NCBI RefSeq assembly: GCF_963666195.1
Contig: NZ_OY762653.1
Span: forward strand, 1,178,001-1,242,000
From: Trichococcus shcherbakoviae
GTDB lineage: Bacteria; Bacillota; Bacilli; Lactobacillales; Aerococcaceae
DNA: 64,000 nucleotides
Direction: 5' to 3'
This document shows positions 1-64,000 of the stretch, piece after piece. The notes under the pieces were generated by a model that made no database searches, was not told the origin of the DNA, and saw nothing but the letters and a program-made list of their open reading frames with translations. Both the position numbers and the translations under genes were made by a program. Position 1 is the stretch's first letter. The number at the start of each line of letters is the position of its first letter.

Positions 1-2
1 AA

Positions 3-83
3 TCGGTACCGGCATTTGTCGGCTACTTTTTGGTGCAGGCACTGGAAAAACGATTCTACAAAAGCGCGCTTCTGAAATCCTGA
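3..83 (+). CDS. 3' end of an upstream gene, possibly a queuosine precursor transporter
   Basis: An open frame enters from the left edge and stops with TGA at 81-83, 18 bases before queF. The visible residues read SVPAFVGYFLVQALEKRF and continue to a Lys-Ser end, which looks like a last membrane helix followed by a basic cytosolic tail. Its position directly before queF-queC suggests a QueT or YhhQ-like carrier for preQ0/preQ1, but that is inferred from neighbours only. Too little is present to assign a family. Confidence 0.35.
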   Translation, partial: SVPAFVGYFLVQALEKRFYKSALLKS

Positions 84-101
84 GCGCAAGGAGGAAAAAC
101 A

Positions 102-602
102 ATGACAGCAGGCCGAAATGAAGCCGATCTGAACGGCATCACCCAATTGGGCAACCAACAAACAAAATATCCGCAGGACTACGATTCGAAAGTCCTTGAG
201 ACTTTTCCGAACAAGCATCCTGACAATGATTACTTTGTGAAATTCAACTGCCCCGAATTCACAAGCTTGTGCCCGATGACGGGACAGCCCGATTTTGCGA
301 CCATCTATATTTCCTATGTCCCGGGGGAGATCATGGTCGAAAGTAAATCGTTGAAGCTTTACCTTTTCAGTTTCCGCAACCACGGCGACTTCCACGAGGA
401 TTGCATGAACATCATCATGAAGGATCTGATCGCATTGATGGCGCCGAAATACATCGAGGTGTGGGGGAAATTCACACCGAGAGGCGGCATCTCGATCGAT
501 CCTTACTGCAACTACGGACAGCCCGGCACGAAATGGGCAGACGTGGCTTGGCAACGATTGGCGCAGCACGATCTTTATCCTGAGAAAGTCGACAACCGCT
601 AG
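102..602 (+). CDS. queF: NADPH-dependent 7-cyano-7-deazaguanine reductase QueF
   Basis: QueF reduces the nitrile of preQ0 to the aminomethyl group of preQ1 in the cytosol, a late step of queuosine biosynthesis before insertion into tRNA. The 166-residue protein has the length of the single-domain Bacillus type. The catalytic cysteine lies in [11 protein letters not shown] (about residues 55-65, Cys57), followed by the conserved Asp. The QueF motif [16 protein letters not shown] is at about 81-96. The start follows AAGGAGG. The stop abuts the queC start codon with no spacer, so the two are surely cotranscribed and translationally coupled. Confidence 0.97.
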
Positions 603-1271
603 ATGGAAAATGTGAACGGGACAACGCAAAAACAAGCATTGGTCATCTTTTCAGGCGGGCAGGATTCCACGACTTGCCTGATCCAAGCCATCCAAAAGTA
701 CGGCGCGGCAAACACTGTGGCCCTTTCCTTCAGCTACGGCCAGCGCCATAGCATCGAGCTGGAACGGGCGGCTTGGATCGCCAAAGATCTGGGGGTCGAA
801 CACCATATCCTGGACGCGAACGTCATGGGCAAAGTCACCACGAACGCATTGATGGACGAGTCGCAGACAATCAAGGAAGCCGATGCCGAAGACTACCCGA
901 ACACCTTCGTCGACGGCCGGAACGCCCTGTTCCTGTTGTTGGCGGGTATCTTTGCCAAGTCCAAAGGCATCCGCATAATTATCCTAGGCGTGTGCGAAAC
1001 GGACTTCAGCGGTTATCCGGACTGCCGGGATGTGTTCGTCAAATCGATGAACGTGACCCTGAACCTGGCCATGGATTACAATTTCAACGTCGAAACGCCG
1101 TTGATGTACCTGACAAAGGCCCAGACATGGGAGCTGGCGGATCAGTTGGGTTGTCTCGCCTACATCGAGGAACATACCCATACTTGTTATATGGGCGTTC
1201 CCGGTGGTTGCGGCGAGTGCCCATCCTGCAAACTCCGCAATGCCGGACTGGCAGAATATTTGAATAAATGA
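603..1271 (+). CDS. queC: 7-cyano-7-deazaguanine synthase QueC
   Basis: QueC converts 7-carboxy-7-deazaguanine, ammonia and ATP to preQ0, the substrate of the QueF enzyme encoded just upstream. The N-terminal ATP pyrophosphatase loop reads FSGGQDSTT (about residues 16-24). The C-terminal zinc site is the cysteine cluster [13 protein letters not shown] near residue 205, with a further Cys upstream in CYMG. At 222 residues it is full length. Translation starts at the base after the queF stop, which explains the lack of its own strong ribosome site. queD and queE are not in view and may lie upstream of the window. Confidence 0.97.
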
Positions 1272-1284
1272 TCAACACAAACAA

Positions 1285-1332
1285 CCCGCTGACTATTCGG
1301 AAAAATCCGAACCAGTCAGCGGGCTGTTTTTT
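1285..1332 (+). terminator. Rho-independent terminator of queFC
   Basis: A ten-base stem CCCGCTGACT/AGTCAGCGGG with a second inner hairpin (TTCGG/CCGAA) is followed by GCTG and eight T residues. It closes the queF-queC transcript 13 bases after the stop. The left flank has no long A run, so it works mainly on the plus strand. Confidence 0.92.
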
Positions 1333-1366
1333 TTGTTGTATGAATGAACATGCCAGACTCGCAAAC

Positions 1367-2062
1367 TCACCAAACGTAGGGAATGAAGCGGTATTTGACG
1401 CGCTGGGTATAGGCTGTGTAGCCCGCTAGCCCTGCTTTCAGCATCTCCTCCTCGTCTTTGATCCGCGCGATGATTTCGAGGCAACTCAATGCCATCGGAA
1501 TCACGGCAACGTAGGACCCTAGCATCAGCGGAATCGACAGATACAGGATGATGGACGCCGAATACATTGGGTGGCGGATGATCGCATAGAGCCCTGTATC
1601 GATCAACTGCTGCCCTTCCTGGATTTCGACGACCCGGGAGGCATAGCTGTTCTGGGCGAAAACGGCGACAATCATCGCATAGGAGAATTCGAACACAATG
1701 ACGCTGACAACAACCAGCCAAATCGGGACATCGGACCACTGGTAGCGGTAGTCCAATCCAGGCAGGAAAAAGCCCAAAAGCATGAACAACCCTGAAATTT
1801 GGACGATTTTGCGTTGCTCTTTGCGCGGCTCCTTCAAATTCATCCGTTTTTCCAGCAAAGCGGGATCCTTCCGCAGCAAAAAGGTGAGCGTCATGACCAA
1901 AGGGATCGCCAACGCCGCCAGAAAAAGCCAAGCCTGCCAATACCGGAAGCTCCCCGCAAAAGCGAACAGGAGTCCTCCGATCACAAGCAACCCTGAAAAG
2001 AGACGGATCAGGACCAACTTTAGCAAATTGCTCCTTTCCTGCCGAACCTGCTTTCTATCCAT
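1367..2062 (-). CDS. Isoprenylcysteine carboxyl methyltransferase (ICMT/PEMT)-type membrane protein
   Basis: This small integral membrane protein (about 231 residues, five to six predicted helices) carries the S-adenosylmethionine-binding signature of the ICMT/phospholipid methyltransferase superfamily: [13 protein letters not shown] near residue 160 and a C-terminal DEEEMLK...[11 protein letters not shown] stretch. The natural acceptor is unknown in bacteria. An ATG at 2071 has AGGGG touching it. The ATG at 2062 has the same AGGGG at good spacing, so it is preferred. It overlaps the end of metK by eight bases, so the methyltransferase is translated together with the SAM synthetase that supplies its cofactor. 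A second, unrelated-length relative is at 62504-63379. Confidence 0.8.
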
Positions 2063-3284
2063 GAAATTCATCCCCTGTCTGACGTTTCGGCAATCGTTTC
2101 AAATCCATCGCTTCTTCCGCCAGCAAATCGGCCTTATCGGTACGCTCCCAAGGAAGATCCAATTCGGGTCTGCCGAAATGGCCGTAGCAGGCAAGCTTTC
2201 TGTAGATTGGTTTCCGCAGACCGAAATCGCGGATGATTGCGGCTGGGCGCAGGTCGAAGTGCTTATCGATCAGTTCTTCGATTAATTCTTCGGCGAGGAT
2301 GGCCGTCCCGAACGTTTCAACACGGACGGAAACGGGCCTCGCCACTCCGATGACATAGGCCAGCTGGATCTCGCAGCTGTCTGCCAAGCCGGCAGCCACA
2401 ACGTTCTTCGCCACATATCGGGCAGCGTATGCGGCGGAACGGTCGACTTTGGTCGGATCTTTCCCGGAAAAGGAACCTCCGCCATGCCGTGCATAACCAC
2501 CATAAGTATCGACGATGATCTTTTTACCGGTCCATCCCGAATCGCCGGCAGGACCGCCGATGACGAAACGGCCGGTGGCATTGACGAAATATTTCGTCTG
2601 ATCATCCAACAGCTCCGCCGGAATAACGGCCGGAATAACCATTCGAAGCATGTCCTCTCTGATCCGTTCCTGATCGACCGATTCGTCATGCTGACAGGCG
2701 ATCACGACCGCTTCGATCCTTTTGACATGGCCGTCCGCATATTCCACGGTCACTTGCGTTTTTCCGTCCGGCCTCAGATAAGGCAGCTCCTCCGATTTCC
2801 GCAACTCCGCAACCTTCTCGGCCAGCTTATGCGCCAACGTGATCGGCAGCGGCATCAACTCCGGCGTCTCCTTGCAGGCATAGCCGAACATCAGTCCCTG
2901 ATCGCCGGCGCCCAATTGGTCCGTTTCATCGTCCGAACCGAGCCGTTTTTCCAAAGAGGAGCCCACCCCTACAGCGATATCCGCTGATTGCCTGTCCAAA
3001 CCGATCAGGACGGAACAGGCCTTCCCATCGATACCAAAGTCGCTGTCCGTATAGCCGACATCCTGGATAATGGACCGCACGATGGCCGGGATATCCACCG
3101 TGCTGACCGTCGTAATCTGGCCGAAAACCGTGATCAAACCAGTACTGGCGGAAACATCGCAAGCCACCCGCGCGAACGGATCCTCCTCCAGAATGGCATC
3201 CAATATCCCGTCGGCTATCTGATCGCAGAGCTTATCCGGATGCCCCTCCATGACCGATTCCGAGGTGAAAAATGTTCTCTTCAT
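2055..3284 (-). CDS. metK: S-adenosylmethionine synthetase MetK
   Basis: MetK makes S-adenosylmethionine from methionine and ATP. The family signatures are all present: [16 protein letters not shown] near the N-terminus, [12 protein letters not shown] in the middle (about residue 126), and [16 protein letters not shown] (about 271). In the last, Ser replaces the usual Ala of GGGAFSGKD. The protein is 409 residues, slightly longer than typical. The ATG follows AGAGG. The 64 bases before it do not match the SAM-III (S_MK) riboswitch pattern known upstream of metK in other lactic bacteria, as far as can be judged by eye. The gene sits between an AmmeMemoRadiSam-like gene and a methyltransferase, all on the minus strand. 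Confidence 0.98.
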
Positions 3285-3348
3285 ACTTTATCGCCTCTTT
3301 TTACTAAAAAATGAATGACGCAACCTTCCAAAACTTTCCTTATGAACT

Positions 3349-3990
3349 TCACGCATCCTTGATTTGCTCTTCGGACTCCGAAGGCATGAAGGTTGCGACA
3401 AGGTAACCGACCCCGAAAGGACCTTCGTAGGAGAGCACTTCCGCTTCGTATTCCCTGCCTTCGAACGCTCCCATCAGGAACAGGATGGAGCGCAGTCCGC
3501 ACTCCGCCACCCTTTCAAGGAACCCGGCATCCAACCGCAACAGCTGACTGGCATCCTTTTCCTTGATGGCTTTGATCACTAATTTATCAAACAAAGGCCC
3601 CGCCGAATGGTAGCCGTAAGGCCCCTCTGGCTTCAGCACGTGCGACAGATCGGCAGAAGCGATGATGGCAGTGCGCAGATTTGATTGGTCGCAAGCTTCC
3701 CCATAGCGTTTTCCCCATTCGTAGTAGTGCTCGTAGGAAGGCACCGTCACCAAAATCTTTTCCGTTTCCAGGTTGGGCGGCAATTGTCTGTCGAGATAAT
3801 GCATGGGCACTTCAAAACCGTGGCCTTCATGCGGCGAGATGATGAGCAGACGGTCCGGCTTTGCGGCGGCGAGTCTTTCGGCTGTCATCTCCAAAGCCGC
3901 CACTGTGCGTTTTACCCTTTCGATGTCCTTCCCGCCTATTTCCGGAATGATGAGCGGCGGATGCGGACTGATGACGCCAAAAACCAACAT
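3349..3990 (-). CDS. LigB/MEMO-like protein of an AmmeMemoRadiSam system, without AMMECR1 domain
   Basis: The 213-residue product begins MLVFGVISPHPPLIIPEIGG and contains RLLIISPHEGHGFEVP and IIASADLSHVLKPEGPYGYH. These are the His-rich features of class III extradiol dioxygenase (LigB)-like proteins that partner with a radical SAM enzyme. In many Firmicutes this domain is fused to a C-terminal AMMECR1 domain. Here the reading frame stops right after EGPFGVGYLVATF plus 14 residues, and the 64 bases before metK hold no AMMECR1 remnant. The start at 3990 is chosen because AAAAGGAGG lies just upstream; an upstream in-frame start (4053) would overlap amrS. The molecular function of the system is not established. 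Confidence 0.83.
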   Translation of the reverse strand: MLVFGVISPHPPLIIPEIGGKDIERVKRTVAALEMTAERLAAAKPDRLLIISPHEGHGFEVPMHYLDRQLPPNLETEKILVTVPSYEHYYEWGKRYGEACDQSNLRTAIIASADLSHVLKPEGPYGYHSAGPLFDKLVIKAIKEKDASQLLRLDAGFLERVAECGLRSILFLMGAFEGREYEAEVLSYEGPFGVGYLVATFMPSESEEQIKDA

Positions 3991-4006
3991 AAGGGATCCC
4001 TCCTTT

Positions 4007-4879
4007 TCAGACGTTGCCGATGTGCACGTGCAGCAATCCGAATTTTTTCCCAAGCGCTGCGGCTGTTTCCAGAGTCTGCATCGGCGTGATGGCTGTGTCC
4101 ATCATTTTCCAGCCCGGGAAGAAGCGGTTGACATGCCATGGCACTTCTTTGCCGACCTCCTCAGCGATGAACCGCGCCATCCGTTCGAGTTGGTCGATGC
4201 GGTCATTCACCCCAGGCACGACGAGCGTGGCGATTTCGAGATGCACGCCTGATTCATGAAATCGGATGATCGTATCCAGCACCGGTTGCGCTGTACCGCC
4301 GCAATATTCTTTGTACACTTCGTCATCGGTCCCTTTCAGGTCGACATTGACGGCATCCAGATATGGAATGATGGCATCCAGCGTCTCTTTCGTCGCATAG
4401 CCGGCTGTCTTCCAGATATTCTTCAGCCCTGCTTCACGGGCCAGCTTCATTGTGTCGAGCGCATATTCGACAAAGATGATCGGTTCCGTGTAAGTGTAGG
4501 CGATGGAAGGACAACCGGCAGCCAAAGCCCGCCGCACATGCTCTTCCGGGCTGATGTCCTCCCCATAAATCGGACGATCCGGTTTGGAGGCCTGCGAAAT
4601 CGCCCAGTTTTGGCACCAAAGACAACGCAGGTTACAGCCGATTGTAGCAAAGGATTAGGCTGTAGTGCCTGGAAGGAAATGATTGAGCGGCTTCTTCTCG
4701 ATGGGGTCGATCGCAACCGAGATTGCTTTCCCATAATTCAATGCATACAGAGTCCCCTCCCGATTCTCCCTGACGGCGCAGATTCCCCGTTTGCCTTCCG
4801 CTATGACGCAATGATGTGGGCAGACGCCGCACCGTACCCTACCGTCCTGCAACTTTTCGTACAACATAGCTTCCTTCAT
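4007..4879 (-). pseudogene. Radical SAM protein of an AmmeMemoRadiSam system, interrupted by an in-frame TAA
   Basis: Read through, this is a full-length (about 290 residues) AmrS-like radical SAM protein. It starts MKEAMLYEKLQDGRVRCGVC, has a first CxxC..H cluster and RGICAVRENREG, then the SAM cluster CNLRCLWC and a normal C-terminal half ending LLHVHIGNV. A single ochre codon (TAA, plus-strand 4655-4657) sits between HFLPGTTA and SFATIGCNLRC, where relatives often have Tyr. Frame and flanking residues are otherwise intact, so this is a recent nonsense mutation or a sequence error. A restart downstream (GTG at 4537) would lack the iron-sulfur cysteines. The gene precedes the LigB-like partner by 16 bases. 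Confidence 0.88.
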
Positions 4880-5133
4880 TTCACCAACCCCAATCATCCA
4901 CTTCAAAAATGTTATCGCTTACACACATCTTACTGCATTTATGCTTTACAATCCAAAATTTAACAGGCCGATTTCCGAAAATCCAATATGTTTTGTTCCA
5001 GTCAAAAGATTTTTTTTAAACGTAAAATAAAATAGCGCCTGATTCATTTCGTATATCAAATCAGTAAATGTTTCGTTATAATTAGTAAAAATAATCAAAA
5101 AATTTACTATCCTATACGTAAGGAGACTATAAA

Positions 5134-5703
5134 ATGAAATCAGAACTAGAAAAAATGATCGCCGGTGAACTTTATTTTTCCAGCAATCCGGAGCTTTCCT
5201 CGATGCGGCACAGTTCCCGGGAAAAGATGCACCTTTTCAACAACGAAACGGATGCCCGCAAGCGCAGCGAATTGTTAAAAAAATGGTTCGGAAAAACTGG
5301 GGAAAATATTTATATCGAACCGACGTTTTCGCTGGATTACGGCTTCAATATTTTTGTCGGCGAGAATTTCTATGCGAACTTCAATTGTACGATACTGGAT
5401 ACGTGCCCGGTCACTTTCGGGAACAACGTGATGATTGCGCCGAATGTCAGCCTCTATACCGCCACCCATCCGCTTGATCCTGTAGAACGGAACAGCGGCT
5501 GGGAATACGGCAAACCGATCACGATCGGGAACAATGTCTGGATCGGCGGCTCTTCCGTGATCGGTCCGGGTGTCACGTTGGGGGACAATGTCGTCGTCGG
5601 TATGGGCAGCGTCGTGACAAAATCTTTCCCTGATAATGTCGTGATTGCTGGGAATCCGGCACGAGTGATCCGTCACATCGAGCTTTCCGATTCCAATTCC
5701 TGA
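5134..5703 (+). CDS. Maltose O-acetyltransferase-like sugar acetyltransferase
   Basis: The 189-residue protein has the N-terminal Mac domain ([20 protein letters not shown], then a helical arginine-rich stretch) followed by a left-handed beta-helix of hexapeptide repeats (about residues 60-185). This is the layout of the maltose/galactoside acetyltransferases. The catalytic region [13 protein letters not shown] holds the conserved His. Acetyl-CoA is the donor; the physiological sugar is not known. It starts after AAGGAGAC. A TATAAT at 5077-5082 gives a plausible -10 but the -35 is weak. It is a single gene closed by a terminator. Confidence 0.9.
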
Positions 5704-5721
5704 ATACACGAATAATGCTAA

Positions 5722-5763
5722 AAAACCGACGAATGCCTTTGCGAGGCTTCGCCGGTTTTTTTC
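5722..5763 (+). terminator. Terminator after the acetyltransferase gene, probably bidirectional
   Basis: The hairpin AACCGACGAATGCCT/AGGCTTCGCCGGTT (one mismatch and a bulge) is followed by seven T residues. Six A residues precede it, so it can also end minus-strand transcription coming from the GNAT-Maf gene. Confidence 0.88.
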
Positions 5764-5785
5764 GGTATTTATTTTTTTGCGCTGT

Positions 5786-5920
5786 AGCTCCGGTGGATGG
5801 GGCTTTCCCCGGAGTTGACGCTCTTTTTCTGGCGCTGTTCTCCGGCCAGCGCACCTTCCCCGGAGTTCGAGCTCTCATTCTGTAGTGTTCCTCCGGCCAA
5901 CGAGCGCTTCATCGGAGAAA
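5786..5920. repeat. Tandem hairpin repeat array, three units of 51-52 bp (stem CTCCGG)
   Basis: Left arms CTCCGG start at 5788, 5840 and 5891 (spacing 52 and 51). The matching right arms CCGGAG or TCGGAG start at 5809, 5860 and 5912. Each unit is a hairpin of about 27 bases plus a linker of about 25 bases that tends to contain GAGCTCT/GACGCTCT and ends GTT. The array lies between two convergent genes, 3' of the Maf stop. The same stem recurs in arrays near 14.1 and 19.0 kb. Its function is unknown. Confidence 0.85.
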
Positions 5921-5932
5921 ACGGGCGATAAG

Positions 5933-7069
5933 CTATTTTTCTGCTTCCGCCTCCGTCAGCAAACGGTGGATGGCTTTATCGACCAATGCGATTGGAAAAC
6001 CGACGATCGTGTTATAGTCGCCTTCGATACCGGAAACCCAGAGCGCAGCTTCCTCCTGGATGCCGTATGCTCCGGCTTTATCCATCGGCTTGCCCGATGC
6101 CACGTATGCCTTCACTCCCTTCGCCATCCGATCGTCCCACTCGAAGAAGCTGACTTTCGTCTCAGAAGCAAAGGTCTCTTCCTTTTCGCCCCATAAAATG
6201 CTGACGCCGGTCAGGACCGAATGGGTCTTGCCAGCCAGTGCGCGCAGCATCGCATAGGCATCGGCCTCATCAACCGGTTTGCCGAGGATTTTTTCGTCCA
6301 ACACGACCACAGTGTCGGAGCCGATGACCATCGCTTCGCTGTTCTCACGGTGGATGACCGCCGCTTTTTCCCGCGCCAATGTTTCCACAAGTTCCGTGGC
6401 GGTGTCCAAAAATGTTCCCTGTCCCGCTGCGGCTAAAATGCGTTCTTCTATCGCTTTTTCGTCGATATCCGCAGCCTGGACCGCGAAGTCCTTGATGCAC
6501 AAGGACAGCAGTTCGTTGCGTCTTGGCGATTGACTCGCCAATATGATTTTCAGATCCATTTGCTCTCCCCTTTTTTCTTCTTCAAAATGCAGAATCATAT
6601 CGTACCACACGGCATTCCCGTGCGTGGAGCTCGATCTGCCGCTGTTCACCAACCCGAACTTCTCGTAGTAAGGAATCTTTTCTTCTTTGCAGCAAAGCGT
6701 CAAGCCTTTTCTGCCCGCTTGTCTGGCCGCTTCGATCAATGCGGTCAGCAACTTTTCCGCGATTCCCGTCCTCCTGAAGGCCGGAACCACATCCAACCCG
6801 AAGACGCTTTGATAAGCGCCATCCGGATTATGCAAAGCAGCATCATGGTAGTGGGCATCGCGGATGATCGGTTCATCGATGACGGCTCCGTTCACGAATC
6901 CCACCAGTACGCCCTCGGCTTCGGCAACCAGGAAGCTCTCAGGGAACAGGTGCAACCGCTCACTGAGTGATTCAAGCGTCGCCGCCTCGGCTTCCGGAAA
7001 ACACGCATCCTCGATTATTTTCAGTGCAGCCAAATCCTGCAGCTCTGCTTTCCTAATATTCACTTGCAT
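5933..7069 (-). CDS. GNAT acetyltransferase fused to a Maf nucleotide pyrophosphatase
   Basis: One frame of 378 residues encodes two proteins that are normally separate. Residues 1-165 are a GNAT N-acyltransferase (acetyl-CoA loop VVPAFRRTGIAEKLL, YYEKFGLVNSG). Residues from Met171 on are a complete Maf family nucleoside triphosphate pyrophosphatase (ILASQSPRRNELL, SDTVVVLDEKILGKP, YNTIVGFPIALV), an enzyme that clears non-canonical or modified nucleotides. No stop separates them. Met171 (6559) is preceded by GGGGAG at ideal spacing, so Maf alone is probably also made. Whether the fusion product exists, or the acetyltransferase gene lost its stop, cannot be told from sequence. Confidence 0.88.
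   Translation of the reverse strand: MQVNIRKAELQDLAALKIIEDACFPEAEAATLESLSERLHLFPESFLVAEAEGVLVGFVNGAVIDEPIIRDAHYHDAALHNPDGAYQSVFGLDVVPAFRRTGIAEKLLTALIEAARQAGRKGLTLCCKEEKIPYYEKFGLVNSGRSSSTHGNAVWYDMILHFEEEKRGEQMDLKIILASQSPRRNELLSLCIKDFAVQAADIDEKAIEERILAAAGQGTFLDTATELVETLAREKAAVIHRENSEAMVIGSDTVVVLDEKILGKPVDEADAYAMLRALAGKTHSVLTGVSILWGEKEETFASETKVSFFEWDDRMAKGVKAYVASGKPMDKAGAYGIQEEAALWVSGIEGDYNTIVGFPIALVDKAIHRLLTEAEAEK
6557..6570 (-). promoter_or_regulatory. Internal ribosome binding site and start codon of maf inside the fused frame
   Basis: On the minus strand GGGGAG is followed by AGCAA spacing and ATG (6559-6557), the natural first codon of Maf (MDLKIILASQSPRR). A site this good inside an open frame points to independent translation of a 208-residue Maf protein. 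Confidence 0.75.
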
Positions 7070-7211
7070 ATCCTGACTCCTCCTTCACTGTCCATAGTTC
7101 ATATTACCGACAAATCTTCGATTTTTCCAGAAAATTCCGTCTGCGCGGCCTCCCAGGGAAAAACATTGTAGATTGGACAAACTGCCTATTCCCGGCCGCG
7201 TCAGAAAGCGA

Positions 7212-7280
7212 TTGCATTACCCGCGAATCGATAGTATGATGACGATAGATTGATAAAATATTCACGCAATCCATACTATC
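7212..7280 (+). promoter_or_regulatory. Promoter of the OFA carrier gene with an overlapping dyad
   Basis: TTGCAT (7212-7217), a 17-base spacer and TATGAT (7235-7240) form a good sigma-A promoter 62 bases before the carrier start. The -10 lies inside a nine-base inverted repeat, GATAGTATG (7230-7238) with CATACTATC (7272-7280). The placement fits a repressor operator or an RNA hairpin in the leader. No regulator gene is adjacent. Confidence 0.7.
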
Positions 7281-7302
7281 ATTACCCAAGGGGGGCTTCA
7301 AA

Positions 7303-8553
7303 ATGAATAATATTGAAAATAAATGGATGCGTGCCGCTGTGCCGGCACTGCTGATCCATTGCAGCATCGGAACAGTCTACTGCTGGTCTTTGCTGAAGGG
7401 GGGCATCGCCGAATATATCGGCAAGCCGAAAGGAGATGTCGAATGGGCTTTCAGCATCGCCATCTTCTTCCTTGGCATGTCGGCTGCCTTCGCGGGTAGA
7501 GCCGTGGAAAAAGATATCCACAAGTCTTCCCTGATTGCGGCGGTTTGCTTCGCCGCCGGGATGGCCGGTACCGGATTCTTCATCCAGCAGAAATCCTTGA
7601 TCGGCATTTTTCTGACTTACGGAGTCCTGATGGGCATCGGTTGCGGCATCGGCTATCTCTCGCCGGTCAAAACGCTGATGCTCTGGTTCAAAAACAATAA
7701 AGGCTTGGCTACAGGGATAGCGGTAGCAGGATTCGGATTGGCCAAGGTCATCGCCAGCCCGATCATCGAGATGCTTTTGGGTGCAACAAATGCGGACGGT
7801 ACGCTCGTTGACCCAACCCGGCTCTACAAACTGTTCTATATCCTGGCTGTCGTTTATTTCATCATGATGTTTATCGGCCACCTTCTGTTGAAAAAACCGT
7901 CCGATTGGGTGGAAGTATCCGTGAAGATGAAGAAGGGAGAAAACATCCTCGACATCTTCAAGAACAAAACCTTCATCGGCATCTGGTTGATGTTCTTCAT
8001 TAACATCACTTGCGGCTTGGCGCTCATCTCACAAGAGAAGGATTTGCTGCACTTCATCGGCTTCGGTGCTGTCGGAGTGATCAGCTCGTTGACGGCACTC
8101 TTCAACGCAAGTGGGCGGCTTGGCTTTGCATCCTTCGGAGACAGATTGAAGGACAGAAACACCATCTATATCTGGATTTTTAGTTTGTCGATCGCGGCTA
8201 CGGCGCTTACGCTTTTGGCGAACGGCATCAACAATGCAATCGCTCCTTTAGTCATTATTACGCTTTGTGTCATCAACGCCGGCTACGGCGGCGGTTTCTC
8301 CAGCCTTCCGCCATTGCTTGCCGACCGCTTCGGGATGAACAGCATCAGCACCATCCACGGACTGGCTTTATCGGCCTGGGCTTTTGCCGGACTTTCCGGG
8401 AATCAATTGAGTGCCTTCATCATTGCGAAGACAGGTTCCTTCAACAACGTTCTCTATGTCGTGTTGGCATTGTATTCGGTCGCGCTCTTCATCAGCGCCT
8501 TCCTCCTAAGAAAAAAACCGGATGACATGAATAAAACGAGACATCCAGCCTAA
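7303..8553 (+). CDS. OFA-family MFS transporter (oxalate/formate antiporter-like)
   Basis: The 416-residue protein has twelve predicted membrane helices and the opening of the OFA branch of the major facilitator superfamily, with HCSIGTVYCWSLLKGGIAEY near residue 20 and YLSPVKTLMLWFKNNKGLATG near 125. Family members exchange small carboxylates across the cytoplasmic membrane, but many in Firmicutes have unknown substrates. The start follows AAGGGGGG. It is a single gene with its own promoter and a strong terminator. No oxalate or formate enzyme is adjacent, so the substrate stays open. Confidence 0.85.
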   Translation: MNNIENKWMRAAVPALLIHCSIGTVYCWSLLKGGIAEYIGKPKGDVEWAFSIAIFFLGMSAAFAGRAVEKDIHKSSLIAAVCFAAGMAGTGFFIQQKSLIGIFLTYGVLMGIGCGIGYLSPVKTLMLWFKNNKGLATGIAVAGFGLAKVIASPIIEMLLGATNADGTLVDPTRLYKLFYILAVVYFIMMFIGHLLLKKPSDWVEVSVKMKKGENILDIFKNKTFIGIWLMFFINITCGLALISQEKDLLHFIGFGAVGVISSLTALFNASGRLGFASFGDRLKDRNTIYIWIFSLSIAATALTLLANGINNAIAPLVIITLCVINAGYGGGFSSLPPLLADRFGMNSISTIHGLALSAWAFAGLSGNQLSAFIIAKTGSFNNVLYVVLALYSVALFISAFLLRKKPDDMNKTRHPA

Positions 8554-8556
8554 AAG

Positions 8557-8609
8557 AAAAATCCCGGAAGAGACCCATTTTGAATGGAGTCTCTTCCGGG
8601 ATTTTTTTT
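8557..8609 (+). terminator. Bidirectional terminator between the OFA gene and metH
   Basis: A 17-base near-perfect stem (AAATCCCGGAAGAGAC with GTCTCTTCCGGGATTT) has A residues on its left and eight T residues on its right. It ends the OFA transcript four bases after the stop codon and can also stop readthrough from metH on the other strand. Confidence 0.93.
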
Positions 8610-8853
8610 AAATTTCAGGAAAGTATAAAACATTTCGAACCCAAAAGTGCATCACCGTTGGTGTTTCACATGTTTGTAAATTGTTCCTAGCATCCAATAA
8701 TGATGGCTAGCTCCACGGGTAAGCCCTTCGGAAAGGATAAAGGAACCCCTTGTCTCTGCGAGCCAAGGATACTATTCGACTAACCTACTGACGCAGGAAG
8801 TCTCTCAGCATATTGCGCTCTACGATGCTCAGTCGGCACGATTTCCTAAATTT
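8610..8853. other. Structured 244-bp element with complementary ends (candidate ncRNA or MITE)
   Basis: The ends AAATTTCAGGAAA (8610-8622) and TTTCCTAAATTT (8842-8853) pair over 12 bases with one bulge. Between them lie further hairpins: CTAGCATC with GATGGCTAG (about 8688-8710), CCTTG/CAAGG with an 11-base loop (about 8747-8767), a GACT..CCT/AGG..AGTC stem (about 8778-8802), and AGCAT/ATGCT (about 8806-8828). No open frame of note exists on either strand. The layout fits either a closed multi-stem RNA or a small transposon-like element with terminal inverted repeats. It does not match the RNase P, tmRNA, 6S or riboswitch motifs that I could compare by memory. Confidence 0.5.
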
Positions 8854-8886
8854 CTTTCAGGGCTAAACGAACCCGTTCCGCTTTTC

Positions 8887-11268
8887 TTAATTTTTACTGA
8901 AGACTTCTTCTGCTACCGTGACGCCGGCTCGGGCATCTTTGCAGTAATAGTCCGCACCGATGGCTTTGGCGTACTTTTCGGTCAGTACGGCACCACCGAC
9001 GAAGACTTTCACGGGTAGACCCGCCTCGCGCAAAGCTGTGATTGTATCCTCCATCGCAGTGACGGTCGTCGTCATCAACGCAGACAGCCCGACCAGTTTG
9101 ACCTGATGTTGCTTGGCAACCGCCACAACCTCCTCAATCGGAACATCTTTGCCCAGGTCGATGACGTCGTAGCCATAGTTTTCAAGCAGAACTTTCGCCA
9201 GATTCTTTCCGATATCGTGGATATCCCCTCTTACGGTAGCCATCACGATGGTCCCCTTCGATTCCAGCTTCTCATTGCCTGCAGCAAGTTTTGCACGGAT
9301 CGTCTCGAAAGCTTTTCCGGCCGTTTCGGCAGCACGAATCAACTGAGGCAAGAAGATGTTTTTCTGTTCATAGAGCTTGCCGACTTCATCCAATGCCGGC
9401 ACGATGTGATCGTCCACGACAGCCAATGGCGTATTGTCTTTAAGCAAGGCGTTGGTTGCCTTCATGATACCTGTTTCGTCGCCCTCCAACAGCATTTCCC
9501 GGTAGGAACGGACCACGTTTTCCTGCTTGGGACCATCGGATTTGACCACAGCCTTTTTGTTGTTGTAGTCGATATAGTCGATGGCACCTTCGTCTTGCCC
9601 TGAAAGAACATTGAAGGCGCGCATCGTGTCGACGATTCCGTCGGCCCCTGGGTTGATGATGACCGTATCCAATCCCGAAGTCAGGGCCATCGCAAAATAG
9701 GTTCGGTTGATCAAGGCTCGGAAAGGCAGTCCATAGGAAACGTTGCTCAACCCCAAAGTAGTCAACGCCTTCGTGTTTTCCTTGACCCAACGCAATGCCT
9801 TCAACGTCTCCATGACCGCTTTCTGCTGGGCAGCCGCAGTGAGCACAAGGCAATCCACCAACAAGCGCTCTGCACCGATGCCATACGCTCCCGCTCGATC
9901 AATCAGCTTCTGGGCGACCTTGGTCCGGCCAACCGCATCATCCGGAATACCGGCTTCATCCAGGCACAAGGCCACGACAAAGGCGCCGTATTTCTGGACG
10001 ATCGGATAGATTTCGGCCATCGAGGATTCTTTCCCGTTGACCGAATTGACGATTGCAACGCCGCTGTAGCGCCTCAAAGCTGCTTCAAGCACTTCCGGTT
10101 TGGTCGAATCGAACTGCAGCGGCGCTTCCACCAGGCCGCTCATGCCATCGATGATTTTTGTCATGTAATCCGTTTCGTCGATCATCGGCAAAGAGGTGTT
10201 GACGTCCAGCACATCCGCGCCTTTTTGGACTTGTTCGAAAGCGACTTTGATGGCCGCCAACGGATTGCCTGCCACGAATTGTTCCTTCAAAGCCTTGTTG
10301 CCTGACGGGTTGATCCGTTCACCGATGAGGGTGATCTGGCCATCCAAGTAAACCTTCTTCTGCGCGGAACAGACATAACGTTTCAATTGATTGATTTCCC
10401 TCTTTGCAAAAGAAGTTGTGGCCTGCTGCAGATCACGGATGTATTCCGGTGTCGTGCCGCAGCACCCGCCGATAACAGAAACCCCCAAACCGGCCAACTC
10501 TTTCGCGACCTCAAGGTAAGCCTTGGAAACGACGTTATATTTGGCGACTCCTGCTTCCGTCACAGGGATACCTGCATTCGCCTGCACCATCACTGGAGTA
10601 TTTGTGAATGCCAATATCCTTTTGATGATGGGAATCAGCTCCTTAGGCCCCAATGAACAGTTCACGCCCAGTGCATCCACACCCAAAGCATCCAAGGAGA
10701 GCGCCATAATCTCCGGCTCTGTCCCGGTCAAAGTGTTGCCATCCTCCGTAAAGGTCATCGTCGCGAAGATCGGCAGGTTGCTGTTTTCTTTCGCCGCCAA
10801 AACGGCTGCGCGCATTTCCGCCAAGTCCGACATCGTTTCGATGAGGATCAGATCCGCTCCTGCCGCGGCTCCGATTGTCACTTGCTCGCGGAAATAGTCG
10901 TAAGCCTGGTCGAAATCAAGCAATCCGATCGGTTTCATCATCTTCCCTACCGGTCCGATATCGAGCGCCACCTGCGCCCCGGATCCTGCCGTTGCAGCTT
11001 TGGCGATTTCAACTGCAGCAGTGATCACTTCCGTGACCGAGTAGCCGGTCTCCTGCAGCTTGTAGGCATTGGCGCCGAATGTATTTGTCGTGATGAATTG
11101 TGCGCCGGCTTCGACGTATTCCCGATGGATCCGGCTTAGCAGCGCGGGATCCTCCAGATTCAATGCTTCCGGGTTTTGGCCGGCTTTCATCCCGTATTTC
11201 TGGAGCATCGTGCCCATCGCTCCATCGAAGAGAAGCAGCTCTTTTCCAATTTGTTTTCTGATATCCAT
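8887..11268 (-). CDS. metH: Cobalamin-dependent methionine synthase, short form without activation domain
   Basis: MetH transfers a methyl group from 5-methyltetrahydrofolate to homocysteine through cobalamin. The 793 residues hold, in order, the homocysteine-binding barrel (zinc cysteines in GVNCSLGP and GGCCGTT, about 1-290), the pterin-binding barrel (LIGERINPSGNKALKE, about 310-570), and the cobalamin cap and Rossmann module with the cobalt-ligand motif DIHDIGKN (about 640). The C-terminal SAM-dependent reactivation domain of the E. coli enzyme is absent and is encoded by the preceding gene. The start follows GGGGGGA. Order on the minus strand is metF, reactivase, metH, and the enzyme requires imported or made B12. 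Confidence 0.96.
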   Translation of the reverse strand: MDIRKQIGKELLLFDGAMGTMLQKYGMKAGQNPEALNLEDPALLSRIHREYVEAGAQFITTNTFGANAYKLQETGYSVTEVITAAVEIAKAATAGSGAQVALDIGPVGKMMKPIGLLDFDQAYDYFREQVTIGAAAGADLILIETMSDLAEMRAAVLAAKENSNLPIFATMTFTEDGNTLTGTEPEIMALSLDALGVDALGVNCSLGPKELIPIIKRILAFTNTPVMVQANAGIPVTEAGVAKYNVVSKAYLEVAKELAGLGVSVIGGCCGTTPEYIRDLQQATTSFAKREINQLKRYVCSAQKKVYLDGQITLIGERINPSGNKALKEQFVAGNPLAAIKVAFEQVQKGADVLDVNTSLPMIDETDYMTKIIDGMSGLVEAPLQFDSTKPEVLEAALRRYSGVAIVNSVNGKESSMAEIYPIVQKYGAFVVALCLDEAGIPDDAVGRTKVAQKLIDRAGAYGIGAERLLVDCLVLTAAAQQKAVMETLKALRWVKENTKALTTLGLSNVSYGLPFRALINRTYFAMALTSGLDTVIINPGADGIVDTMRAFNVLSGQDEGAIDYIDYNNKKAVVKSDGPKQENVVRSYREMLLEGDETGIMKATNALLKDNTPLAVVDDHIVPALDEVGKLYEQKNIFLPQLIRAAETAGKAFETIRAKLAAGNEKLESKGTIVMATVRGDIHDIGKNLAKVLLENYGYDVIDLGKDVPIEEVVAVAKQHQVKLVGLSALMTTTVTAMEDTITALREAGLPVKVFVGGAVLTEKYAKAIGADYYCKDARAGVTVAEEVFSKN

Positions 11269-11287
11269 TCTTTTTGTCCCCCCTAAC

Positions 11288-11953
11288 TTAACTTCTGGCC
11301 GTGCAGCTGTCGTTCAGATCGCACTCGCTGCAACTTTTGTTCCCGCAGCGATGATTCTTCCCTTTGGAGATGCCTTCCTCCAGAACGCCTAAAATCGCCA
11401 CAATCGATTTTCTTGGCGTCATCAGCATCGAATCCGTCAGATGGACTCCGATCCGTTTGTCGGACTGCAATTCCCCGAGCAGCGTTTTGTTGGTGGCCAA
11501 AGGCAGATCCCCGTATCCGGGCGCGTAACGGAAAGTCAATGAGGCTCCCGTTGGCAGTTGACTTTCGATTTCTTGCTGGCACCTGTCCGCGATCGTCTCG
11601 ACGAATGCGGATGCACAAGCATCAGCGATCATGCCCAAAGTCGGGGACATCATTTTATTGCGTTCAATGATGAAATCTCCTTGCGCGCCTAATGTGCAGA
11701 CCATGATATAGGCTTCTTTGCAGCGCTTAAGCGTGCGGTTGATGCTTTTTCCTTCCAACACAACAGCGGTCCCCTCCAGCGTGATCAAGCCCTCAACTGA
11801 GTGGTCCAGGAGATAGTGTCCATAAGTCCATTTCCCCGTGATTGCTTGCTCAAACTGGGCGGCGATCATCTCCATATCGTTCTTTGTCCGTTCGTCCGGT
11901 TGTTTGTTCCCGAAGCCAAGATACTTCGCTACCAGCTTCAGATCCGTCTTCAT
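11288..11953 (-). CDS. Methionine synthase reactivation protein (separate MetH activation domain)
   Basis: The 221-residue protein matches the MetH activation domain: TFRYAPGYGDLPLATN and RIGVHLTDSMLMTPRKS are its SAM-binding and contact motifs. It is expected to bind S-adenosylmethionine and to remethylate oxidised cobalamin on the short MetH encoded next to it, as described for split methionine synthases. The C-terminus carries a cysteine group, CGNKSCSECDLNDSC, often seen in these stand-alone forms and possibly a metal site. Its ATG overlaps the metF stop (ATGA) and metH begins 19 bases after its stop, so the three genes form one operon. Confidence 0.93.
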   Translation of the reverse strand: MKTDLKLVAKYLGFGNKQPDERTKNDMEMIAAQFEQAITGKWTYGHYLLDHSVEGLITLEGTAVVLEGKSINRTLKRCKEAYIMVCTLGAQGDFIIERNKMMSPTLGMIADACASAFVETIADRCQQEIESQLPTGASLTFRYAPGYGDLPLATNKTLLGELQSDKRIGVHLTDSMLMTPRKSIVAILGVLEEGISKGKNHRCGNKSCSECDLNDSCTARS

Positions 11954-12849
11954 CTTTGCGGCTCTTTTCTGCAGACCGCCTTGCGGACGCAGGAGATGTT
12001 CTCCATGATCCTTCTTGTCGCGTCTGGCTTGTTCATCGTGTAGATGTGGACGCCATCCACTCCGGAAGAAAGCAGATCAATGATCTGATCGACTGCGTAG
12101 GCGATGCCAGCTTCCTGCAGTGATGCCGGATCATGTTCGTATCTTTCGAGTATCCGCAGGAATTTCGGCGGCAGGTTGCATCCGGAAATTTCCTGGATCC
12201 GTTTCACTTGTTTGATATTCAGGACCGGCAGTATCCCTGCGATGACAGGCTGTTCGATGCCGACGAGATCCAATTTCTCCTTGAACTGATAGAAAAGATC
12301 ATTATCGTAGAAAAGCTGCGTTATCATGAAGTCAGCTCCATGGTCCATTTTCCTTTTCAGATTTTTCAGGTCATCCACTTTGTTGATGGAATCGACATGT
12401 CCTTCCGGATAGCAGGCAGCTCCGATCGAAAAATCGCCTGCTGCTTTGATGTCGTCGATGAGCTCGGAAGCGTAACGGTATTCCGGATTCCAATTCTTGT
12501 CCGCCAATTTTTCTTGCGGGATATCCCCGCGCAAAGCCAGGATATTTTCGATGCCGCTATCCTTGATCGATGCCAGTGTCCGTTTCATGCCCTCTTTTGT
12601 CGAGGTGCAGCCGGTCAAATGGGCGATCGATTCGATTCCGAAATCCTTTTTGATGCGCGATGCAATTTCGACCGTGTTGCTTTGGGCTGTCCCGCCGGCG
12701 CCGTACGTCACAGAAATGAAATCGGGATGCAGATCCTTCAATTCGCCCAATGTGTCGAACACCGTTTCAAGGGAATAACTGCTTTTCGGCGGAAAAATTT
12801 CAAATGAAACGGTCGGTTCCCCTTTGCTGATCATCTCTCTAATCTTCAT
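11950..12849 (-). CDS. metF: Methylenetetrahydrofolate reductase MetF
   Basis: MetF reduces 5,10-methylene- to 5-methyltetrahydrofolate, the methyl donor for the MetH encoded two genes on. The product (about 299 residues) has the flavin barrel with SFEIFPPK near the start, the FISVTYGAGG motif, HLTGCTSTKEG, and NILALRGDIPQE. The start at 12849 is chosen because GGGAGG lies eight bases before it; a TTG at 12876 would place that site inside the gene. It is the first gene of the operon, behind a possible MtaR-type operator. Confidence 0.96.
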   Translation of the reverse strand: MKIREMISKGEPTVSFEIFPPKSSYSLETVFDTLGELKDLHPDFISVTYGAGGTAQSNTVEIASRIKKDFGIESIAHLTGCTSTKEGMKRTLASIKDSGIENILALRGDIPQEKLADKNWNPEYRYASELIDDIKAAGDFSIGAACYPEGHVDSINKVDDLKNLKRKMDHGADFMITQLFYDNDLFYQFKEKLDLVGIEQPVIAGILPVLNIKQVKRIQEISGCNLPPKFLRILERYEHDPASLQEAGIAYAVDQIIDLLSSGVDGVHIYTMNKPDATRRIMENISCVRKAVCRKEPQR

Positions 12850-13013
12850 AACCATGTCCTCCCTCAATTTGTTCAAAGTGGCAATTTTTCAAGCGTACTT
12901 ACTTTGTGTATGATTGATCATGTCAGTTGATGACTTCCCGAAAGAAGTCATTTATTTCCAATAGTATGCCATGGAATGAAGATATAGAGTAACACCAAAA
13001 AAATATATTTAAT

Positions 13014-13030
13014 TATAGCAAAAAACTATA
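13014..13030. promoter_or_regulatory. Candidate MtaR/MetR-type operator before metF
   Basis: The 17-base dyad TATAGCAAAAAACTATA has the outer half sites TATAG and CTATA of the methionine box reported for the LysR regulator MtaR in streptococci (TATAGTTT, one base, AAACTATA). The inner bases differ. It lies 165 bases before metF and 21 bases after the stop of a MtaR-like LysR gene. The minus strand also reads TATAAT at 13013-13018 within it, so it overlaps a possible -10. The match was made by eye. Confidence 0.6.
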
Positions 13031-13050
13031 CCCAAAATAGACCAGACCTT

Positions 13051-13962
13051 TTAATTCCCATAGGTCCGGATCACTGCCTTCAGCTCTTTGATGTAGGCGG
13101 CCGCCTGCCGGCTGATCCCGGCTTTCTTGTTGGCGATCCAACCGATCACCATCCTGTCCTCTACATCCAAAGGTACGGAAACGATATCTGTGCCGTTCAG
13201 CTCTTCACTAAGTACACCGGTGGAGATAGTGTAGCCGTCAAGGCCGATCACCAAGTTGAACAAAGTTGCGCGGTCGCTGACCAGGATGCTTTTTTTATGG
13301 AAAACGGTGCTGAGGATCTCCTCCGAAAAATAAAAGGAATTATGCTCGCCCTGTTCGAACGACAGGTAGGGATAATCCTCAAGATCCGCCAAGGTGACGC
13401 TCTGTTTGGACGCCAAGGGATTGCGGACGCTGACAAAGATGTGCGGTTCCGCTTCAAACAAAGGATGGAACTCCAATTGGCTCTCCTGCAGGATTTTTTT
13501 TAGCGCATTGCGGTTGAACGAATCTAGATAGAGGATGCCGATTTCACTCTGGAAACTCTTGACGTCTTCGATGATTTCATGGGTGCGTGTCTCACGCAGT
13601 GTGAACTTGTATTCATCCGCTCCACTCTTTTTGATCATATTCACGAACGCGCTGACAGCGAACGCGTAATGTTGGGTCGAAATGGAACACAACTGTTTGG
13701 CCGGTTTTTTGTCGAGGTAGCGCTGTTCCAGCAATTCGGCTTGCTCGATCACCTGTTGGGCATACTTCAGGAATTCGCTGCCTTCCGCGGTCAGCGTGAT
13801 GCCTTTGGCGGTCCGGATGAACAGTTCCAGGCCGATTTCTTCCTCCAGGTCCTTGATGGCATTCGAGAGGCTCGGTTGTGAAATGAAACATTTTTTGGCG
13901 GCCTCGTTGATCGATTTGTATTGGGCGACTGCCAGCATGTATCTTAATTGTTTTAAGGTCAT
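13051..13962 (-). CDS. LysR-family regulator of the MtaR/CpsY type, probable methionine regulator
   Basis: The 303-residue protein has an N-terminal winged helix (AKKCFISQPSLSNAIKDLEE, about 18-37) and an effector domain with STQHYAFAVSAFVNMIK, closely resembling streptococcal CpsY/MtaR, which control methionine transport and synthesis. It lies directly before metF and a matching dyad, so it probably controls the metF-metH operon. The frame stays open for 80 more residues upstream, but that part is a translation of repeat DNA. The start at 13962 has GAGAGGGA just before it and aligns with the family start. A paralogue of the same subfamily is at 41619-42551. Confidence 0.88.
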   Translation of the reverse strand: MTLKQLRYMLAVAQYKSINEAAKKCFISQPSLSNAIKDLEEEIGLELFIRTAKGITLTAEGSEFLKYAQQVIEQAELLEQRYLDKKPAKQLCSISTQHYAFAVSAFVNMIKKSGADEYKFTLRETRTHEIIEDVKSFQSEIGILYLDSFNRNALKKILQESQLEFHPLFEAEPHIFVSVRNPLASKQSVTLADLEDYPYLSFEQGEHNSFYFSEEILSTVFHKKSILVSDRATLFNLVIGLDGYTISTGVLSEELNGTDIVSVPLDVEDRMVIGWIANKKAGISRQAAAYIKELKAVIRTYGN

Positions 13963-14028
13963 CTGTCTTCCCTCTCTTCTCGCTGCTTTGGCATGCTTTT
14001 TTGATTCTGCCCCGATTATACCAGATGG

Positions 14029-14207
14029 GTTCCCGCACGGCCAAGGCCGGGCTGATGCGCATCGGAAAAACGGTGCCTGCTCCGGTGAAGATAGCGTTTC
14101 CCGGAGGAATGTCGGGTCTTGGGCCGGCTGCTCCGGCCAGGCGGTGCCCGCCGGAGTTGCGGGCGAATCTGAAGTCGGTGCTACGGCCAGACTGGCCTTC
14201 ATCGGAG
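14029..14207. repeat. Tandem hairpin repeat array, three to four units of about 51 bp (stem CTCCGG)
   Basis: Left arms CTCCGG start at 14080 and 14131, with a degenerate CTACGG at 14181. Right arms CCGGAG or TCGGAG start near 14102, 14150 and 14202. A further decayed unit (right arm ATCGGA near 14061) precedes them. The unit length is 50-51 bases. The array lies between the 84-residue gene and the LysR gene, 3' of the former, and accounts for most of the 303 bases without a gene here. Confidence 0.8.
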
Positions 14208-14265
14208 CACAATCAAAAAAGATCGGCGCGGCAGCATTTCCATATGCTTCCGCGCCGATCCGATG

Positions 14266-14520
14266 CTATTTTTTCCGGCTGACTTTTTCTTCAATCGTGC
14301 GTTCGAATGTTTCTTTGTTCTCAACCACCGCGATGGGTGCGTACTCCGGCCACGCCTCTTCCAAGGCTTCCGCGGAGTCCCCGCTCAGGAGAAGCACCTC
14401 GATTTTTCGGCCGAACCGTTGCTCCAATTCTTCCGAATAACCAAAAATGGATGGCACCGCATCGATTGCGATCGCCGCACTGCCGTTCTTTTTGAATGTC
14501 CTTGCCACTACGAATTTCAT
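14266..14520 (-). CDS. Small hypothetical protein (84 residues)
   Basis: I do not recognise this family. The acidic, soluble-looking protein begins MKFVVARTFKKNGSAAIAID, has no signal or membrane segment, and ends in a charged helix rich in Glu and Lys. AGGTGA lies before the ATG. The frame is well used and lies between a hairpin-repeat array and a bactofilin-like gene on the same strand, so it looks like a real gene. Confidence 0.6.
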   Translation of the reverse strand: MKFVVARTFKKNGSAAIAIDAVPSIFGYSEELEQRFGRKIEVLLLSGDSAEALEEAWPEYAPIAVVENKETFERTIEEKVSRKK

Positions 14521-14616
14521 AGATTCACCTCAGGGTCCATTATAGCAAAAAGGCCAAGCTACCGGTGAAAAAAATTGGCAATTCCTTTGCTGATTCTACA
14601 CTTTCAGTTCTGCAGC

Positions 14617-15813
14617 CTATACGTCCAGCTCGGTCTGAACGCTGGTTCCTTCAGGCGTAGCCTTGTAATGAGCCATAACCAAAGCGCCTAAGCCCGCCAT
14701 GACGGTAAGCAGGGAGCTGAGGAATTTGACAAACGGCGGCAGCCCCAAAAGCCCGAGGACAGCCAAGCCCAAGAGCACCAGCCAGACTCCCTTATGCAGC
14801 TCGGGCCACTTGAAGCGTTTCGCCAACCACTGGCCGATGAATACCGCCACAATGATCCGTGATAGATACAAAGCAATCGGATAAATGACCCCAAGTATTA
14901 CCGCAATCGGGATCCCGATGACGGTGATCATTGCTAAAATGATCATTGGCGGCACCACCAACAATGTCAGCAGACCAACCCCTAATGTCTTCAACGGCTG
15001 TTCAGCCAACGGACGGGCTGTGTTTTGCCAGAAGGTGGGGCGCCAAATCCGGATAAGGAACCAGACCAACAGGGCGCTCACCAAGCTCCAGAGGAACCAG
15101 ACAAATTTCATGACCGGCCTGCGCGTTTCCCGCACGGCAGTTGTTCCACTATCCATTGTTTCGTAAAATTCCCAATCCGTGTCTCCAGCGATCGTTGCGC
15201 CGGTTCCGATGTCAGCTTCGTTTTCACCCTTGTAGTTGAGGTCTCCCGCAATGTTCGCACCGTCCTGGAGTTTCAGACTGTCCGTCTGAAGATTGACATC
15301 CCCGCCGATCTGCCCACTCAGGACAATCTCGGCTCCGCCGCCGAAGAGGTTGCGTTGGATGATCCCTTCCTGTAGGATGGTTGCGCCAGCCGCAAACAAG
15401 TCCCTGCCAATGGACGCATCCTGTCCGATGGAGATACTCTGACCGGCAAAGAAAACATCGCTTTCCGACTGACCATCAAAGGTAAGTGCTTGCCCAGCTC
15501 CATAAATATTGCCGGTCACTGTCCCGCTGATGGTAATCGTTTGGGACGCCACAAAAAGATCACCGTTGATGTTGCCGTTGATCCGGACATCCTGCCCGGA
15601 AACAAACGTCGTCCCCTCCACATTTCCATCTACTTTCACCACATTACCCGCAAAGAAACCCGGTCCTTCAATCGTCTCACCTGCAGCCAAATGATCCAGA
15701 TTTTCAGCATTCATGGTAGTGGCCGAAGCAACACCTGAAAATCCCAACAAAATCGCCAAAAATAACAAGTTGATACTCCAGAAGAACCCTTTCCACCAAA
15801 CCTTCTTATTCAT
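14617..15813 (-). CDS. Polymer-forming (bactofilin-like) membrane protein
   Basis: The approximately 398-residue protein has an N-terminal signal/anchor (FFWSINLLFLAILLGFSGVA), then about 200 residues of a right-handed beta-helix made of short repeats such as GNVEGTTFVSGQDVRING and ASIGRDLFAAGATI, as in bactofilins. It ends with about four membrane helices in the last 150 residues. Proteins of this type form outward-facing beta-helical scaffolds; the role here is unknown. The start at 15813 is chosen because the signal begins there. It is probably a single gene. Confidence 0.8.
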   Translation of the reverse strand: MNKKVWWKGFFWSINLLFLAILLGFSGVASATTMNAENLDHLAAGETIEGPGFFAGNVVKVDGNVEGTTFVSGQDVRINGNINGDLFVASQTITISGTVTGNIYGAGQALTFDGQSESDVFFAGQSISIGQDASIGRDLFAAGATILQEGIIQRNLFGGGAEIVLSGQIGGDVNLQTDSLKLQDGANIAGDLNYKGENEADIGTGATIAGDTDWEFYETMDSGTTAVRETRRPVMKFVWFLWSLVSALLVWFLIRIWRPTFWQNTARPLAEQPLKTLGVGLLTLLVVPPMIILAMITVIGIPIAVILGVIYPIALYLSRIIVAVFIGQWLAKRFKWPELHKGVWLVLLGLAVLGLLGLPPFVKFLSSLLTVMAGLGALVMAHYKATPEGTSVQTELDV

Positions 15814-15855
15814 CCTACATTCTTCTTTCATGCAACCACGCAAAAAAAACAGTGA

Positions 15856-16740
15856 CTAGGCTTCGTAAACTCTTCTCAGTTCCGCAAGGTCTAATTTTTT
15901 CATTTTCAGAGTTGCCTCTGTGACGCGTGCCAATTTTTCAGGATCCGCTGTCTGCATCATCTCGTTCATATCGGTTGGAACGATTTGCCATGATACCCCG
16001 TATTTATCCTTCAGCCATCCGCAATTTTCCGCTTCCGGGACATAAGACAGGGCTTCCCAATAGTAATCGATTTCTTCCTGATTTTCGCAATTGACGATGA
16101 AAGAGAAGGCTTCATTGAATTCAAAATCATGGGCCTGAGCACTGTCCATGGCTGCGAACGTTTGATTTTCCAGCTTGAACGAGGCGAACTTTACCGTCCC
16201 TGGCGCATCCGGTTCCTCCCCAACTCCGTAGTAATCCATTCCGTCGATTTCGGTATCTGAAAATACCGCCTCATAGAAAAGGATCGCCTCCTCTGCTTTG
16301 CCGCATTGTTTTTTCGTGAACAGCAGCGTCGGCGTCAATTTCTGATCTATCTCCCGTTCGCCGACATGCATGATCTGCCAGGACAGGCCGTAGCGGTCTT
16401 CTATCCAACCATACCTTTTACTGAAGGGATAAGCGTCCAACGGCATGAGCACCGTGCCGCCATCCGAAAGTTTTTCCCAAAGGAAATCGATTTCTTTCAT
16501 TGATGCGCAATCGATTCGGATGGAAATGGACGGATTGAGGCGAAAATACGGACCTGCCGAGATTGCCATGAAATCCTGACCTGCCAACGTCATCGAGACA
16601 ATCTCGGCATTTCCATATGGTGGTGGATTTTGGATTTGGCTGATGCTTGTGACTTTGGAATTATCGAACAGTGAGGTATAGAATTCGGCTGCCTCTGCAG
16701 CCTGCGTATCAAACCAAAAATGAGGAACAATTTTATTCAT
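15856..16740 (-). CDS. Double PhnB-like VOC-family protein
   Basis: About 294 residues form two related halves of the vicinal oxygen chelate fold. Each has the PhnB/3-demethylubiquinone methyltransferase-like pattern: PHFWFDTQAAEAAEFYTSLF with RYGLSWQI in the first half and LLFTKKQCGKAEEAILFYEA with KYGVSWQIVP in the second. Members are small cytosolic enzymes or binding proteins with mostly unknown substrates. The start at 16740 has AAGGAGG at ideal spacing. The same fold occurs in the two short genes near 52 kb. Confidence 0.85.
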   Translation of the reverse strand: MNKIVPHFWFDTQAAEAAEFYTSLFDNSKVTSISQIQNPPPYGNAEIVSMTLAGQDFMAISAGPYFRLNPSISIRIDCASMKEIDFLWEKLSDGGTVLMPLDAYPFSKRYGWIEDRYGLSWQIMHVGEREIDQKLTPTLLFTKKQCGKAEEAILFYEAVFSDTEIDGMDYYGVGEEPDAPGTVKFASFKLENQTFAAMDSAQAHDFEFNEAFSFIVNCENQEEIDYYWEALSYVPEAENCGWLKDKYGVSWQIVPTDMNEMMQTADPEKLARVTEATLKMKKLDLAELRRVYEA

Positions 16741-16793
16741 ATATAAAATCCTCCTTGATCTTTTTAATGCCGACCCCGACAGTGCAAATGGAC

Positions 16794-16860
16794 AAAAAAA
16801 CAGCGGTTGCACCGATCCGCCGAAGACGTTCTTCGGCGCAGTCGATGCTCTCCACTGCCA
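16794..16860 (-). terminator. Terminator after the Nudix gene
   Basis: On the minus strand a nested hairpin with the core CGCCGAAG/CTTCGGCG and outer pairs GCATCGA with its partner is followed by CCGCTG and seven T residues. It lies 53 bases after the Nudix stop. Confidence 0.65.
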
Positions 16861-16912
16861 TTATGCCACTTTTCGTTGCCGATGGAAAATGAGAACCATC
16901 GGCGCTGAGCGG

Positions 16913-17473
16913 CTATTGCATTCTGTTCAATTTATCGTTCAGCTTGGCGTAAATGATCCTCATGTAGGGTTCGGTGCACTTGCTGAGCGCCTCTTCCAAG
17001 CCCATCCAGGCGACCCCACTGTTTTCGTCCGGTTTGATGTTCGTCTCTTGCGTTTCGTCCGCTTCCAGCAGGTAGGTCAGGTTCAGATGCACATGTGTTC
17101 CTACTTGTTTGCCGTTTTTGACATGCCCGTCCACACTCAATATTTCGAGCGAAAAGAGTTCCTGCGATACCGGTGTGACCTGCTCGACACCCGTCTCTTC
17201 CTTCGTTTCCCGGATGGCTGTCGCCAGAAAGTCGGTTTCGCCATCCATGTGACCACCCATCCAAGCCCAAGACTGATAGATGTTATGGTAGACCATCAGC
17301 ACCTTGGTCCGCTCGCGATTGACGACCCAACTCGAAGCGGTGAAATGGGCGAACTCATTCTCACGCCTGAACAGATCATCGAACTGATCCAGATAGCGAA
17401 GCATCAACTCACGATCCTTTTCTTCCTGCGCATTGAAGGGAGAATAGTCCGCAAGCGTTTGTCTGATTCCCAT
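16913..17473 (-). CDS. Nudix hydrolase
   Basis: The 186-residue protein carries a Nudix box, GGHMDGETDFLATAIRETKE followed by ETG. The RExxEExG helix that binds the metal is intact; the first Glu of the box is displaced or replaced by Thr. Nudix enzymes split nucleoside diphosphates linked to another group; this one lacks features that would fix the substrate. The context WVVNRERTKVLMVYHN suggests the common ADP-ribose/NTP-like subgroup of Firmicutes. It follows an unrecognised gene by 30 bases on the same strand and is probably cotranscribed with it. Confidence 0.85.
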   Translation of the reverse strand: MGIRQTLADYSPFNAQEEKDRELMLRYLDQFDDLFRRENEFAHFTASSWVVNRERTKVLMVYHNIYQSWAWMGGHMDGETDFLATAIRETKEETGVEQVTPVSQELFSLEILSVDGHVKNGKQVGTHVHLNLTYLLEADETQETNIKPDENSGVAWMGLEEALSKCTEPYMRIIYAKLNDKLNRMQ

Positions 17474-17503
17474 GACAGCCTTCCTTTCGCATGCGTTTGG
17501 CGG

Positions 17504-17977
17504 TTAATTGGTCCGCGAGAAACCTTCATCATTCAGATAACCGACAGCCGCATCACGGGTTTTGAAGATTCCTTCCATTTGACCGTTCTTCAAAGCAACC
17601 GACCACATCGGATTATCGTAGATCAGCAACAGAACATCTCCGGACCGATCCACCCATTTTTCCGAATAGCCTTCCTCATAGCCGTCTTCGGTTTTTTTCA
17701 GAAAGGAAATCGCCTTTTCCAGCAGGAAACGGATCGTTCCTTCGTCGCTTTCCAATACGGAAATATAGCCTTTATCCGTCTCTTCTTTCGGCAGGTAGCC
17801 TGCATAAATGAAGGCATTGCCGTTTGGATGCAGGAAGCGGACGGCGATTTTGTGGTCCACCGCACTCGCATTGAAATGATAATTGATCCGGTTCATCGAG
17901 ACCGGAACAGCCGTCAGTTCTTTATAATCATCAAATATCGCTTTTTTTTCTTCGAATGACAAGGTCATTTCTTTCAA
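17504..17977 (-). CDS. Hypothetical protein of 157 residues
   Basis: I do not recognise the family. The protein is acidic and apparently cytosolic. It begins MKEMTLSFEEKKAIFDDYKE, contains an aromatic-rich central part (FIYAGYLPKEETDKGYISVL) and ends FKTRDAAVGYLNDEGFSRTN. It has no signal, membrane helix or metal motif. The gene lies 30 bases before the Nudix gene and was probably translated from the same message. Confidence 0.7.
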   Translation of the reverse strand: MKEMTLSFEEKKAIFDDYKELTAVPVSMNRINYHFNASAVDHKIAVRFLHPNGNAFIYAGYLPKEETDKGYISVLESDEGTIRFLLEKAISFLKKTEDGYEEGYSEKWVDRSGDVLLLIYDNPMWSVALKNGQMEGIFKTRDAAVGYLNDEGFSRTN

Positions 17978-18017
17978 CTCCCTAATAATGTTCTCCGATT
18001 TTTTGCGGAGGTTCGAC

Positions 18018-18881
18018 TCATTCTACCATATCCGGACGCGGCCTTTCAGCCCCATCCGCGTATTTTTCCAGAAAATGATGCCTTCCGTCCCGATTGCGGT
18101 AAGAAATGATCTTTTCGAGATTCACACTCTGCACGCTCTGGAAGATATTCGCATCGATAAGCGGACTCGTTTCGCGCAACTGCCCGATCAACGCCTTCAT
18201 CTCTTTGCGTTTGAAACCTCCCAGATCGCTCGGTTGATCAGCGTACATTTCCGTAAAACGGCAGGCGCACTGGAGGAAGGTCAGCTGATGGTAGTCCTTC
18301 CAAGCGATGATATCCGCTTCCTTCACATGATAAAGCGGTCGGATCAGCTCCATCCCTGCGAAGTTCCGGCTGTGCAGTTTCGGCATCATCGTCTCGATGG
18401 TCCCGCTGTAGAACATATTCATCAAAATCGTCTCGATGACGTCATCGAAATGATGGCCCAAAGCGATTTTGTTGCAGCCGAGCTCCTGGGCTTTTTGGTA
18501 CAGACTGCCCCTGCGCATGCGCGCGCAATGGTAACAGGGGGACGAGTCCACATTCTCCACGACATCAAAAATGGAGGACTCGAAAACGGTCAGCGGGATT
18601 TCCAGCAATGCGGCGTTATCCAAAATCTGTTGCTGGTTCTGTTCGCTGTATCCCGGATCCATCGCCAAAAAGACCAGCTCGAATCGTATCGTGCCATGCC
18701 GTTGCAGCTCCTGCATCAGTTTGGCCATCAGCATCGAATCTTTCCCGCCGGAGATGCAGACGGCTATCTTGTCGCCGTTCTGGATCAGGTCATATTCCTG
18801 GATTGCTTTGATGAAGGGCCGCCATAAGGGTTTCCGGTATTTTTTGATGAGACTTCTTTCGATTTGATTGCATTTTTCCAT
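18018..18881 (-). CDS. TtcA-like tRNA 2-thiocytidine biosynthesis ATPase
   Basis: This 287-residue PP-loop protein has the ATP-binding motif CISGGKDSM (about 43-51) and the two cysteine pairs of the TtcA family, PCYHCARMRRG (about 130) and LQCACRFT (about 225), which hold an iron-sulfur cluster. ALGHHFDDVIET is the second conserved block. TtcA adds sulfur to cytidine 32 of some tRNAs; other members thiolate other positions, so the exact target is open. The ATG follows a purine run. A hairpin-repeat array separates it from pabC. Confidence 0.85.
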   Translation of the reverse strand: MEKCNQIERSLIKKYRKPLWRPFIKAIQEYDLIQNGDKIAVCISGGKDSMLMAKLMQELQRHGTIRFELVFLAMDPGYSEQNQQQILDNAALLEIPLTVFESSIFDVVENVDSSPCYHCARMRRGSLYQKAQELGCNKIALGHHFDDVIETILMNMFYSGTIETMMPKLHSRNFAGMELIRPLYHVKEADIIAWKDYHQLTFLQCACRFTEMYADQPSDLGGFKRKEMKALIGQLRETSPLIDANIFQSVQSVNLEKIISYRNRDGRHHFLEKYADGAERPRPDMVE

Positions 18882-18935
18882 CTATTCGGTTTTCCTTTCT
18901 TGCGGGCTGTTTGGGTGGTTTTAGTGTTTATCGTT

Positions 18936-19067
18936 TGCTCCGGGGAACGCGGGCTTCGTCGTAGTTCAGCCGGCAATTTGCAGGCGTTCTCCGGTGACGG
19001 CAGCTTCGTCGGAGTTGCGGCTAGGAATCAACGGTGTGCTCCGTTTAGCGCCCGTTTCCCCGGAGCT
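18936..19067. repeat. Tandem hairpin repeat array, three units of 50-51 bp, running into pabC
   Basis: Left arms CTCCGG or CTCCGT start at 18938, 18989 and 19039. The corresponding right arms are a decayed TCGTAG near 18958, TCGGAG near 19009 and CCGGAG at 19060. The third hairpin overlaps the 3' end of pabC: the pabC stop codon (19045-19047) is in its loop and its right arm encodes residues near the C-terminus. It is the same stem family as at 5.8 and 14.1 kb. Confidence 0.82.
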
Positions 19068-19863
19068 GGGGCACCACTTGATATGCACCGAGGTCCAAAT
19101 GCCGCTCCTCTAGAAGACTCACCGGCATGATGTCCATCAGGGCATTTGTGACGAATACTTCATCCGCACTCAAAAGTTTCTCCAGACCGTACGCCCCTTC
19201 CTGTACCGGAATCTTAAATTCAGCGCACTTCTTGATTGCCCGCGCTCTAGCCGTCCCTTCCAGGATGCCGCAGTGCAGCGATGGGGTGTATACGATTCCG
19301 TCCTTCACCCAAAAAACATTCGAAACGCATCCCTCGGCAACCTGATCATGCGTGTTCAAAAAGATTGCTTCATCAAAGCCTTTCCGAACGGCCGCTTCTT
19401 TTTCCAGGATATTTTCCGTGTAGTTCATGCTTTTGATGCCGACGAGTTTGGAGAATTCGTTCCTTCTCGCATCGGCCAGGCACACTTTCAGACCTGTTGC
19501 ATATTCCTCTTTGTAGGTTTTCGTTCCTGTCAGGATCAGGATATCTGCTTCCTGTTGCGGCTGTTTTTTCGGGGCCGGTTTGCTGCAGACGACCTTTACG
19601 AACCCTTCGGAAACGTCATTCAGATCCAGCAGTTTTTCGATGATCGGCTGGAGTTCGTTTTCTTGATAAGGGCAAGTCATCCCCAGAACGGAAAGAGCAC
19701 GGACCATGCGCCCGTAATGTTGGTCCAGAAACAACACTTTTTCACCGGAAACACGGATTGTCTCAAAAACCCCGTATCCGTACATGAAACCCGGGGACAG
19801 CGGACTGATCAGTGCTGCAGCTTCTTCAAGATAGGCATCATTCAAAAATACTTGCATAGTCAT
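19045..19863 (-). CDS. pabC: Aminodeoxychorismate lyase PabC
   Basis: The 272-residue protein is a fold-type IV PLP enzyme of the branched-chain aminotransferase/PabC family: SPGFMYGYGVFETIRV, the PLP lysine in VGIKSMNYTENILEK, and EGCVSNVFWVKDG. Together with the PabA and PabB encoded just upstream it makes p-aminobenzoate for folate; PabC releases pyruvate from aminodeoxychorismate. Its ATG overlaps the pabB stop (ATGA). The last residues (QLRGNGR) and the stop codon are supplied by a hairpin repeat unit, so the natural C-terminus was probably altered by repeat insertion. Confidence 0.93.
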   Translation of the reverse strand: MTMQVFLNDAYLEEAAALISPLSPGFMYGYGVFETIRVSGEKVLFLDQHYGRMVRALSVLGMTCPYQENELQPIIEKLLDLNDVSEGFVKVVCSKPAPKKQPQQEADILILTGTKTYKEEYATGLKVCLADARRNEFSKLVGIKSMNYTENILEKEAAVRKGFDEAIFLNTHDQVAEGCVSNVFWVKDGIVYTPSLHCGILEGTARARAIKKCAEFKIPVQEGAYGLEKLLSADEVFVTNALMDIMPVSLLEERHLDLGAYQVVPQLRGNGR

Positions 19864-21233
19864 TCCCCTTCCGGTAATTCCGCTTGCAGTGCTTCGATGA
19901 GTGCCTTCGCCTTCACAAGCGTCTCCTCGTATTCCATCTCCGCATCCGAATCCCAGACGATGCCGCCACCGACCTGAAAATAGGCCGTATCATCCTTCTG
20001 CAGGATCGTCCGGATGACGATATTCAGATCCGCATCCCCGTTGAAGCCGACATAGCCTATCGATCCGGTATAGACGTTGCGCTGGGTCGGCTCGATTTCG
20101 TCGATGATTTCCATCGCCCTGATTTTCGGCGCACCCGTTATCGATCCGCCCGGGAAGGCTGCTTTGATGCAATCGAGAGCGTGGATGCCTTCCTCCAGCT
20201 CCCCTTCGACAGTCGACACGAGCTGAAAAACCGTGCTGTAGTCTTCGATATGGTACATTTCCGTGACCTTGACGCTGCCTGTTTTGCAGACCCGGCCCAA
20301 ATCATTACGCATCAGATCGACGATCATCAGCAATTCAGCCCGGTCCTTCTCGCTTTCCAACAGCTCCTGGCGATTGGCGCTATCCTCTAGTTCGGTGGCG
20401 CCCCGTGGACGGGTGCCTTTGATCGGCCTCGTCTGCACCTTGCCGTTGCGGATCTGCAGGAACCGCTCCGGCGAGCTGCTCAACAGCTGCCCCATGCCGA
20501 AGTCGATGTACGCGGCGAAGGGAGCCGGGTTGATGTTGCGCAAGCGCGTGTACAGCTCGTAGGGCGATGCTTCCGTCCGGCATTGGAAGCGTTGGGTCAT
20601 GTTGACCTGATAGATGTCGCCGGACCGGATATACTCCTTGATGCGCGCGATTGCTGCCAAATAGTACGCCTTCGTCATGTTCGCGGTGAGCTTCGGTCTG
20701 GCTTCGTTGGCCAATTCCAAAATCTGAGCCGGAAAATGCATCCCTTCCGCTGCTGTAATAGCCTTTTCCACCTCGGCAACCCACTTTTCCGGATCGCCGA
20801 AGAACCCCGGCGAGGCAAGATGGACTTTTCCCAAAAGATGGTCCACCACAATCGCCCCATCATAGATGCCAAAGAAGCTGTCCGGAATCTGGACATCGTC
20901 GCGCGCTTCCTTCGGCAACCGCTCCACCTGATGGCGCAGCTCATAGCCGAAATAACCGACAGCTCCGCCGATGAAAGGAAGCTCGCCTGCATAGTCCAGC
21001 TGATATTTTTCCAGCAATGCTTTCACTTCTGCAAAAGCATCCACACCCGCTTTGGCAGTCAGCGTCAGTTCGGGATCGAATCCGATGAAGGAATAGCGTC
21101 CCAGCTTTTGCGGATCCATCCCGCTGTCAAGGAAAAAACAATGTTTGCGGTCGCGGAACAAAGAGAACAGTTCGAAGCTCGAAAGTCCGGTAACGATTTC
21201 CTTGATCACGATGTCAGTCGTTCTTTTTCCCAT
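19860..21233 (-). CDS. pabB: Aminodeoxychorismate synthase component I PabB
   Basis: About 457 residues of the anthranilate synthase I/PabB family. The chorismate-binding C-terminal half holds SGDIYQVNMTQRF, RPIKGTRPRGAT, FPGGSITGAPKIRAMEIIDE and SIGYVGFNGD. With PabA it converts chorismate and glutamine to 4-amino-4-deoxychorismate. PIKGTRPRG with Lys is the PabB-type signature, which separates it from anthranilate synthase; the neighbouring pabC supports this. The start at 21233 overlaps the pabA end by 20 bases and has AAAGGGG before it. Confidence 0.93.
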   Translation of the reverse strand: MGKRTTDIVIKEIVTGLSSFELFSLFRDRKHCFFLDSGMDPQKLGRYSFIGFDPELTLTAKAGVDAFAEVKALLEKYQLDYAGELPFIGGAVGYFGYELRHQVERLPKEARDDVQIPDSFFGIYDGAIVVDHLLGKVHLASPGFFGDPEKWVAEVEKAITAAEGMHFPAQILELANEARPKLTANMTKAYYLAAIARIKEYIRSGDIYQVNMTQRFQCRTEASPYELYTRLRNINPAPFAAYIDFGMGQLLSSSPERFLQIRNGKVQTRPIKGTRPRGATELEDSANRQELLESEKDRAELLMIVDLMRNDLGRVCKTGSVKVTEMYHIEDYSTVFQLVSTVEGELEEGIHALDCIKAAFPGGSITGAPKIRAMEIIDEIEPTQRNVYTGSIGYVGFNGDADLNIVIRTILQKDDTAYFQVGGGIVWDSDAEMEYEETLVKAKALIEALQAELPEGE

Positions 21234-21825
21234 CAACAATCGCCCCTTTCCGCTTTTTTTTGGCGCGCTCATAAAAATTGCGCAACATATCCAGCCCATG
21301 CTCCGTCAGGATTGCCTCAGGATGGAACTGGACCCCCTCGATCAACTCTTCCCGATGAAGAAAGCCCATGATTTCGCCATCCGATGTCCAGGCTGTGACC
21401 TCCAGCGATTCCGGGAGGCTCCTCTTTTCAACGATCAAAGAATGGTATCTTGTCACGTTCAGAGGGCTTTTCAAGCCCTGGAAGACGCCTTTCCCTGTGT
21501 GTTGGATGGCGTGAACCTTCCCATGGACAGGTTCTTTCGCCTTCACGATTGCTGCGCCGAACAACCCGGCGATCGTCTGATGCCCCAAGCAGATGCCCAG
21601 AATCGGGATGGCTCCTGCAAAGTGCCTGACTACATCCAGACTGAGGCCCGCTTCATCAGGCGTCTTCGGACCCGGGGAAATCAGGATCATCAGCGGATCC
21701 AGTGCCGCTATCTCATCGATCGTTATCTTATCGTTCCGTTTCACCACAACATTCTCATCCAATTGTTTCAGGTATTGGACGAGGTTGTAGGTGAAGGAAT
21801 CATAATTATCTATTACAAGTATCAT
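21214..21825 (-). CDS. pabA: Aminodeoxychorismate synthase glutaminase PabA
   Basis: About 203 residues of a class I glutamine amidotransferase. It starts MILVIDNYDSFTYNLVQYL, has the oxyanion motif ISPGPKTPDEAG, the nucleophile Cys in GICLGHQTIAGLFG, and the His-Glu of VQFHPEAILTEHG. It feeds ammonia to PabB. The start at 21825 is preferred over 21840 because it matches the family start. In species with one copy it can also serve anthranilate synthase; no trp gene is in view. It is the first gene of pabABC. A five-codon frame (MKKAT) with a good ribosome site lies in the leader. Confidence 0.94.
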   Translation of the reverse strand: MILVIDNYDSFTYNLVQYLKQLDENVVVKRNDKITIDEIAALDPLMILISPGPKTPDEAGLSLDVVRHFAGAIPILGICLGHQTIAGLFGAAIVKAKEPVHGKVHAIQHTGKGVFQGLKSPLNVTRYHSLIVEKRSLPESLEVTAWTSDGEIMGFLHREELIEGVQFHPEAILTEHGLDMLRNFYERAKKKRKGAIVDGKKND

Positions 21826-21987
21826 ACGTATCCTCATCATTACTGTTATTTTTTCTCGATTATGTAGCCTTTTTCATAGGTCGGTTCCTCTTTCCAGCAG
21901 TCCTGTCAGACCTTCTGAAAATGGTAAGTCCATCATACCAAATGCCGGGACTCCAGCCTATAGTTTTGAGGAAACTGAATCCTATCG

Positions 21988-22017
21988 AAAAAATGGCCAG
22001 GACAAGAGCCCCGGCCA
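21988..22017 (-). terminator. Terminator after the molybdopterin lipoprotein gene
   Basis: On the minus strand TGGCCGGGG and CCTGGCCA form a stem with a seven-base loop, followed by six T residues. It lies 66 bases after the stop of the gene at 22083. Confidence 0.8.
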
Positions 22018-22082
22018 CTCAGTCTGTACCGAAAGCGGAAAACTGCGCGGACACAGTCTGAAAAGTACTGCAGCCGCTCTGC

Positions 22083-22787
22083 TTAGGGTTTGACATCCGC
22101 CTTGTTGTCAAAGCCCCGCTGTTCCCAATAGCCTTCATAGTCCGCATCATCGGACAGCTCAATCCGGGTGATCCATTTGATCCATTTGTATCCCAGTTTA
22201 TCTTCCGCTACCAGCTGGAATGGAAATCCTCTTTCTGGTGGCAACACTACTCCATTCATCTTATAGGCGATCATCAATTGCCTGTCCATGATCGTCTGCA
22301 GCGGCAGGGCTGTGCTGTAGCCATCTTCTGAATAAAAAATGACTGTATCGGCGCTTGCCTGAACATCCACTCCTTCGAATAGGTCCGCAAGAAGAACCCC
22401 TTCCCAAAGGATGTCGACGCTCCATCCTTCCACGCAATGCAGCGTCACAACCTTTGTGTACTTCTGATTGTCCAACACTTCATCGTAGGACAAGGAAACC
22501 GGCTGCTCGACCAAGCCGTCGATCGTCAGCGTGTAGTCATTTATGTCTATGTACTGGGGACCTTTGATTGAGTTTTCCCGAAAATCGGTCAAAGAAGACA
22601 AATCTTGTCCTTCGTATTCGGTCACTTCGATTTTGGTCAGTTCTTCCAGATCAGTCCCTCTTGTATCGCCATCATTGGATGTTCCGCAACCAAAGAGCAA
22701 CAGACTAAGCAACAGAAACAGGTATTTGCTGGGAATGCGACTGGCATAGCGGCCCTTTACTGCGACTGTCCCCGCTTTTTTCATCAA
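22083..22787 (-). CDS. Lipoprotein with molybdopterin-dependent oxidoreductase domain
   Basis: The 234-residue precursor has a lipobox (LLLSLLLFGCGTS, Cys near residue 34) and a sulfite-oxidase/MsrP-type molybdopterin domain: YTLTIDGLVEQPVSLSYDEV, the metal-ligand Cys in VVTLHCVEGWSVDILWEGV, and PPERGFPFQLV. It is therefore predicted to sit outside the membrane and to reduce or oxidise a small sulfur or oxygen compound. The domain is minimal (about 170 residues). Two small membrane proteins follow upstream on the same strand and may serve as partners, but no cytochrome is evident. Confidence 0.85.
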   Translation of the reverse strand: MMKKAGTVAVKGRYASRIPSKYLFLLLSLLLFGCGTSNDGDTRGTDLEELTKIEVTEYEGQDLSSLTDFRENSIKGPQYIDINDYTLTIDGLVEQPVSLSYDEVLDNQKYTKVVTLHCVEGWSVDILWEGVLLADLFEGVDVQASADTVIFYSEDGYSTALPLQTIMDRQLMIAYKMNGVVLPPERGFPFQLVAEDKLGYKWIKWITRIELSDDADYEGYWEQRGFDNKADVKP

Positions 22788-22814
22788 AATGCCTTCTTTC
22801 CGAAACCCTTCCGA

Positions 22815-23486
22815 TTAAAAACCACGTGTCTGACCTTCCCACGGTTGCGGTTTTCCTTCCCGGTGTTCCTCCACGCTTGGCCCTTTAAGATTGCGGAGGC
22901 GCCAAATGCCATAGAGATAGCTGAGGATCAATCCAGCAATCGTGAACGGAAGCCCCAAGAGCGTATTGGTCCAAGCCAACTCGATAATATCGCCGCGCCG
23001 GTAAAGAATGACCTGCAAAGCCAAGCGCATCACAAAAGAAAGAAACCAAAGAACTGTCACTTCCTGATAAGCAGGTTTCACGTCCTTGCGCCAATACCAA
23101 TCTAGATCCCACCCGCGCGTCAGATGGCTCGTCAAAGCGGCCATCGGTTTCCCCAGAATGAGGCTTACCAGCGCCGCCACTACGAGCAGCGCGCTGGTCG
23201 CTAGTTTGGGGAGGTAATAATTGGCGGCATTATTCGAGAAATACGCAATTCCGGAGGCAACCATAACCCCCAGCAATCCACCCACGGCATACCGCAACGG
23301 TTGTTTCCGGGTCCACCGGATGATGCCCAACAGCACAGCCAAAGCAATCGCCAAAATGCTGGCAACAGTCAACTGATAGTTGCCATTGACGATCGCAAAC
23401 AACAAGGGAGGCAATAAAGCATCGAAAGTCTTCCCCGATATGACCAATTTCAATTCTTCCGAAATTTCCTTGATTCTGGATTTCAT
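22815..23486 (-). CDS. DUF3159 family membrane protein
   Basis: About 223 residues with five to six hydrophobic segments. DALLPPLLFAIVNGNYQLTV, RKQPLRYAVGGLLGV and GKPMAALTSHLTRGWDLDW are features of the DUF3159 family of unknown function. The start at 23486 has AGGGG upstream; the longer frame to 23570 overlaps the previous gene. It lies 28 bases before the lipoprotein gene and five bases after the small membrane protein gene, all on the minus strand, so the three likely form an operon. Confidence 0.75.
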   Translation of the reverse strand: MKSRIKEISEELKLVISGKTFDALLPPLLFAIVNGNYQLTVASILAIALAVLLGIIRWTRKQPLRYAVGGLLGVMVASGIAYFSNNAANYYLPKLATSALLVVAALVSLILGKPMAALTSHLTRGWDLDWYWRKDVKPAYQEVTVLWFLSFVMRLALQVILYRRGDIIELAWTNTLLGLPFTIAGLILSYLYGIWRLRNLKGPSVEEHREGKPQPWEGQTRGF

Positions 23487-23490
23487 ATCA

Positions 23491-23811
23491 TCAGCCCCTA
23501 TCGGCAAATCTGTAGGCGACATACTCGATGATGACACCGTAACCGATGCCCGCCGCAAAACCGACTGCATCTTCGAATCCTGTAGCGCTATAAAAGGCGA
23601 AAGAAACCAACAGCCCCAGTATGGCTCCGCGCCCCAATGCTCGTTTCAATTCCTGAATTTCCTTTGCAAAACCGATGACGACACCCATCAACAGCCGGTT
23701 ATACCAGAAGGCGAACAGATACAGCGCCTCCTTCTCAAATCCGGAACGCAATTGGGCACCCACGATGCAAACTATGCCCAAAAGAGCTCCCGCAACGATA
23801 GAAATCTTCAT
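23491..23811 (-). CDS. Small membrane protein (about 106 residues)
   Basis: The protein starts MKISIVAGALLGIVCIVGAQ and has three to four hydrophobic helices with short charged loops (GFAKEIQELKRALGRGAI). It may be a relative of small integral membrane proteins of unknown function. I cannot name a family. Starts at 23829 or 23844 are also possible. It is the first gene of the group that ends with the molybdopterin lipoprotein, which suggests a shared envelope function. Confidence 0.7.
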   Translation of the reverse strand: MKISIVAGALLGIVCIVGAQLRSGFEKEALYLFAFWYNRLLMGVVIGFAKEIQELKRALGRGAILGLLVSFAFYSATGFEDAVGFAAGIGYGVIIEYVAYRFADRG

Positions 23812-23897
23812 TCTACTCGTCAACATATGCCCAACTCCCCTCATCTGTCGGCATGAAAATCAGCCTTCTCATTCGCTTCAATTATACTACTGCTGCT

Positions 23898-23950
23898 CAA
23901 AAAAGCGAAAATGACGGCTCCAAACCGGGGAATCCCGGTTTGGAGCCGTC
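23898..23950 (-). terminator. Terminator after the uracil permease gene
   Basis: A perfect 17-base stem (23913-23929 with 23934-23950) with the loop ATTC is followed on the minus strand by ATTTTCGC and six T residues. It lies 84 bases after the permease stop. Confidence 0.93.
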
Positions 23951-24034
23951 ATAAAATTTAATAAGCTGATGGAGTTGGAAAGGTTGGATCAGATAAGAGC
24001 CTGCTGGCATCCGTTGTCAGCAGGCAGCAGATGC

Positions 24035-25303
24035 TCAGTCTGTTTCGTTCATCCAACCTGCTTTATCAAACAGGTAGAAAAATAAACTCAAAATGATGCC
24101 GACAACACTCGCTAGGACCATTCCGCTTAATTGGATGCCTGCAAATTGAACTGTCAAGCCACTCAATCCTGTCACGAAAACGATGGATGTCAGGATCAGA
24201 TTCTTGGACTTGCTGTAGTCCACTTTTTCTTCAACCAACAGACGCAAGCCGCTCGTGCCAATCATGCCGTATAGCAAGAACGTAACTCCACCGATTACAT
24301 CACCAGGAATTGTGGAAATCAGTGCTGCCAACGGTCCGAAGAAGGACATGACCATGGAGAAAATCGCAGCACCGGCGATGACGCGCACGCTGTATACACG
24401 TGTAATCGCCATTACCCCGATGTTCTCGCCATAAGTCGTTGTCGGAACCCCACCGATCAAACCGGATAAAGCAGATGCAAAGTAATCAGCGAACAACGAA
24501 CGGTGCAAGCCCGGATCTTTGATCAGATCGCGGCCGACGACGTTGGAAGTGACCACCTGGTGTCCAATGTGCTCAGAAGTCAGCACAAGCAAAACCGGAA
24601 GCATCGTCAAGATGGCATTCATATCAAATTTTGCCAATTGGAAATGGGGCATCGTAAACAAGGATGCTTCCATTACCGGAGTGAAGTCGACCATGCCGAA
24701 CGCAATCGCAGAAATATAGCCAACGACGATGGCAATCAGAATAGGGATAGTGGACAAGAAACCTTTGAAGAGTACGGAACCTAGGACAGCCGTGCCCAAA
24801 GTAATGAAGAAGACAGCGAAGTTCTGTGCTGTCGCAGTGTCGGTCATCAAGTTTGCACCGATCGATCCTCCTTGAATCGTAAGGTGAGCCAGCTCCAGAC
24901 CGATCAAGGCAACAACAGCCCCCATCGCTGCAGGTGGAAGGACAACATCGATCCACTTTGTTCCGACACGATGGATGACGAAGGCCATAATACAGCCAAT
25001 GATACCTAAGACGACGAAACCACCCTGCGCATACTCAAAACCTTGGTTAGCGATGATGATGCTCGTGGGTCCGATGAAGGCAAAACTTGAACCAAGATAG
25101 GCCGGCGATTTCCCTTTTGTGATCCAAATGAATAATAGCGTGGCGACCCCGTTCATCAATAACACAATGCTCGGATCAATACCGAAAATGATAGGCACAA
25201 GCACTGAAGCACCGAACATTGCGAAAGTATGTTGCAAACTAAGCGGAATCAGCAAGTTTGCAGGTACCTTTTCGTCAACCTGAATAATTTTCTTTGAAGC
25301 CAT
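24035..25303 (-). CDS. Uracil permease (UraA/PyrP type)
   Basis: The 422-residue protein has the 14-helix plan of the nucleobase-ascorbate transporter family: VPANLLIPLSLQHTFAMFGA at the start, SSFAFIGP, and the signature GGVPTTTYGENIGVMAITRV near residue 285. UraA/PyrP carriers import uracil with protons. The RNA leader contains a PyrR-type binding loop and terminator, so uptake should fall when UMP is abundant. The ATG follows TAGGAGG. No other pyrimidine gene is adjacent. Confidence 0.94.
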   Translation of the reverse strand: MASKKIIQVDEKVPANLLIPLSLQHTFAMFGASVLVPIIFGIDPSIVLLMNGVATLLFIWITKGKSPAYLGSSFAFIGPTSIIIANQGFEYAQGGFVVLGIIGCIMAFVIHRVGTKWIDVVLPPAAMGAVVALIGLELAHLTIQGGSIGANLMTDTATAQNFAVFFITLGTAVLGSVLFKGFLSTIPILIAIVVGYISAIAFGMVDFTPVMEASLFTMPHFQLAKFDMNAILTMLPVLLVLTSEHIGHQVVTSNVVGRDLIKDPGLHRSLFADYFASALSGLIGGVPTTTYGENIGVMAITRVYSVRVIAGAAIFSMVMSFFGPLAALISTIPGDVIGGVTFLLYGMIGTSGLRLLVEEKVDYSKSKNLILTSIVFVTGLSGLTVQFAGIQLSGMVLASVVGIILSLFFYLFDKAGWMNETD

Positions 25304-25326
25304 TCTATATTTCCTCCTATAGGCGC

Positions 25327-25432
25327 AAAAAAAAGCCCTTGAATTATGATATTCGCAAAAGGACCTAAGGTATCAAATATTCGATTTGTTACCCTTTTTA
25401 ATCTCTCTGGATTAGTTTAAAGGACTTTGCTT
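25327..25432 (-). promoter_or_regulatory. PyrR-dependent attenuator of the uracil permease
   Basis: On the minus strand the leader reads CCTTTAAACTAATCCAGAGA followed by GATTAAAAAGGG. This is the conserved PyrR binding hairpin with its AUCCAGAGAG loop (25391-25424). It is followed by a segment able to form an antiterminator and then by a hairpin ending AAGGGCTTTTTTTT (25329-25370). This is the layout known from pyr operons: PyrR with UMP stabilises the binding hairpin and lets the terminator form. Confidence 0.88.
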
Positions 25433-25437
25433 CGCTT

Positions 25438-25466
25438 ATTTTAGCAATAATAGTTATGGAATACAA
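25438..25466 (-). promoter_or_regulatory. Promoter of the uracil permease gene
   Basis: On the minus strand TTGTAT (25466-25461), a 17-base spacer and TAAAAT (25443-25438) lie just before the PyrR leader. Confidence 0.7.
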
Positions 25467-25521
25467 TTATAAAATGATTAGATAATCCCGCTTTCGGCCC
25501 AAAAACCCTACTTGTTGAAGA

Positions 25522-25577
25522 TAAAAACACGACCACCAGAAAGCTTTGGCTCAACCTTTGTGGCTTTCTAGCGGTCC
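25522..25577 (-). terminator. Terminator after aspA
   Basis: On the minus strand GACCGCTAGAAAGC pairs with GCTTTCTGGTGGTC across an 18-base loop, followed by GTGTTTTTATC. It starts 12 bases after the aspA stop. Confidence 0.82.
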
Positions 25578-25588
25578 CTACAATTCAA

Positions 25589-27007
25589 TCAGACAGCCTT
25601 GCCTGCCAGCAAGACCAGCTCCGCCGGGATGCCGGCCATGCGTTTGAGATCAAGGATGCTGTCTGTCTCCTCAACCGAGAACAAGCCTTTTTCAAGCACC
25701 AATTCCCTGACGGTTTTGCCTGTCTTCAGTGATTCTTTGGCGATTGCGCTGGCTTGTTGGTAGCCGATTGTCGGGCAAAGGGCAGTCGCGATGCCGGCAC
25801 TCTCTTCCACGTGTTTGTAGCAGGCCATCTCATTGGCTTGGATCCCTGTGATGCAGTTGACGGTCAGCGTAGCGACTGCATGCGCCAAGCAATCGATCGA
25901 TTCAAACAAAGAATGGAAGATGATCGGCTCGAAGGCATTCAGCTCCAACTGTCCGGATTCGGCAGCCATCGTGATTGTCAGATCGTTTCCGATTACGCGG
26001 AAAGCGACTTGCGAAACGACTTCGGGTATCACCGGATTCACTTTTCCCGGCATGATTGAAGAGCCGTTTTGCTTGGCAGGCAAATTGATTTCACCTATGC
26101 CAGCCCTTGGACCGCTCGACAACAAGCGCAGATCATTGCTCATCTTCGACAAGTTCACCGCTGCCGTCTTGATTGCCGCCGACACTCTGACGAAGCCATC
26201 CACATGCTGGGTTGCATCGAAAAGATCCTCTGCCTGCGTGAAAGCAATTCCCACTTCTGCGCTCACAAAAGCGGTTATGTTCTCCAAGTATTCCGGCGTC
26301 GCATTAATTGCATTGCCGATTGCGGTCCCGCCAAGATTGAGGCTCTTCATCTCTTCTGCAGCACTCATGAGATGACGGATATCCCTTTTGACGAAGGATT
26401 GATAAGCCTGGAACGTTCTCCCCAACGTAGTCGGAACCGCATCCTGCATTTGCGTCCGCCCCATTTTGATGACCCCGGCGAATTCTTTGGCCTTATCAGC
26501 CAAGGCCAGCTCCAGCTTTTCCAGTTCGGCAATCAGTTCCGGCAGAAGCTGCAGGACGGTCATTTTCCCCGCTGTCGGAAAAACATCGTTGGTGGACTGG
26601 CAAAGATTCACATCGTCATTCGGATGAACGATGCGGTAGTCTCCCTTTCTCCCGCCCAAAATTTCGATGGCGCGATTGGCGATGACTTCGTTGGCGTTCA
26701 TATTGGCCGAAGTTCCGGCACCGCCTTGAATGGCATCCACGATGAAGGCTTCATGAAAATATCCCGCCACAATTTCGTCGCAGGCTTGGACAATCGCATC
26801 CTTTTTTCCGACAGCCAGGTTACCCGACTGAGCGTTCACAACAGCTGCGGCTTTCTTGATTCGCGCCAGGTTGCTGATTAATTCCGGATGCAGATTCGTG
26901 CCCGTGATTGAGAAATTTTCCTTTGCACGCGACGATTGCACACCATAATACGCTTCTGTGGGTACTGCTAACGTTCCGATCGAGTCTGCTTCAATTCTCA
27001 TGTTCAT
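25589..27007 (-). CDS. aspA: Aspartate ammonia-lyase AspA
   Basis: About 472 residues of the fumarase/aspartase superfamily. The signature loop GSSIMPGKVNPV (about residue 320), the HPNDDVNLCQSTNDVFPT block and GGAGTSANMNANEVIANRA are typical of aspartase; fumarases have GSSIMPGKVNP with different flanks. The enzyme deaminates aspartate to fumarate. The ATG at 27007 is chosen for its GGGGG upstream. It is transcribed divergently from an Lrp-family gene that may control it. Confidence 0.93.
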   Translation of the reverse strand: MNMRIEADSIGTLAVPTEAYYGVQSSRAKENFSITGTNLHPELISNLARIKKAAAVVNAQSGNLAVGKKDAIVQACDEIVAGYFHEAFIVDAIQGGAGTSANMNANEVIANRAIEILGGRKGDYRIVHPNDDVNLCQSTNDVFPTAGKMTVLQLLPELIAELEKLELALADKAKEFAGVIKMGRTQMQDAVPTTLGRTFQAYQSFVKRDIRHLMSAAEEMKSLNLGGTAIGNAINATPEYLENITAFVSAEVGIAFTQAEDLFDATQHVDGFVRVSAAIKTAAVNLSKMSNDLRLLSSGPRAGIGEINLPAKQNGSSIMPGKVNPVIPEVVSQVAFRVIGNDLTITMAAESGQLELNAFEPIIFHSLFESIDCLAHAVATLTVNCITGIQANEMACYKHVEESAGIATALCPTIGYQQASAIAKESLKTGKTVRELVLEKGLFSVEETDSILDLKRMAGIPAELVLLAGKAV

Positions 27008-27259
27008 CTCTGTTTGCCCCCTGAAATTTTTCTGTAATTCATAGTCCAAACAATACCACCCCTGAAAAATGAATGAAATAGTTTAAGGGAAGTTGCGAAC
27101 AAAACCTGCATATTCGACCTTCTCACAGAAGAATCACACGCTAATTCCCATGTAACTTTATTTTCTTAAGTCATGTCAGCATTCGTTTGCTTCACTTGCT
27201 AGGTCTGATATAGAATCTTAAGCATACAAAGCAAACAACAATAATGGAAGGGGCCTCTA

Positions 27260-27700
27260 ATGGATAAAATCGATAAGCAAATTTTGAACATTTTGCAGAC
27301 AAATGCACGGGCTTCCCTGAAGGAAATCGGCGAGGCCACCTTTCTGTCTTCGCCGGCTATTTCCGCAAGGATCGCCCAGCTGGAAAGGAACGGCGTCATC
27401 ACAGATTACGGCGCACATGTGAACCTGCAGACGCTGGGCTACAATATCAAGGCTTTCATCAATCTGGAGGTCGACCCCAAGCAAAAGCCGGTTTTTTATC
27501 CTTTCGTGGACAGCATCCCGAATGTGCTGGAATGCAACTGTGTGACCGGTGAATTCTCGATGCTCCTGAAAGTCGCCTTTCCGACGACGAATGAACTGGA
27601 TACTTTCATCGGGGAGCTGCAACAGTTCGGCAAGACATACACGCAGGTCGTCTTCTCCACCTCGGTCGGTCCCCGAGGCATCCATTTTGAGGACCAATAA
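27260..27700 (+). CDS. Lrp/AsnC-family transcriptional regulator
   Basis: The 146-residue protein has the AsnC helix-turn-helix at the N-terminus (MDKIDKQILNILQTNARASL, then EIGEATFLSSPAISARIAQL) and the RAM ligand domain after about residue 65 (NIKAFINLEV, CNCVTGEFSMLLKVA). Such proteins assemble as octamers and answer to amino acids. The gene is divergent from aspA with 252 bases between, which makes aspartate or another amino acid and aspA control the first guess. AAGGGG precedes the ATG. Confidence 0.9.
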   Translation: MDKIDKQILNILQTNARASLKEIGEATFLSSPAISARIAQLERNGVITDYGAHVNLQTLGYNIKAFINLEVDPKQKPVFYPFVDSIPNVLECNCVTGEFSMLLKVAFPTTNELDTFIGELQQFGKTYTQVVFSTSVGPRGIHFEDQ

Positions 27701-27717
27701 CAATCCGCATCAGGCCT

Positions 27718-27766
27718 AAAAAAGGCTATCCGCTCCCGAAATAGACAGGGAGCGGATAGCCGCACA
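27718..27766. terminator. Bidirectional terminator between convergent genes
   Basis: A perfect 14-base stem GGCTATCCGCTCCC/GGGAGCGGATAGCC has six A residues on its left and a moderate T-rich right side. It ends the Lrp gene on one strand and the DUF1846 gene, with the stronger T run, on the other. Confidence 0.9.
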
Positions 27767-27768
27767 TT

Positions 27769-29277
27769 TTATACGTAATATAAATTCTCGGATGGGTAAA
27801 CTGGGTCGCAAGTGATATCGAGGCCAAGATTCCGTAGGATCTGATCATCGTCTTTGTTCAGGATGACAGTCGAGTGTGCCTGCACATCCTTCAGCTCGGA
27901 AAGTTTAGCGTAAGCCAGTTGGGCTGTAGGATTGGTTACCGCTGAAATGGACAGGGCGATCAGGATTTCATTCGCGGTCAAGGTCGGGATGCGTTTATGC
28001 AAGCCTTCGCTCTTCAGCTTTTTGATCGGCTCCAGAATGACCGGGGACAGCAACAGGATGTCGTCGGAAATGTTCGCCAAGGCTTTGATCGCGTTCAGGA
28101 TGGCGGAAGAACAGGCATCCATCAGATCGGAAGTCCTGCCGGTGATGATCCGTCCGTCGTTCAATTCGAAAGCGATGACAGCCGGAATCTCGTTGTCGAC
28201 CGCGCGTTTCATCAAACGCTTCGCATATTCGCGGGCAGGCTTCACGGGAGCCCGGTCTTCTTGCTTCAATTCGACCTCTTCCATGATCAGGCGCATATGG
28301 TTGCGCGTCTCTTCATCGCTAAGGCCTTTCTTGTAGTCACATTCCGTGTCGAAGCTGCGTCGGATGATTTCCTGCTTCGAGGCTTCCCGGATCGCTTCAT
28401 CGTCGGTGATGCCGAAGCCTACTCGGTTCACGCCCATGTCAGTCGGTGATTGGTAGACGGATTCCTTGCCGGTGATGCGCTCGATGATGCGTTTGATGAC
28501 CGGGAAAGTCTCCAGATCGCGGTTGTAGTTGACCGCCACTTCGTTGTAGGTCTCAAAATGATAGTTGTCCATCATGTTGACGTCCTTCAGATCGACAGTT
28601 GCGGCTTCATAGGCGATGTTCAAGGGATGCTTCAACGGAACATTCCATACCGGGAAAGTCTCGAACTTGGAATAACCGGCCGCGCGCCCTTGACGGCGTT
28701 CGTGGTACAGCTGATTCAAGCAGGTCGCCAACTTGCCGCTGCCGGGACCCGGAGCAGTAACGACGACAATCGGCTTGGTCGTCGGAATGTAGGTGTTCTG
28801 GCCGAAGCCTTCTTCGCTGACGATCGTTTCGATATTGGATGGATAGCCTTCGATGGCGCCATGGGTATAGACTTTGATGTCGCGTTTTTCGAGTTTGTTG
28901 ATGAACACTTTAGTGGCCGGCTGTCCGTTGTAGCGCGTGATGACGACACTGTTGACGGCCAATCCGTATTCCCTCAGCTCATCAATCAGGCGGAAGACGT
29001 CCATGTCGTAGGTGATGCCGTAGTCGCCGCGGATTTTGTTGCGTTCGATATCCCCTGCGTAGACGCAGATCAGGATCTCCGCTTGGTCCTTTAATTTCTG
29101 CAGCAATTTGATTTTGGCATCTTCATCGAACCCAGGCAATACGCGTTTCGCATGCTTGTCGCCGATCAGTTTCCCTCCGAACTCAAGATACAATTTATCA
29201 TAATTGTTGACCCGTTCCAGGATATATTTCGATTGTTCTTCAATGTATTTCTGTGGATCAAAGCCGATTTTCTTCAT
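27769..29277 (-). CDS. DUF1846 family protein
   Basis: The 502-residue protein matches the DUF1846 family throughout: [40 protein letters not shown] with a P-loop-like glycine string (about 175), and [15 protein letters not shown]. It is cytosolic and of unknown function, common in Firmicutes. The start has GGAGG at good spacing. It stands alone, with a terminator shared with the Lrp gene. Confidence 0.92.
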
Positions 29278-29429
29278 TTGTTTTCCTCCAATGTCTGAAT
29301 GGTGTATCTGTATACTTGCCGTTAGGCGCCTCTTTCCGGATGCAGAATTGTGTCGCCTGCATCATCACCAGAGCTCTGATTTCAACTCTAACAATTATAG
29401 AGTATTTTCTTTGATTGGCAATACGTATT

Positions 29430-30191
29430 TTAAGCCCGCGACGATTTGTTCAACAGCATGCGCGCCGTGATCCAAGCGGTGAGCGGGATGATTCCGGTCA
29501 CTCCGATGCCGATGACGAACATGGAAACGACTTCCGAGACAAGCACTTTTGCGTTCAACGCCTCCCCAAATGAATAGGACAGATCCCTGAACCAGAGGAA
29601 AAGCGCGAGATAACCGCCGATGAATGAAAAATACAGCGTATTCGTCGTCGTTCCGATGATGTCCTTGCCGATCGTCATCCCCGAACGGAACAATTCCTTT
29701 TCACCCAACTGCGGGTTGCGGTGATGGACTTCATGCAACGAGGATGAAATGGAGATGGCCGTATCCGTAATGGCTGCTATTGTTCCCGTTATCATCGTGC
29801 AAATTCCGATTTGGACGAAATCCACATTCACAAAAAATGAAAGCGTGGTGTACTCTTCCACTTCCTCGGGACCGAAGCCCTGTATCATCGCAAACCGATG
29901 CACGACAATGATCAACACCAGCAAGAAAAACGTTGTGACGATCGTGGCGATAAAAGCCGCCTTGGTCTTGACGTTCACGCCGTTTATGTAGAATAAATTG
30001 ATGTAGCCCACCACAGAACAAGCCAGCAGGGTCACAAAAAGAGCAGGAAAGCCATTGATCAGCAGCAACACTAATACATAGAGGACCGCAAAATTGAAAA
30101 ACAACGAGAGGAACGAAGAAATCCCTCGTCTGCCGCCCACCGCCCCCATCAGCAGCAAAAGCAACAGCGCCAATGTCATCTGCACGCTCAT
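29430..30191 (-). CDS. YibE/F-like membrane protein (second of a pair)
   Basis: The 253-residue protein has about seven membrane helices and matches the YibE/F family: TDTAISISSSLHEVHHRNPQ and GMTIGKDIIGTTTNTLYFSF. Its start overlaps the stop of the previous gene (ATGA), so the two are translated together and probably form one complex. The function is unknown. Confidence 0.85.
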   Translation of the reverse strand: MSVQMTLALLLLLLMGAVGGRRGISSFLSLFFNFAVLYVLVLLLINGFPALFVTLLACSVVGYINLFYINGVNVKTKAAFIATIVTTFFLLVLIIVVHRFAMIQGFGPEEVEEYTTLSFFVNVDFVQIGICTMITGTIAAITDTAISISSSLHEVHHRNPQLGEKELFRSGMTIGKDIIGTTTNTLYFSFIGGYLALFLWFRDLSYSFGEALNAKVLVSEVVSMFVIGIGVTGIIPLTAWITARMLLNKSSRA

Positions 30192-31270
30192 CGACGATCA
30201 CCCGCTTTCTTGGGAATCAGACGGACTGCTGTGAACATTGCCAACGGCACCGTCAAAACGATACCCAAACTGCCCGCCAAGGCCCGGGTGATTTCCAAAG
30301 ATAATTGCATCGAAAAGGTGTGGAAAACATCGGAGCCGTTCTCCAGATAAAAAACGAGCGTCGGAATCGCTCCGCTGACATAGGCAAAAAGCAGCACATT
30401 CGCCATCGTCCCCATGATGTCCTTGCCGATTTCGCGTCCGGACTGGAATAAGGCTTTGGCGGATATCGCGGGGTCTTTTTCGTACAGTTCCTGGATGGCC
30501 GCAGTCATCGTGATGGCGACATCCATCACCGCACCCAGCGAGCCGATCAGAATGCTCGACAGGAAGATCCGCCGCGGATAATGCGTCACAAACTGCATTT
30601 CCTCATACCGCAGGCCCTGCCCGTTCGTCAAGGCAATGACCCCGTAGGCGATGATTAAGGTCATGAATGTTCCGGTCAAAGTGGAAAGGATTGCTGCGTA
30701 AGTCTTCCTGTTTCTGCCGCTGACCAAGAGGAGCGTAAGGACGGTCCACCCGATCACTGCAGCACTGCTGATCCATAATAGTTGTGCATTATCCGCACTT
30801 TCATAACTGTCCAGAGCGACGCTGAACAGCAAAATGTTCCCCGCAATACTGACGAGAGAAAGCAGGCCTTTTTTTCCCGCTGTTGCAACAAGCACGAAAA
30901 GAAACACGGACCCCAAAAGGGCAACATATTTATCCCGCTTTACTCCGGAAATTTTACCTGTCACGGCACCCGAAGCACTCTCGCTAAGGGAAAGGAACAC
31001 TTCATCGCCTGAACGGTACATCTGGCTATAGGCAAGTGAGTCGGAATAGTTAGTTTCGATCACAACCTGCACCCCTTTCGACTCCCCGTTCATCAGTACA
31101 GCCGTCAGTTTTTGGTTGTATACGGGATAGCTTTCCCGATTGGCGCCGATCGTTTCATCGGTTCCAACAGCTTCCGCTGCAATGATTTTGGCGATCGGTT
31201 CTTCGTACCACGCGTAGTTATTGTAGCTGAATAGCGTCAGCATCCCCAACAACGCCGCAAACAAGGTCAA
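30188..31270 (-). CDS. YibE/F-like membrane protein (first of a pair), start uncertain
   Basis: The 360-residue frame has an extracytoplasmic domain after the first helix and then the YibE/F core (DVAITMTAAIQELYEKDPAI, GREIGKDIMGTMANVLLF). The annotated start is a TTG without a well-placed ribosome site. A better start, ATG at 31310 with GGGAGG ten bases before it, encodes MKKGLLVRKK. It runs into a run of seven A residues and is then one base out of frame with AIFLTLFAALLG, the natural continuation. With six A residues the protein would be continuous. Either a homopolymer indel or slippage is present. Confidence 0.8.
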   Translation of the reverse strand: MTLFAALLGMLTLFSYNNYAWYEEPIAKIIAAEAVGTDETIGANRESYPVYNQKLTAVLMNGESKGVQVVIETNYSDSLAYSQMYRSGDEVFLSLSESASGAVTGKISGVKRDKYVALLGSVFLFVLVATAGKKGLLSLVSIAGNILLFSVALDSYESADNAQLLWISSAAVIGWTVLTLLLVSGRNRKTYAAILSTLTGTFMTLIIAYGVIALTNGQGLRYEEMQFVTHYPRRIFLSSILIGSLGAVMDVAITMTAAIQELYEKDPAISAKALFQSGREIGKDIMGTMANVLLFAYVSGAIPTLVFYLENGSDVFHTFSMQLSLEITRALAGSLGIVLTVPLAMFTAVRLIPKKAGDRR

Positions 31271-31349
31271 GAATATTGCTTTTTTTCCTGACCAACAATC
31301 CTTTTTTCATCCACTGTGTTCCTCCCTTCAATAGATTTCCGCATGGTTT

Positions 31350-31883
31350 TTATCCTAAATTGGTAAGGATGATTTTCTCCATCCGGATATCGTCGCGCCA
31401 TTGCCCTTGGGAATAGGTGAAGTGAGGGATGACGCCTATTTGTGTGAAGCCGGATCTTTCGTACAATCTGATTGCGCCGGCATTGTGGGAAAAGACTCCC
31501 AGTTCTATGCGCTGATAGCCGAGACTCCGGCATTCTTCTTCATACAGGGCCATGACCGTTTTGCCGATGCCCTTACTGCGCCAATCCGGCTCTCCGATAT
31601 AGATGCCCAGCCAAGCTGTTTTTCCGTCATTCTTCAACAGGGCCGGAAAGTCGCGGATAATCGACGCGATTCCGACCGGCTTGTCATCCACGCAGATGAA
31701 ATAATTGCGCTTGTCCGGATTGCTGAGGCTTTCGCGGACGCCCTCTTCCGTCACCAAAGGCAATTCGCTTTCTTCATCATAGTGCGGGGTGATGAACGGT
31801 GAAATAGCCGGGTCATTTTCCCAACGGAGTACGGTCTGGATCAGTTCCTCGTTCAACGGTAAATTTTTTAGTTGCAGATTCAT
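31350..31883 (-). CDS. GNAT-family N-acetyltransferase
   Basis: About 177 residues with the acetyl-CoA loop WLGIYIGEPDWRSKGIGKTV and the C-terminal GAIRLYERSGFTQIG of the RimJ/RimL-like branch. The substrate is unknown. The start at 31883 follows AAGGAG and matches the family N-terminus; the frame is open for 41 residues upstream, through the hairpin region. It follows another GNAT gene by about 100 bases and precedes the YibE gene. Confidence 0.85.
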   Translation of the reverse strand: MNLQLKNLPLNEELIQTVLRWENDPAISPFITPHYDEESELPLVTEEGVRESLSNPDKRNYFICVDDKPVGIASIIRDFPALLKNDGKTAWLGIYIGEPDWRSKGIGKTVMALYEEECRSLGYQRIELGVFSHNAGAIRLYERSGFTQIGVIPHFTYSQGQWRDDIRMEKIILTNLG

Positions 31884-31928
31884 CCTTTGCTTCGCTCCTT
31901 CGGTTTTATCGATCAGATGCTTGATTCC

Positions 31929-31976
31929 ATGCGAAAAGGATTGCACCGCTAGGTCCGGGCGCAATCCTTTTCGCAT
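31929..31976. terminator. Perfect 16-base stem-loop between two acetyltransferase genes
   Basis: ATGCGAAAAGGATTGC (31929-31944) pairs fully with GCAATCCTTTTCGCAT (31961-31976) across a 16-base loop. No clean T run follows on the minus strand; the only T stretch is inside the arm. It may end the upstream GNAT transcript (stop at 31990) or stabilise its 3' end. Confidence 0.6.
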
Positions 31977-31989
31977 ATCCACAATTATT

Positions 31990-32490
31990 TTAGAGAACTT
32001 TTTCATATGCCCAACGCATATCGCTGATGCTCGTCAGGATGTGACCGCAGTACGTATACCCGGATTTCTGCAAGGCACGCTGCATGCTTTTGTTGTCCGG
32101 ATGCGTATCGATGCGCATGCTGGAATAGCCTTTTTTACGCGATTCATCCGCAGCCCATTCGACGATTTCCCCAAGAACGCCCTGGCCACGGAATGCGTCT
32201 TTGATAGTGATGCGATGGATGACACTGTAAGGATTATCCGTCAGCCATTGGCCCTCGGTGATCACTTTATAGGTAGGGTCCTCACCGTAAAAAAACGCAA
32301 AAGTTGCCCCCGGAACGCCGTCCCGCAGGTATACATAGCTGTATCCTCCATTGATATCCTGAAGAATGACTGCTTCATTCGGATACCCTTTTTGCCATTG
32401 ATCGATGCCGGACGCCTTTAGGGTGACTTTCGCCTCATTGATGATTTCCATGATTGCAGGCAGATCCGCTGGCGTTGCTTTTCTGATCAT
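31990..32490 (-). CDS. GNAT-family N-acetyltransferase
   Basis: About 166 residues starting MIRKATPADLPAIMEIINEA, with the acetyl-CoA segment IKDAFRGQGVLGEIVEWAAD and MQRALQKSGYTYCGHI. It differs from its neighbour at 31350. The substrate is unknown. The start at 32490 has AGGCGG upstream and agrees with the family; 32517 is in frame but has no better site. Confidence 0.87.
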   Translation of the reverse strand: MIRKATPADLPAIMEIINEAKVTLKASGIDQWQKGYPNEAVILQDINGGYSYVYLRDGVPGATFAFFYGEDPTYKVITEGQWLTDNPYSVIHRITIKDAFRGQGVLGEIVEWAADESRKKGYSSMRIDTHPDNKSMQRALQKSGYTYCGHILTSISDMRWAYEKVL

Positions 32491-32591
32491 GCTTCCACCG
32501 CCTTTCATTCTTTTCATTTAAATAAGATTATACCGGAAACATGATTGTTTTCATGCATTTTTATTGTTTTCATTCCGAATAATCCCGATTC

Positions 32592-33092
32592 TTATAAGTT
32601 AAACATCTTTCGGTACTGCTGGATATAGGATTGCTTTTGTTTTTTCAGCATGTAGAGCGCATTTTTGATCTGATCCGGCTCATCCGCCATATCCAGTTCT
32701 TCCTTTTGCTTTTCGATGCCTTCTACTACGGGCTCACAGTAGGCAGCTTCTTTGATTTCATCCAAAATGGCGATGATTTCCTTGCGCATCCTTTCGACGC
32801 GGGGGCCTTCACCTGCTTTTATTTCATCCAGGCTTTCGACGAGTTCCCGGAATGGAAGGTTCCTTCTGACTTTTCCGTCCTTGATGCGGATATATTCTTT
32901 TTTGAATTCCGTGACGCCGGGCACCGCCCCATTCAGTTGGTACCAGCCATCATAGAGGATCCATCCGCCTTCGGGTTCCTCAGGGATGAAGTCCCTCTTT
33001 AAAATGTATACCTCGTCCGCGCCGGTAATTTCCGCCACCCAACATTTGCTTTCGCTGTCTGCCGGGCTGAGCTGCAAACCTAACTTCGACAT
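32592..33092 (-). CDS. Hypothetical protein of 166 residues
   Basis: I do not recognise the family. The N-terminal half (residues 1-65) is beta-rich and aromatic (EGGWILYDGWYQLNG). The second half is a charged, probably coiled helix pair (VERMRKEIIAILDEIKEA to YMLKKQKQSYIQQYRKMFNL). It has no signal or membrane segment. GAGGA precedes the ATG. The gene stands between GNAT genes and a lipoprotein gene on the same strand. Confidence 0.7.
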   Translation of the reverse strand: MSKLGLQLSPADSESKCWVAEITGADEVYILKRDFIPEEPEGGWILYDGWYQLNGAVPGVTEFKKEYIRIKDGKVRRNLPFRELVESLDEIKAGEGPRVERMRKEIIAILDEIKEAAYCEPVVEGIEKQKEELDMADEPDQIKNALYMLKKQKQSYIQQYRKMFNL

Positions 33093-33200
33093 GAGAAAAT
33101 CCTCTTTCTGATTATTATTGATGGTTCATCATCAGGCCGATTGCGCTTTGCCTGATTCCGTCTTCCATTATACGCTAACTCCATACTCGTGGATAGGGAT

Positions 33201-34697
33201 TCACTTCCCGAAGGCCCGATGATCGATCCAGCCCACTCCTTCCCCATTCCATTCGGCATAAAGGTATGCTCCGTCGACAGTTTCCCTGCTGATCGAAACA
33301 GCCTCCCCCAAATATTCTGCTGTGGAGCCGAGTTCCTTTGCTCCGAATTCGACCCAGGGCAGACTGTCGATGGAATAGCCGCCATCAGAAATGACGGCGG
33401 AGTAAGATACGGGAACAACATCGAACGGCTTTATAGCTCGGCTGTCCACCCATCCCAATGGGCTTCCTTGCATCCAGAGCAAGGAATAGAGTCCGTTCTG
33501 GGTGGTTCCCTTGACCAACAATTCCTTGCCTGCATAGCTATCGGAGTAACCGATTGTTTCATAGTCCGGCGTACCCCAGGGAAGGGTATCGACCGAGTAG
33601 CTTCCGGCCTTAATGACGCCGATGTATTCGCCGTTTTCGAAGCCGAAAGCTTGCCTGTCGATCCACCCAAGATAAGCGGCATAAACGCTCGAACTATCCA
33701 TTGTTTCAAAGAGGATAGTTGCACTCGCGCCAAGGACGTCCTTCGTAGTGCCCAATTGGACCGCTTCCGTTGTCCCTGGCGGCTGACTGAAAATCGGGTA
33801 TTGGCCAGCAGTGATATAGTCGGTAGCTTCCGCAATCATGATATCATCACGGATTTCGATGGCGCGCGTATCGACCCAGCCCCAGGCATTTCCGTCCTTG
33901 AAGAGCAAGGTATAGCTGCCGTCCGACAGTGAGCCCTTGACTGTGACATACGCTCCGATCTGTTCGCTCGTTAAGGCCACAGTCTCACTTCCCGGTGTTC
34001 CCCACACAAGTGTATCGACTGTATAATCTTCAGCTGCGATCATGCCTACTTGCTCCTCGCCGGTCAAGCCCAATGCCTCTTTTTCCAGCCAGCCGATGCC
34101 TTCATTGATCAGCGTCTTAGCATAGACATATTCCCCATCGGCCGATTCATAGACAAGCAGCACCCTTTCCCCGATCCGGTCCGAGGTATCGCCGATTACA
34201 TCAGCATCCTCGCTGTCCCCGGGCAGGCTGGTGATCGGGGAACCGCCCAGCGTGATGTAATCCGAATAATCTGTTGGCTGGAAGTCCGCTTCTTTGAGCG
34301 CTGAGCTTTCGATCCAGCCGAATCCCAATTCCGCTATCCACACATAAGCGTACGTTCCATCATTTGTCTTCCTGACAACGGTTACGATGCGCCCGATGTA
34401 ATCTTCCGATTGTCCGATTGTCTCCTGGCCCTCCATGTCCCACGGAAGCGTATCGATGGGATAGCCTTCCAGAAAGATAGTCGCAGTCTCGTTTACCGTA
34501 ATGAAAATCGGTGTTGCCGAATCTGCCTTTTCGCCTTGGGAAATACCGGCTGATGAAGAGATGGATGTCTGCTCGCTTTCGCTTATCAAGGAACTTTCAT
34601 CCTGACTCCCCACCGAAATTGGCGGGGTGCTGCAGCCCGAACAAAGAATCACCAAAAAAATGGATACAAGCCACCGCCCTACTCCTTTTTCCATCAC
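33201..34697 (-). CDS. Lipoprotein with six GW (SH3-like) modules
   Basis: The 498-residue precursor has a lipobox (LVILCSGCST, Cys near residue 22), a Ser/Glu-rich linker (about 25-65) and six tandem modules of about 65-75 residues. Each ends in a Gly-Trp element: GWIESSAL, GWLEKEAL, GWVDTRAI, GWIDRQAF, GWVDSRAI and GWIDHRAF. GW modules in Listeria surface proteins bind lipoteichoic acid. A lipid anchor plus six such modules suggests a protein bridging membrane and wall polymer. No enzyme domain is present. The start is GTG 34697 or ATG 34694. It is downstream of, and on the same strand as, the export adaptor gene. Confidence 0.85.
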   Translation of the reverse strand: MMEKGVGRWLVSIFLVILCSGCSTPPISVGSQDESSLISESEQTSISSSAGISQGEKADSATPIFITVNETATIFLEGYPIDTLPWDMEGQETIGQSEDYIGRIVTVVRKTNDGTYAYVWIAELGFGWIESSALKEADFQPTDYSDYITLGGSPITSLPGDSEDADVIGDTSDRIGERVLLVYESADGEYVYAKTLINEGIGWLEKEALGLTGEEQVGMIAAEDYTVDTLVWGTPGSETVALTSEQIGAYVTVKGSLSDGSYTLLFKDGNAWGWVDTRAIEIRDDIMIAEATDYITAGQYPIFSQPPGTTEAVQLGTTKDVLGASATILFETMDSSSVYAAYLGWIDRQAFGFENGEYIGVIKAGSYSVDTLPWGTPDYETIGYSDSYAGKELLVKGTTQNGLYSLLWMQGSPLGWVDSRAIKPFDVVPVSYSAVISDGGYSIDSLPWVEFGAKELGSTAEYLGEAVSISRETVDGAYLYAEWNGEGVGWIDHRAFGK

Positions 34698-34737
34698 CGC
34701 TCACTTCTCTCCTCTATCTTTCTTTCCCGCAGTTCAA

Positions 34738-36819
34738 TCACTCGGCGTCGCCGCTGTCCTTGACCTTGACGCCATCCACAAGATCCTTGTTCGGATCTGC
34801 GACGTATCGCTCCCCTTCCACCAGACCATCCAATATTTCGATGTCATATTCGGTTTCCAGCCCGGTTTCGATGTACCTTTTTTCGACTCGGTTGCTGCTG
34901 TCCACCACGTATACATACGCTTTTCCGGATTCCGCTTCGATTTGGACAGCCTCATAGTTCACGCGCAGAGCATCGAGCATTTCGACCGTGATGATTTCCG
35001 CATCGGCTTCATAGCCTGCCTTGATGTTTTCGTCGGGATCGGTGATCGTGATTTTCACAGTGACTTTCGCATCCTGGTCTGCGGATGTCGCGGATTTCTC
35101 CGCCGATTGGCCGATTTCCGAGACGACTCCTTCGTATTCCGCAGCTACCCCTTTCACCTTGACGGTCGCCTTCTGGCCTACCCGCATATTGACGCTGTCA
35201 AACTGACTGACAGCCAAACTGATCACGTATTCGGTCGCCCCGTCAACGATGATGGCATCCCCGACCTGAGGGTATTCGTTCGCCACAACATCCATCTTCG
35301 TCACGATGCCGTCGACATTGGCCTTCAGATCGCACTCCTCGATTTTTTTGTTCAAATAGACGATGTCCGTCTTCAGGAGAGCAATCTGGTCCGCCTGATT
35401 GGAGATCCTTTCCTCCGCTGTTGCGCACGAAAAGGTTGCCGAGGTGTTCAGATTCGAAAGAGCGATTCCAGCGCTCCGGACGGCTTTTTCGCCATCACTA
35501 ATCGCTTTGATTGCCGCCTCATACTTTACGGCAGCGCCGCTTCTGGCATTTGAAACGCTGATTTCCGCGTTACGGACAGCGGCTTCGCTGTCGCTGACGG
35601 CTTTTTCAGCTGCTGCATATTCAATAGACCCCGCGCTTTCGGCGTTCGAAAGCGCAATTTCCGCATTGCTCACAGCTGACTCGCTGTCCGAAACCGCCTT
35701 TTCTGCTGCAGCATATTCGGCATCGGCTGCATTTTCGGCATTCGAAAGCGCAATTTCGGCGCTGCTGACAGCCGTTTCAGCATCGATCACCGCCAATTTC
35801 GCCGTATTATAGCCGGCTTGATAGCTCATTTCAGCGCTGTCCAAAGTCAATTCGGCATTCCCTACCGCCGTTTCGGCAGCGGCGACAACCTGCTGCGCCA
35901 ACTGATAGTCAAAGGCATATAAGATCGGATCGGCATCATACAGAGCTTTGACGATGTCCAGATTCAGTTTCGCACTCTCATAGGTTGTTTTCGCAGTCTC
36001 CAATGCACATTGGGCTTCCTTCAGGGCATTATCCAGATCATCAAAATTCTTTTTTGCGATCCAGTAATGCGCCTTCGCATTTTCCAAAGTCAGTTGGGCT
36101 TGACCGACCGCATTCGCGTTGGCTATTTCGACGTTATGCAGTTTATCCGCTAAAGCGGCAGCGTTCGCTTGGGCGCTCTCCAGAGCTATTTGAGCCTGGC
36201 TCACCGCATTGTCGTAGAGCGTCCCCCGCCCCGACAGATTCGATACGGCGGCGGCATAATTCGACTGGGCGTTCTCCAAGGCTAAGTTCGCCTGGCTGAT
36301 GGCATTCGCATTGAGCGTATTGATGTCATCCAGATTCCCTTGCGCCGCACTGTAATTGGATTGGGCAGTTTCCAGCGCAATCCCCGCTTGGCTCACCGCA
36401 TTCTGGGAGGATGCCTTGTCCATTTCAGCGCTGCTCCCGGAAAGATAGGCAAGCGTCGCCTCTGCATTCGCAAGATTGATGGCCTGCTTATCCAATTGGG
36501 TGCGGTACTCGGTCGCATCGATCCTCGCCAGCACATCGCCTTTCTTGACTGCCTGCCCTTCCTCCGCCAACACTTCGACAATCTTGGCTGTGGGCGAGGG
36601 AAAAAGGCTGCTCCGGCTGCTGGCTTCGATGTCGCCGGTTATCGGCACATACTTAGCCAATTGCCCTTTCCAGGCCGTATGCACCGACACTTCCTGGACC
36701 TGGGCATTCTGATACCACCAGTAGGCAGTACCCCCGCCCACCAACAAAGTCAGCAGAAGGACCGCCGTGACAATGATCGATTTTTTTGATTTGAATATGA
36801 TAGCTTTCAATTTCCCCAT
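34738..36819 (-). CDS. HlyD/MacA-type export adaptor with a repetitive long coiled coil
   Basis: The 693-residue protein has an N-terminal membrane anchor, a split lipoyl domain (AKIVEVLAEEGQAVKKGDVL), a very long alpha-helical hairpin and a C-terminal beta-barrel/MP domain (ADAEIITVEMLDALRVNYEA). The hairpin is built of 32-residue repeats: rising units start near residues 140, 172, 204, 236 and 264 (NAVSQAQIALESAQ type), a turn lies at DADPILYAF (about 295), and falling units start near 304, 336, 368, 400 and 432 (EYAAAEKAVSDSESAV type). The start at 36819 has AGGGGG before it. It is divergent from the ATPase and permease genes it surely serves. Confidence 0.9.
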   Translation of the reverse strand: MGKLKAIIFKSKKSIIVTAVLLLTLLVGGGTAYWWYQNAQVQEVSVHTAWKGQLAKYVPITGDIEASSRSSLFPSPTAKIVEVLAEEGQAVKKGDVLARIDATEYRTQLDKQAINLANAEATLAYLSGSSAEMDKASSQNAVSQAGIALETAQSNYSAAQGNLDDINTLNANAISQANLALENAQSNYAAAVSNLSGRGTLYDNAVSQAQIALESAQANAAALADKLHNVEIANANAVGQAQLTLENAKAHYWIAKKNFDDLDNALKEAQCALETAKTTYESAKLNLDIVKALYDADPILYAFDYQLAQQVVAAAETAVGNAELTLDSAEMSYQAGYNTAKLAVIDAETAVSSAEIALSNAENAADAEYAAAEKAVSDSESAVSNAEIALSNAESAGSIEYAAAEKAVSDSEAAVRNAEISVSNARSGAAVKYEAAIKAISDGEKAVRSAGIALSNLNTSATFSCATAEERISNQADQIALLKTDIVYLNKKIEECDLKANVDGIVTKMDVVANEYPQVGDAIIVDGATEYVISLAVSQFDSVNMRVGQKATVKVKGVAAEYEGVVSEIGQSAEKSATSADQDAKVTVKITITDPDENIKAGYEADAEIITVEMLDALRVNYEAVQIEAESGKAYVYVVDSSNRVEKRYIETGLETEYDIEILDGLVEGERYVADPNKDLVDGVKVKDSGDAE

Positions 36820-37068
36820 AAAGAAGACCCCCTCGCGCAATTTCCGGATATTCCAGTTGATTCCATCGTTTCGGTATCTCAATTTTACCATATCGGCCGA
36901 TACTTCTGTGAAGATATTGTCAGCGCATACAATTCCGTTTTGGTATTTTCTTTTTTGGGAATACATCTCCTCTCAGCAAAAAATCTGCTATCCTCAATTT
37001 TTTGACAAAAAATCCCGACACAAATATACTTGAACTGATTGAAGCGATTTCAAAAGAAGGTGGATGCG

Positions 37069-37767
37069 ATGATAACGATGACCAACGTGACGAAAACTTA
37101 CAAAACCGGTGACGTGGAAACCTACGCCCTGAAGGACGTCAACCTCACCATCGAAGAAGGGGAGTTTGTCGTCATACTCGGCCCCAGCGGCAGCGGCAAG
37201 AGCACCCTGCTGAACGTCATCAGCGGCTTGGACACCGTCACTTCGGGGGAGATCACCTTCAAGGGGGAGACGCTGACAAACCTGGACGAAGAGGAGATGA
37301 CCGCCTTCAGAAGGAAACATCTGGGCTTCATCTTTCAGCAATACAACCTGCTGCAGAATCTGAACGTCTACGAGAACATTCAGATTGGCTCGGACATCGG
37401 CACCGCCCCGCTCGACATAGCCGAACTACTCGAAAAGGTCGGTCTGGAAAAAGCCCGCAACAAATATCCCAGCCAGCTCTCCGGAGGAGAACAGCAGCGG
37501 GTTTCGATCGTCAGGAGCCTGGCCAAGAATCCCGACATCATCTTCTGCGATGAACCCACTGGCTCGTTGGATGAAGAAAATTCGAAAAAAATTCTGCAGC
37601 TGTTGCAGAATCTGAACGAAGACTACAACAAAACCGTCATCGTCATCACCCATAACCTGGGGATTGCCGAAATGGCGGATAAAGTCATCAAGATGAACTC
37701 CGGTCAAATAACGGAAGTCACCCTCAACGAAGTCAAAAAAAATGCCCAGGACATCTCTTGGGGATAG
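37069..37767 (+). CDS. MacB/LolD-type ABC transporter ATP-binding protein
   Basis: About 232 residues with all ABC motifs: Walker A GPSGSGKST, Q-loop FIFQQYNLL, signature LSGGEQQRVSIVRSL, Walker B IIFCDEPTGSLD and the H-loop VITHN. It matches the MacB/LolD/FtsE branch that powers FtsX-like permeases in outward or mechanical transport. The start at 37069 lies behind AGAAGGTGG. The permease start is 15 bases after its stop. It is divergent from the adaptor gene. Confidence 0.94.
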   Translation: MITMTNVTKTYKTGDVETYALKDVNLTIEEGEFVVILGPSGSGKSTLLNVISGLDTVTSGEITFKGETLTNLDEEEMTAFRRKHLGFIFQQYNLLQNLNVYENIQIGSDIGTAPLDIAELLEKVGLEKARNKYPSQLSGGEQQRVSIVRSLAKNPDIIFCDEPTGSLDEENSKKILQLLQNLNEDYNKTVIVITHNLGIAEMADKVIKMNSGQITEVTLNEVKKNAQDISWG

Positions 37768-37782
37768 GGGGAAGTGCGGATC

Positions 37783-40131
37783 ATGCTGCTGAAAAATGTC
37801 ATCAAAACCTTGCGGAAAAAATGGATGCAGCTGGTTGCCATCGGCTTCATCATCATCCTTAGCTCCGCCACCTACACCATGATGTTCTACGGTTTGAGCG
37901 GCATCGAAGAACCGACGGAAGCCTACCTGTCGGATTACAACCAGGAGGACTTTGCTGTTGAGATGCTGAACCGGGTCACGTTGGAAGAAGCAGCCTACCC
38001 CATCGCGGCGGCTCTGCTGGCCAGAGGTTTCTACTCGCTCAGCGACATCAAGAAAGTCGAGCCATCCACTTTCTACAAGCTCATGGAAAACCGGATCGCC
38101 GAGTTTGAAGCGAGCTATCGCGATGTCAGCCTCGAACTGAGGGAATACAAAAACACCTCCTACACCTACCAAGGACAGTCGCATAAAGCGCTCCTCGTGA
38201 AGGATGGCGAAACAATCAATCTTTCCTATATGGAGGAAGGACGCAAACCCTCGGCCGACAACGAAGTCGCCGTCACCAAGGTCTATGCCGACAAGAACGG
38301 CCTCAACATCGGGGACGCCCTTATCATCAAAAACAAAAGCTACCGCGTAACGGGCTTTGTGCTTTTCCCGGATTACACCCTTCCCATGTTCGATGAAACC
38401 TTCAACTTGGATACCGGGCTGCAGACACTGCTGCTCATGTCCGATAAAGAATACGAGAACTTCGACGACAAGGAGAGTTTCCGTTTGGCTGGCATGACCC
38501 TGACCGAGGAAACCATAGACACCGCCTACGACAAAGATGCGCTGCCTTTCGTCAGCCAGATTACGGATACGCAGACCAGCATGAGGAGCGGTGCCATCTA
38601 TGACGAACTGACCCAAGGAAAAGTCATGGCTTTGGGACTCAGTGTCTTCATCGCGGCCATCGCCGTCATCATCGTATCGATCCTGATCTACAACCTGCTC
38701 CATGCCGAAAGAGGCCAGATTGGCATCCTCAAAGCGCTCGGCTACCGCCGTTCGGAAATAGCCCGGCCCTACTTCGTCGCGATGATGGTCTTCGCCGCCC
38801 TTATGTTGATCCTGGGCTACTTCATCGGATCGCTCTATTCCGAGCCGTTGAAGAAATTGTACCTGGATTTCTATCTCCTGCCCCAAGTCAAGATCGCCCA
38901 GAGTTTCACCGTCTTCGCTACCGCGATCCTGGTGCCGCTCCTGTTCTTCTCCTTGGTTTCCGGGATCATCATCTACCGGATCCTCGGCGAGAATGCCCTG
39001 GAACTGCTGAAGCCGCATGAGGGCAAGTCGATCAACCGGATCGGCAGGTACCTCAGCCGGGTCCTTTCGAAGGCGAAAGGCAGCACAAAATTCAAATACC
39101 TGCACGCGATCAAGAGCACCGGCAGTTTCTTCATTTTCTTTCTGGGCATCATGTTCTCGACAATCCTGATGAGTTTTTCCTTCATGATGGGCGGCATGGT
39201 CGATCGGATGACGGTCGACTACCTGAATAAGGTCGACTACGAGTATGAGGCCTATCTCGACGTCACAGAAAGGCTGCCCGAAACCCGGCCCGGCGATGAA
39301 AAATTCCTCATCTATCCATTCGCCTCGCTGGACGACAGCGTTGTATCGCTGCAAGGGCTGTCTTCACGCAACAAACTTTACAGCCTGTATGATGATGAAG
39401 GCAATGACATAACCGTAAACATCCAGAACGGCGCCGTGATCACGAAACGGCTCAGCATCAAGCTCGGACTCGAAGAAGGCGATATTATCCGCCTGGAAGT
39501 TAACGACGACACTTTCCCCTTCCTTGTCAAAGGCGTGACTGATGAATACATTTCCGACAAGGTGTACCTGAACATCGAAAAGCTCAGCAATATATTGTCA
39601 GAAAACAGCACTTCGCGCCTGTACAGCGGCATCTATTCGCTCAAAAAGCCATCCGATGCCTACTACAGCACAATCATCAGCAAGTCCGGACTCATCGAAC
39701 AATCGAAGGCGATGTCCAACTATACGCAGTTCATCTCGAACGTCATGATCGGCGGATCCGCAATCATCGCCGCGAGCATCCTGTTTGTGCTCACTTCCTT
39801 CACGGTTGAAAAAAATTACTATGTGATTTCGCTGCTCAAAGTGATGGGCTACAGACGCCGGGAAGTCAATGCGATGATCCTGAACAGCTATTTCTTTTAC
39901 GCCTTGATTTCCTATCTGATCAGCATCCCCATCGCTTTGGGTATACTGAACCTGATGATGAGGTTTTTCACGGAGGAATACGGCGTCATCCTACCGCTAC
40001 AGTACAGACCTATTTTTCTGCTGCAGACATTGGTGATCTTGATCCTCATCTTCTTCGCCGGCACCTACATAAGCAGGCGGAAAATCGCTAAAATCCCGCT
40101 TCAGGAAGTACTCAAATCCTATCAGGAATAA
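37783..40131 (+). CDS. FtsX/MacB-type ABC transporter permease
   Basis: About 782 residues with one N-terminal helix, a large outer domain (about 40-280), a first FtsX domain of three helices (about 285-410, with GQIGILKALGYRRSEI), a second outer domain and a final FtsX domain (about 650-780, with ISLLKVMGYRRREVNAM). This ten-helix duplicated form is typical of Gram-positive permeases of the MacB class. The ATG at 37783 is about ten bases after GGGGGG; a GTG at 37774 is in frame but too close. Substrates cannot be read from sequence. Confidence 0.92.
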   Translation: MLLKNVIKTLRKKWMQLVAIGFIIILSSATYTMMFYGLSGIEEPTEAYLSDYNQEDFAVEMLNRVTLEEAAYPIAAALLARGFYSLSDIKKVEPSTFYKLMENRIAEFEASYRDVSLELREYKNTSYTYQGQSHKALLVKDGETINLSYMEEGRKPSADNEVAVTKVYADKNGLNIGDALIIKNKSYRVTGFVLFPDYTLPMFDETFNLDTGLQTLLLMSDKEYENFDDKESFRLAGMTLTEETIDTAYDKDALPFVSQITDTQTSMRSGAIYDELTQGKVMALGLSVFIAAIAVIIVSILIYNLLHAERGQIGILKALGYRRSEIARPYFVAMMVFAALMLILGYFIGSLYSEPLKKLYLDFYLLPQVKIAQSFTVFATAILVPLLFFSLVSGIIIYRILGENALELLKPHEGKSINRIGRYLSRVLSKAKGSTKFKYLHAIKSTGSFFIFFLGIMFSTILMSFSFMMGGMVDRMTVDYLNKVDYEYEAYLDVTERLPETRPGDEKFLIYPFASLDDSVVSLQGLSSRNKLYSLYDDEGNDITVNIQNGAVITKRLSIKLGLEEGDIIRLEVNDDTFPFLVKGVTDEYISDKVYLNIEKLSNILSENSTSRLYSGIYSLKKPSDAYYSTIISKSGLIEQSKAMSNYTQFISNVMIGGSAIIAASILFVLTSFTVEKNYYVISLLKVMGYRRREVNAMILNSYFFYALISYLISIPIALGILNLMMRFFTEEYGVILPLQYRPIFLLQTLVILILIFFAGTYISRRKIAKIPLQEVLKSYQE

Positions 40132-40232
40132 GCGTGGCCTGAAGCTTTTCGTTAGTCGCTTACCCACTCCTGTAGTAATATATTAGAAAAGCTGAACGGC
40201 TCATTTAAATATTCAACTCGGGAAGTGATACT

Positions 40233-41345
40233 GTGGAAAAAAAAAAGAGAAAGAAAGTCATCAGCCTCGCACTGATCGGCATCATCATGACGGGGGTGGT
40301 CACGCTCGGCCTGCTCACAAAGAACGGCAAGATCGAACGGGTGGCTTTTGCTGAAGAAACGAACACAGAAGCCAGCCTCGGCTCATTGGATGAACTAATG
40401 GAGGGACTGTCCGACTATCCCGAACTGTACCGAGCGGCCTTTGAAGAGGATGGCATCGATCCGGAAGAGAACATCTTCATCATCCCGGGAATGGATGCCA
40501 CTCTGACGCTCCATCATGAACACGAAGAGGAAGAAATCTGCACAACGATGACGCCGCAAGGGTTGGCCGTCAACAAAGATTACCTGTTCATATCGGCTTA
40601 TTGCCAGACCAAAGAACACAATTCCGTCATCTATGTGCTGGACAAGAAGAGTGGATCCTTCATCAAGGAAATTGTCCTGGACGGCATCCCTCATGCAGGT
40701 GGCCTCGCCTACGACAACAACCATGAGCTGCTCTGGGTCAGCTCGGAAAAAGGCGACACCGCGCAGGTCATCACTCTGTCTTTGAAGGACATTGAAGCCT
40801 ATGACTTCACGGATTCCGCTGAACCGATTGCCTATACGGACAGCATCGAACTGCCTGAAATCAAACGGGCTTCAACCATCACGGTCCACGGCGATGACCT
40901 CTACGTGGCGCATTTCGATGACGAAGAGACGAGTGTCATGCACCGCTACCTGATTTCCACAACAGCAAACGATAAAGGAGAGGAAGTCCATGCGCTCGAT
41001 ACCGGAAAAAGTACGGAAGAAGCTTCTCCTGACGATGTCGATAAGATAGGCAAAGAGATCCAAGGACTGGCTTTTTATCAGGAAAAACTAATGCTGTCAC
41101 GCTCTTCTGGCAGAAAACATGACTCAACCCTACTTTCCTTTGATCGTCTTAAGGAGAATGAGGACTTCACGGATAAAAATGCGAATACCGAAATCACGAT
41201 GCCTTCTTACATGGAACAGGTCGTCGTGGATGGAAAGCACCTCTACATACTCTTCGAATCTGGGGCGTATGCTTATCGCGACCATGGCAACCCGAGCATC
41301 GACCGGGTGCTGCGGGTGGAAGTCGACACATTGTTCGCGGAATGA
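40233..41345 (+). CDS. Exported beta-propeller-like protein
   Basis: The 370-residue protein has a lysine-rich N-terminus and a signal or anchor helix (VISLALIGIIMTGVVTLGLL), then repeats of the YncE/SMP-30-like propeller type, such as QGLAVNKDYLFISAYCQ, HAGGLAYDNNHELLWVSSEK and SYMEQVVVDGKHLYILFESG. It starts with GTG. It follows the ABC permease by about 100 bases, on the same strand, so it may be an outer component or cargo of that system. The exact function is unknown. Confidence 0.78.
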   Translation: MEKKKRKKVISLALIGIIMTGVVTLGLLTKNGKIERVAFAEETNTEASLGSLDELMEGLSDYPELYRAAFEEDGIDPEENIFIIPGMDATLTLHHEHEEEEICTTMTPQGLAVNKDYLFISAYCQTKEHNSVIYVLDKKSGSFIKEIVLDGIPHAGGLAYDNNHELLWVSSEKGDTAQVITLSLKDIEAYDFTDSAEPIAYTDSIELPEIKRASTITVHGDDLYVAHFDDEETSVMHRYLISTTANDKGEEVHALDTGKSTEEASPDDVDKIGKEIQGLAFYQEKLMLSRSSGRKHDSTLLSFDRLKENEDFTDKNANTEITMPSYMEQVVVDGKHLYILFESGAYAYRDHGNPSIDRVLRVEVDTLFAE

Positions 41346-41395
41346 ACAAACAGGAGGTTATCCCGCTTGCGGGACTGCCTCCTGTTTGTTTGAGG
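41346..41395 (+). terminator. Terminator after the propeller gene
   Basis: ACAAACAGGAGG pairs with CCTCCTGTTTGT around an inner CCCGC/GCGGG hairpin, directly after the stop codon. The T run after it is short (GTTTG), so termination may be partial. Confidence 0.75.
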
Positions 41396-41469
41396 TTTGG
41401 TGCTTGGTATTTGTGCTTCGTTGTGGTCGATGCGTTCATTTTGTTCATGGCGGAAAAATGTTTTCTTCG

Positions 41470-41602
41470 TTGTCCGATATCCGCATAGAATCGGACAACC
41501 CGAGCGCTAATGCTTCACTCATTGTCCGATATCCGCACAGTATCGGACAACCCGAACGCTAATGCTCTGCTCCTTGTCCGATATCCGCGTAGAATCGGAC
41601 AA
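41470..41602. repeat. Tandem hairpin repeat array, three units of exactly 52 bp (stem TTGTCCGAT)
   Basis: Three hairpins start at 41470, 41522 and 41574. Each has the arms TTGTCCGAT and ATCGGACAA around an 11-base loop of the type ATCCGCATAGA (one or two changes per copy). The 23-base linkers, CCCGAGCGCTAATGCTTCAC and a close copy, are almost identical, so this is not a CRISPR array. It lies between the convergent propeller and LysR genes, 17 bases past the LysR stop. A related array with the same stem is at 51.4 kb. Confidence 0.92.
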
Positions 41603-41618
41603 CCCATGATCCCAAGCT

Positions 41619-42551
41619 TCAGTCCACATGATCAGTCAGCTCGATGCGTTGGTCTCCCTCCAACAATTCCCTAACGATTTCCATGTAACGCTTGGAGATC
41701 GCGCTGAGCGGCCGCACTTTTGAATAGATGAAGCCGATCGTATTTTTTTGATCGACATCCATCGGCACCACGACAATGTGGTCCTGCGTGTTCGATTTCA
41801 GGAGACCTGAACCGACCAAGTAGCCATTCGTCACAGACAACAGATTCAACACGGTCGCGCGGTCGCTTGCGCTGATCCGTTGGACATTCTGGTCGACCTG
41901 GATCGATTCCTCCATCAGCTGTAGCGTGCTGTTTTTGCTTTGATCGAAGGAAATGACGGGGTACGGATGGAGTTCCTCCTGCGTTATTCTCTCCTTCTTC
42001 GCCAACGGATGGAACTCGCTGAGGAATACATGCGGTTGGAACGCGATCAGCGGATCGAATTTCAGGTCGAATGCTTCGAGATACTGTTTGATGACCTTCC
42101 CGTTGAAATCGTTCAGATAGATGAAGCCGACTTCACTGACGGCATCCCGCACGTCCTCCATCACTTTCGAGGTACTCGTCTCCAGGAAACGGAAATTCAG
42201 TGATTCTTCTTTTTTTTCCGAAACCAGTCGGGCAAAGCCTTCCGAGGCAAAATCATAGTGCTGGCTCGAAACCGAAAACAGTCTCCTGTTTTCGGTTGCA
42301 GACAGGTATCGATAATCCAACTGGTCCGCTTGGGCCACGATCTGATCGGCGAACTCCAGGAGCATAGCCCCCTCTTTGGTTATCTCGATACCTTTTTTGG
42401 AACGCTCGAAGATCTGGATGCCATATTCTTCCTCCAGATCTTTGATGCTTGACGACAGACTGGACTGCGCCATATATAATTGCCTTGCGGCCTCCCGAAA
42501 AGTGCCGTATTTCGCCACTGTTATGACATATCGCAATTGCTGCAGATTCAT
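41619..42551 (-). CDS. LysR-family regulator, second MtaR/CpsY-type paralogue
   Basis: The 310-residue protein has a winged helix (LYMAQSSLSSSIKDLEEEYG) and an effector domain with SVSSQHYDFASEGFARLV, the same subfamily as the gene at 13051, which is near the methionine operon. Members regulate methionine, cysteine or capsule genes in streptococci. AGGTGG precedes the ATG. The gene has no obvious promoter of its own. It begins 49 bases after a terminator at the end of a leader that encodes a Met/Cys-rich peptide, so its expression may depend on attenuation. No target gene is evident nearby. Confidence 0.88.
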   Translation of the reverse strand: MNLQQLRYVITVAKYGTFREAARQLYMAQSSLSSSIKDLEEEYGIQIFERSKKGIEITKEGAMLLEFADQIVAQADQLDYRYLSATENRRLFSVSSQHYDFASEGFARLVSEKKEESLNFRFLETSTSKVMEDVRDAVSEVGFIYLNDFNGKVIKQYLEAFDLKFDPLIAFQPHVFLSEFHPLAKKERITQEELHPYPVISFDQSKNSTLQLMEESIQVDQNVQRISASDRATVLNLLSVTNGYLVGSGLLKSNTQDHIVVVPMDVDQKNTIGFIYSKVRPLSAISKRYMEIVRELLEGDQRIELTDHVD

Positions 42552-42599
42552 ATTTTTGCCACCTCACTCTATTTTCCGATGGGTTACCATCAATTCCAC

Positions 42600-42637
42600 A
42601 AAAAAAGTGCATGCGCGTCAACAAAACACACATGCAC
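42600..42637 (-). terminator. Terminator (probable attenuator) in the leader of the LysR gene
   Basis: On the minus strand GTGCATG pairs with CATGCAC, extended by several inner pairs, and is followed by seven T residues. It lies between a short leader with its own promoter and the LysR start codon. An upstream segment (minus strand 42683-42677, TATGCAT) can pair with the left arm and would prevent it from forming. Confidence 0.8.
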
Positions 42638-42702
42638 GAGTATTCATCATCATTTCAGCGCTTCACTTGGATGCGGATGCATAATCTGCCCCCTGATCCC
42701 CT

Positions 42703-42804
42703 TTACAGAGCGACCAAACTCACTCGGTTGTGGAGATCAAAAGATGATAAGAATATTCCTGCATGTTTCTTACATCCGCACATACAACACATCATCTTCT
42801 GCAT
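42703..42804 (-). CDS. Met/Cys-rich leader peptide (33 residues)
   Basis: A 33-codon frame starts ATG at 42804 behind AGGGGAGG with ideal spacing. The first fourteen residues are MQKMMCCMCGCKKH: four Met and five Cys in the first eleven codons. It lies 32 bases after a strong promoter and about 65 bases before a terminator, in front of a MtaR-type LysR gene. Codons 9-11 (Cys-Gly-Cys) can pair with the segment at 42672-42679, which itself can pair with the terminator arm. This is the layout of a leader peptide in transcription attenuation. A tenfold smaller frame (42650-42682) and a short MMMNTRACVFC frame follow; they are less certain. A stand-alone small metal-binding protein is the alternative. 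Confidence 0.65.
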   Translation of the reverse strand: MQKMMCCMCGCKKHAGIFLSSFDLHNRVSLVAL

Positions 42805-42842
42805 GGTTCTGCCTCCCCTTCTTTTCCTCATCGCTTTCTAAT

Positions 42843-42871
42843 AAGATAGCGATTTTCCCGGCGTCTGTCAA
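42843..42871 (-). promoter_or_regulatory. Strong promoter of the LysR leader
   Basis: On the minus strand a perfect TTGACA (42871-42866), a 17-base spacer and TATCTT (42848-42843) lie in the gap after the UvrA-like gene. Transcription would begin near 42836, 32 bases before the leader peptide start. Confidence 0.8.
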
Positions 42872-42891
42872 TCATTTTAACTTGTTTGGCC

Positions 42892-45345
42892 TTAAATGAA
42901 CTTTCCCGTCACCGAATTTTTGTCTTTCCGGATGTCCGATGGCGTTCCTTCCGCAATGATCCTACCGCCGGCATCCCCGCCTCCTGGACCAAGGTCGATG
43001 ATCCAATCAGCCGCTCCGATGATCTGCTGATTGTGTTCCACAACGACCACCGTGCTGCCGGACTCAACCATCCGATCCAACAACTTCAGGAACTTTTCCA
43101 CATCGAGCGGATGCAGACCGGTAGTCGGTTCATCGATCAGATAGAGATTCTTTTTCCCCCGATTTGCGAGGAGTTCCACTGCCAATTTGAGCCGTTGCGC
43201 TTCACCTCCGGACAAAGTCGTAGTTGTCTGGCCGAGCTCGAGGTAGCCGAGACCGACATCCTGCAGAAGATTCAGGATGGCACTGATTTTTGGGGAATCC
43301 GCAAACAGTTCTGCGCCTTCCTCAACCGACAATCCCAGCACTGCGGTGATAGAATGGCCGCGATAGGTCACGGACAGGACCTCGTCCTTGAAGCGTTTGC
43401 CCGAACATACAGGGCAAGGAACTTCCTGATCTTCAAAAAACAACAGGTTATTTGTGACGACCCCCAAGCCTTCACAATTATCGCAGCGTCCCCCTTTCAC
43501 ATTGAAGGAAAAGTGATTGGCGGTTATTCCCTTTTCGATGGCAGTCTGCTGTTGGCCGAAGATTTTCCGGATTTCCGTATAGGCATCCGAATAGGTCGCA
43601 ACATTCGAACGCTTCATCCGGGTGAGGGGTGCCTGTTCCACAATGACGATCCGGTCGAATGAGCCGGTTCCGTTCACCTGATTCGGTTTCTCCGGCTGGT
43701 CCGTATCCCCTTTCGCCAGCACATCGAACACGAGCGTCGATTTTCCGGACCCCGATACGCCGGTGACACAGATGAGACAGCCGATAGGGAAACGGACTGT
43801 CAGATTCCGGAGGTTATGCTTGTCCGCTTGGCTCACCTCGATGAAATCACCGGATCCTTTGCGGAAAAATTTGCGCGGTTCCGACTTGCTGTTCAGGTAG
43901 GCACCGGTGACGGATGTCGCTTGTTCCTTGATTTGCTGCAGCGTTCCCGAGCCGATGACTTCGCCCCCGTATTTCCCGGCTCCCGGACCGATATCAATCA
44001 GGTAGTCCGCAGCCGCCATGACAGCTGTATCATGTTCGATGACGAGGACCGTATTGCCTTTATCCCTCAGCGACCGCAGGACCGTCAGGAGCCCTTCTGT
44101 ATCTTTTGGATGCAGGCTGATTGTCGGTTCATCCAGGATGTAGATGACCCCCGTGAGATCCGAATCAAGGACAGCTGCCAACCGCAGACGTTGCGCTTCA
44201 CCTCCCGACAGCGTCATCGTCTGCCTGTCGAGCGACAGGTAGCCCAATCCCAATTTCAGGATCCGTTTCAGTTTGGTCTTCAAATCTGTGACATAGACAC
44301 CCACCAACAGTTGTTCCGAATGTTTCAGATTTTCTTCGAGCTTGCTGAGCCAATCCATAAGACCAGTCAATGATGAACTGGACAGTTCCGGCAAGCGCGT
44401 TCCTTTCACAGTCACGCTCCTGCTCAGCTCGTTCAGTCGTTCGCCATGGCATTCCGGGCAAATAACCGATTCAAAGTAGGCTTCCTGGAATTTGGAAGCC
44501 CCTTTTTTGTCCGCAATTCTGCGCCAAAGGTTCGGCAGGACCCCTTCATAGCGGCCTTCGGCAATCGTCCGGGGCGCCTGCACATCCGGGAACAACTGAT
44601 GCATCTCTTCACTTTCGGCCCCATGCAGCAACAGCACGCGCTGCGTCGGCGTAAAGTCCTTCACCGGCGTGTTTATTTTTAGCGGGATCCCGTAATGGTC
44701 ACTAGCGGCAACCAGCGACTCCAGCTGGTAATCCCTGTAGCGTTTTTCCCAAAAAACGACCGCTCCCTCTTCAAGCGCCAGTTCTTCACGGAGCACCCGC
44801 TTCTCATCGATCGTCAGCACTTCCCCCATGCCCTGGCAAGTTGCGCAGGCACCTTCTCTGGTGTTGTAGGAAAAATGGGTGCGGGTCAGCTTCTCCATCC
44901 GGTGATTACAGTGAGGACAATACTGGAACACCTTGAGCTCATCGGCGGTCTTTTCGGTTTCCTCGCGGCACTCTGCCGAACTGAATTCCTTCCCGCAAGC
45001 CGGGCAGTCCCTCGTGCTCAATTTCTCAAACAGCATCCGCAGATCGGTATAGATGTCCGTAACCGTTCCCACAGTCGAACGCGGATTTTTATTGTAGGCT
45101 TGCTGCTGGATTTGGATAGCGGGAGACACATTGCGGATCGCATCGATGTTCGGTTTACGGATCCCTTGGTAGCCGATTGCCTCCAGATATTGGCGCTGGC
45201 ATTCCTGATAGAGCACATCCATCGCCAGCGTCGTTTTCCCGGAACCGGATACCCCTGTGAGGACGATCCATTTGTTCCTGGGAAAGTCCACTGTGATGTT
45301 CTTCAGATTGCCTTCCTTGGCGCCGATGATGCTGATATGGTCCAT
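42892..45345 (-). CDS. Class II UvrA-like excinuclease ABC subunit A protein
   Basis: The 817-residue protein has the two ABC ATPase halves of UvrA with zinc-finger cysteines: GVSGSGKTTLAMDVLYQECQ, CPACGKEF and CPHCNHR in the first half; TLSGGEAQRLRLAAVLDSDL; and GVSGSGKSTLVFDVLAK with CDNCEGLGVV and CPVCSGKRF in the second. It is about 120 residues shorter than housekeeping UvrA and lacks the UvrB-binding region, as in class II (UvrA2/DrrC-like) proteins linked to tolerance of DNA-binding drugs. It stands alone on the minus strand. Confidence 0.92.
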   Translation of the reverse strand: MDHISIIGAKEGNLKNITVDFPRNKWIVLTGVSGSGKTTLAMDVLYQECQRQYLEAIGYQGIRKPNIDAIRNVSPAIQIQQQAYNKNPRSTVGTVTDIYTDLRMLFEKLSTRDCPACGKEFSSAECREETEKTADELKVFQYCPHCNHRMEKLTRTHFSYNTREGACATCQGMGEVLTIDEKRVLREELALEEGAVVFWEKRYRDYQLESLVAASDHYGIPLKINTPVKDFTPTQRVLLLHGAESEEMHQLFPDVQAPRTIAEGRYEGVLPNLWRRIADKKGASKFQEAYFESVICPECHGERLNELSRSVTVKGTRLPELSSSSLTGLMDWLSKLEENLKHSEQLLVGVYVTDLKTKLKRILKLGLGYLSLDRQTMTLSGGEAQRLRLAAVLDSDLTGVIYILDEPTISLHPKDTEGLLTVLRSLRDKGNTVLVIEHDTAVMAAADYLIDIGPGAGKYGGEVIGSGTLQQIKEQATSVTGAYLNSKSEPRKFFRKGSGDFIEVSQADKHNLRNLTVRFPIGCLICVTGVSGSGKSTLVFDVLAKGDTDQPEKPNQVNGTGSFDRIVIVEQAPLTRMKRSNVATYSDAYTEIRKIFGQQQTAIEKGITANHFSFNVKGGRCDNCEGLGVVTNNLLFFEDQEVPCPVCSGKRFKDEVLSVTYRGHSITAVLGLSVEEGAELFADSPKISAILNLLQDVGLGYLELGQTTTTLSGGEAQRLKLAVELLANRGKKNLYLIDEPTTGLHPLDVEKFLKLLDRMVESGSTVVVVEHNQQIIGAADWIIDLGPGGGDAGGRIIAEGTPSDIRKDKNSVTGKFI

Positions 45346-45503
45346 GCCTGCTCCCTCGCTTCCTTTTGGTTCTTCTGTTTTAATTATATGCCACTTGCTG
45401 CGTTTTTGTCCTGATTATGCGGGATGGATGCCCGGTTTTCTGTTATACTTCAGAAGAGACAACCGCTACAATCAAGCGGCGAACAGAGTCAGGAGCGAAT
45501 CAG

Positions 45504-46463
45504 ATGAAAAAAACAAACCAAAAGAAACCCATCACTAATAAACGCAATCGCCAGGACAAGGCGATAGGACCCCAAAAAAGCCCGTCCACCAAAGGGGTTA
45601 CGCAATATCCCGTGACCGAACCAAGCGAATTGTTGCCATTTTTGCTGCAGATCCTCAGCAAGCAAAGCCGCAATTCGGTCAAATCGATTCTTACCCGCGG
45701 ACAAGTGACTGTCGACGGCAAGGCCATCACCAAACACAACCACCCCCTGGAACCCGGACAGATTGTCGGCATTTTGGCGAATAAAGAAGCCATCAAAAAA
45801 ACGTCCCTTTCAGGCCTCAAGATCCTGTTTGAAGATGAATCGATCATCGTGATCAATAAGGATGCCGGCCTGTTGTCGATGGCAACGGACGATCCAAAGG
45901 AACCGACCGCTTACCGCCAATTGAGCCAATATGTTAAAGAAGACAATAAAGCGAACCGAATTTTTGTCGTACATCGTCTGGACCGTGATACCTCCGGCGT
46001 CATGCTGTTCGCAAAATCCGAAGAGCTGAAAGAAAAGCTGCAAAATAATTGGAAAGAAATCGTCAAAGAACGCATCTATACCGCTCTGGTCGAGGGCGAA
46101 ATCAAGAAGGATGCAGGCACGATTTCCTCGTGGCTGACCGAGAGCAAAGCCATGAAGGTCCATTCCAGTCCGAAAGACAACGGCGGCCAGCATGCCGTGA
46201 CCCATTACCGCAAGATTCGCGCAAACAAGGAATATTCGCTCTTGGAGGTGCAATTGGAGACCGGCCGGAAGAATCAGATCCGCGTCCAAATGGAATCCTT
46301 GGGCCATCCGGTTGCCGGAGATAAGAAATACGGTGCCTACAGCAATCCGATGAAGCGTTTGGGGCTGCACGCTACCACACTCGCTTTCATCCATCCTGCG
46401 ACCGGTGAGCTCGTCCGCTTCAGCGCGCCGGTTCCGAAAGCTTTCCTGCTGTACTCGAAATGA
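45504..46463 (+). CDS. RluA-family pseudouridine synthase
   Basis: About 319 residues with a basic N-terminal tail (KKTNQKKPITNKRNRQDK), an S4-like RNA-binding segment (about 60-110) and the catalytic domain with the signature HRLDRDTSGVMLFAKS holding the catalytic Asp (about 162). It isomerises uridine in rRNA or tRNA; the exact site cannot be told. The start at 45504 has AGGAG before it. The last motif ETGRKNQIRVQMESLGHPV is intact. The gene is single, with its own terminator. Confidence 0.93.
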   Translation: MKKTNQKKPITNKRNRQDKAIGPQKSPSTKGVTQYPVTEPSELLPFLLQILSKQSRNSVKSILTRGQVTVDGKAITKHNHPLEPGQIVGILANKEAIKKTSLSGLKILFEDESIIVINKDAGLLSMATDDPKEPTAYRQLSQYVKEDNKANRIFVVHRLDRDTSGVMLFAKSEELKEKLQNNWKEIVKERIYTALVEGEIKKDAGTISSWLTESKAMKVHSSPKDNGGQHAVTHYRKIRANKEYSLLEVQLETGRKNQIRVQMESLGHPVAGDKKYGAYSNPMKRLGLHATTLAFIHPATGELVRFSAPVPKAFLLYSK

Positions 46464-46465
46464 CA

Positions 46466-46507
46466 AAAAACATGATTCTCCTTTGCGGGGAATCATGTTT
46501 TTGTTTT
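46466..46507 (+). terminator. Terminator after the pseudouridine synthase gene
   Basis: AAAAACATGATTCTCC pairs with GGGGAATCATGTTTTT around TTTGC and runs into T-rich sequence. The A run on its left makes it usable on both strands. Confidence 0.9.
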
Positions 46508-46570
46508 TAATGCAGGATTTTGAGGGACCGGAATAGCCCGCCAAAAGCGACTGGCGGGCTAAAATACAGC

Positions 46571-47095
46571 TTATCCGCGGTAGCGCAGCGCCAATCCTTT
46601 CAGGAAATTCCGTGCATAGCGGTCGCCGCAAGGCTTGTAATTGCGGTGCCCTTCTTTGCGCAGGACCGCGCTCAGTTCGCTTTTTGACACGGTGACTCCA
46701 GCCGATTCCAGGATTTCAAGCATGTCTTCGTTTGTCAAAGTCAGCGCGATCTTGACTTTCTTCAGCAGCAGATTGTTGACGTTCCCGTTGTTCAGCACAA
46801 ATTCCGGCTTTAGTTCCGTTTCGCCGGGCTTCGCTTGCGCTTTGCCGCGTTGGGAAGTGATTAGTCCGTTCAAGAACGATTCCAGTGTCGCATTGTCGCA
46901 AGCCAGTTGATCGTCTTCCGATGGGGCTGTAGCCCCGGCAGTATCCGTTGCTTCATCTTTTTTCGATTTCAGCAACATCTTTTGTACTGCTTCCTTCGTC
47001 AATTCAAGTCCGCCCAAGCGGAACACTTCCACCATATCTGCATCCTTGATGTCCAGCGCATAGCGCAAGCGGATCAATATATCATTGTTGTCCAT
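46571..47095 (-). CDS. DUF1456 family protein
   Basis: About 174 residues made of two copies of the DUF1456 motif: MDNNDILIRLRYALDIKDAD with MVEVFRLGGLELTKEAVQKM in the first and LLLKKVKIALTLTNEDMLEI in the second. A basic tail follows (GHRNYKPCGDRYARNFLKGL). The family (YehS-like) is cytosolic and of unknown function. The start at 47095 matches the family. Confidence 0.9.
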   Translation of the reverse strand: MDNNDILIRLRYALDIKDADMVEVFRLGGLELTKEAVQKMLLKSKKDEATDTAGATAPSEDDQLACDNATLESFLNGLITSQRGKAQAKPGETELKPEFVLNNGNVNNLLLKKVKIALTLTNEDMLEILESAGVTVSKSELSAVLRKEGHRNYKPCGDRYARNFLKGLALRYRG

Positions 47096-47220
47096 ATTAT
47101 GCCTCCAAATTTTCCTTTTCAATTATCCTTTTCCAGTATACCTTGTTGTCTGATGGAATGCATGCCTTATTCGTTCCTCATTTTTTTAATTTCCCCTCTT
47201 CACTTCTCACGCAAATATGT

Positions 47221-47226
47221 TATAAT
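47221..47226 (+). promoter_or_regulatory. Possible -10 element for tRNA-Val
   Basis: TATAAT lies 34 bases before the tRNA. A clear -35 is not seen; CTTCAC is at the usual distance. Confidence 0.5.
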
Positions 47227-47259
47227 CAAATATACGAGCAGGTGATTCATCTGTTTAAC

Positions 47260-47331
47260 GGTTCCTTAGCTCAGCGGGAGAGCACTACCTTGACATGGTA
47301 GGGGTCGCTGGTTCAATCCCAGTAGGGACCA
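47260..47331 (+). tRNA. tRNA-Val (anticodon GAC)
   Basis: The sequence folds as a cloverleaf: acceptor GGTTCCT/AGGGACC, D arm GCTC/GAGC, anticodon arm CTACC-TTGACAT-GGTAG with anticodon GAC, variable region GGGTC, T arm GCTGG-TTCAATC-CCAGT with one wobble pair. The CCA end is not encoded (ATCA follows). It reads GUC, and GUU by wobble. It is alone, followed at once by a terminator. Confidence 0.96.
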
Positions 47332-47352
47332 TCAAGTTTCAGCACAAAACAG

Positions 47353-47402
47353 TAAAGAGGCACAATCGAGAAATTCGATCGTGCCTCTTTTTTTATTTTT
47401 TC
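47353..47402 (+). terminator. Terminator after tRNA-Val, probably bidirectional
   Basis: AAAGAGGCAC and GTGCCTCTTT form a stem with an inner ATCGA/TCGAT hairpin, followed by a long T-rich run. It lies 22 bases past the tRNA and 14 bases before the end of the convergent lipoprotein gene. Confidence 0.92.
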
Positions 47403-47415
47403 AATTGCCTGTCCA

Positions 47416-48627
47416 TCATTCTGCCGCTTCCGGTGCCTCGCTCATGGTTGCATCCAAAAGGTATTCGCCTTTGCTGCTGTTCCCCTCAGTGGAAAAACGC
47501 GCATCCAAATCATTGAAATGCCACCATTCCGAAGCCAGTGGAGTAAGACCGGCGTCCGTGCAGTAGCGCTGCAGGAGGATGGCTGCCTCATTCATCGTAT
47601 CTGCCAAGGTGGCTTGGAGCCAGGCGGTCGGGGAACTGGATTTGACCGGTCCGGTGAATGTAGCCGAGGCCATGCTCAATTCATGGATAGTGGTCGGCAT
47701 CGTGTACTCCGTGTAGCCCGTTATAGCGGTCGCAGCATAGTCGCCGATGACGATTTCCTGCTGTTCGGTTATTTTCGCCAATGTGACATCGATGGCATAG
47801 CCCATTTGGTGATTCGAAACGCTTGTCGCAATGAACCAGTTCGTGTTCCAAGGGTAAGTATTGATCCCCGCCATCACTTCCGAATCGGCCGCAGCCAAGG
47901 TTGTCAAAGCATCCACTGTCAGCTTTTGGGCAAAAAATGGACGGTACCCCTCATAGATGACCAAAGTATTCCCCTCCTCCAAAGCTGCTTGCTGCGCCAA
48001 ATGGATTTTCTTCGACATACTGTAAAGCACCGGCACGATATCGGACACTTTTCCCAGCCGCATATTGTATGCTTTCCCGTCGTAAAGCGCCTCCCCGGTT
48101 ATGCCTGGGATCGTTTTTCCGGAAGAAACGAACTTGGATGCGTACGTGTTGGTATTGTCGTAGATGATGGAGGGGATTACATCCGGAAGATTGATGAAAC
48201 AATAAAGATGCTGCACCCATCCCGATTCAGTAGCGGTCCGGACATACCACCAATCGCCAACCTCCTCCAGCACCTCAAAAGCGGTGCCCGCCTCCAATTC
48301 CGAAATCGTTTCGGATCCGGCATCCGCAGTCGCCTTCAGATCCATCCGGACTGAAGCATAGCCTGTCGCCCCGTTGACAGGAAGCTCCAGATCCCCTTCA
48401 TACGTCAACGGTTCCGGATTTTCCGGCTGGACTACAGCTGTTTCCTCTTCATTCGATGTTTCACTCGAGGCCGTCTCTGCTGAATCCACCGCTTCGACAG
48501 CCGAACTTGTCGTAGCGCTCTCCGACTCCTCTGTTTCCGTCTGTTCATCCGAGCCGGAGCAAGCGGACAGCACCGCACCCGTCAGGATGCCGATGAAAGC
48601 GCAGCGCCAATTTTTGTTGATTCTCAT
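47416..48627 (-). CDS. Lipoprotein with SH3 domain and VanX-type D-Ala-D-Ala dipeptidase domain
   Basis: The 403-residue precursor has a lipobox (GAVLSACSG, Cys near 23), an acidic Ser/Glu/Thr linker (25-75), an SH3-like domain (about 80-145, with GDWWYVRTATESGWVQHLY) and a peptidase M15 domain. The zinc-site motifs are SNHQMGYAIDVTL (about 270) and SEWWHFN near residue 367, as in the VanX/DdpX branch, which cuts D-Ala-D-Ala; YEGYRPFFAQ is the other conserved block. Lying outside the membrane, it more likely trims peptidoglycan peptides than confers glycopeptide resistance. GGAGG precedes the ATG. Confidence 0.9.
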   Translation of the reverse strand: MRINKNWRCAFIGILTGAVLSACSGSDEQTETEESESATTSSAVEAVDSAETASSETSNEEETAVVQPENPEPLTYEGDLELPVNGATGYASVRMDLKATADAGSETISELEAGTAFEVLEEVGDWWYVRTATESGWVQHLYCFINLPDVIPSIIYDNTNTYASKFVSSGKTIPGITGEALYDGKAYNMRLGKVSDIVPVLYSMSKKIHLAQQAALEEGNTLVIYEGYRPFFAQKLTVDALTTLAAADSEVMAGINTYPWNTNWFIATSVSNHQMGYAIDVTLAKITEQQEIVIGDYAATAITGYTEYTMPTTIHELSMASATFTGPVKSSSPTAWLQATLADTMNEAAILLQRYCTDAGLTPLASEWWHFNDLDARFSTEGNSSKGEYLLDATMSEAPEAAE

Positions 48628-48644
48628 TTATATTCAGACCTCCA

Positions 48645-49358
48645 TTACGCGGATACGATCATTTTTACTAGTTCCAACAGCAATAGATGGAACGGATAGA
48701 AAGCATAGAAGCCCCATTTCATCACATTGGATTTCTTCCCTTGACGGCCTTTGTAGAACAACAGCAGCGGCACAGCCAGAAAAATGCCGATTTGGTAGGA
48801 TTGCGTCCAACCGATTTCACTGATCGAAGGGATGATGTGGAACAGAATCCCTATGACCGCAAAGCTCAGCAGCTGTTTTTCGGTTTGTCCCCTGAACAAT
48901 CCGAAAAACAGAATCCACAAGACCGCTACATAATTCCAATCAGCCGGTACCGCCAGCAGACCGCAGGCCAAAACGATTGTTGCTTTTAACAGAAGCGACC
49001 AGTCCTCTCGTTTGGCCGCCGCCAATGCCACCAATCCCAACGCCAATCCCCAGATGACGCTCGTTGCCTGCCACCACGGGAGGCCGAAATACCAGACATA
49101 CGGAAAATGCGAAACGGCGGCAAACATCACTAACCTCACGATATATTTTTTCAGATTGGATGTGTAATGATAGCCTTCCGCAATCATATAGCACATGATC
49201 GGGGCGGCAATCCGCCCCGCTATCCGCAGCGCCACACCTTCGAGGCTGTCCTGCGGCACAAATACCGCAAAGATATGATCGAAAAACATTGCGAATATGG
49301 CAAGGTTCTTCAATGTATAGGATGATAGGTCTTTTTGAATCTCGCTAATGCCTTGCAT
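48645..49358 (-). CDS. TraX family membrane protein
   Basis: About 237 residues with seven to eight helices. LKNLAIFAMFFDHIFAVFVP and RIAAPIMCYMIAEGYHYTSN match the TraX family, named after a pilin acetyltransferase of F plasmids but common as a chromosomal acyltransferase-like protein in Firmicutes. GFYAFYPFHLLLLELVK is the conserved end. The substrate is unknown. It lies 17 bases before the VanX-like lipoprotein gene on the same strand, so both may act on the envelope. The start at 49358 has GAGGAG upstream. Confidence 0.87.
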   Translation of the reverse strand: MQGISEIQKDLSSYTLKNLAIFAMFFDHIFAVFVPQDSLEGVALRIAGRIAAPIMCYMIAEGYHYTSNLKKYIVRLVMFAAVSHFPYVWYFGLPWWQATSVIWGLALGLVALAAAKREDWSLLLKATIVLACGLLAVPADWNYVAVLWILFFGLFRGQTEKQLLSFAVIGILFHIIPSISEIGWTQSYQIGIFLAVPLLLFYKGRQGKKSNVMKWGFYAFYPFHLLLLELVKMIVSA

Positions 49359-49662
49359 CGGAGTGCTCCTCACTGTACTTGGTTTCGCAGCGTTTACTTT
49401 AAGCTGATCGACAGGCCTGTGTGCCTGTCCTTTCCCACAGTATATGCTTCCGGGAGTCCGCCAATCCCCGAAAAAAAGGAAGATATTTGCGGGAAAACTT
49501 ACGTAATCCGAAATTGGATGCGTTCACATTAGCAAAATGCATGCAAGAAGCCATTCCGGACCAAATTGGATCCCTCATTTTATGTCGGATTGGACGGTTT
49601 CATAGCCCTTTTCATTTGCTAAACTTATCAGCAATATACGAAATGACAAGGAGGACTTCCTG
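49359..49662. other. Intergenic region between divergent genes, with a repeated AAATTGGAT
   Basis: This 304-base gap holds the promoters of traX and of the aminotransferase gene. The nine-mer AAATTGGAT occurs at 49511 and 49563, exactly 52 bases apart, but no clear hairpin surrounds the first copy. It could be a decayed array of the 52-base family or a pair of operator sites. A dyad GCTAAACTTATCAGC lies near 49617. No riboswitch was recognised. Nothing else of note was seen. Confidence 0.4.
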
Positions 49663-50814
49663 ATGAGATACAAACCGAATTACGCCCCGGGTCCGACCGA
49701 GGTACGCGAAAATGTGCGTTTGGCCCGCGCAAAAAGAACCAACAACAGCGACTTTGACAAAACATTCGTCCGCTATTACCGTGAGGTCAGCCAAAAAACG
49801 GGGCAAGTCATGGGTACCACAAATGAAGTCCTGTTGCTTGCCGGCGAAGGGATACTGGCTCTTGAGGCAGCTTGTGCGAGTCTGACAGAACCCGGCGATC
49901 GCGTGCTCGTACTGGACAACGGCATCTATGGCGAAGGCTTCAAGGATTTCGTCAGCATCTATGGCGGCGTGCCGGTCGTCCTGAGTTTCGACCACCACAG
50001 CGGCATCCCTACCGAAGCGGTACGCGCCTATCTGGAAAAGGATTCCGACTTCAAATATGCCACCCTGGTCCATTGCGACACACCGACATCGGTACTGAAC
50101 AACGTGGCTGAGTTATGTCCTTTACTGAAGGAATATGGCATTCTGACGGTGGTAGATTCCGTCGCCGGCATGGTCGGTGAGCCGATAAACGTCGACGCAA
50201 ACCGGATCGACATTTGCTGCGGCGGAACACAAAAAGCCATTTCGGCGCCGGTCGGACTGGCCATCGTCTCGGTCAGCGCAGACGCCCAAAAAGCGATGGA
50301 CAATCGCAAAACGCCTATCGCTTCCTTCTATGCTAATCTGCAGGTCTTCAAAGGCTACGCGGAAAAAGAATACTTGCCTTACACGACTTCTGCGGGCGAT
50401 GTCGCAGCGCTCGATGCCGCTTTGGACAACATCCTGGAGGAAGGCATCGAGGCGGTCTACGCACGCCATGATAGGATTGCTACCGCAGTGCGCGAAGCCG
50501 CCCAAGCGTACGGCTTGGCCCTGTTCCTGGATTCCGACCGTTCCAATACCGTCACCGCCATCCGGATACCGGAAGAGATTGGTGCTTTGCGCCTGCAGGA
50601 GCACCTCAGCGAAAACTACGATTTGTTGGTCGCAACTTCATTGGCACAATATGCAGATGTGATCCTGCGCATCGGCCATATGGGCGAAAATGCCTTCATC
50701 GACAAATTGGTTTATGTTTTGGCCATCGTAGACAACGGTCTCCGCGATTTGGGCTTCGTCGGAAAAGGCGACTTGGCCCAGCTATTCATCGGAAGCTATA
50801 AAGAAAACAATTAG
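49663..50814 (+). CDS. Class V PLP-dependent aminotransferase (alanine-glyoxylate/PucG-like)
   Basis: The 383-residue protein belongs to the class V aminotransferases: NYAPGPTEVRENVRLA at the start, HCDTPTSVLNNV, LTVVDSVAGMVGEPI with the PLP Asp, and the PLP lysine in CCGGTQKAISAPVGLA (about 192). Relatives include alanine-glyoxylate, serine-pyruvate and ureidoglycine aminotransferases. No purine degradation gene is near. An ECF vitamin transporter subunit begins 11 bases after its stop, so the enzyme probably works on something linked to that substrate. AAGGAGG precedes the ATG. Confidence 0.88.
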   Translation: MRYKPNYAPGPTEVRENVRLARAKRTNNSDFDKTFVRYYREVSQKTGQVMGTTNEVLLLAGEGILALEAACASLTEPGDRVLVLDNGIYGEGFKDFVSIYGGVPVVLSFDHHSGIPTEAVRAYLEKDSDFKYATLVHCDTPTSVLNNVAELCPLLKEYGILTVVDSVAGMVGEPINVDANRIDICCGGTQKAISAPVGLAIVSVSADAQKAMDNRKTPIASFYANLQVFKGYAEKEYLPYTTSAGDVAALDAALDNILEEGIEAVYARHDRIATAVREAAQAYGLALFLDSDRSNTVTAIRIPEEIGALRLQEHLSENYDLLVATSLAQYADVILRIGHMGENAFIDKLVYVLAIVDNGLRDLGFVGKGDLAQLFIGSYKENN

Positions 50815-50825
50815 GAGGTTTCACT

Positions 50826-51362
50826 ATGCAAAAAGCACAAGGTTATTCAAACACACGCACTTATGATTTAGTTCTGACGGCGATCCTGATTGCGCTCGTA
50901 TTCGTCGCTACAGTCTTCCTGAACATCAAATTGCCGATCGGGGCAAATGGTGGCTTGATCCACCTCGGCACTGCGATGCTCTTCCTCGCTTCCATCCTGT
51001 TCGGGCCGAAAAAAGGTGCCATCGCCGGAGCGGTCGGCATGGCCATCTTCGATCTCATGGCTGGCTGGGTTCTGTGGGCCCCCTTCACGTTGGTTACCCG
51101 CGGCTTGCAAGGCTATCTGGTCGGTAAATTGGCCTGGTCGAAAGGCCGCCAAGGGGACAGCTTTGCGATGAACCTTTTGGCCACGCTGCTTTCGGTTCCC
51201 ATCATGCTGGTCGGTTATTATCTGTGCGAATGGATCCTTTACGGCAATGCCATCACACCGTTCGCTTCGATTCCCGGAAACCTCGTCCAGAACGCGGTCG
51301 GAATTGCCATTTCCTTGCCGCTGTCGGCAATTTTGAAAAAGATGAATATCGCTGGAAGATAA
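50826..51362 (+). CDS. ECF transporter S component, substrate unknown
   Basis: The 178-residue protein has six helices and the pattern of the ECF riboflavin-type/PdxU2-like S components: LIALVFVATVFLNIKLPIG, GGLIHLGTAMLFLASILFGP and FDLMAGWVLWAPFTLVTRG. S components capture a vitamin and dock to the shared EcfAAT module, which is not in this window. Coupling to a PLP-dependent aminotransferase gene suggests vitamin B6 or an amino vitamin precursor, but this is only an inference. AGGAGG precedes the ATG, and the gene ends in a terminator. Confidence 0.87.
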   Translation: MQKAQGYSNTRTYDLVLTAILIALVFVATVFLNIKLPIGANGGLIHLGTAMLFLASILFGPKKGAIAGAVGMAIFDLMAGWVLWAPFTLVTRGLQGYLVGKLAWSKGRQGDSFAMNLLATLLSVPIMLVGYYLCEWILYGNAITPFASIPGNLVQNAVGIAISLPLSAILKKMNIAGR

Positions 51363-51370
51363 TGAATTGA

Positions 51371-51417
51371 AAAGGAAGGCTCTGTCTCGGGATGAGACAG
51401 AGCCTTCCTTTTTTGTA
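51371..51417 (+). terminator. Terminator of the aminotransferase-ECF operon
   Basis: AAGGAAGGCTCTGTCT pairs with AGACAGAGCCTTCCTT around a seven-base loop and is followed by six T residues, ten bases after the stop. A residues to the left allow some bidirectional use. Confidence 0.94.
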
Positions 51418-51426
51418 ATAGTCCTC

Positions 51427-51510
51427 TGGATGTCCGATTCTTCCGCATTATCGGACATCCAGCAACCAAGACATGCTCTGCTTGTACGATTCTTCGGGGA
51501 TATCCAACAT
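51427..51510. repeat. Hairpin repeat array of the 52-bp family, one intact and one decayed unit
   Basis: An intact hairpin TGGATGTCCGAT/ATCGGACATCCA surrounds the 11-base loop TCTTCCGCATT (51427-51461). Fifty-two bases after TGTCCGAT (51431) a decayed copy TGTACGAT (51483) follows. The linker ends ATGCTCTGCT, the same as a linker in the 41.5 kb array, and the loop shares the core CCGCAT. So both arrays descend from one repeat. It lies between the ECF terminator and the end of the VOC gene. Confidence 0.82.
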
Positions 51511-51613
51511 CATTTGATATCCCTGTGCCTGCAACACGAAAAGACTGTCCATAAAGAGGCAGCCTTCCGTTTTTATTATGCTATTTGATAATCCTCAACC
51601 TGTTCCGAGGCTG

Positions 51614-52009
51614 CTATTTTGCATTCAGGTCCGGTTGATGGATCCCGAACAGATTCCCTTCCGTATCGAAATAATACCCCTGCCAAGCCATCCCGGTCAA
51701 CGCATTCTTGGGCATCGCGACTTTGCCGCCATGCTCCAGGATCAGCGCTTCGGTCGCATCGTAATCTTCGGTCCCCATCGTGCACACAAAAGCGTTCAAC
51801 CCTTGATTTACCTCAGGCGGAGCACTTTGGCGTTGCATCAAAGCGCCGTTGATGCCCGGTTCGCTCGTGTCCCCTGTGATCGCCCCGAAATAGGGTGTAC
51901 CCGTAAAAGCGGTCCAATCTTCGAATGTCCACCCGAAAACATCTCCGTAGAAAAGCTTAGCCCGTTCCATATCGTCCACATGGATTTCAAAATGAATGAT
52001 TCTTCCCAT
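51614..52009 (-). CDS. VOC-family (glyoxalase/bleomycin resistance-like) protein
   Basis: The 131-residue protein is a single VOC unit pair: GRIIHFEIHVDDMERAKLFY with GDVFGWTFEDW, and AWQGYYFDTEGNLFGIHQ. His and Glu at the ends of the motifs are the usual metal ligands. The substrate is unknown. AGGAG precedes the ATG. It follows another, dissimilar VOC gene by 86 bases on the same strand. Confidence 0.87.
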   Translation of the reverse strand: MGRIIHFEIHVDDMERAKLFYGDVFGWTFEDWTAFTGTPYFGAITGDTSEPGINGALMQRQSAPPEVNQGLNAFVCTMGTEDYDATEALILEHGGKVAMPKNALTGMAWQGYYFDTEGNLFGIHQPDLNAK

Positions 52010-52095
52010 GATTGATCTCCTATTTTTCGCAAAACAGTTGCTGCGGATGGCTCATGTAATATGCAATTGGAAACGGAATTCCAGCAAAAGGAAAG

Positions 52096-52467
52096 TTATC
52101 TGTGCTGATCGACGAGGATCGGATTGCCGTCGGGATCCTCAATGATGAAACTGGCCGGCCCTTCTGATTCCGGATCGGCTTCCGAAACAAAAGCGATGCC
52201 TTTTTCCCGCAATTCTTCCTGTAACTGGCGGACATCCTTGAACGGATTCACTTCTTCCGCATTGCTGTTCCAACCGGGATTGAACGTCAGCATGTTTTTC
52301 TCGAACATGCCCTGGAATAGCCCGATGATGCAGTCCTCGTTCTTCATGATCAGCCAGTTCTGATCGATGTCCCCGCCGAATGTGCTGAAGCCCAATTTTT
52401 CGTAAAATGCCTTTGATGCATGTATGTCCTTGACCGTCAGACTGAGGGAAAATGCTCCGATGCCCAT
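52096..52467 (-). CDS. VOC-family protein
   Basis: The 123-residue protein has the pattern FSLSLTVKDIHASKAFYEKL near the start and GPASFIIEDPDGNPILVDQH at the end, typical of glyoxalase/bleomycin-resistance-like VOC proteins. The catalytic role is unproven. CGGAG precedes the ATG. Between 52468 and 52668, upstream of it, I see only promoter-like AT-rich DNA. Confidence 0.87.
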   Translation of the reverse strand: MGIGAFSLSLTVKDIHASKAFYEKLGFSTFGGDIDQNWLIMKNEDCIIGLFQGMFEKNMLTFNPGWNSNAEEVNPFKDVRQLQEELREKGIAFVSEADPESEGPASFIIEDPDGNPILVDQHR

Positions 52468-52668
52468 GCTTATTCTCCGTTCTATTTGGAATTTTGTCGC
52501 TTCTGATCCGGATGATACTTAAGAATGTTCCTTCATAAACCATTATAATTTCGTCGTATGCGAAAAGCTAATTTTAGCGGATCATCTGAATTTTTCAGGA
52601 TCGAAGTTGTGCGTGGGAATCGAGTAACCTCATTTGATTGTAGTCGATTGCGCCGACCGGATACCCGG

Positions 52669-52802
52669 ATTGCCGAATATAGTACCTGTATTCGGCAATT
52701 TTGCCTTTCGCCAGATTCAATTTGTCGAATGTTTTTGAACATTCGGCAATTCTGCTCTTCGTTGGGGTCAATTTGTCGAATGTTTTTGTAGCATTCGGCA
52801 AT
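52669..52802. repeat. Tandem hairpin repeat array, three units of 51-52 bp (stem TTGCCGAAT)
   Basis: Left arms TTGCCGAAT/TTGTCGAAT start at 52670, 52722 and 52773. Right arms ATTCGGCAAT start at 52690, 52741 and 52793. Loops are 10-11 bases (GTTTTTGTAGC type in two copies). Linkers contain CTTCG and end GTCAA or TTCAA. The period and loop size match the arrays at 41.5 and 51.4 kb although the stem differs. The array is 3' of the CLC gene, which ends at 52942. Confidence 0.9.
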
Positions 52803-52941
52803 TTTGCCCTCCGCAGTCGCCGGATGCCTGGATTACCATACCGGCAAACCCATTCGTAGCCAATACAAACAAAAATAGGCTGCCTCAGTTTAGAGACAGC
52901 CCGCTTCGAAAGTATATATTATCCTTATTTACTGAGAAAAA

Positions 52942-54159
52942 CTATTGCAAATAATCGCTCTTGGCTTTTTCCTGCGCATAGATGGAATACCCGCTGTTGA
53001 ACACGTAGGCGACCGACACGATTGCAAAGAAATACGGCAAGGTGTCATAGCCGAAGACCTCGACGCCAATGAAGACGGGTGCGATGAAGGTGTTCGTCGC
53101 GGATGCGAAAACACTTGCGTATCCCAAGGCAGCTACAAATTCCGGTGGCAAGCCGAACACTGGCGCCAGCCAATAGCCCAAACTTGCGCCGATTGAGAAC
53201 AACGGCGTGACTTCCCCGCCTTGGAATCCCGCCGCCAGAGTCACGATCGTCAGCACCAGCTTCAGCACCCAGTCATAACCGTAGATCGTGCCCTCATCGA
53301 AACTGGCGCTGATGAGATTGGTGCCCAAGCCCGAGTAGCGTCCCATATGCAACGCAAACATCGCGATGGTCAGCAGCACGCCCACCACAAAAATTCTTCT
53401 GTATGGATCAGCTATCTTTTGCGCCATCCAGACTTTCGTGTTCTTCAGCAGTTTGGCGAACAAGCCGCCGACAGCTCCGAAGACGATGCCCAAGAGGACA
53501 ACCTTTCCCGCGAAAAGCAAATCAACCGGGACCGCCACATTCAAGTCCACCGAAAATTTTTCCAATCCGAGGAAATGCGAGGTATAGGAAGCCACAAAGG
53601 CGCTCAGCGCTGCGGGGAAAAGCGCGCGGTATTCGATCCTGCCGACCATCAGCACCTCCAAGGCGAAAAAGGTAGCCGCCATCGGTGTCTGGAACAAGCC
53701 CGCGAAACCGGCAGCCATCCCGGCAACCAACAGGATTTTTTTCGAATCTTGGAAAGGTAGCTTCTTGCCGAAAGTATAGCCGACGGTCGCTCCGATCTGC
53801 ACGGCTACCCCCTCCCGGCCGGCACTGCCGCCGAATAGGTGGGTCAGCCAAGTGCCGCCGATGACTAGCGGAATCAGTCGTTTCGGTATCTCTTCATCCT
53901 GCCTGTTCCCCGCAGAGAAGATTAAACCCATTCCCTTGCTGCTGTTTTTACCGAATTTTTGGTAGATATAGACGATCGCCAAGCCGGCGACTGCGAGGAA
54001 CGGCAACAATAATGCGATGTGCTGCCCGCGGAACTGCGTAATCAGAATGAGGACTTCGCCAAACAAAGCATCCAAAGCCCCCACGAGTATGCCCATCAGG
54101 ATTGCCGCAATCCCGTAAAACAATATTTCTTGATAAACCGCTGATTTCTTTTGATCCAT
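52942..54159 (-). CDS. CLC-family chloride channel or fluoride/proton antiporter
   Basis: The 405-residue protein has about ten to twelve helices of the CLC family. GGTWLTHLFGGSAGREGVAV with QIGATVGYTFG contains the gating-glutamate motif in the form GREGVAVQ, and GFQGGEVTPLFSIGASLGYW is the later filter segment. The first filter motif is KGMGLIF rather than the GSGIP of chloride types, which resembles the fluoride-exporting CLC-F group; this is suggestive only. No fluoride riboswitch was recognised upstream. GAAGGA precedes the ATG. Confidence 0.85.
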   Translation of the reverse strand: MDQKKSAVYQEILFYGIAAILMGILVGALDALFGEVLILITQFRGQHIALLLPFLAVAGLAIVYIYQKFGKNSSKGMGLIFSAGNRQDEEIPKRLIPLVIGGTWLTHLFGGSAGREGVAVQIGATVGYTFGKKLPFQDSKKILLVAGMAAGFAGLFQTPMAATFFALEVLMVGRIEYRALFPAALSAFVASYTSHFLGLEKFSVDLNVAVPVDLLFAGKVVLLGIVFGAVGGLFAKLLKNTKVWMAQKIADPYRRIFVVGVLLTIAMFALHMGRYSGLGTNLISASFDEGTIYGYDWVLKLVLTIVTLAAGFQGGEVTPLFSIGASLGYWLAPVFGLPPEFVAALGYASVFASATNTFIAPVFIGVEVFGYDTLPYFFAIVSVAYVFNSGYSIYAQEKAKSDYLQ

Positions 54160-54321
54160 TGTTGTTATCCTTCTTCTATCTGATATTTTTCACCGCGCCT
54201 CTAGTAAGGCATCTTCCAATGATGATACCACGAAATCGATAGGAATATCTGAAAGTTATTGTCTGAACCGAACGCAACATTTTGATACAGAACCCAATTC
54301 CTCCTTGAAACGGAAACAAGC

Positions 54322-54380
54322 AAAAAAGCCCGGAAGCCGATGACTCATCAAATGTGAGTCAGGGATTCCAAGCTTTTTAA
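54322..54380. terminator. Bidirectional terminator before the CLC gene
   Basis: AAAAAGC..GGAA..GACTCA pairs with TGAGTC..TTCC..GCTTTTT around ATCAAATG. Six A residues on the left give six T residues on the minus strand, where it ends the small-protein transcript 36 bases past its stop. Confidence 0.85.
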
Positions 54381-54415
54381 TTTGCAGCTCTCCGTTCATA
54401 GGGGCTGTTTAGACC

Positions 54416-54547
54416 TTATTTGCCGCTTGTTTGCGCTTGTTTTTTCTTCAAACGCTCTTGTTTACGCATGTCGATCTCTTTGTAATACGCTTCCCATGAT
54501 ATTTCAATAGTCACGTTCTGCGAATTCGTATAGACGATGTTCTTCAT
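54416..54547 (-). CDS. Small basic-tailed protein of 43 residues
   Basis: ATG at 54547 follows AAGGAGC at good spacing. The product starts MKNIVYTNSQNVTIEISWEA and ends with a charged helix, YKEIDMRKQERLKKKQAQ. It has no signal, no cysteine and no membrane helix. I do not recognise it. The gene has its own promoter 360 bases upstream, a leader full of hairpins and a terminator directly behind it, so it is an independent unit. The long leader recalls inducible antibiotic-response genes, but no resistance gene is present. Confidence 0.65.
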   Translation of the reverse strand: MKNIVYTNSQNVTIEISWEAYYKEIDMRKQERLKKKQAQTSGK

Positions 54548-54565
54548 ATATTTCTTGCTCCTTCT

Positions 54566-54610
54566 TTAGCGTAACCATATGCGTACGCTACTATCTTTCA
54601 ACCTCCTCAT
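54566..54610 (-). CDS. Possible 14-codon leader frame before the 43-residue gene
   Basis: A frame MRRLKDSSVRIWLR ends 18 bases before the 43-residue gene. Its 3' part lies in a hairpin AGCGTA/TACGCT next to the ribosome site of that gene. The arrangement could couple or attenuate translation. A short AAGG lies upstream. Expression is unproven. Confidence 0.35.
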   Translation of the reverse strand: MRRLKDSSVRIWLR

Positions 54611-54637
54611 ATATCCTTTTTTTCTGTATTTAGAGAA

Positions 54638-54728
54638 ATCAAAAAGGCACTCAATCGAGTACCTTTCCGTCTCTACTTATTATCATAAGAAAGAAAAAGG
54701 TATTCCTGTACAGGAATCGCGGCTTTTT
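54638..54728 (-). promoter_or_regulatory. Two attenuator-like hairpins in the leader
   Basis: On the minus strand a hairpin with ATTCCTG/CAGGAAT ends in CCTTTTTCTTTC (54694-54728). A second, AGGTACTC/GAGTGCCT with one mismatch, ends in five T residues (54638-54667). Both precede the small gene and look like terminators that must be passed. Confidence 0.6.
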
Positions 54729-54805
54729 CACTATCAAATCTAAATCTTGGAAATTCATGTTGTGAGGCCCCATAAGGTGGCGCTACATAATAAATTTAAC
54801 TTCGC

Positions 54806-54871
54806 TTATTTTTGGTTCCGTTTGCCTGCAGCATCCGCTGCAGAATAGAGAAAAGCCATGGTTCCATACAT
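54806..54871 (-). CDS. Possible 21-codon leader frame near the transcript start
   Basis: A frame of 21 codons starting MYGTMAFLYSAADAAGK lies 28 bases after the predicted transcription start. No clear ribosome site precedes it. The segment also forms a CTGCAG/CTGCAG hairpin (54825-54842). It could be a leader peptide, or only part of the untranslated leader. Confidence 0.35.
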   Translation of the reverse strand: MYGTMAFLYSAADAAGKRNQK

Positions 54872-54905
54872 ATCAGTTGCATATGTTCTTGGACGTTGAA
54901 AGGTA

Positions 54906-54934
54906 ACTATAACACGAATATCCGTTCGATGCAA
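54906..54934 (-). promoter_or_regulatory. Promoter of the small-protein transcript
   Basis: On the minus strand TTGCAT (54934-54929), a 17-base spacer and TATAGT (54911-54906) form a good sigma-A promoter. It would give a leader of about 350 bases before the 43-residue gene. Between it and the nitroreductase stop (55042) I see nothing else. Confidence 0.72.
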
Positions 54935-55041
54935 GGAAAATTATTTATTTCTGATAATCTATGGATCTATGTTATTTGAAAAACTAAATTCCAGTTGAGT
55001 GTTTCAAAATGCGGAATTAACTCCTGCAAAGCTCAAAACAG

Positions 55042-55791
55042 TCAGTGCTTGTTCATCCCTTGCTTTTCGACGAAATCATGCATGTACATGCGTTGCGGAT
55101 GAGAGAGCATCTCTGCCATCTGGCCGGTCCAAGTGTCGCAGCGTTCGCCTTCGGTCCGCGCCCGATAGTACTCTTGGATCTCTTCGTTGTACTGCTTCAG
55201 TTGGGCTTTGTAGACTGCATTGTTTTGTTGATACTCATTTTCATGATAAACATGTTCGAAAGGCAGGCGCGGCTTCTGGTCGTTGACGCTGGATGGATAA
55301 CCAACCGCTATTCCGAAGAGCGGAATCACTTTATCGGGAATCTTCAGGAGTTCGCTGACTTTTTCGAGGTCATTCCGTAATCCCCCTACGTAACAGATCC
55401 CGAGCCCCATCGCTTCAGCCGCCAAAGCAGCATTCTGGGCAGCCAGGGATGCATCAACCACGCTTACCATGAATTTCTCGGTGCTCTCAAGCGAGGCTGC
55501 AACATCCTTCCCTTCCATCTTTCCGATCACATCGTGGCGATGCAAGTCGGCGCAAAATACGAAGAAATGGCCGTTCTCGGCAACGAAATGCTGGTTACGC
55601 GCGATTTTCGCCAATTCACGTTTTTTGTCAGGATCCGTGACTCCGATGATGGAATAGGCCTGCACAAAACTCGAAGTCGAAGCCGCTTGGGCGCTGCGGA
55701 CAATCGTTTCTATCTGTTCCGGGTTCAAAGGTCGTTCTTCAAAATCCCTTACCGTGCGGTGCGCCAGGATGCGCTCGATCATTTCATTCAT
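55042..55791 (-). CDS. NfsA/FRP-type FMN-dependent nitroreductase
   Basis: The 249-residue protein matches the NADPH-dependent flavin/nitroreductase branch of NfsA and Frp: ILAHRTVRDFEERPLNPEQI, SAQAASTSSFVQAYSIIGV (FMN contacts), AAEAMGLGICYVGGLRND and YPSSVNDQKPRLPFEHVYHE. It is a cytosolic flavoprotein that reduces quinones, nitro compounds or free FMN. GAGG precedes the ATG. It stands alone. Confidence 0.92.
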   Translation of the reverse strand: MNEMIERILAHRTVRDFEERPLNPEQIETIVRSAQAASTSSFVQAYSIIGVTDPDKKRELAKIARNQHFVAENGHFFVFCADLHRHDVIGKMEGKDVAASLESTEKFMVSVVDASLAAQNAALAAEAMGLGICYVGGLRNDLEKVSELLKIPDKVIPLFGIAVGYPSSVNDQKPRLPFEHVYHENEYQQNNAVYKAQLKQYNEEIQEYYRARTEGERCDTWTGQMAEMLSHPQRMYMHDFVEKQGMNKH

Positions 55792-55895
55792 CTATTTTTT
55801 TCCTCGCCTTCAGAATAACTTATATTGAATCCATAAAATCATTCTAAAGGAATGCAGCAGCCACGTCCAACCGGGTGCTCAAGGTACAAACCGCG

Positions 55896-55936
55896 AAAAA
55901 GCCCCGCTCCTTTGCCATTTAGGCGAGGAACGGGGC
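55896..55936 (-). terminator. Terminator after the DUF1232 gene
   Basis: On the minus strand GCCCCGTTCCTCGCC pairs with GGCAAAGGAGCGGGGC around TAAAT, followed by five T residues. It lies 16 bases after the stop. Confidence 0.9.
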
Positions 55937-55951
55937 CAGAAAATACAGGCA

Positions 55952-56233
55952 TTATATTTTTTTTGCTTCTTTGATTGGACGTTCGTTCTCTTCAATCGCT
56001 CCGTCGCTCAATAATTTTTCAGCGACCAAAAACAGGATCGGCAACAGCACATCGTCCGCGTAACCAGCCATCGGCACAAAATCCGGGATAATGTCGATCG
56101 GACTGATGATGTAAAGAATGATCCCCAACACCAGCCATTTTTTCTTGCCGTCGACTTTGGAATCGAACAGGGAGAGTATAAGTGACTTGACTTTACTGAA
56201 CGGTGTCAGACTGATTTTCTTTTTTACTTTCAT
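55952..56233 (-). CDS. DUF1232 (YkvA-like) small membrane protein
   Basis: About 93 residues starting MKVKKKISLTPFSKVKSLIL. The DUF1232 signature YIISPIDIIPDFVPMAGYAD lies in the middle, with a second hydrophobic stretch after it (VLLPILFLVAEKLL). Members are small membrane-associated proteins of unknown function. The start at 56233 has AAAGG upstream and fits the family length. Confidence 0.9.
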   Translation of the reverse strand: MKVKKKISLTPFSKVKSLILSLFDSKVDGKKKWLVLGIILYIISPIDIIPDFVPMAGYADDVLLPILFLVAEKLLSDGAIEENERPIKEAKKI

Positions 56234-56385
56234 TATGCATTTTCCTTTGCGAATTGATTTGGACAACCATTCTTAGCACCCAGCTTTGTGAGCTGGCTCT
56301 GTCTGGTTATCGTGAACAAAGTATACTGCTTATCTTAAGTAAATAAATCAGTCTCAAGAATGATTTTTCAGCCTGCCGGAATGCC

Positions 56386-57366
56386 TCAGCTATGCCCGAC
56401 AATCAAATGCGGAACATAGGGCTCTTCCAAGAACGCGACTTCGGCATCGGTCAGCTTGACCGACACAGCATCCACCGGTTTTTCCAGATGCTCCAGCTTG
56501 GTCGCCCCGATGATGGGAGCTACGACCGGTTCCTTCTGCAGGAGCCAAGCCAAGGCGATTTCGACTCGCGAAACGCCCCGGTCAGCGGCTACTTGCGCCA
56601 ACCGTTCGACGATGATCCGGTCCTTATCGGCAGTGGCATCGTACTTCGAACGCGCCACATTGTCCGTTTCCATCCGCTTGGACGTCTCCGACCAGTCGCG
56701 CGTCAATCGGCCTGAAGCCATTGGACTATAAGGGGTCACGGCGATTTTTTCTTCCCGGCAAAGCGGCAGCATTTCCCGCTCCTCTTCGCGGTAAAGCAGG
56801 TTCAGATGGTTTTGCATCGACACGAAACGCGTCCAGCCGTTCTTTTCCGCTACGTGCAAAGCTTTTTGGAACTGCCAGGCATACATCGCGGAAGCTCCGA
56901 TATAACGGGCCTTCCCGGATTTCACCACATCGTGCAGAGCTTCCATCGTTTCCTCGATCGGCGTGTTGTAGTCCCAACGGTGGATGATGTAGAGGTCCAC
57001 ATAATCCATATCCAGGCGTTTCAGGCTGTTGTCGATTTCGCTCAGGATGGACTTTCGGGACAGCCCGGAACCGTTTGGGCCCTCATGCATCTGGCCGTGG
57101 ACCTTCGTCGCGACGACCACCTCGTCACGCTTCGCAAAGTCTTTGATGGCACGTCCCAGGATTTCTTCGCTTTTCCCCAATGAATAGACGTTCGCTGTAT
57201 CAAAGAAATTGATGCCCAACTCTAAGGCGCGCTTGATGATTGGTCTGCTTTCTTCCTCCTTCAGCGCCCATTTATGCAGCCACGTATCCGGATCCCCGAA
57301 GCTCATGCAGCCCAAACAGATCCGTGATACATCCATCCCTGTGTTGCCGAATTTTACATACTCCAT
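56386..57366 (-). CDS. Aldo/keto reductase
   Basis: The 326-residue protein is an NADP-dependent TIM-barrel aldo-keto reductase of the YajO/Tas-like group: LGINFFDTANVYSLGKSEEI with the catalytic Asp and Tyr, VVVATKVHGQMHEGPNGSG with Lys, DLYIIHRWDYNTPIEETMEA with His, and VAPIIGATKLEHLEKPVDA for the cofactor phosphate. The substrate is unknown. GGAGG precedes the ATG. It is followed downstream by about 150 bases without a gene. Confidence 0.93.
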   Translation of the reverse strand: MEYVKFGNTGMDVSRICLGCMSFGDPDTWLHKWALKEEESRPIIKRALELGINFFDTANVYSLGKSEEILGRAIKDFAKRDEVVVATKVHGQMHEGPNGSGLSRKSILSEIDNSLKRLDMDYVDLYIIHRWDYNTPIEETMEALHDVVKSGKARYIGASAMYAWQFQKALHVAEKNGWTRFVSMQNHLNLLYREEEREMLPLCREEKIAVTPYSPMASGRLTRDWSETSKRMETDNVARSKYDATADKDRIIVERLAQVAADRGVSRVEIALAWLLQKEPVVAPIIGATKLEHLEKPVDAVSVKLTDAEVAFLEEPYVPHLIVGHS

Positions 57367-57407
57367 CTTTTTTCCTCCGTTCCTCTTAAACGTACAGTCT
57401 TATTGCG

Positions 57408-57977
57408 CTATAAACCCGGCCTGACGACTTCCTCCAATTGGAATACCTTCTCTTTGTATCCGTAAACGAAGATGCTCCCGTTCGGGAAACCTTTCGCCAA
57501 CTCCTCCGCCGGGTCTTGCCAAAGCTTCAAAAAGTTGTAGCAGGCCCCACTGTGCGAAACCGCCAAAACGTTCGTATGATCTTCCAGCTCCATCACTTCC
57601 GTCAACGTCTTCGCCACCCGTTCCGCTACATCATTCGTATTTTCCCCGCCGAACGGCACAAAGAAAGACACGATTTCCTGCGGCTCCTTCGGTTTGAGCA
57701 TCTCCCGCTCCCCTTCAAAGAAGCCGTAATTGACCTCTTTCAAGCCTTTCAGACGTGCATAGGGCATGCCGGTGATCAGTTCCAGCGTATCGCTCGCCCT
57801 TTCCGATGTGGAACTGTAGGCATGATCGAAGCTGATGCGTTCCGATTCGAAATAATCCCGCACGGCCTGAGCCTGTTTGATGCCCCGTTGCGTCAAAGGC
57901 GAGTCGCTCCAGCCCTGAATCTTTCCTTGGATATTGAACAAGGTTTCACCGTGACGGACCAAATATAATCGTTTCAT
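57408..57977 (-). CDS. Histidine phosphatase family protein
   Basis: About 189 residues of the phosphoglycerate mutase-like branch: MKRLYLVRHGETLFNIQGKI with the catalytic RHG, AYSSTSERASDTLELI with the second Arg, and VLAVSHSGACYNFL with the second His. It probably dephosphorylates a small metabolite. The start at 57977 is the family start, with GGGAGA upstream. It begins 18 bases after the metallo-hydrolase gene, so the two are cotranscribed. Confidence 0.92.
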   Translation of the reverse strand: MKRLYLVRHGETLFNIQGKIQGWSDSPLTQRGIKQAQAVRDYFESERISFDHAYSSTSERASDTLELITGMPYARLKGLKEVNYGFFEGEREMLKPKEPQEIVSFFVPFGGENTNDVAERVAKTLTEVMELEDHTNVLAVSHSGACYNFLKLWQDPAEELAKGFPNGSIFVYGYKEKVFQLEEVVRPGL

Positions 57978-57995
57978 CCGCAAATCTCCCATCAT

Positions 57996-58799
57996 TTAGG
58001 ATTTTTTCAGACTGAATGGCTGCCCTGGAGCATAAGCATGTATCCTTTCCGGATTAACCACCCGCTCGTACAAGGATTGCGGATCAGCGTTGAACACATT
58101 CAGATCCGGCGCATCAACCGTTCCCCAATGGCAAAGAATCAGATGCGCTTCTGGATAGGTGTTCGCCATTTGGATGGCCCCTTCCAATCCGATATGCCAC
58201 TCGTTGTCGGAAAAGTCAAAGAGGATCGCATCCGGCTGCGGCATTTCCAGGTGCTCCTTCATCAACCGGGAATCTCCCGGTGCCCAGATGATCCCATCCG
58301 GTGTCTCGATCCAAAAGCCGCAGTAATCCTCCAACCGGAATACCCGGTAGTTGTATTTGGCTTTTTCATTCTGCCAGGCATGGTCCGCTGGCGTCAGCGT
58401 TATTTTGGCCGGACCGACTTCGAAGCTGTCGCCGATGTCATGCCCGTTTGCCGGAAACCCTTCCGCCTGCATCAGTTCGGCCACATAATGCGGCCCGTGG
58501 AATGCCTTGGAGACATGCTCCATCGCGTGCAGCGACGGCACACTGTAATGGTCATTGTCGCAGTGCGTAATCAGCACAGCATCCAGATGTGGTACTTCCT
58601 CAGGCGCAATCGGCATGTCGATCAGAAGCGGCATATCAAAGTCCTTCAGCATCGGATCCATCATGATGCAGGTGCCGCGGGTGTTCACGAACATCCCGCC
58701 GCTGCCCAGCCAGCGGACTTCCGTGTGGTCGATCGGTTGAAAGGCTTCTTCTCCAAAGAATACGGTAGGTGGTGGAACGGCTTGTTTGTGTGTTGCCAT
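57996..58799 (-). CDS. Metallo-beta-lactamase-fold hydrolase (UlaG-like)
   Basis: The 267-residue protein has the metal motif in the form THCDNDHYSVPSL (His, Asp and His, with Cys in place of the usual second His), DHAWQN further on, WAPGDSRL and LILCHWGTVDAPDLN. It starts VRWLGSGGMFVNTRGTCIMM, as in UlaG-like hydrolases. The substrate is unknown. AGGAGG precedes the ATG. Its partner gene encodes a histidine phosphatase. Confidence 0.88.
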   Translation of the reverse strand: MATHKQAVPPPTVFFGEEAFQPIDHTEVRWLGSGGMFVNTRGTCIMMDPMLKDFDMPLLIDMPIAPEEVPHLDAVLITHCDNDHYSVPSLHAMEHVSKAFHGPHYVAELMQAEGFPANGHDIGDSFEVGPAKITLTPADHAWQNEKAKYNYRVFRLEDYCGFWIETPDGIIWAPGDSRLMKEHLEMPQPDAILFDFSDNEWHIGLEGAIQMANTYPEAHLILCHWGTVDAPDLNVFNADPQSLYERVVNPERIHAYAPGQPFSLKKS

Positions 58800-58908
58800 T
58801 TTATTTCCTCCTTCTGTTCCGGTTCATCCGGACAACTGCAGACTATCTTATAGTGCTTATCTTAACGCTGTTTGAGCGCCAACGCCAATAGTTGTTTCGT
58901 ATCATGAA

Positions 58909-59790
58909 TCATGCCTGCAAAGCATGTTTCAATTCTTCGATGAACTTCGCGACGACAGGGGGGAAAGTCTGGTATTTTTTCCAAGCAATCACAACGCCCG
59001 TTTCCAAAACTGGATCCAGCAGTTTAAAGCAGAGCGGACTGTCCTCGCTTTCCGGAATAAGCTTTTCAAGACAAAGCGCATATCCCAGATCTGCCTCCAC
59101 CATGATGGCTGCATTGTAGATCAGATTGTAGCTGCCGATGATGTTCATTCGATCGTACGCATCACCGAACCAGTTCGCCAACTCATTGCGGACAATCGAC
59201 CTGCCCGCTACCAAAATCGGATAAGGCAGGAGGTCATCCGGATTGATTTCCGTTTTTTGCGCCAAGGGACTGTCTTTTCTCATAAGGACGCCCCATCTTT
59301 CTTTTTGCGGAATCCGGAGGAAATCGAACTTTTCGACGTCCACCGGTTCCGTCAACAAACAGATATCAAGCAGTCCTTTATTGGCCCGGTCCTTGATTTC
59401 GTTGGCATCCGCACTATGAAACTTGTAGGTGACCTGCGGATAATCCAGACTGAATCGCTTGATATGTTCAGCCAACATCCGCATGAATTGCGTTTCGCCA
59501 GCGCCGATCGCAATTTCGCCGTTCATGAGCGGCTTCTGCTGCTTCAGCTCTTTCTCGGTCTGATTGGTCAAATCAATAATTTCTTCCGCCCTTCGCTTCA
59601 GGAGCAACCCCTCGCTCGTCAAAGCGATTTTCCTTTTTCCGCGTCTGAACAACTGGACGCCCAGTTCTTCCTCCAACTGCATCATTTGCCTGGACAATGT
59701 CGGTTGCGTGATGTGCAGTTTTTCGGCTGCGCTGGTGATGTTTTCCTCATAAACAATCGTCAAAAAATAATGCATGACCCTTAATTCCAT
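58909..59790 (-). CDS. LysR-family transcriptional regulator
   Basis: About 293 residues with an N-terminal winged helix (KLHITQPTLSRQMMQLEEEL) and an effector domain (MNGEIAIGAGETQFMRMLAE, LLDICLLTEPVDVEKFDFLR). It is a different branch from the two MtaR-like proteins in this window. The start at 59790 follows GGAGC; the longer frame begins without a ribosome site. It lies between the metallo-hydrolase gene and malY, all on the minus strand, with no divergent target gene. Confidence 0.9.
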   Translation of the reverse strand: MELRVMHYFLTIVYEENITSAAEKLHITQPTLSRQMMQLEEELGVQLFRRGKRKIALTSEGLLLKRRAEEIIDLTNQTEKELKQQKPLMNGEIAIGAGETQFMRMLAEHIKRFSLDYPQVTYKFHSADANEIKDRANKGLLDICLLTEPVDVEKFDFLRIPQKERWGVLMRKDSPLAQKTEINPDDLLPYPILVAGRSIVRNELANWFGDAYDRMNIIGSYNLIYNAAIMVEADLGYALCLEKLIPESEDSPLCFKLLDPVLETGVVIAWKKYQTFPPVVAKFIEELKHALQA

Positions 59791-59886
59791 AATTACTGTG
59801 CTCCGTTTGCTGATTATTTCGCCATCGAAGGCGTTTACACTTCCATGATGACACAAGTATCCCCATCCGACAAGCGGGAGCCCAAA

Positions 59887-59935
59887 ACAGAAAAACGCTG
59901 CATTTCCGCATCAATAGTGCGGCCTTGCAGCGTTT
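59887..59935 (-). terminator. Terminator after the MalY gene
   Basis: On the minus strand AAACGCTGCA pairs with TGCAGCGTTT around an inner CCGCA/TGCGG hairpin and is followed by T-rich sequence. It starts five bases after the stop codon. Confidence 0.88.
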
Positions 59936-59939
59936 CCCC

Positions 59940-61115
59940 TTATAGCGGATATTCCATTTTGTACGACGCGATTCCTTCGGCGAAACGTTTGATGCCGTCC
60001 TCCAGGAGTGCCTTCGGGCAGGCATAATTCCAGCGGACAAAACGCGAACCGTTGCCGCCGAAGATATTTCCCTCGGACAGGTACAGTCCGGTATTCGCTC
60101 GGATGTAGGCGCACAGTTGTTTCGTATCTTCTGTAATCGCCGCGCAATCGATCCAGGCCAGATAAGTAGCTTCAGCCTCGACCACCTGGATTTCAGGAAC
60201 AAGTTCCTTCAAAGAAGCGATCAAAAATTGCCTGTTCTGCTCCAAGTATTCCCACAGCTCCTCCAGCCATTCTTCCCCTTCGTCGAAAGCCGCTTCAGCC
60301 GCTTGGATCGCGAAAGTATTCGGTTCCGCCACTTCATCCGTGTTGATCCCTCTGTCCACTTGTTTTCTGATTTCAGGATTCGGGATGACGATCGCCGCTG
60401 TCTGCAGTCCGGCGATGTTGAAAGCTTTTGTCGGCGCGATGCAAGTGATTGTCCGGTCAGCAATTTCCTCGGAAATGGAGGCAAGAGGGATATACGCGTG
60501 GCCGATGTGCGTCAGGTCGCAATGGATTTCGTCGCTCACGACCAGCACATCATGCTTGATGCACAGTTCGGCGATCCGTTCCAACGTCGGCCGATCCCAG
60601 ACTTTGCCGACCGGATTATGCGGGTTGCAGAAAATGAACAGCGAAGTCGTTTCGCGGGACAGTTTTTCCTCCAGATCCGCATAATCGATGGCATAGCTTT
60701 CGTCTTCATAGCGCAATTCGCTTGCCAATACTTTCCGACCGTTGTTCAGGATGGAATTGTAAAAGATGTTGTAGACAGGCGCAAGGACAACGATGTCATC
60801 ACCTATTCCCGTCATTTTCCTGACGATTGAGGAGATGGCAGGAACGACGCCTGTGCAATAGAGAATCCATTCTTTTTCCATCGCGAACCGGTGCCGCCTC
60901 TGCCACCAACGGATGATGCTCTCCCGGAAACTGTCAGGGACGGTATTATAGCCGAAAGCGCCTTGCCGCAGACGCTTTTCGATGGCGTCAACAACAGCAG
61001 GCGCCGTTCCGAAGTCCATGTCCGCCACCCACATCGGCAACTCATCCGCTTTGACATCCCACTTATAAGAGTTGGTGTTCCGTCTGTCGATGATCCGATC
61101 AAAGTCAAATGGCAT
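59940..61115 (-). CDS. MalY/PatB-type cystathionine beta-lyase/aminotransferase
   Basis: About 391 residues of fold-type I PLP enzymes of the MalY/PatB group: DFDRIIDRRNTNSYKWDVKA at the start, MWVADMDFGTAPAVVDAIE, FCNPHNPVGKVW, and the PLP lysine in TCIAPTKAFNIAGLQ (about 232). These enzymes cleave cystathionine or cysteine-like thioethers and often affect regulators. The start at 61115 has GGAGG before it and overlaps the end of the DUF3737 gene by 11 bases, so the two are translationally coupled. Confidence 0.92.
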   Translation of the reverse strand: MPFDFDRIIDRRNTNSYKWDVKADELPMWVADMDFGTAPAVVDAIEKRLRQGAFGYNTVPDSFRESIIRWWQRRHRFAMEKEWILYCTGVVPAISSIVRKMTGIGDDIVVLAPVYNIFYNSILNNGRKVLASELRYEDESYAIDYADLEEKLSRETTSLFIFCNPHNPVGKVWDRPTLERIAELCIKHDVLVVSDEIHCDLTHIGHAYIPLASISEEIADRTITCIAPTKAFNIAGLQTAAIVIPNPEIRKQVDRGINTDEVAEPNTFAIQAAEAAFDEGEEWLEELWEYLEQNRQFLIASLKELVPEIQVVEAEATYLAWIDCAAITEDTKQLCAYIRANTGLYLSEGNIFGGNGSRFVRWNYACPKALLEDGIKRFAEGIASYKMEYPL

Positions 61116-61965
61116 ATTCCGGTTCCTCCGCAAGCTGGTATTTGGTGTTTTCGGCGGCGATTTCCGGATCATCCAGAATCAGTTCGCCGATTGCTGGAGC
61201 GGTTATCGTGCCGCTGATCGGATTCTTGACACTGTCGATGCGGCCGTTCGCTTGAACGTCGACCGTCGAATATTCGAACGCCAGATCCGTGTTGATGAGC
61301 AGGCAATTCTCCATCTTCACGTTTTCCATGTAGCACATGCCCTGGTTGCTCTCGATGATGCAGTCGATGAAGGTGATGTTCTTTGAATTCCATCCCAAAT
61401 ATTCACCGATGATCGTCGAATCCCTGACGACCACATTCTCGCAATTCCAGAAAGCATCTTTTGAAAGCAACTTGGCATGCGAAATCTCGATATTTTTGGC
61501 ACCGTCAAAGGCATAATTCCCCGATAGCGTAAAATGCTCAATACGGATATTTTCGCTGTTCATCGCAAAATAATCGCCCACAGCGTTTACTTGTTTCAAG
61601 GTAATATCATTGCAGTTCCATAACGTTTCTTGGGCATTTGGCATTTCCACTCGTTCCAACTTGATATCGGCAGCTCGTCTGAATATCTTGGGCGCTTGGA
61701 TCATGCTGTTGGTGATGGTGATGCCCTGCGTATACCAAATCCCGGAACGCGCAGTTTCCACTAAAGTGATGTTGTTTGCCTGGATGTTCCGCGCATACCA
61801 CAATGGATATTTCCAGCGGAAGATTGTGTTGTCGAGTCCGATGTTGCTGCTTTCCTTCAAAGGGGACTCCCCGTCCGCAAAGACAGAATGGCTGATCTGC
61901 AGGTCTTTTCCTTTGAATAGAGCCCTTTCCCCGGTGAATAGCTGTTGATTAAGATGTTCCATCAT
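61105..61965 (-). CDS. DUF3737 family right-handed beta-helix protein
   Basis: The 286-residue protein matches DUF3737: LFTGERALFKGKDLQISHSV, ESSNIGLDNTIFRWKYPLWY, and many short beta-helix turns such as NIRIEHFTLSGNYAFDGAKN. It is cytosolic and of unknown function. GAGGGG precedes the ATG. It is the first gene after a MerR-type operator and before malY, an order that suggests a MerR-controlled DUF3737-malY operon. Confidence 0.9.
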   Translation of the reverse strand: MMEHLNQQLFTGERALFKGKDLQISHSVFADGESPLKESSNIGLDNTIFRWKYPLWYARNIQANNITLVETARSGIWYTQGITITNSMIQAPKIFRRAADIKLERVEMPNAQETLWNCNDITLKQVNAVGDYFAMNSENIRIEHFTLSGNYAFDGAKNIEISHAKLLSKDAFWNCENVVVRDSTIIGEYLGWNSKNITFIDCIIESNQGMCYMENVKMENCLLINTDLAFEYSTVDVQANGRIDSVKNPISGTITAPAIGELILDDPEIAAENTKYQLAEEPEYAI

Positions 61966-62005
61966 TCATTACCCCTCTCTGATACATACAGAGCGTACAC
62001 CTTAA

Positions 62006-62024
62006 CCTTGACATTAAGTCAAGG
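62006..62024. promoter_or_regulatory. MerR-type operator of the DUF3737-malY operon
   Basis: CCTTGAC-ATTAA-GTCAAGG is a perfect 7-5-7 dyad 41 bases before the DUF3737 start. On the minus strand it contains TTGACT as a -35, with TACGCT 19 bases further on as a weak -10. A dyad inside an over-long spacer is the classic MerR arrangement. The only MerR gene nearby is the broken one directly upstream. Confidence 0.8.
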
Positions 62025-62029
62025 GATAA

Positions 62030-62059
62030 AAATAAACCCACCAATTGGCGGGTTTATTT
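62030..62059 (-). terminator. Terminator at the end of the broken MerR gene
   Basis: AAATAAACCC and GGGTTTATTT form a stem around ACCAATTGGC. On the minus strand it is followed by T-rich sequence. It overlaps the merR stop codon. Confidence 0.8.
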
Positions 62060-62467
62060 CGTACTTTTTTCTTTTTCTGCTTCCGGCTGGGAGCTGAAGT
62101 CCTCTTTTTTCCCTTGAAGGCGCTCCTCGTAGAAATCGATTTTATTTTCGATTACTTCAAGATTGTGCATCAATGCTTGGATATCTTTTTCCAACAAGCG
62201 GCGCCGCTTCTCCAATAGTTCCATCCGTTCCAGCATCGTCGCATCCCCTTCGGCACGCCAAATGGTGTACTGCTTCAGTTCCGCCATCGACATGCCTGTG
62301 CCTTTCAGATGCAGAAGAAAAGTTACCCATTTCAAATCCTAATCGGTTTAGACGCGCAGGTTATTCTCATCGCGATCCGGTTTCAACAGCCCTTCATTTT
62401 CATAGTAGCGCAGCGTCGACACAGGTAGACCGATCATTTTCGAAAACTCTCCGATTGAATAGGACAT
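62054..62467 (-). pseudogene. MerR-family regulator broken by two in-frame stop codons
   Basis: Read through, this is a normal 137-codon MerR regulator. The start MSYSIGEFSKMIGLPVSTLR is followed by YYENEGLLKPDRDENNLRV and, after the lesion, DLKWVTFLLHLKGTGMSMAE and a coiled C-terminus. Two stop codons, TAA (62348-62350) and TAG (62339-62341), lie three codons apart, in the frame, where relatives read YTDEDL. Both flanks stay in frame, so there is no indel. The first fragment would hold only the DNA-binding part. Its predicted target dyad lies just downstream. Confidence 0.9.
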
Positions 62468-62503
62468 GCAATCCCACATCCATTTATTACGGATACTATA
62501 GCA

Positions 62504-63379
62504 CTATTTTTTAGTGAAAGGGAAAATCATTGGGACTCTTTTGGTGTATTCTTCCCATCCATCATATTTCTCCATATTTTTCTCCAGTAATGGCGTTGAT
62601 ATTTTGATTAATACCGTACTCATTAAAATAGGCGAGATGATTAATAACAGATAATAATAAGGGTTGATGGAATCCGTGAAGAACAGCGTAATACCACTTG
62701 CATACAATCCGATCCAAATCAGGATTTCACCGAGATAGTTTGGATGACGTGTGATTGACCATAAGCCGGTTTGCAGAAGTGTGCGTGTTTTTTTGTTGAT
62801 GTGTTGTCTTAATTGCTCATCCCCGACTACTTCAAAGAACAATCCTACCAACGCAATGAAAAGTGCGGCATAAACAAAATAGCGGTGAGCTGAATCAAAA
62901 CTGAATTCGTTGTATTTGATGACCACATAGCTGGCAGATCCAACGATAAAGTTGATGATACCCTGAACCACAAACACTCTGAAAAAGGCGGTGATGACTA
63001 CTTTATCGCCCCACTCTTTCCGCCACTGTGCGTACCTGAAATCTTCAGGCTTCCCGTAATTTCTTTTCAATAAGCGCAAAGATAATCTAAGTCCCCACAC
63101 CGTAATAAATCCAACAATGGCATACGATAAAACGGTGGGATTTTCAGTCACAAGCAGTGTAAGCCAGCTCCCTACAACAAATCCCATCCCCCAACCAATA
63201 TCGACAATGGAATTGTTTTTAATGATTGTTGCGATAATAAAGATGATCGTAAAATAGGCAAAGGTAAAAAGTAACGGGACAAGCAGTCCGTCCAAACCAG
63301 TATTCGTGAATCCTTGTGTCGCTATCGCTAATGTTGCTATAAATAATAGCGTATAAATGACAATTCTTTTCTTATCCAT
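62504..63379 (-). CDS. DUF1295/steroid 5-alpha-reductase-like membrane protein
   Basis: The 291-residue protein has about eight helices and the DUF1295 pattern: NNSIVDIGWGMGFVVGSWLT, RNYGKPEDFRYAQWRKEWGD, and the C-terminal GLWSITRHPNYLGEILIWIG shared with isoprenylcysteine methyltransferases. It probably binds NADPH or SAM and acts on a lipid; the substrate is unknown. GAGGTGG precedes the ATG. From here to the end of the window the DNA is visibly richer in A and T than before, which may mark a transferred segment. The gap before it on the left (62468-62503) holds nothing. Confidence 0.87.
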   Translation of the reverse strand: MDKKRIVIYTLLFIATLAIATQGFTNTGLDGLLVPLLFTFAYFTIIFIIATIIKNNSIVDIGWGMGFVVGSWLTLLVTENPTVLSYAIVGFITVWGLRLSLRLLKRNYGKPEDFRYAQWRKEWGDKVVITAFFRVFVVQGIINFIVGSASYVVIKYNEFSFDSAHRYFVYAALFIALVGLFFEVVGDEQLRQHINKKTRTLLQTGLWSITRHPNYLGEILIWIGLYASGITLFFTDSINPYYYLLLIISPILMSTVLIKISTPLLEKNMEKYDGWEEYTKRVPMIFPFTKK

Positions 63380-63534
63380 AGGCCACCTCTTTCAAATTTT
63401 TATGCATCCTACCATCTAAAAAAACAAAAAAATTCAGCTCGTTCCATCACTAAGCTATAATAATCTCATTATACACTAATATATGACAAGCAATCGAATC
63501 GAAGGTCTTAAATGAAGTCCGAATTTCTATTTTA

Positions 63535-63999
63535 TTAATTTGTACGCATTTTTCTCAGAATCTTATTTCCGATAAAATACAGGAGTGCACCTGATGCAGC
63601 CGACAAGTAGATAACTAAATTATTCAACGATACACCCCCAAAGAAAAACAGCAACAGAAACGCCGCACTATACAAAACTTGGCTTGCTGACAGTTTGGAT
63701 CTGTTTACGCTGTTGCCTTTATCATCTTTGGTTTCAGCTTTTGACAAAAACCAAAATAATATAAGCGATAGACCAACTACAGAAACTACAAGTAGCGTTA
63801 CAGCATTTGAATAAGCTAAGCTCCCGAGGGATAACTTGTTCATAAAAAACCAATCTACTGCAACAAGCCCTGCACTGATCACACTAGCTATCCCTGCTGC
63901 TCTCATTTTTTCTCCCGTTTTCAGGCTAAATCCCATAGCTAAAACAAATATCAGCAAATAGATGCTATTTCCGTTATCGAATGATAGGTAGGCAGTAAG
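63535..63999 (-). CDS. Membrane protein, 5' part beyond the window
   Basis: The frame is open to the right edge, so the N-terminus is missing. About 155 residues are visible, with four hydrophobic helices (for example IYLLIFVLAMGFSLKTGEKM, VTLLVVSVVGLSLILFWFL, VLYSAAFLLLFFFGGVSLNN) and a basic end (NKILRKMRTN). A TTG at 63957 could serve as a start but has no clear ribosome site. I do not recognise the family. Confidence 0.65.
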   Translation of the reverse strand, partial: LTAYLSFDNGNSIYLLIFVLAMGFSLKTGEKMRAAGIASVISAGLVAVDWFFMNKLSLGSLAYSNAVTLLVVSVVGLSLILFWFLSKAETKDDKGNSVNRSKLSASQVLYSAAFLLLFFFGGVSLNNLVIYLSAASGALLYFIGNKILRKMRTN

Positions 64000-64000
64000 T

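What the first reader, a model, noticed from the sequence alone, without database searches (positions are those of the whole stretch)
41470..52802. A family of intergenic tandem hairpin repeats with a fixed 50-52 bp period and variable stem sequence
Six arrays in 64 kb (5786-5920, 14029-14207, 18936-19067, 41470-41602, 51427-51510, 52669-52802) share one design: units of 50-52 bases, each a hairpin of about 27-31 bases plus a linker of about 21-25 bases, in two to four copies. Three stem types occur (CTCCGG, TTGTCCGAT, TTGCCGAAT), while period and layout stay constant. Every array lies near the 3' end of a minus-strand gene. A constant unit length with a changing stem suggests pressure on geometry (RNA structure, protein spacing on DNA at about five helical turns, or a copying mechanism) rather than on sequence. 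I know of no named repeat class with this set of features.
Basis: seen in the sequence. Interest (0 to 1): 0.78.

Follow-up and report, generated by a model that had tools for sequence, protein, structure and literature searches.

The report
Hairpin arrays keyed to DNA helix
Rows of short mirror-image DNA repeats sit between genes of a Trichococcus bacterium at a spacing close to a whole number of turns of the DNA helix, even where the repeat sequence differs, which suggests that geometry rather than sequence is what is kept.

Summary
The genome is a Trichococcus. All six arrays exist. The main family (TTGTCCGAT, 11-base loop, ATCGGACAA, 23-base linker) has a rigid 52-bp period genome-wide; unrelated stem families in the same genome run at about 50-52 bp with other hairpin/linker splits. 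At orthologous sites copy number changes by whole units, and one site can hold different stem families in different species. Arms are conserved as sequence with little covariation, orientation to genes is random, and in codirectional gaps arrays lie beyond the terminator where one is seen. This favours a DNA over an RNA role.

In relatives, tandem hairpin arrays have periods near 31, 40-41, 51-52 and 61-62 bp, i.e. 3-6 turns of about 10.4 bp, and the period follows the genome more than the stem. Shuffled DNA and hairpin pairs with unlike arms show no such pattern. I conclude that palindrome centres are kept on one helix face. The evidence rests on few lineages and has off-phase exceptions; the responsible machine and the function are inferred. 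Nearest known kind: REP (palindromic unit) clusters; the terminal tag and transposase link of REPs were not found.

The parts
41470..41602 (+). F1 array: hairpins 41470-41498, 41522-41550, 41574-41602 (TTGTCCGAT-N11-ATCGGACAA), two 23-base linkers, period 52; between the ends of convergent genes 40233-41345(+) and 41619-42518(-)
   Evidence: sequence; exact hits; gene calls
41349..41391 (.). terminator-like hairpin of the + strand gene, just before the array slot
   Evidence: read
5788..5917 (.). F4 (CTCCGG) array: hairpins 5788-5814, 5840-5865, 5891-5917; convergent gap 5703/5933
14080..14207 (.). F4 array: hairpins 14080-14106, 14131-14156, 14181-14207; codirectional gap, beyond a terminator-like hairpin at 14220-14259 for minus-strand transcription; one unit in G061, three in G068 and G071
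18938..19065 (.). F4 array: hairpins 18938-18964, 18989-19014, 19039-19065; the stop codon of the called minus-strand gene 19045-19863 lies in the last hairpin
51430..51510 (.). F1-type hairpin 51430-51458 (ATGTCCGAT..ATCGGACAT) and a decayed unit 51482-51510, 52 bp on; convergent gap 51362/51614
52670..52801 (.). F2 array: hairpins 52670-52698 (TTGCCGAAT), 52722-52749 and 52773-52801 (TTGTCGAAT..ATTCGGCAA), centres 51.5 apart; codirectional gap; the ilyis orthologue has ATTCGACAA right arms

Best explanation
These are dispersed, tandemly repeated DNA palindromes whose centres are kept in phase with the DNA helix, so that the palindromes of an array face the same side of the double helix. SHOWN in Trichococcus: a period of 52 bp (50-52 over families) that does not depend on stem sequence or on the hairpin/linker split; copy-number change by whole units; placement between genes, mostly convergent and rarely divergent, and beyond the terminator in codirectional gaps where a terminator is seen; conservation of the F1 arms as sequence. 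SUPPORTED by comparison of few lineages: in other Bacilli the same kind of array has periods near 31, 40-41, 51-52 or 61-62 bp, i.e. 3-6 turns of about 10.4 bp. INFERRED: a palindrome- or structure-binding protein assembly (a nucleoid or topology factor, or the complex that copies the units) contacts neighbouring palindromes on one DNA face; new units arise by duplicating one palindrome plus adjoining DNA, and mainly in-phase products are made or kept; the arrays act as DNA-level docking or boundary sites between transcription units.
For: Own-genome F1 hairpins, spacing not conditioned: of 37 neighbour distances under 400 bp 31 are 52, three 104, one 156, one 51, one 155. Loop 11 in 327 of 327 exact-arm copies with 3-24 allowed (orthologues included). 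Different splits, one sum: TTGTCCGAT 29+23, TTGTCGAA 28+23 (23-base linker in 40 of 46 genus hits with 10-40 allowed), CCCGCCAA 23+29 (29-base linker in 10 of 11 own hits), CTCCGG 26/27 plus mostly 24/25. Linkers are private to arrays: 18.6 of 23 shared by neighbours, 8.5 of 23 between arrays. Fresh linkers containing unique terminator DNA again give 52 here. Convergent 62, codirectional 33, divergent 2 of 97 arrays against 16, 65 and 18% of intergenic bases; orientation 45 same, 48 opposite. Terminator only before codirectional arrays in 14, on both sides in 2, only after in 0, undetected in 17. Same core palindrome with a 23-base linker (Trichococcus; Mesobacillus) or a 33-base linker (genus g80, 11 of 11 pairs at 62). 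Agnostic arrays: G330 52, G418 52, G201 61-62, G036 31/40/41/52/62 over many stems. 38 of 47 genome-stem units within 1.2 bp of n x 10.4, expected 23%; P=0.0001 with genomes as blocks, 0.0001 with the three 52-bp genomes pooled and 0.0014 for units with two or more pairs. Controls: 2 arm-sharing pairs in shuffled DNA; 4484 hairpin pairs without shared arms R=0.032.
Against: Few independent lineages; TTGTCCGAT(A) arrays at 52 in three of them may share descent. Off-phase units exist: 9 of 47, including CTCCGG at 50.5, which is 1.5 bp short of five turns, 40-bp arrays, 43-47 bp spacings in G036, and 37-38 bp start spacings in a composite CTCCGG region. G405 has three TTGTCCGAT pairs at 44 bp, off phase, though its units lack the matching right arm. 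In G036 the 52 and both 62 entries rest on single pairs, and one of the 62s reads as twice 31. SX930 has 22- and 24-base linkers at one site. Indel deficit not significant for the window CTCCGG/F2 arrays (6 gaps per 174 substitutions against 171 per 2707). F1 linkers keep a weak genus-wide consensus, so part of the 52 may be inherited. Hairpin-free tandem repeats are too few for a firm control (27; R 0.29 at 10.4, P 0.1; R 0.35 at 10, P 0.03), and unlike-arm pairs, though R is tiny, give P 0.012. No binding data and no protein candidate.
Confidence: 0.45

Rival explanations
1. Mobile REP-like palindromes: an unknown (or lost) transposase or recombinase copies a palindrome plus a fixed length of neighbouring DNA. 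The spacing is the ruler of that copying complex and the arrays have no function for the host.
For: Dispersed family restricted to the genus within its taxonomic family apart from one palindromic hit; same slots filled by different families and variable copy number; new linkers taken from unique flank.
Against: No partner gene found: Y1 transposases occur in 12 of 13 Trichococcus genomes but in none for G063, which has arrays, and F1 or F3 hairpins lie beside none of 30 Y1 loci (F4 in 3, F2 in 2). No clean empty-site pair showed a defined insertion. Only this one transposase family was searched.
Confidence: 0.25
2. Neutral inheritance: one ancestral 52-bp unit spread and grew by unequal crossing-over or slippage, which always moves whole units; the shared period is descent only.
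For: Weak genus-wide linker consensus CCAGAGCGCAAATG..GG in F1; whole-unit copy changes; several stems are one or two changes from each other.
Against: F3 and F4 stems and splits are unrelated to F1 yet have nearly the same sum; fresh linkers from unique DNA return to 52 in this genome; F1 spacing shows far fewer indels than its substitutions predict (about 16 expected, 2 seen; my arithmetic); descent does not predict 31/41/52/62.
Confidence: 0.2
3. RNA elements: hairpins in 3' untranslated regions that stop exonucleases or attenuate read-through.
For: Place near 3' ends of genes (median 67 bp from the nearest stop); inverted arms; the authors of PMC3733652 think most REPs are transcribed. In convergent gaps a terminator is seen on one side only in 31 of 62, so one gene may read into the array.
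Against: No orientation preference (palindromes fold either way, so this is weak); codirectional arrays lie after the terminator when one is seen; mismatches in the F1 stem are 30 G-T against 22 C-A, and covariation is above shuffle only at one pair; an RNA linker needs neither exact length nor helical phase.
Confidence: 0.08
4. CRISPR-like arrays (29-bp repeat, 23-bp spacer).
For: Repeat and spacer sizes look similar; CRISPR counts are reported for the genus (passage of PMC6950789).
Against: Linkers of one array resemble each other, 18.6 of 23; dozens of dispersed short arrays in one genome. Cas genes beside arrays were not searched.
Confidence: 0.01

Closest known systems
REP / palindromic-unit clusters (BIMEs)
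   Same: Palindromes of 20-40 bp in high copy, intergenic, mostly between convergent or codirectional genes, several types per genome, often in tandem with flanking DNA (abstract and passages of PMC3733652)
   Different: There the tandem units carry flanking DNA 'of variable length' and dimers are mostly 20-100 bp apart; here the period is fixed near whole helical turns. No terminal tag and no transposase link found
Minisatellites / VNTRs
   Same: Head-to-tail units with copy number varying between strains or species
   Different: Each unit holds a palindrome, the arms are dispersed genome-wide families, and the period is shared by unrelated arrays
CRISPR arrays
   Same: Regular 29+23 layout
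   Different: Linkers are near-repeats of each other, not unique spacers
Plasmid centromere-type tandem sites such as sopC (recalled, no call)
   Same: Head-to-tail units of about 43 bp, each with an inverted repeat bound by a protein (from memory)
   Different: Here dozens of dispersed chromosomal arrays with several stem families and no known binding protein

Membership tests
REP (GTAG/CGTC super-families) | short palindrome in high copy, intergenic, between convergent or codirectional genes | tested here: met
   65 exact F1 copies; 62 convergent, 33 codirectional, 2 divergent of 97
REP (GTAG/CGTC super-families) | GTAG or CGTC tag at one end of the palindrome | tested here: not met
   Profile of 394 F1 units: beside the stem the best position is 31 (C, 1.21 bits), the others at most 0.65 bits, and no GTAG or CGTC. 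F2-F4 not profiled
REP (GTAG/CGTC super-families) | associated tyrosine transposase (RAYT, Y1) | tested here: not met
   Y1 genes in 12 of 13 genomes but none in G063, which has arrays; none of 30 Y1 loci carries F1 or F3 hairpins. A lost transposase is not excluded
CRISPR | unique spacers between identical repeats | tested here: not met
   neighbouring linkers share 18.6 of 23 bases, n=171 pairs
CRISPR | adjacent cas genes | not tested
   no search made
RNA families in Rfam 15 | match at gathering score | tested here: not met
   only a tRNA in the window
Helically phased palindrome array (proposed) | period near n x 10.4 bp irrespective of stem | tested here: met
   38 of 47 units within 1.2 bp; block randomisation P 0.0001-0.0014; exceptions listed under evidence against
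Plasmid centromere-type iterons | cognate binding protein | not testable with these tools
   no binding data

The most novel reading that the evidence does not exclude
Tandem palindrome arrays in Bacilli obey one rule: the distance between palindrome centres is a whole number of helical turns (3, 4, 5 or 6), the number is largely a property of the genome, and stem sequence is nearly free. A so far unknown machine reads or builds palindromes by their helical face, independent of their sequence.
Probability: 0.4. Interest if true: 0.88.

Novelty: new variant of a known kind. Interest (0 to 1): 0.7.

Why it matters
If the period is set by helical turns and not by sequence, scattered intergenic hairpin arrays that share no sequence become one class recognised by geometry. 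That would point to an unknown DNA-architecture or copying factor acting between genes, mostly convergent ones, and it gives a direct test: change the spacing by half a turn and by a whole turn. It also gives the role of repeated palindromes a new handle, since phase separates DNA-level from RNA-level explanations.

Tried and rejected
RNA families: Rfam at gathering score gave only a tRNA. Transposase partner: Y1_Tnp was searched in the genus and no link to the F1 or F3 hairpins was seen; other transposase families were not searched. RNA covariation: weak signals only, at F1 pair 6:24 (0.924 against 0.879 shuffled), CTCCGG pair 6 in 26-bp hairpins (0.69 against 0.55, sd 0.05) and pair 10 in 27-bp hairpins (0.67 against 0.52, sd 0.06); the other CTCCGG pairs lay within about 1.5 sd of shuffle or below it. 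'Sedimentibacter sp. SX930' looked like a distant carrier; its loci match Trichococcus, one at 100% over 3 kb, so I treat it as Trichococcus. One search counted 88 stretches and listed 80; of the nine listed loci outside Trichococcus and SX930, one (L134, Mesobacillus subterraneus) is a true array and eight are not (single inverted repeats or isolated matches). A clean empty site showing the first insertion was not found: zero-copy alleles also lack flanking DNA or hold another family. A 94-bp repeat in G035 first looked like nine turns, but by my reading its hairpin centres are about 47 apart, so I did not use it. Six of the 14 genomes matched have a single hit each, at 44, 55, 55, 62, 63 and 65 bp; I take these as chance and did not count them for or against. 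Indel deficit in the window CTCCGG/F2 arrays: not significant.

Papers: PMC3733652, PMC6950789, PMC11984121, PMC2884548 and PMC4060949 were seen as found passages only; the rest only in search listings. Searches on Trichococcus with repeats or CRISPR, REP with Firmicutes, and helical phasing of tandem palindromes listed no paper that, from its title or the start of its abstract, describes this; lists were cut (for example 15 of 87, 10 of 34) and the library is open-access only.
Full report
IDENTITY. The window is position 1,178,001-1,242,000 of a 2,925,055-bp single-contig genome. A scan of GTDB genomes for ATCGGACAA-N23-TTGTCCGAT counted 88 stretches and listed 80: Trichococcus species (patagoniensis, pasteurii, flocculiformis, ilyis, alkaliphilus, paludicola, strain K1Tr, a MAG), a record labelled Sedimentibacter sp. 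SX930, and nine loci in other genera. SX930 DNA is Trichococcus-like, one locus at 100% over 3 kb, and its contig 1 has the length of contig 1 of G068, which the tool calls the same species as the window. In the family, 12 of 76 genomes have tandem hits: 11 of the 13 Trichococcus genomes, and one single palindromic hit with a 25-base linker; all listed Trichococcus hits (the list is cut) have a 23-base linker although 20-26 was allowed.

THE OBSERVATION. All six arrays are present. An agnostic scan over 464 kb of this genome has one strong spike in hairpin-to-hairpin distance, at 52 bp, and a second at 104. The main family F1 is a 9-11-9 palindrome: with exact arms the loop is 11 bases in 327 of 327 copies, loop length being free to vary from 3 to 24 (copies include orthologues). 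In this genome, with no condition on spacing, the 65 exact copies give 37 neighbour distances under 400 bp: 31 of 52, 3 of 104, 1 of 156, 1 of 51, 1 of 155. Further families run at nearly the same sum with another split: TTGTCGAA 28+23 (40 of 46 genus hits), CCCGCCAA 23+29 (10 of 11 own hits), CTCCGG 26/27 plus mostly 24/25. CTCCGG is looser: 42 of 44 centre distances under 75 bp are 49-51.5, and a composite region has starts 37-38 bp apart.

WHERE. Using a simple hexamer gene caller of my own, 97 F1 arrays (orthologues included; most loci were brought in by the N23 pattern) lie 62 in convergent, 33 in codirectional and 2 in divergent gaps, while those gaps hold 16, 65 and 18% of intergenic bases in the own-genome sample. 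The loop-defined orientation is 45 same and 48 opposite to the gene with the nearest 3' end. In codirectional gaps a terminator-like hairpin stands only between the upstream stop and the array in 14, on both sides in 2, only beyond the array in 0, undetected in 17; in convergent gaps on one side in 31, on both in 5, on none in 26.

EVOLUTION. At orthologous sites copy number differs by whole units: for example ilyis 2, flocculiformis 4, SX930 7, patagoniensis 9 at one site, and K1Tr 3 units in 193 bp against 4 units in 245 bp here at another; lengths are not exact multiples at every site because flanks differ too. In the slot of the named array this genome has three F1 hairpins, G068 (SX930) and G062 (flocculiformis) one, G067 (patagoniensis) one and G063 (ilyis) three CTCCGG hairpins, and six other genomes none (names by contig match). 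Slot 51362-51614 likewise holds F1 here and CTCCGG in ilyis; the L099 slot holds 13 F1 units in patagoniensis and a CTCCGG hairpin in K1Tr and ilyis. Linkers are private to arrays: 18.6 of 23 bases shared by neighbours, 8.5 of 23 between arrays (this set was restricted to runs at 52). In the array at 2,286,560 the newest linkers contain the left arm of the adjoining terminator, which flocculiformis carries once, and the unit is again 52 in this genome; SX930 has 24- and 22-base linkers there beside 23. So a unit can be made from a palindrome plus unrelated flank and still end at, or within a base of, 52. The F1 stem is conserved as sequence; only pair 6:24 covaries above shuffle, and in L097 three of the four hairpins printed carry the swap in both arms and one in the left arm only.

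SPACING CONSTRAINT. In non-array intergenic DNA of the window region there are 171 gap events per 2707 substitutions against five relatives; in the window CTCCGG/F2 arrays 6 per 174, not a significant deficit. Own F1 neighbours differ by 5.46 of 23 linker and 2.33 of 11 loop bases, so about 16 indels would be expected in 32 adjacent pairs, while 2 deviating distances are seen. This is my arithmetic; it treats pairs as independent and takes substitutions from runs at 52.

OTHER BACILLI. A pattern allowing 37-67 bp spacing, run on 398 Bacilli genomes, matched 14. G330 and G171 (one genus) and G418 (another family) have many pairs; of those listed 10 of 10, 8 of 9 and 9 of 10 are at 52 (the others 51 and 54). 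Three genomes of genus g80 have 11 of 11 pairs at 62 with the same GTCCGAT-N11-ATCGGAC core, i.e. the linker is 33 instead of 23. G405 has three pairs at 44, off phase, without the matching right arm; six genomes have one hit each at 44-65. L134, Mesobacillus subterraneus, has seven copies at exactly 52. Agnostic scans of fetched stretches, with no stem or period given, show arrays at G330 52 (7 of 8), G418 52 (7 of 8, one 51), G201 61-62 (6 of 6), and in G036, a genus of the same family as Trichococcus, 41 (11) and 40 (4) of 24, with 31 (3), 62 (2), 52, 43, 44 and 24, over many unrelated stems; the 52 and the two 62s rest on single pairs and one 62 reads as twice 31. G330, G418, G201 and G036 were sampled more deeply because arrays had been seen there. 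In these four genomes 45 arrays outside called genes lie 16 convergent, 26 codirectional, 3 divergent. In 47 genome-stem units 38 lie within 1.2 bp of n x 10.4 (expected 23%). Randomising a common offset per genome gives P=0.0001; pooling the three 52-bp genomes as one block also gives 0.0001, and 0.0014 for units with at least two pairs (3 blocks). With one entry per block and period the statistic is u=3.09 (n=18) or 2.80 (n=8), and among the turn lengths tried on the last set 10.4 is best. Controls: shuffled DNA yields 2 arm-sharing pairs in all; 4484 neighbouring hairpin pairs without shared arms give R=0.032, small though P is 0.012. Tandem repeats without hairpins are too few for a firm control (27; R 0.29, P 0.1 at 10.4; R 0.35, P 0.03 at 10). 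Of 20 survey genomes (one stretch each, four of them under 20 kb) 17 showed no arm-sharing array and three showed one pair each, at 72, 35 and 30.5. Of the same-family samples G035 gave one at 42 and G052, G059 and the Trichococcus G065 none. So array-rich genomes are a minority.

READING. The simplest account of one sum with many stems, of 52 against 62 with the same core palindrome, and of several helical classes in one genome, is that palindrome centres must lie on the same face of B-DNA. RNA hairpins or simple inheritance do not predict that. Whether phase is imposed when units are copied or by later selection is open; the fresh linkers suit either. The function as docking or boundary site between transcription units is inference from place and phase alone. 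REP clusters are the nearest known kind; size, place and tandem habit agree, but the tag and transposase tests were not met, so I do not file these as REPs.

Noticed in passing
own genome 2,552-2,925 kb plus 0-333 kb: No exact F1 hairpin (65) and no CTCCGG tandem pair (66) lies in this ~712-kb stretch on the terminus side (dnaA at 1,647 kb; GC skew). In G071 the listed 100 of 103 CTCCGG pairs leave an 896-kb gap (480-1,376 kb) away from dnaA at 2,399 kb. One F3 pair at 86 kb lies inside the own-genome gap. The gap is not centred on the point opposite dnaA.
   Followed up: partly
L031 (own genome about 1,053.4-1,055.4 kb): A roughly 1.8-kb element with a transposase-like gene and GGGGCTGTCTCAAAA ends interrupts a linker of an F1 array.
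   Followed up: partly
L064, L081, L086, L101 and others (MUZD01 records): The public record 'Sedimentibacter sp. SX930' appears to be a Trichococcus.
   Followed up: partly
L040 9861-10654, 16942-17238, 18592-19190: Dense CTCCGG hairpins with composite start spacings (50, 50, 37, 52 ...); own-genome pairs nearby at 2,450 kb recur about every 189 bp.
   Followed up: no
CCCGCCAA (F3) linkers: Many F3 linkers hold a second small palindrome like TGTCCGCGGACA, resembling the F1 arm (read).
   Followed up: no
window 35585-35772: A 96-bp tandem repeat, two copies 75% alike, within a called gene.
   Followed up: no
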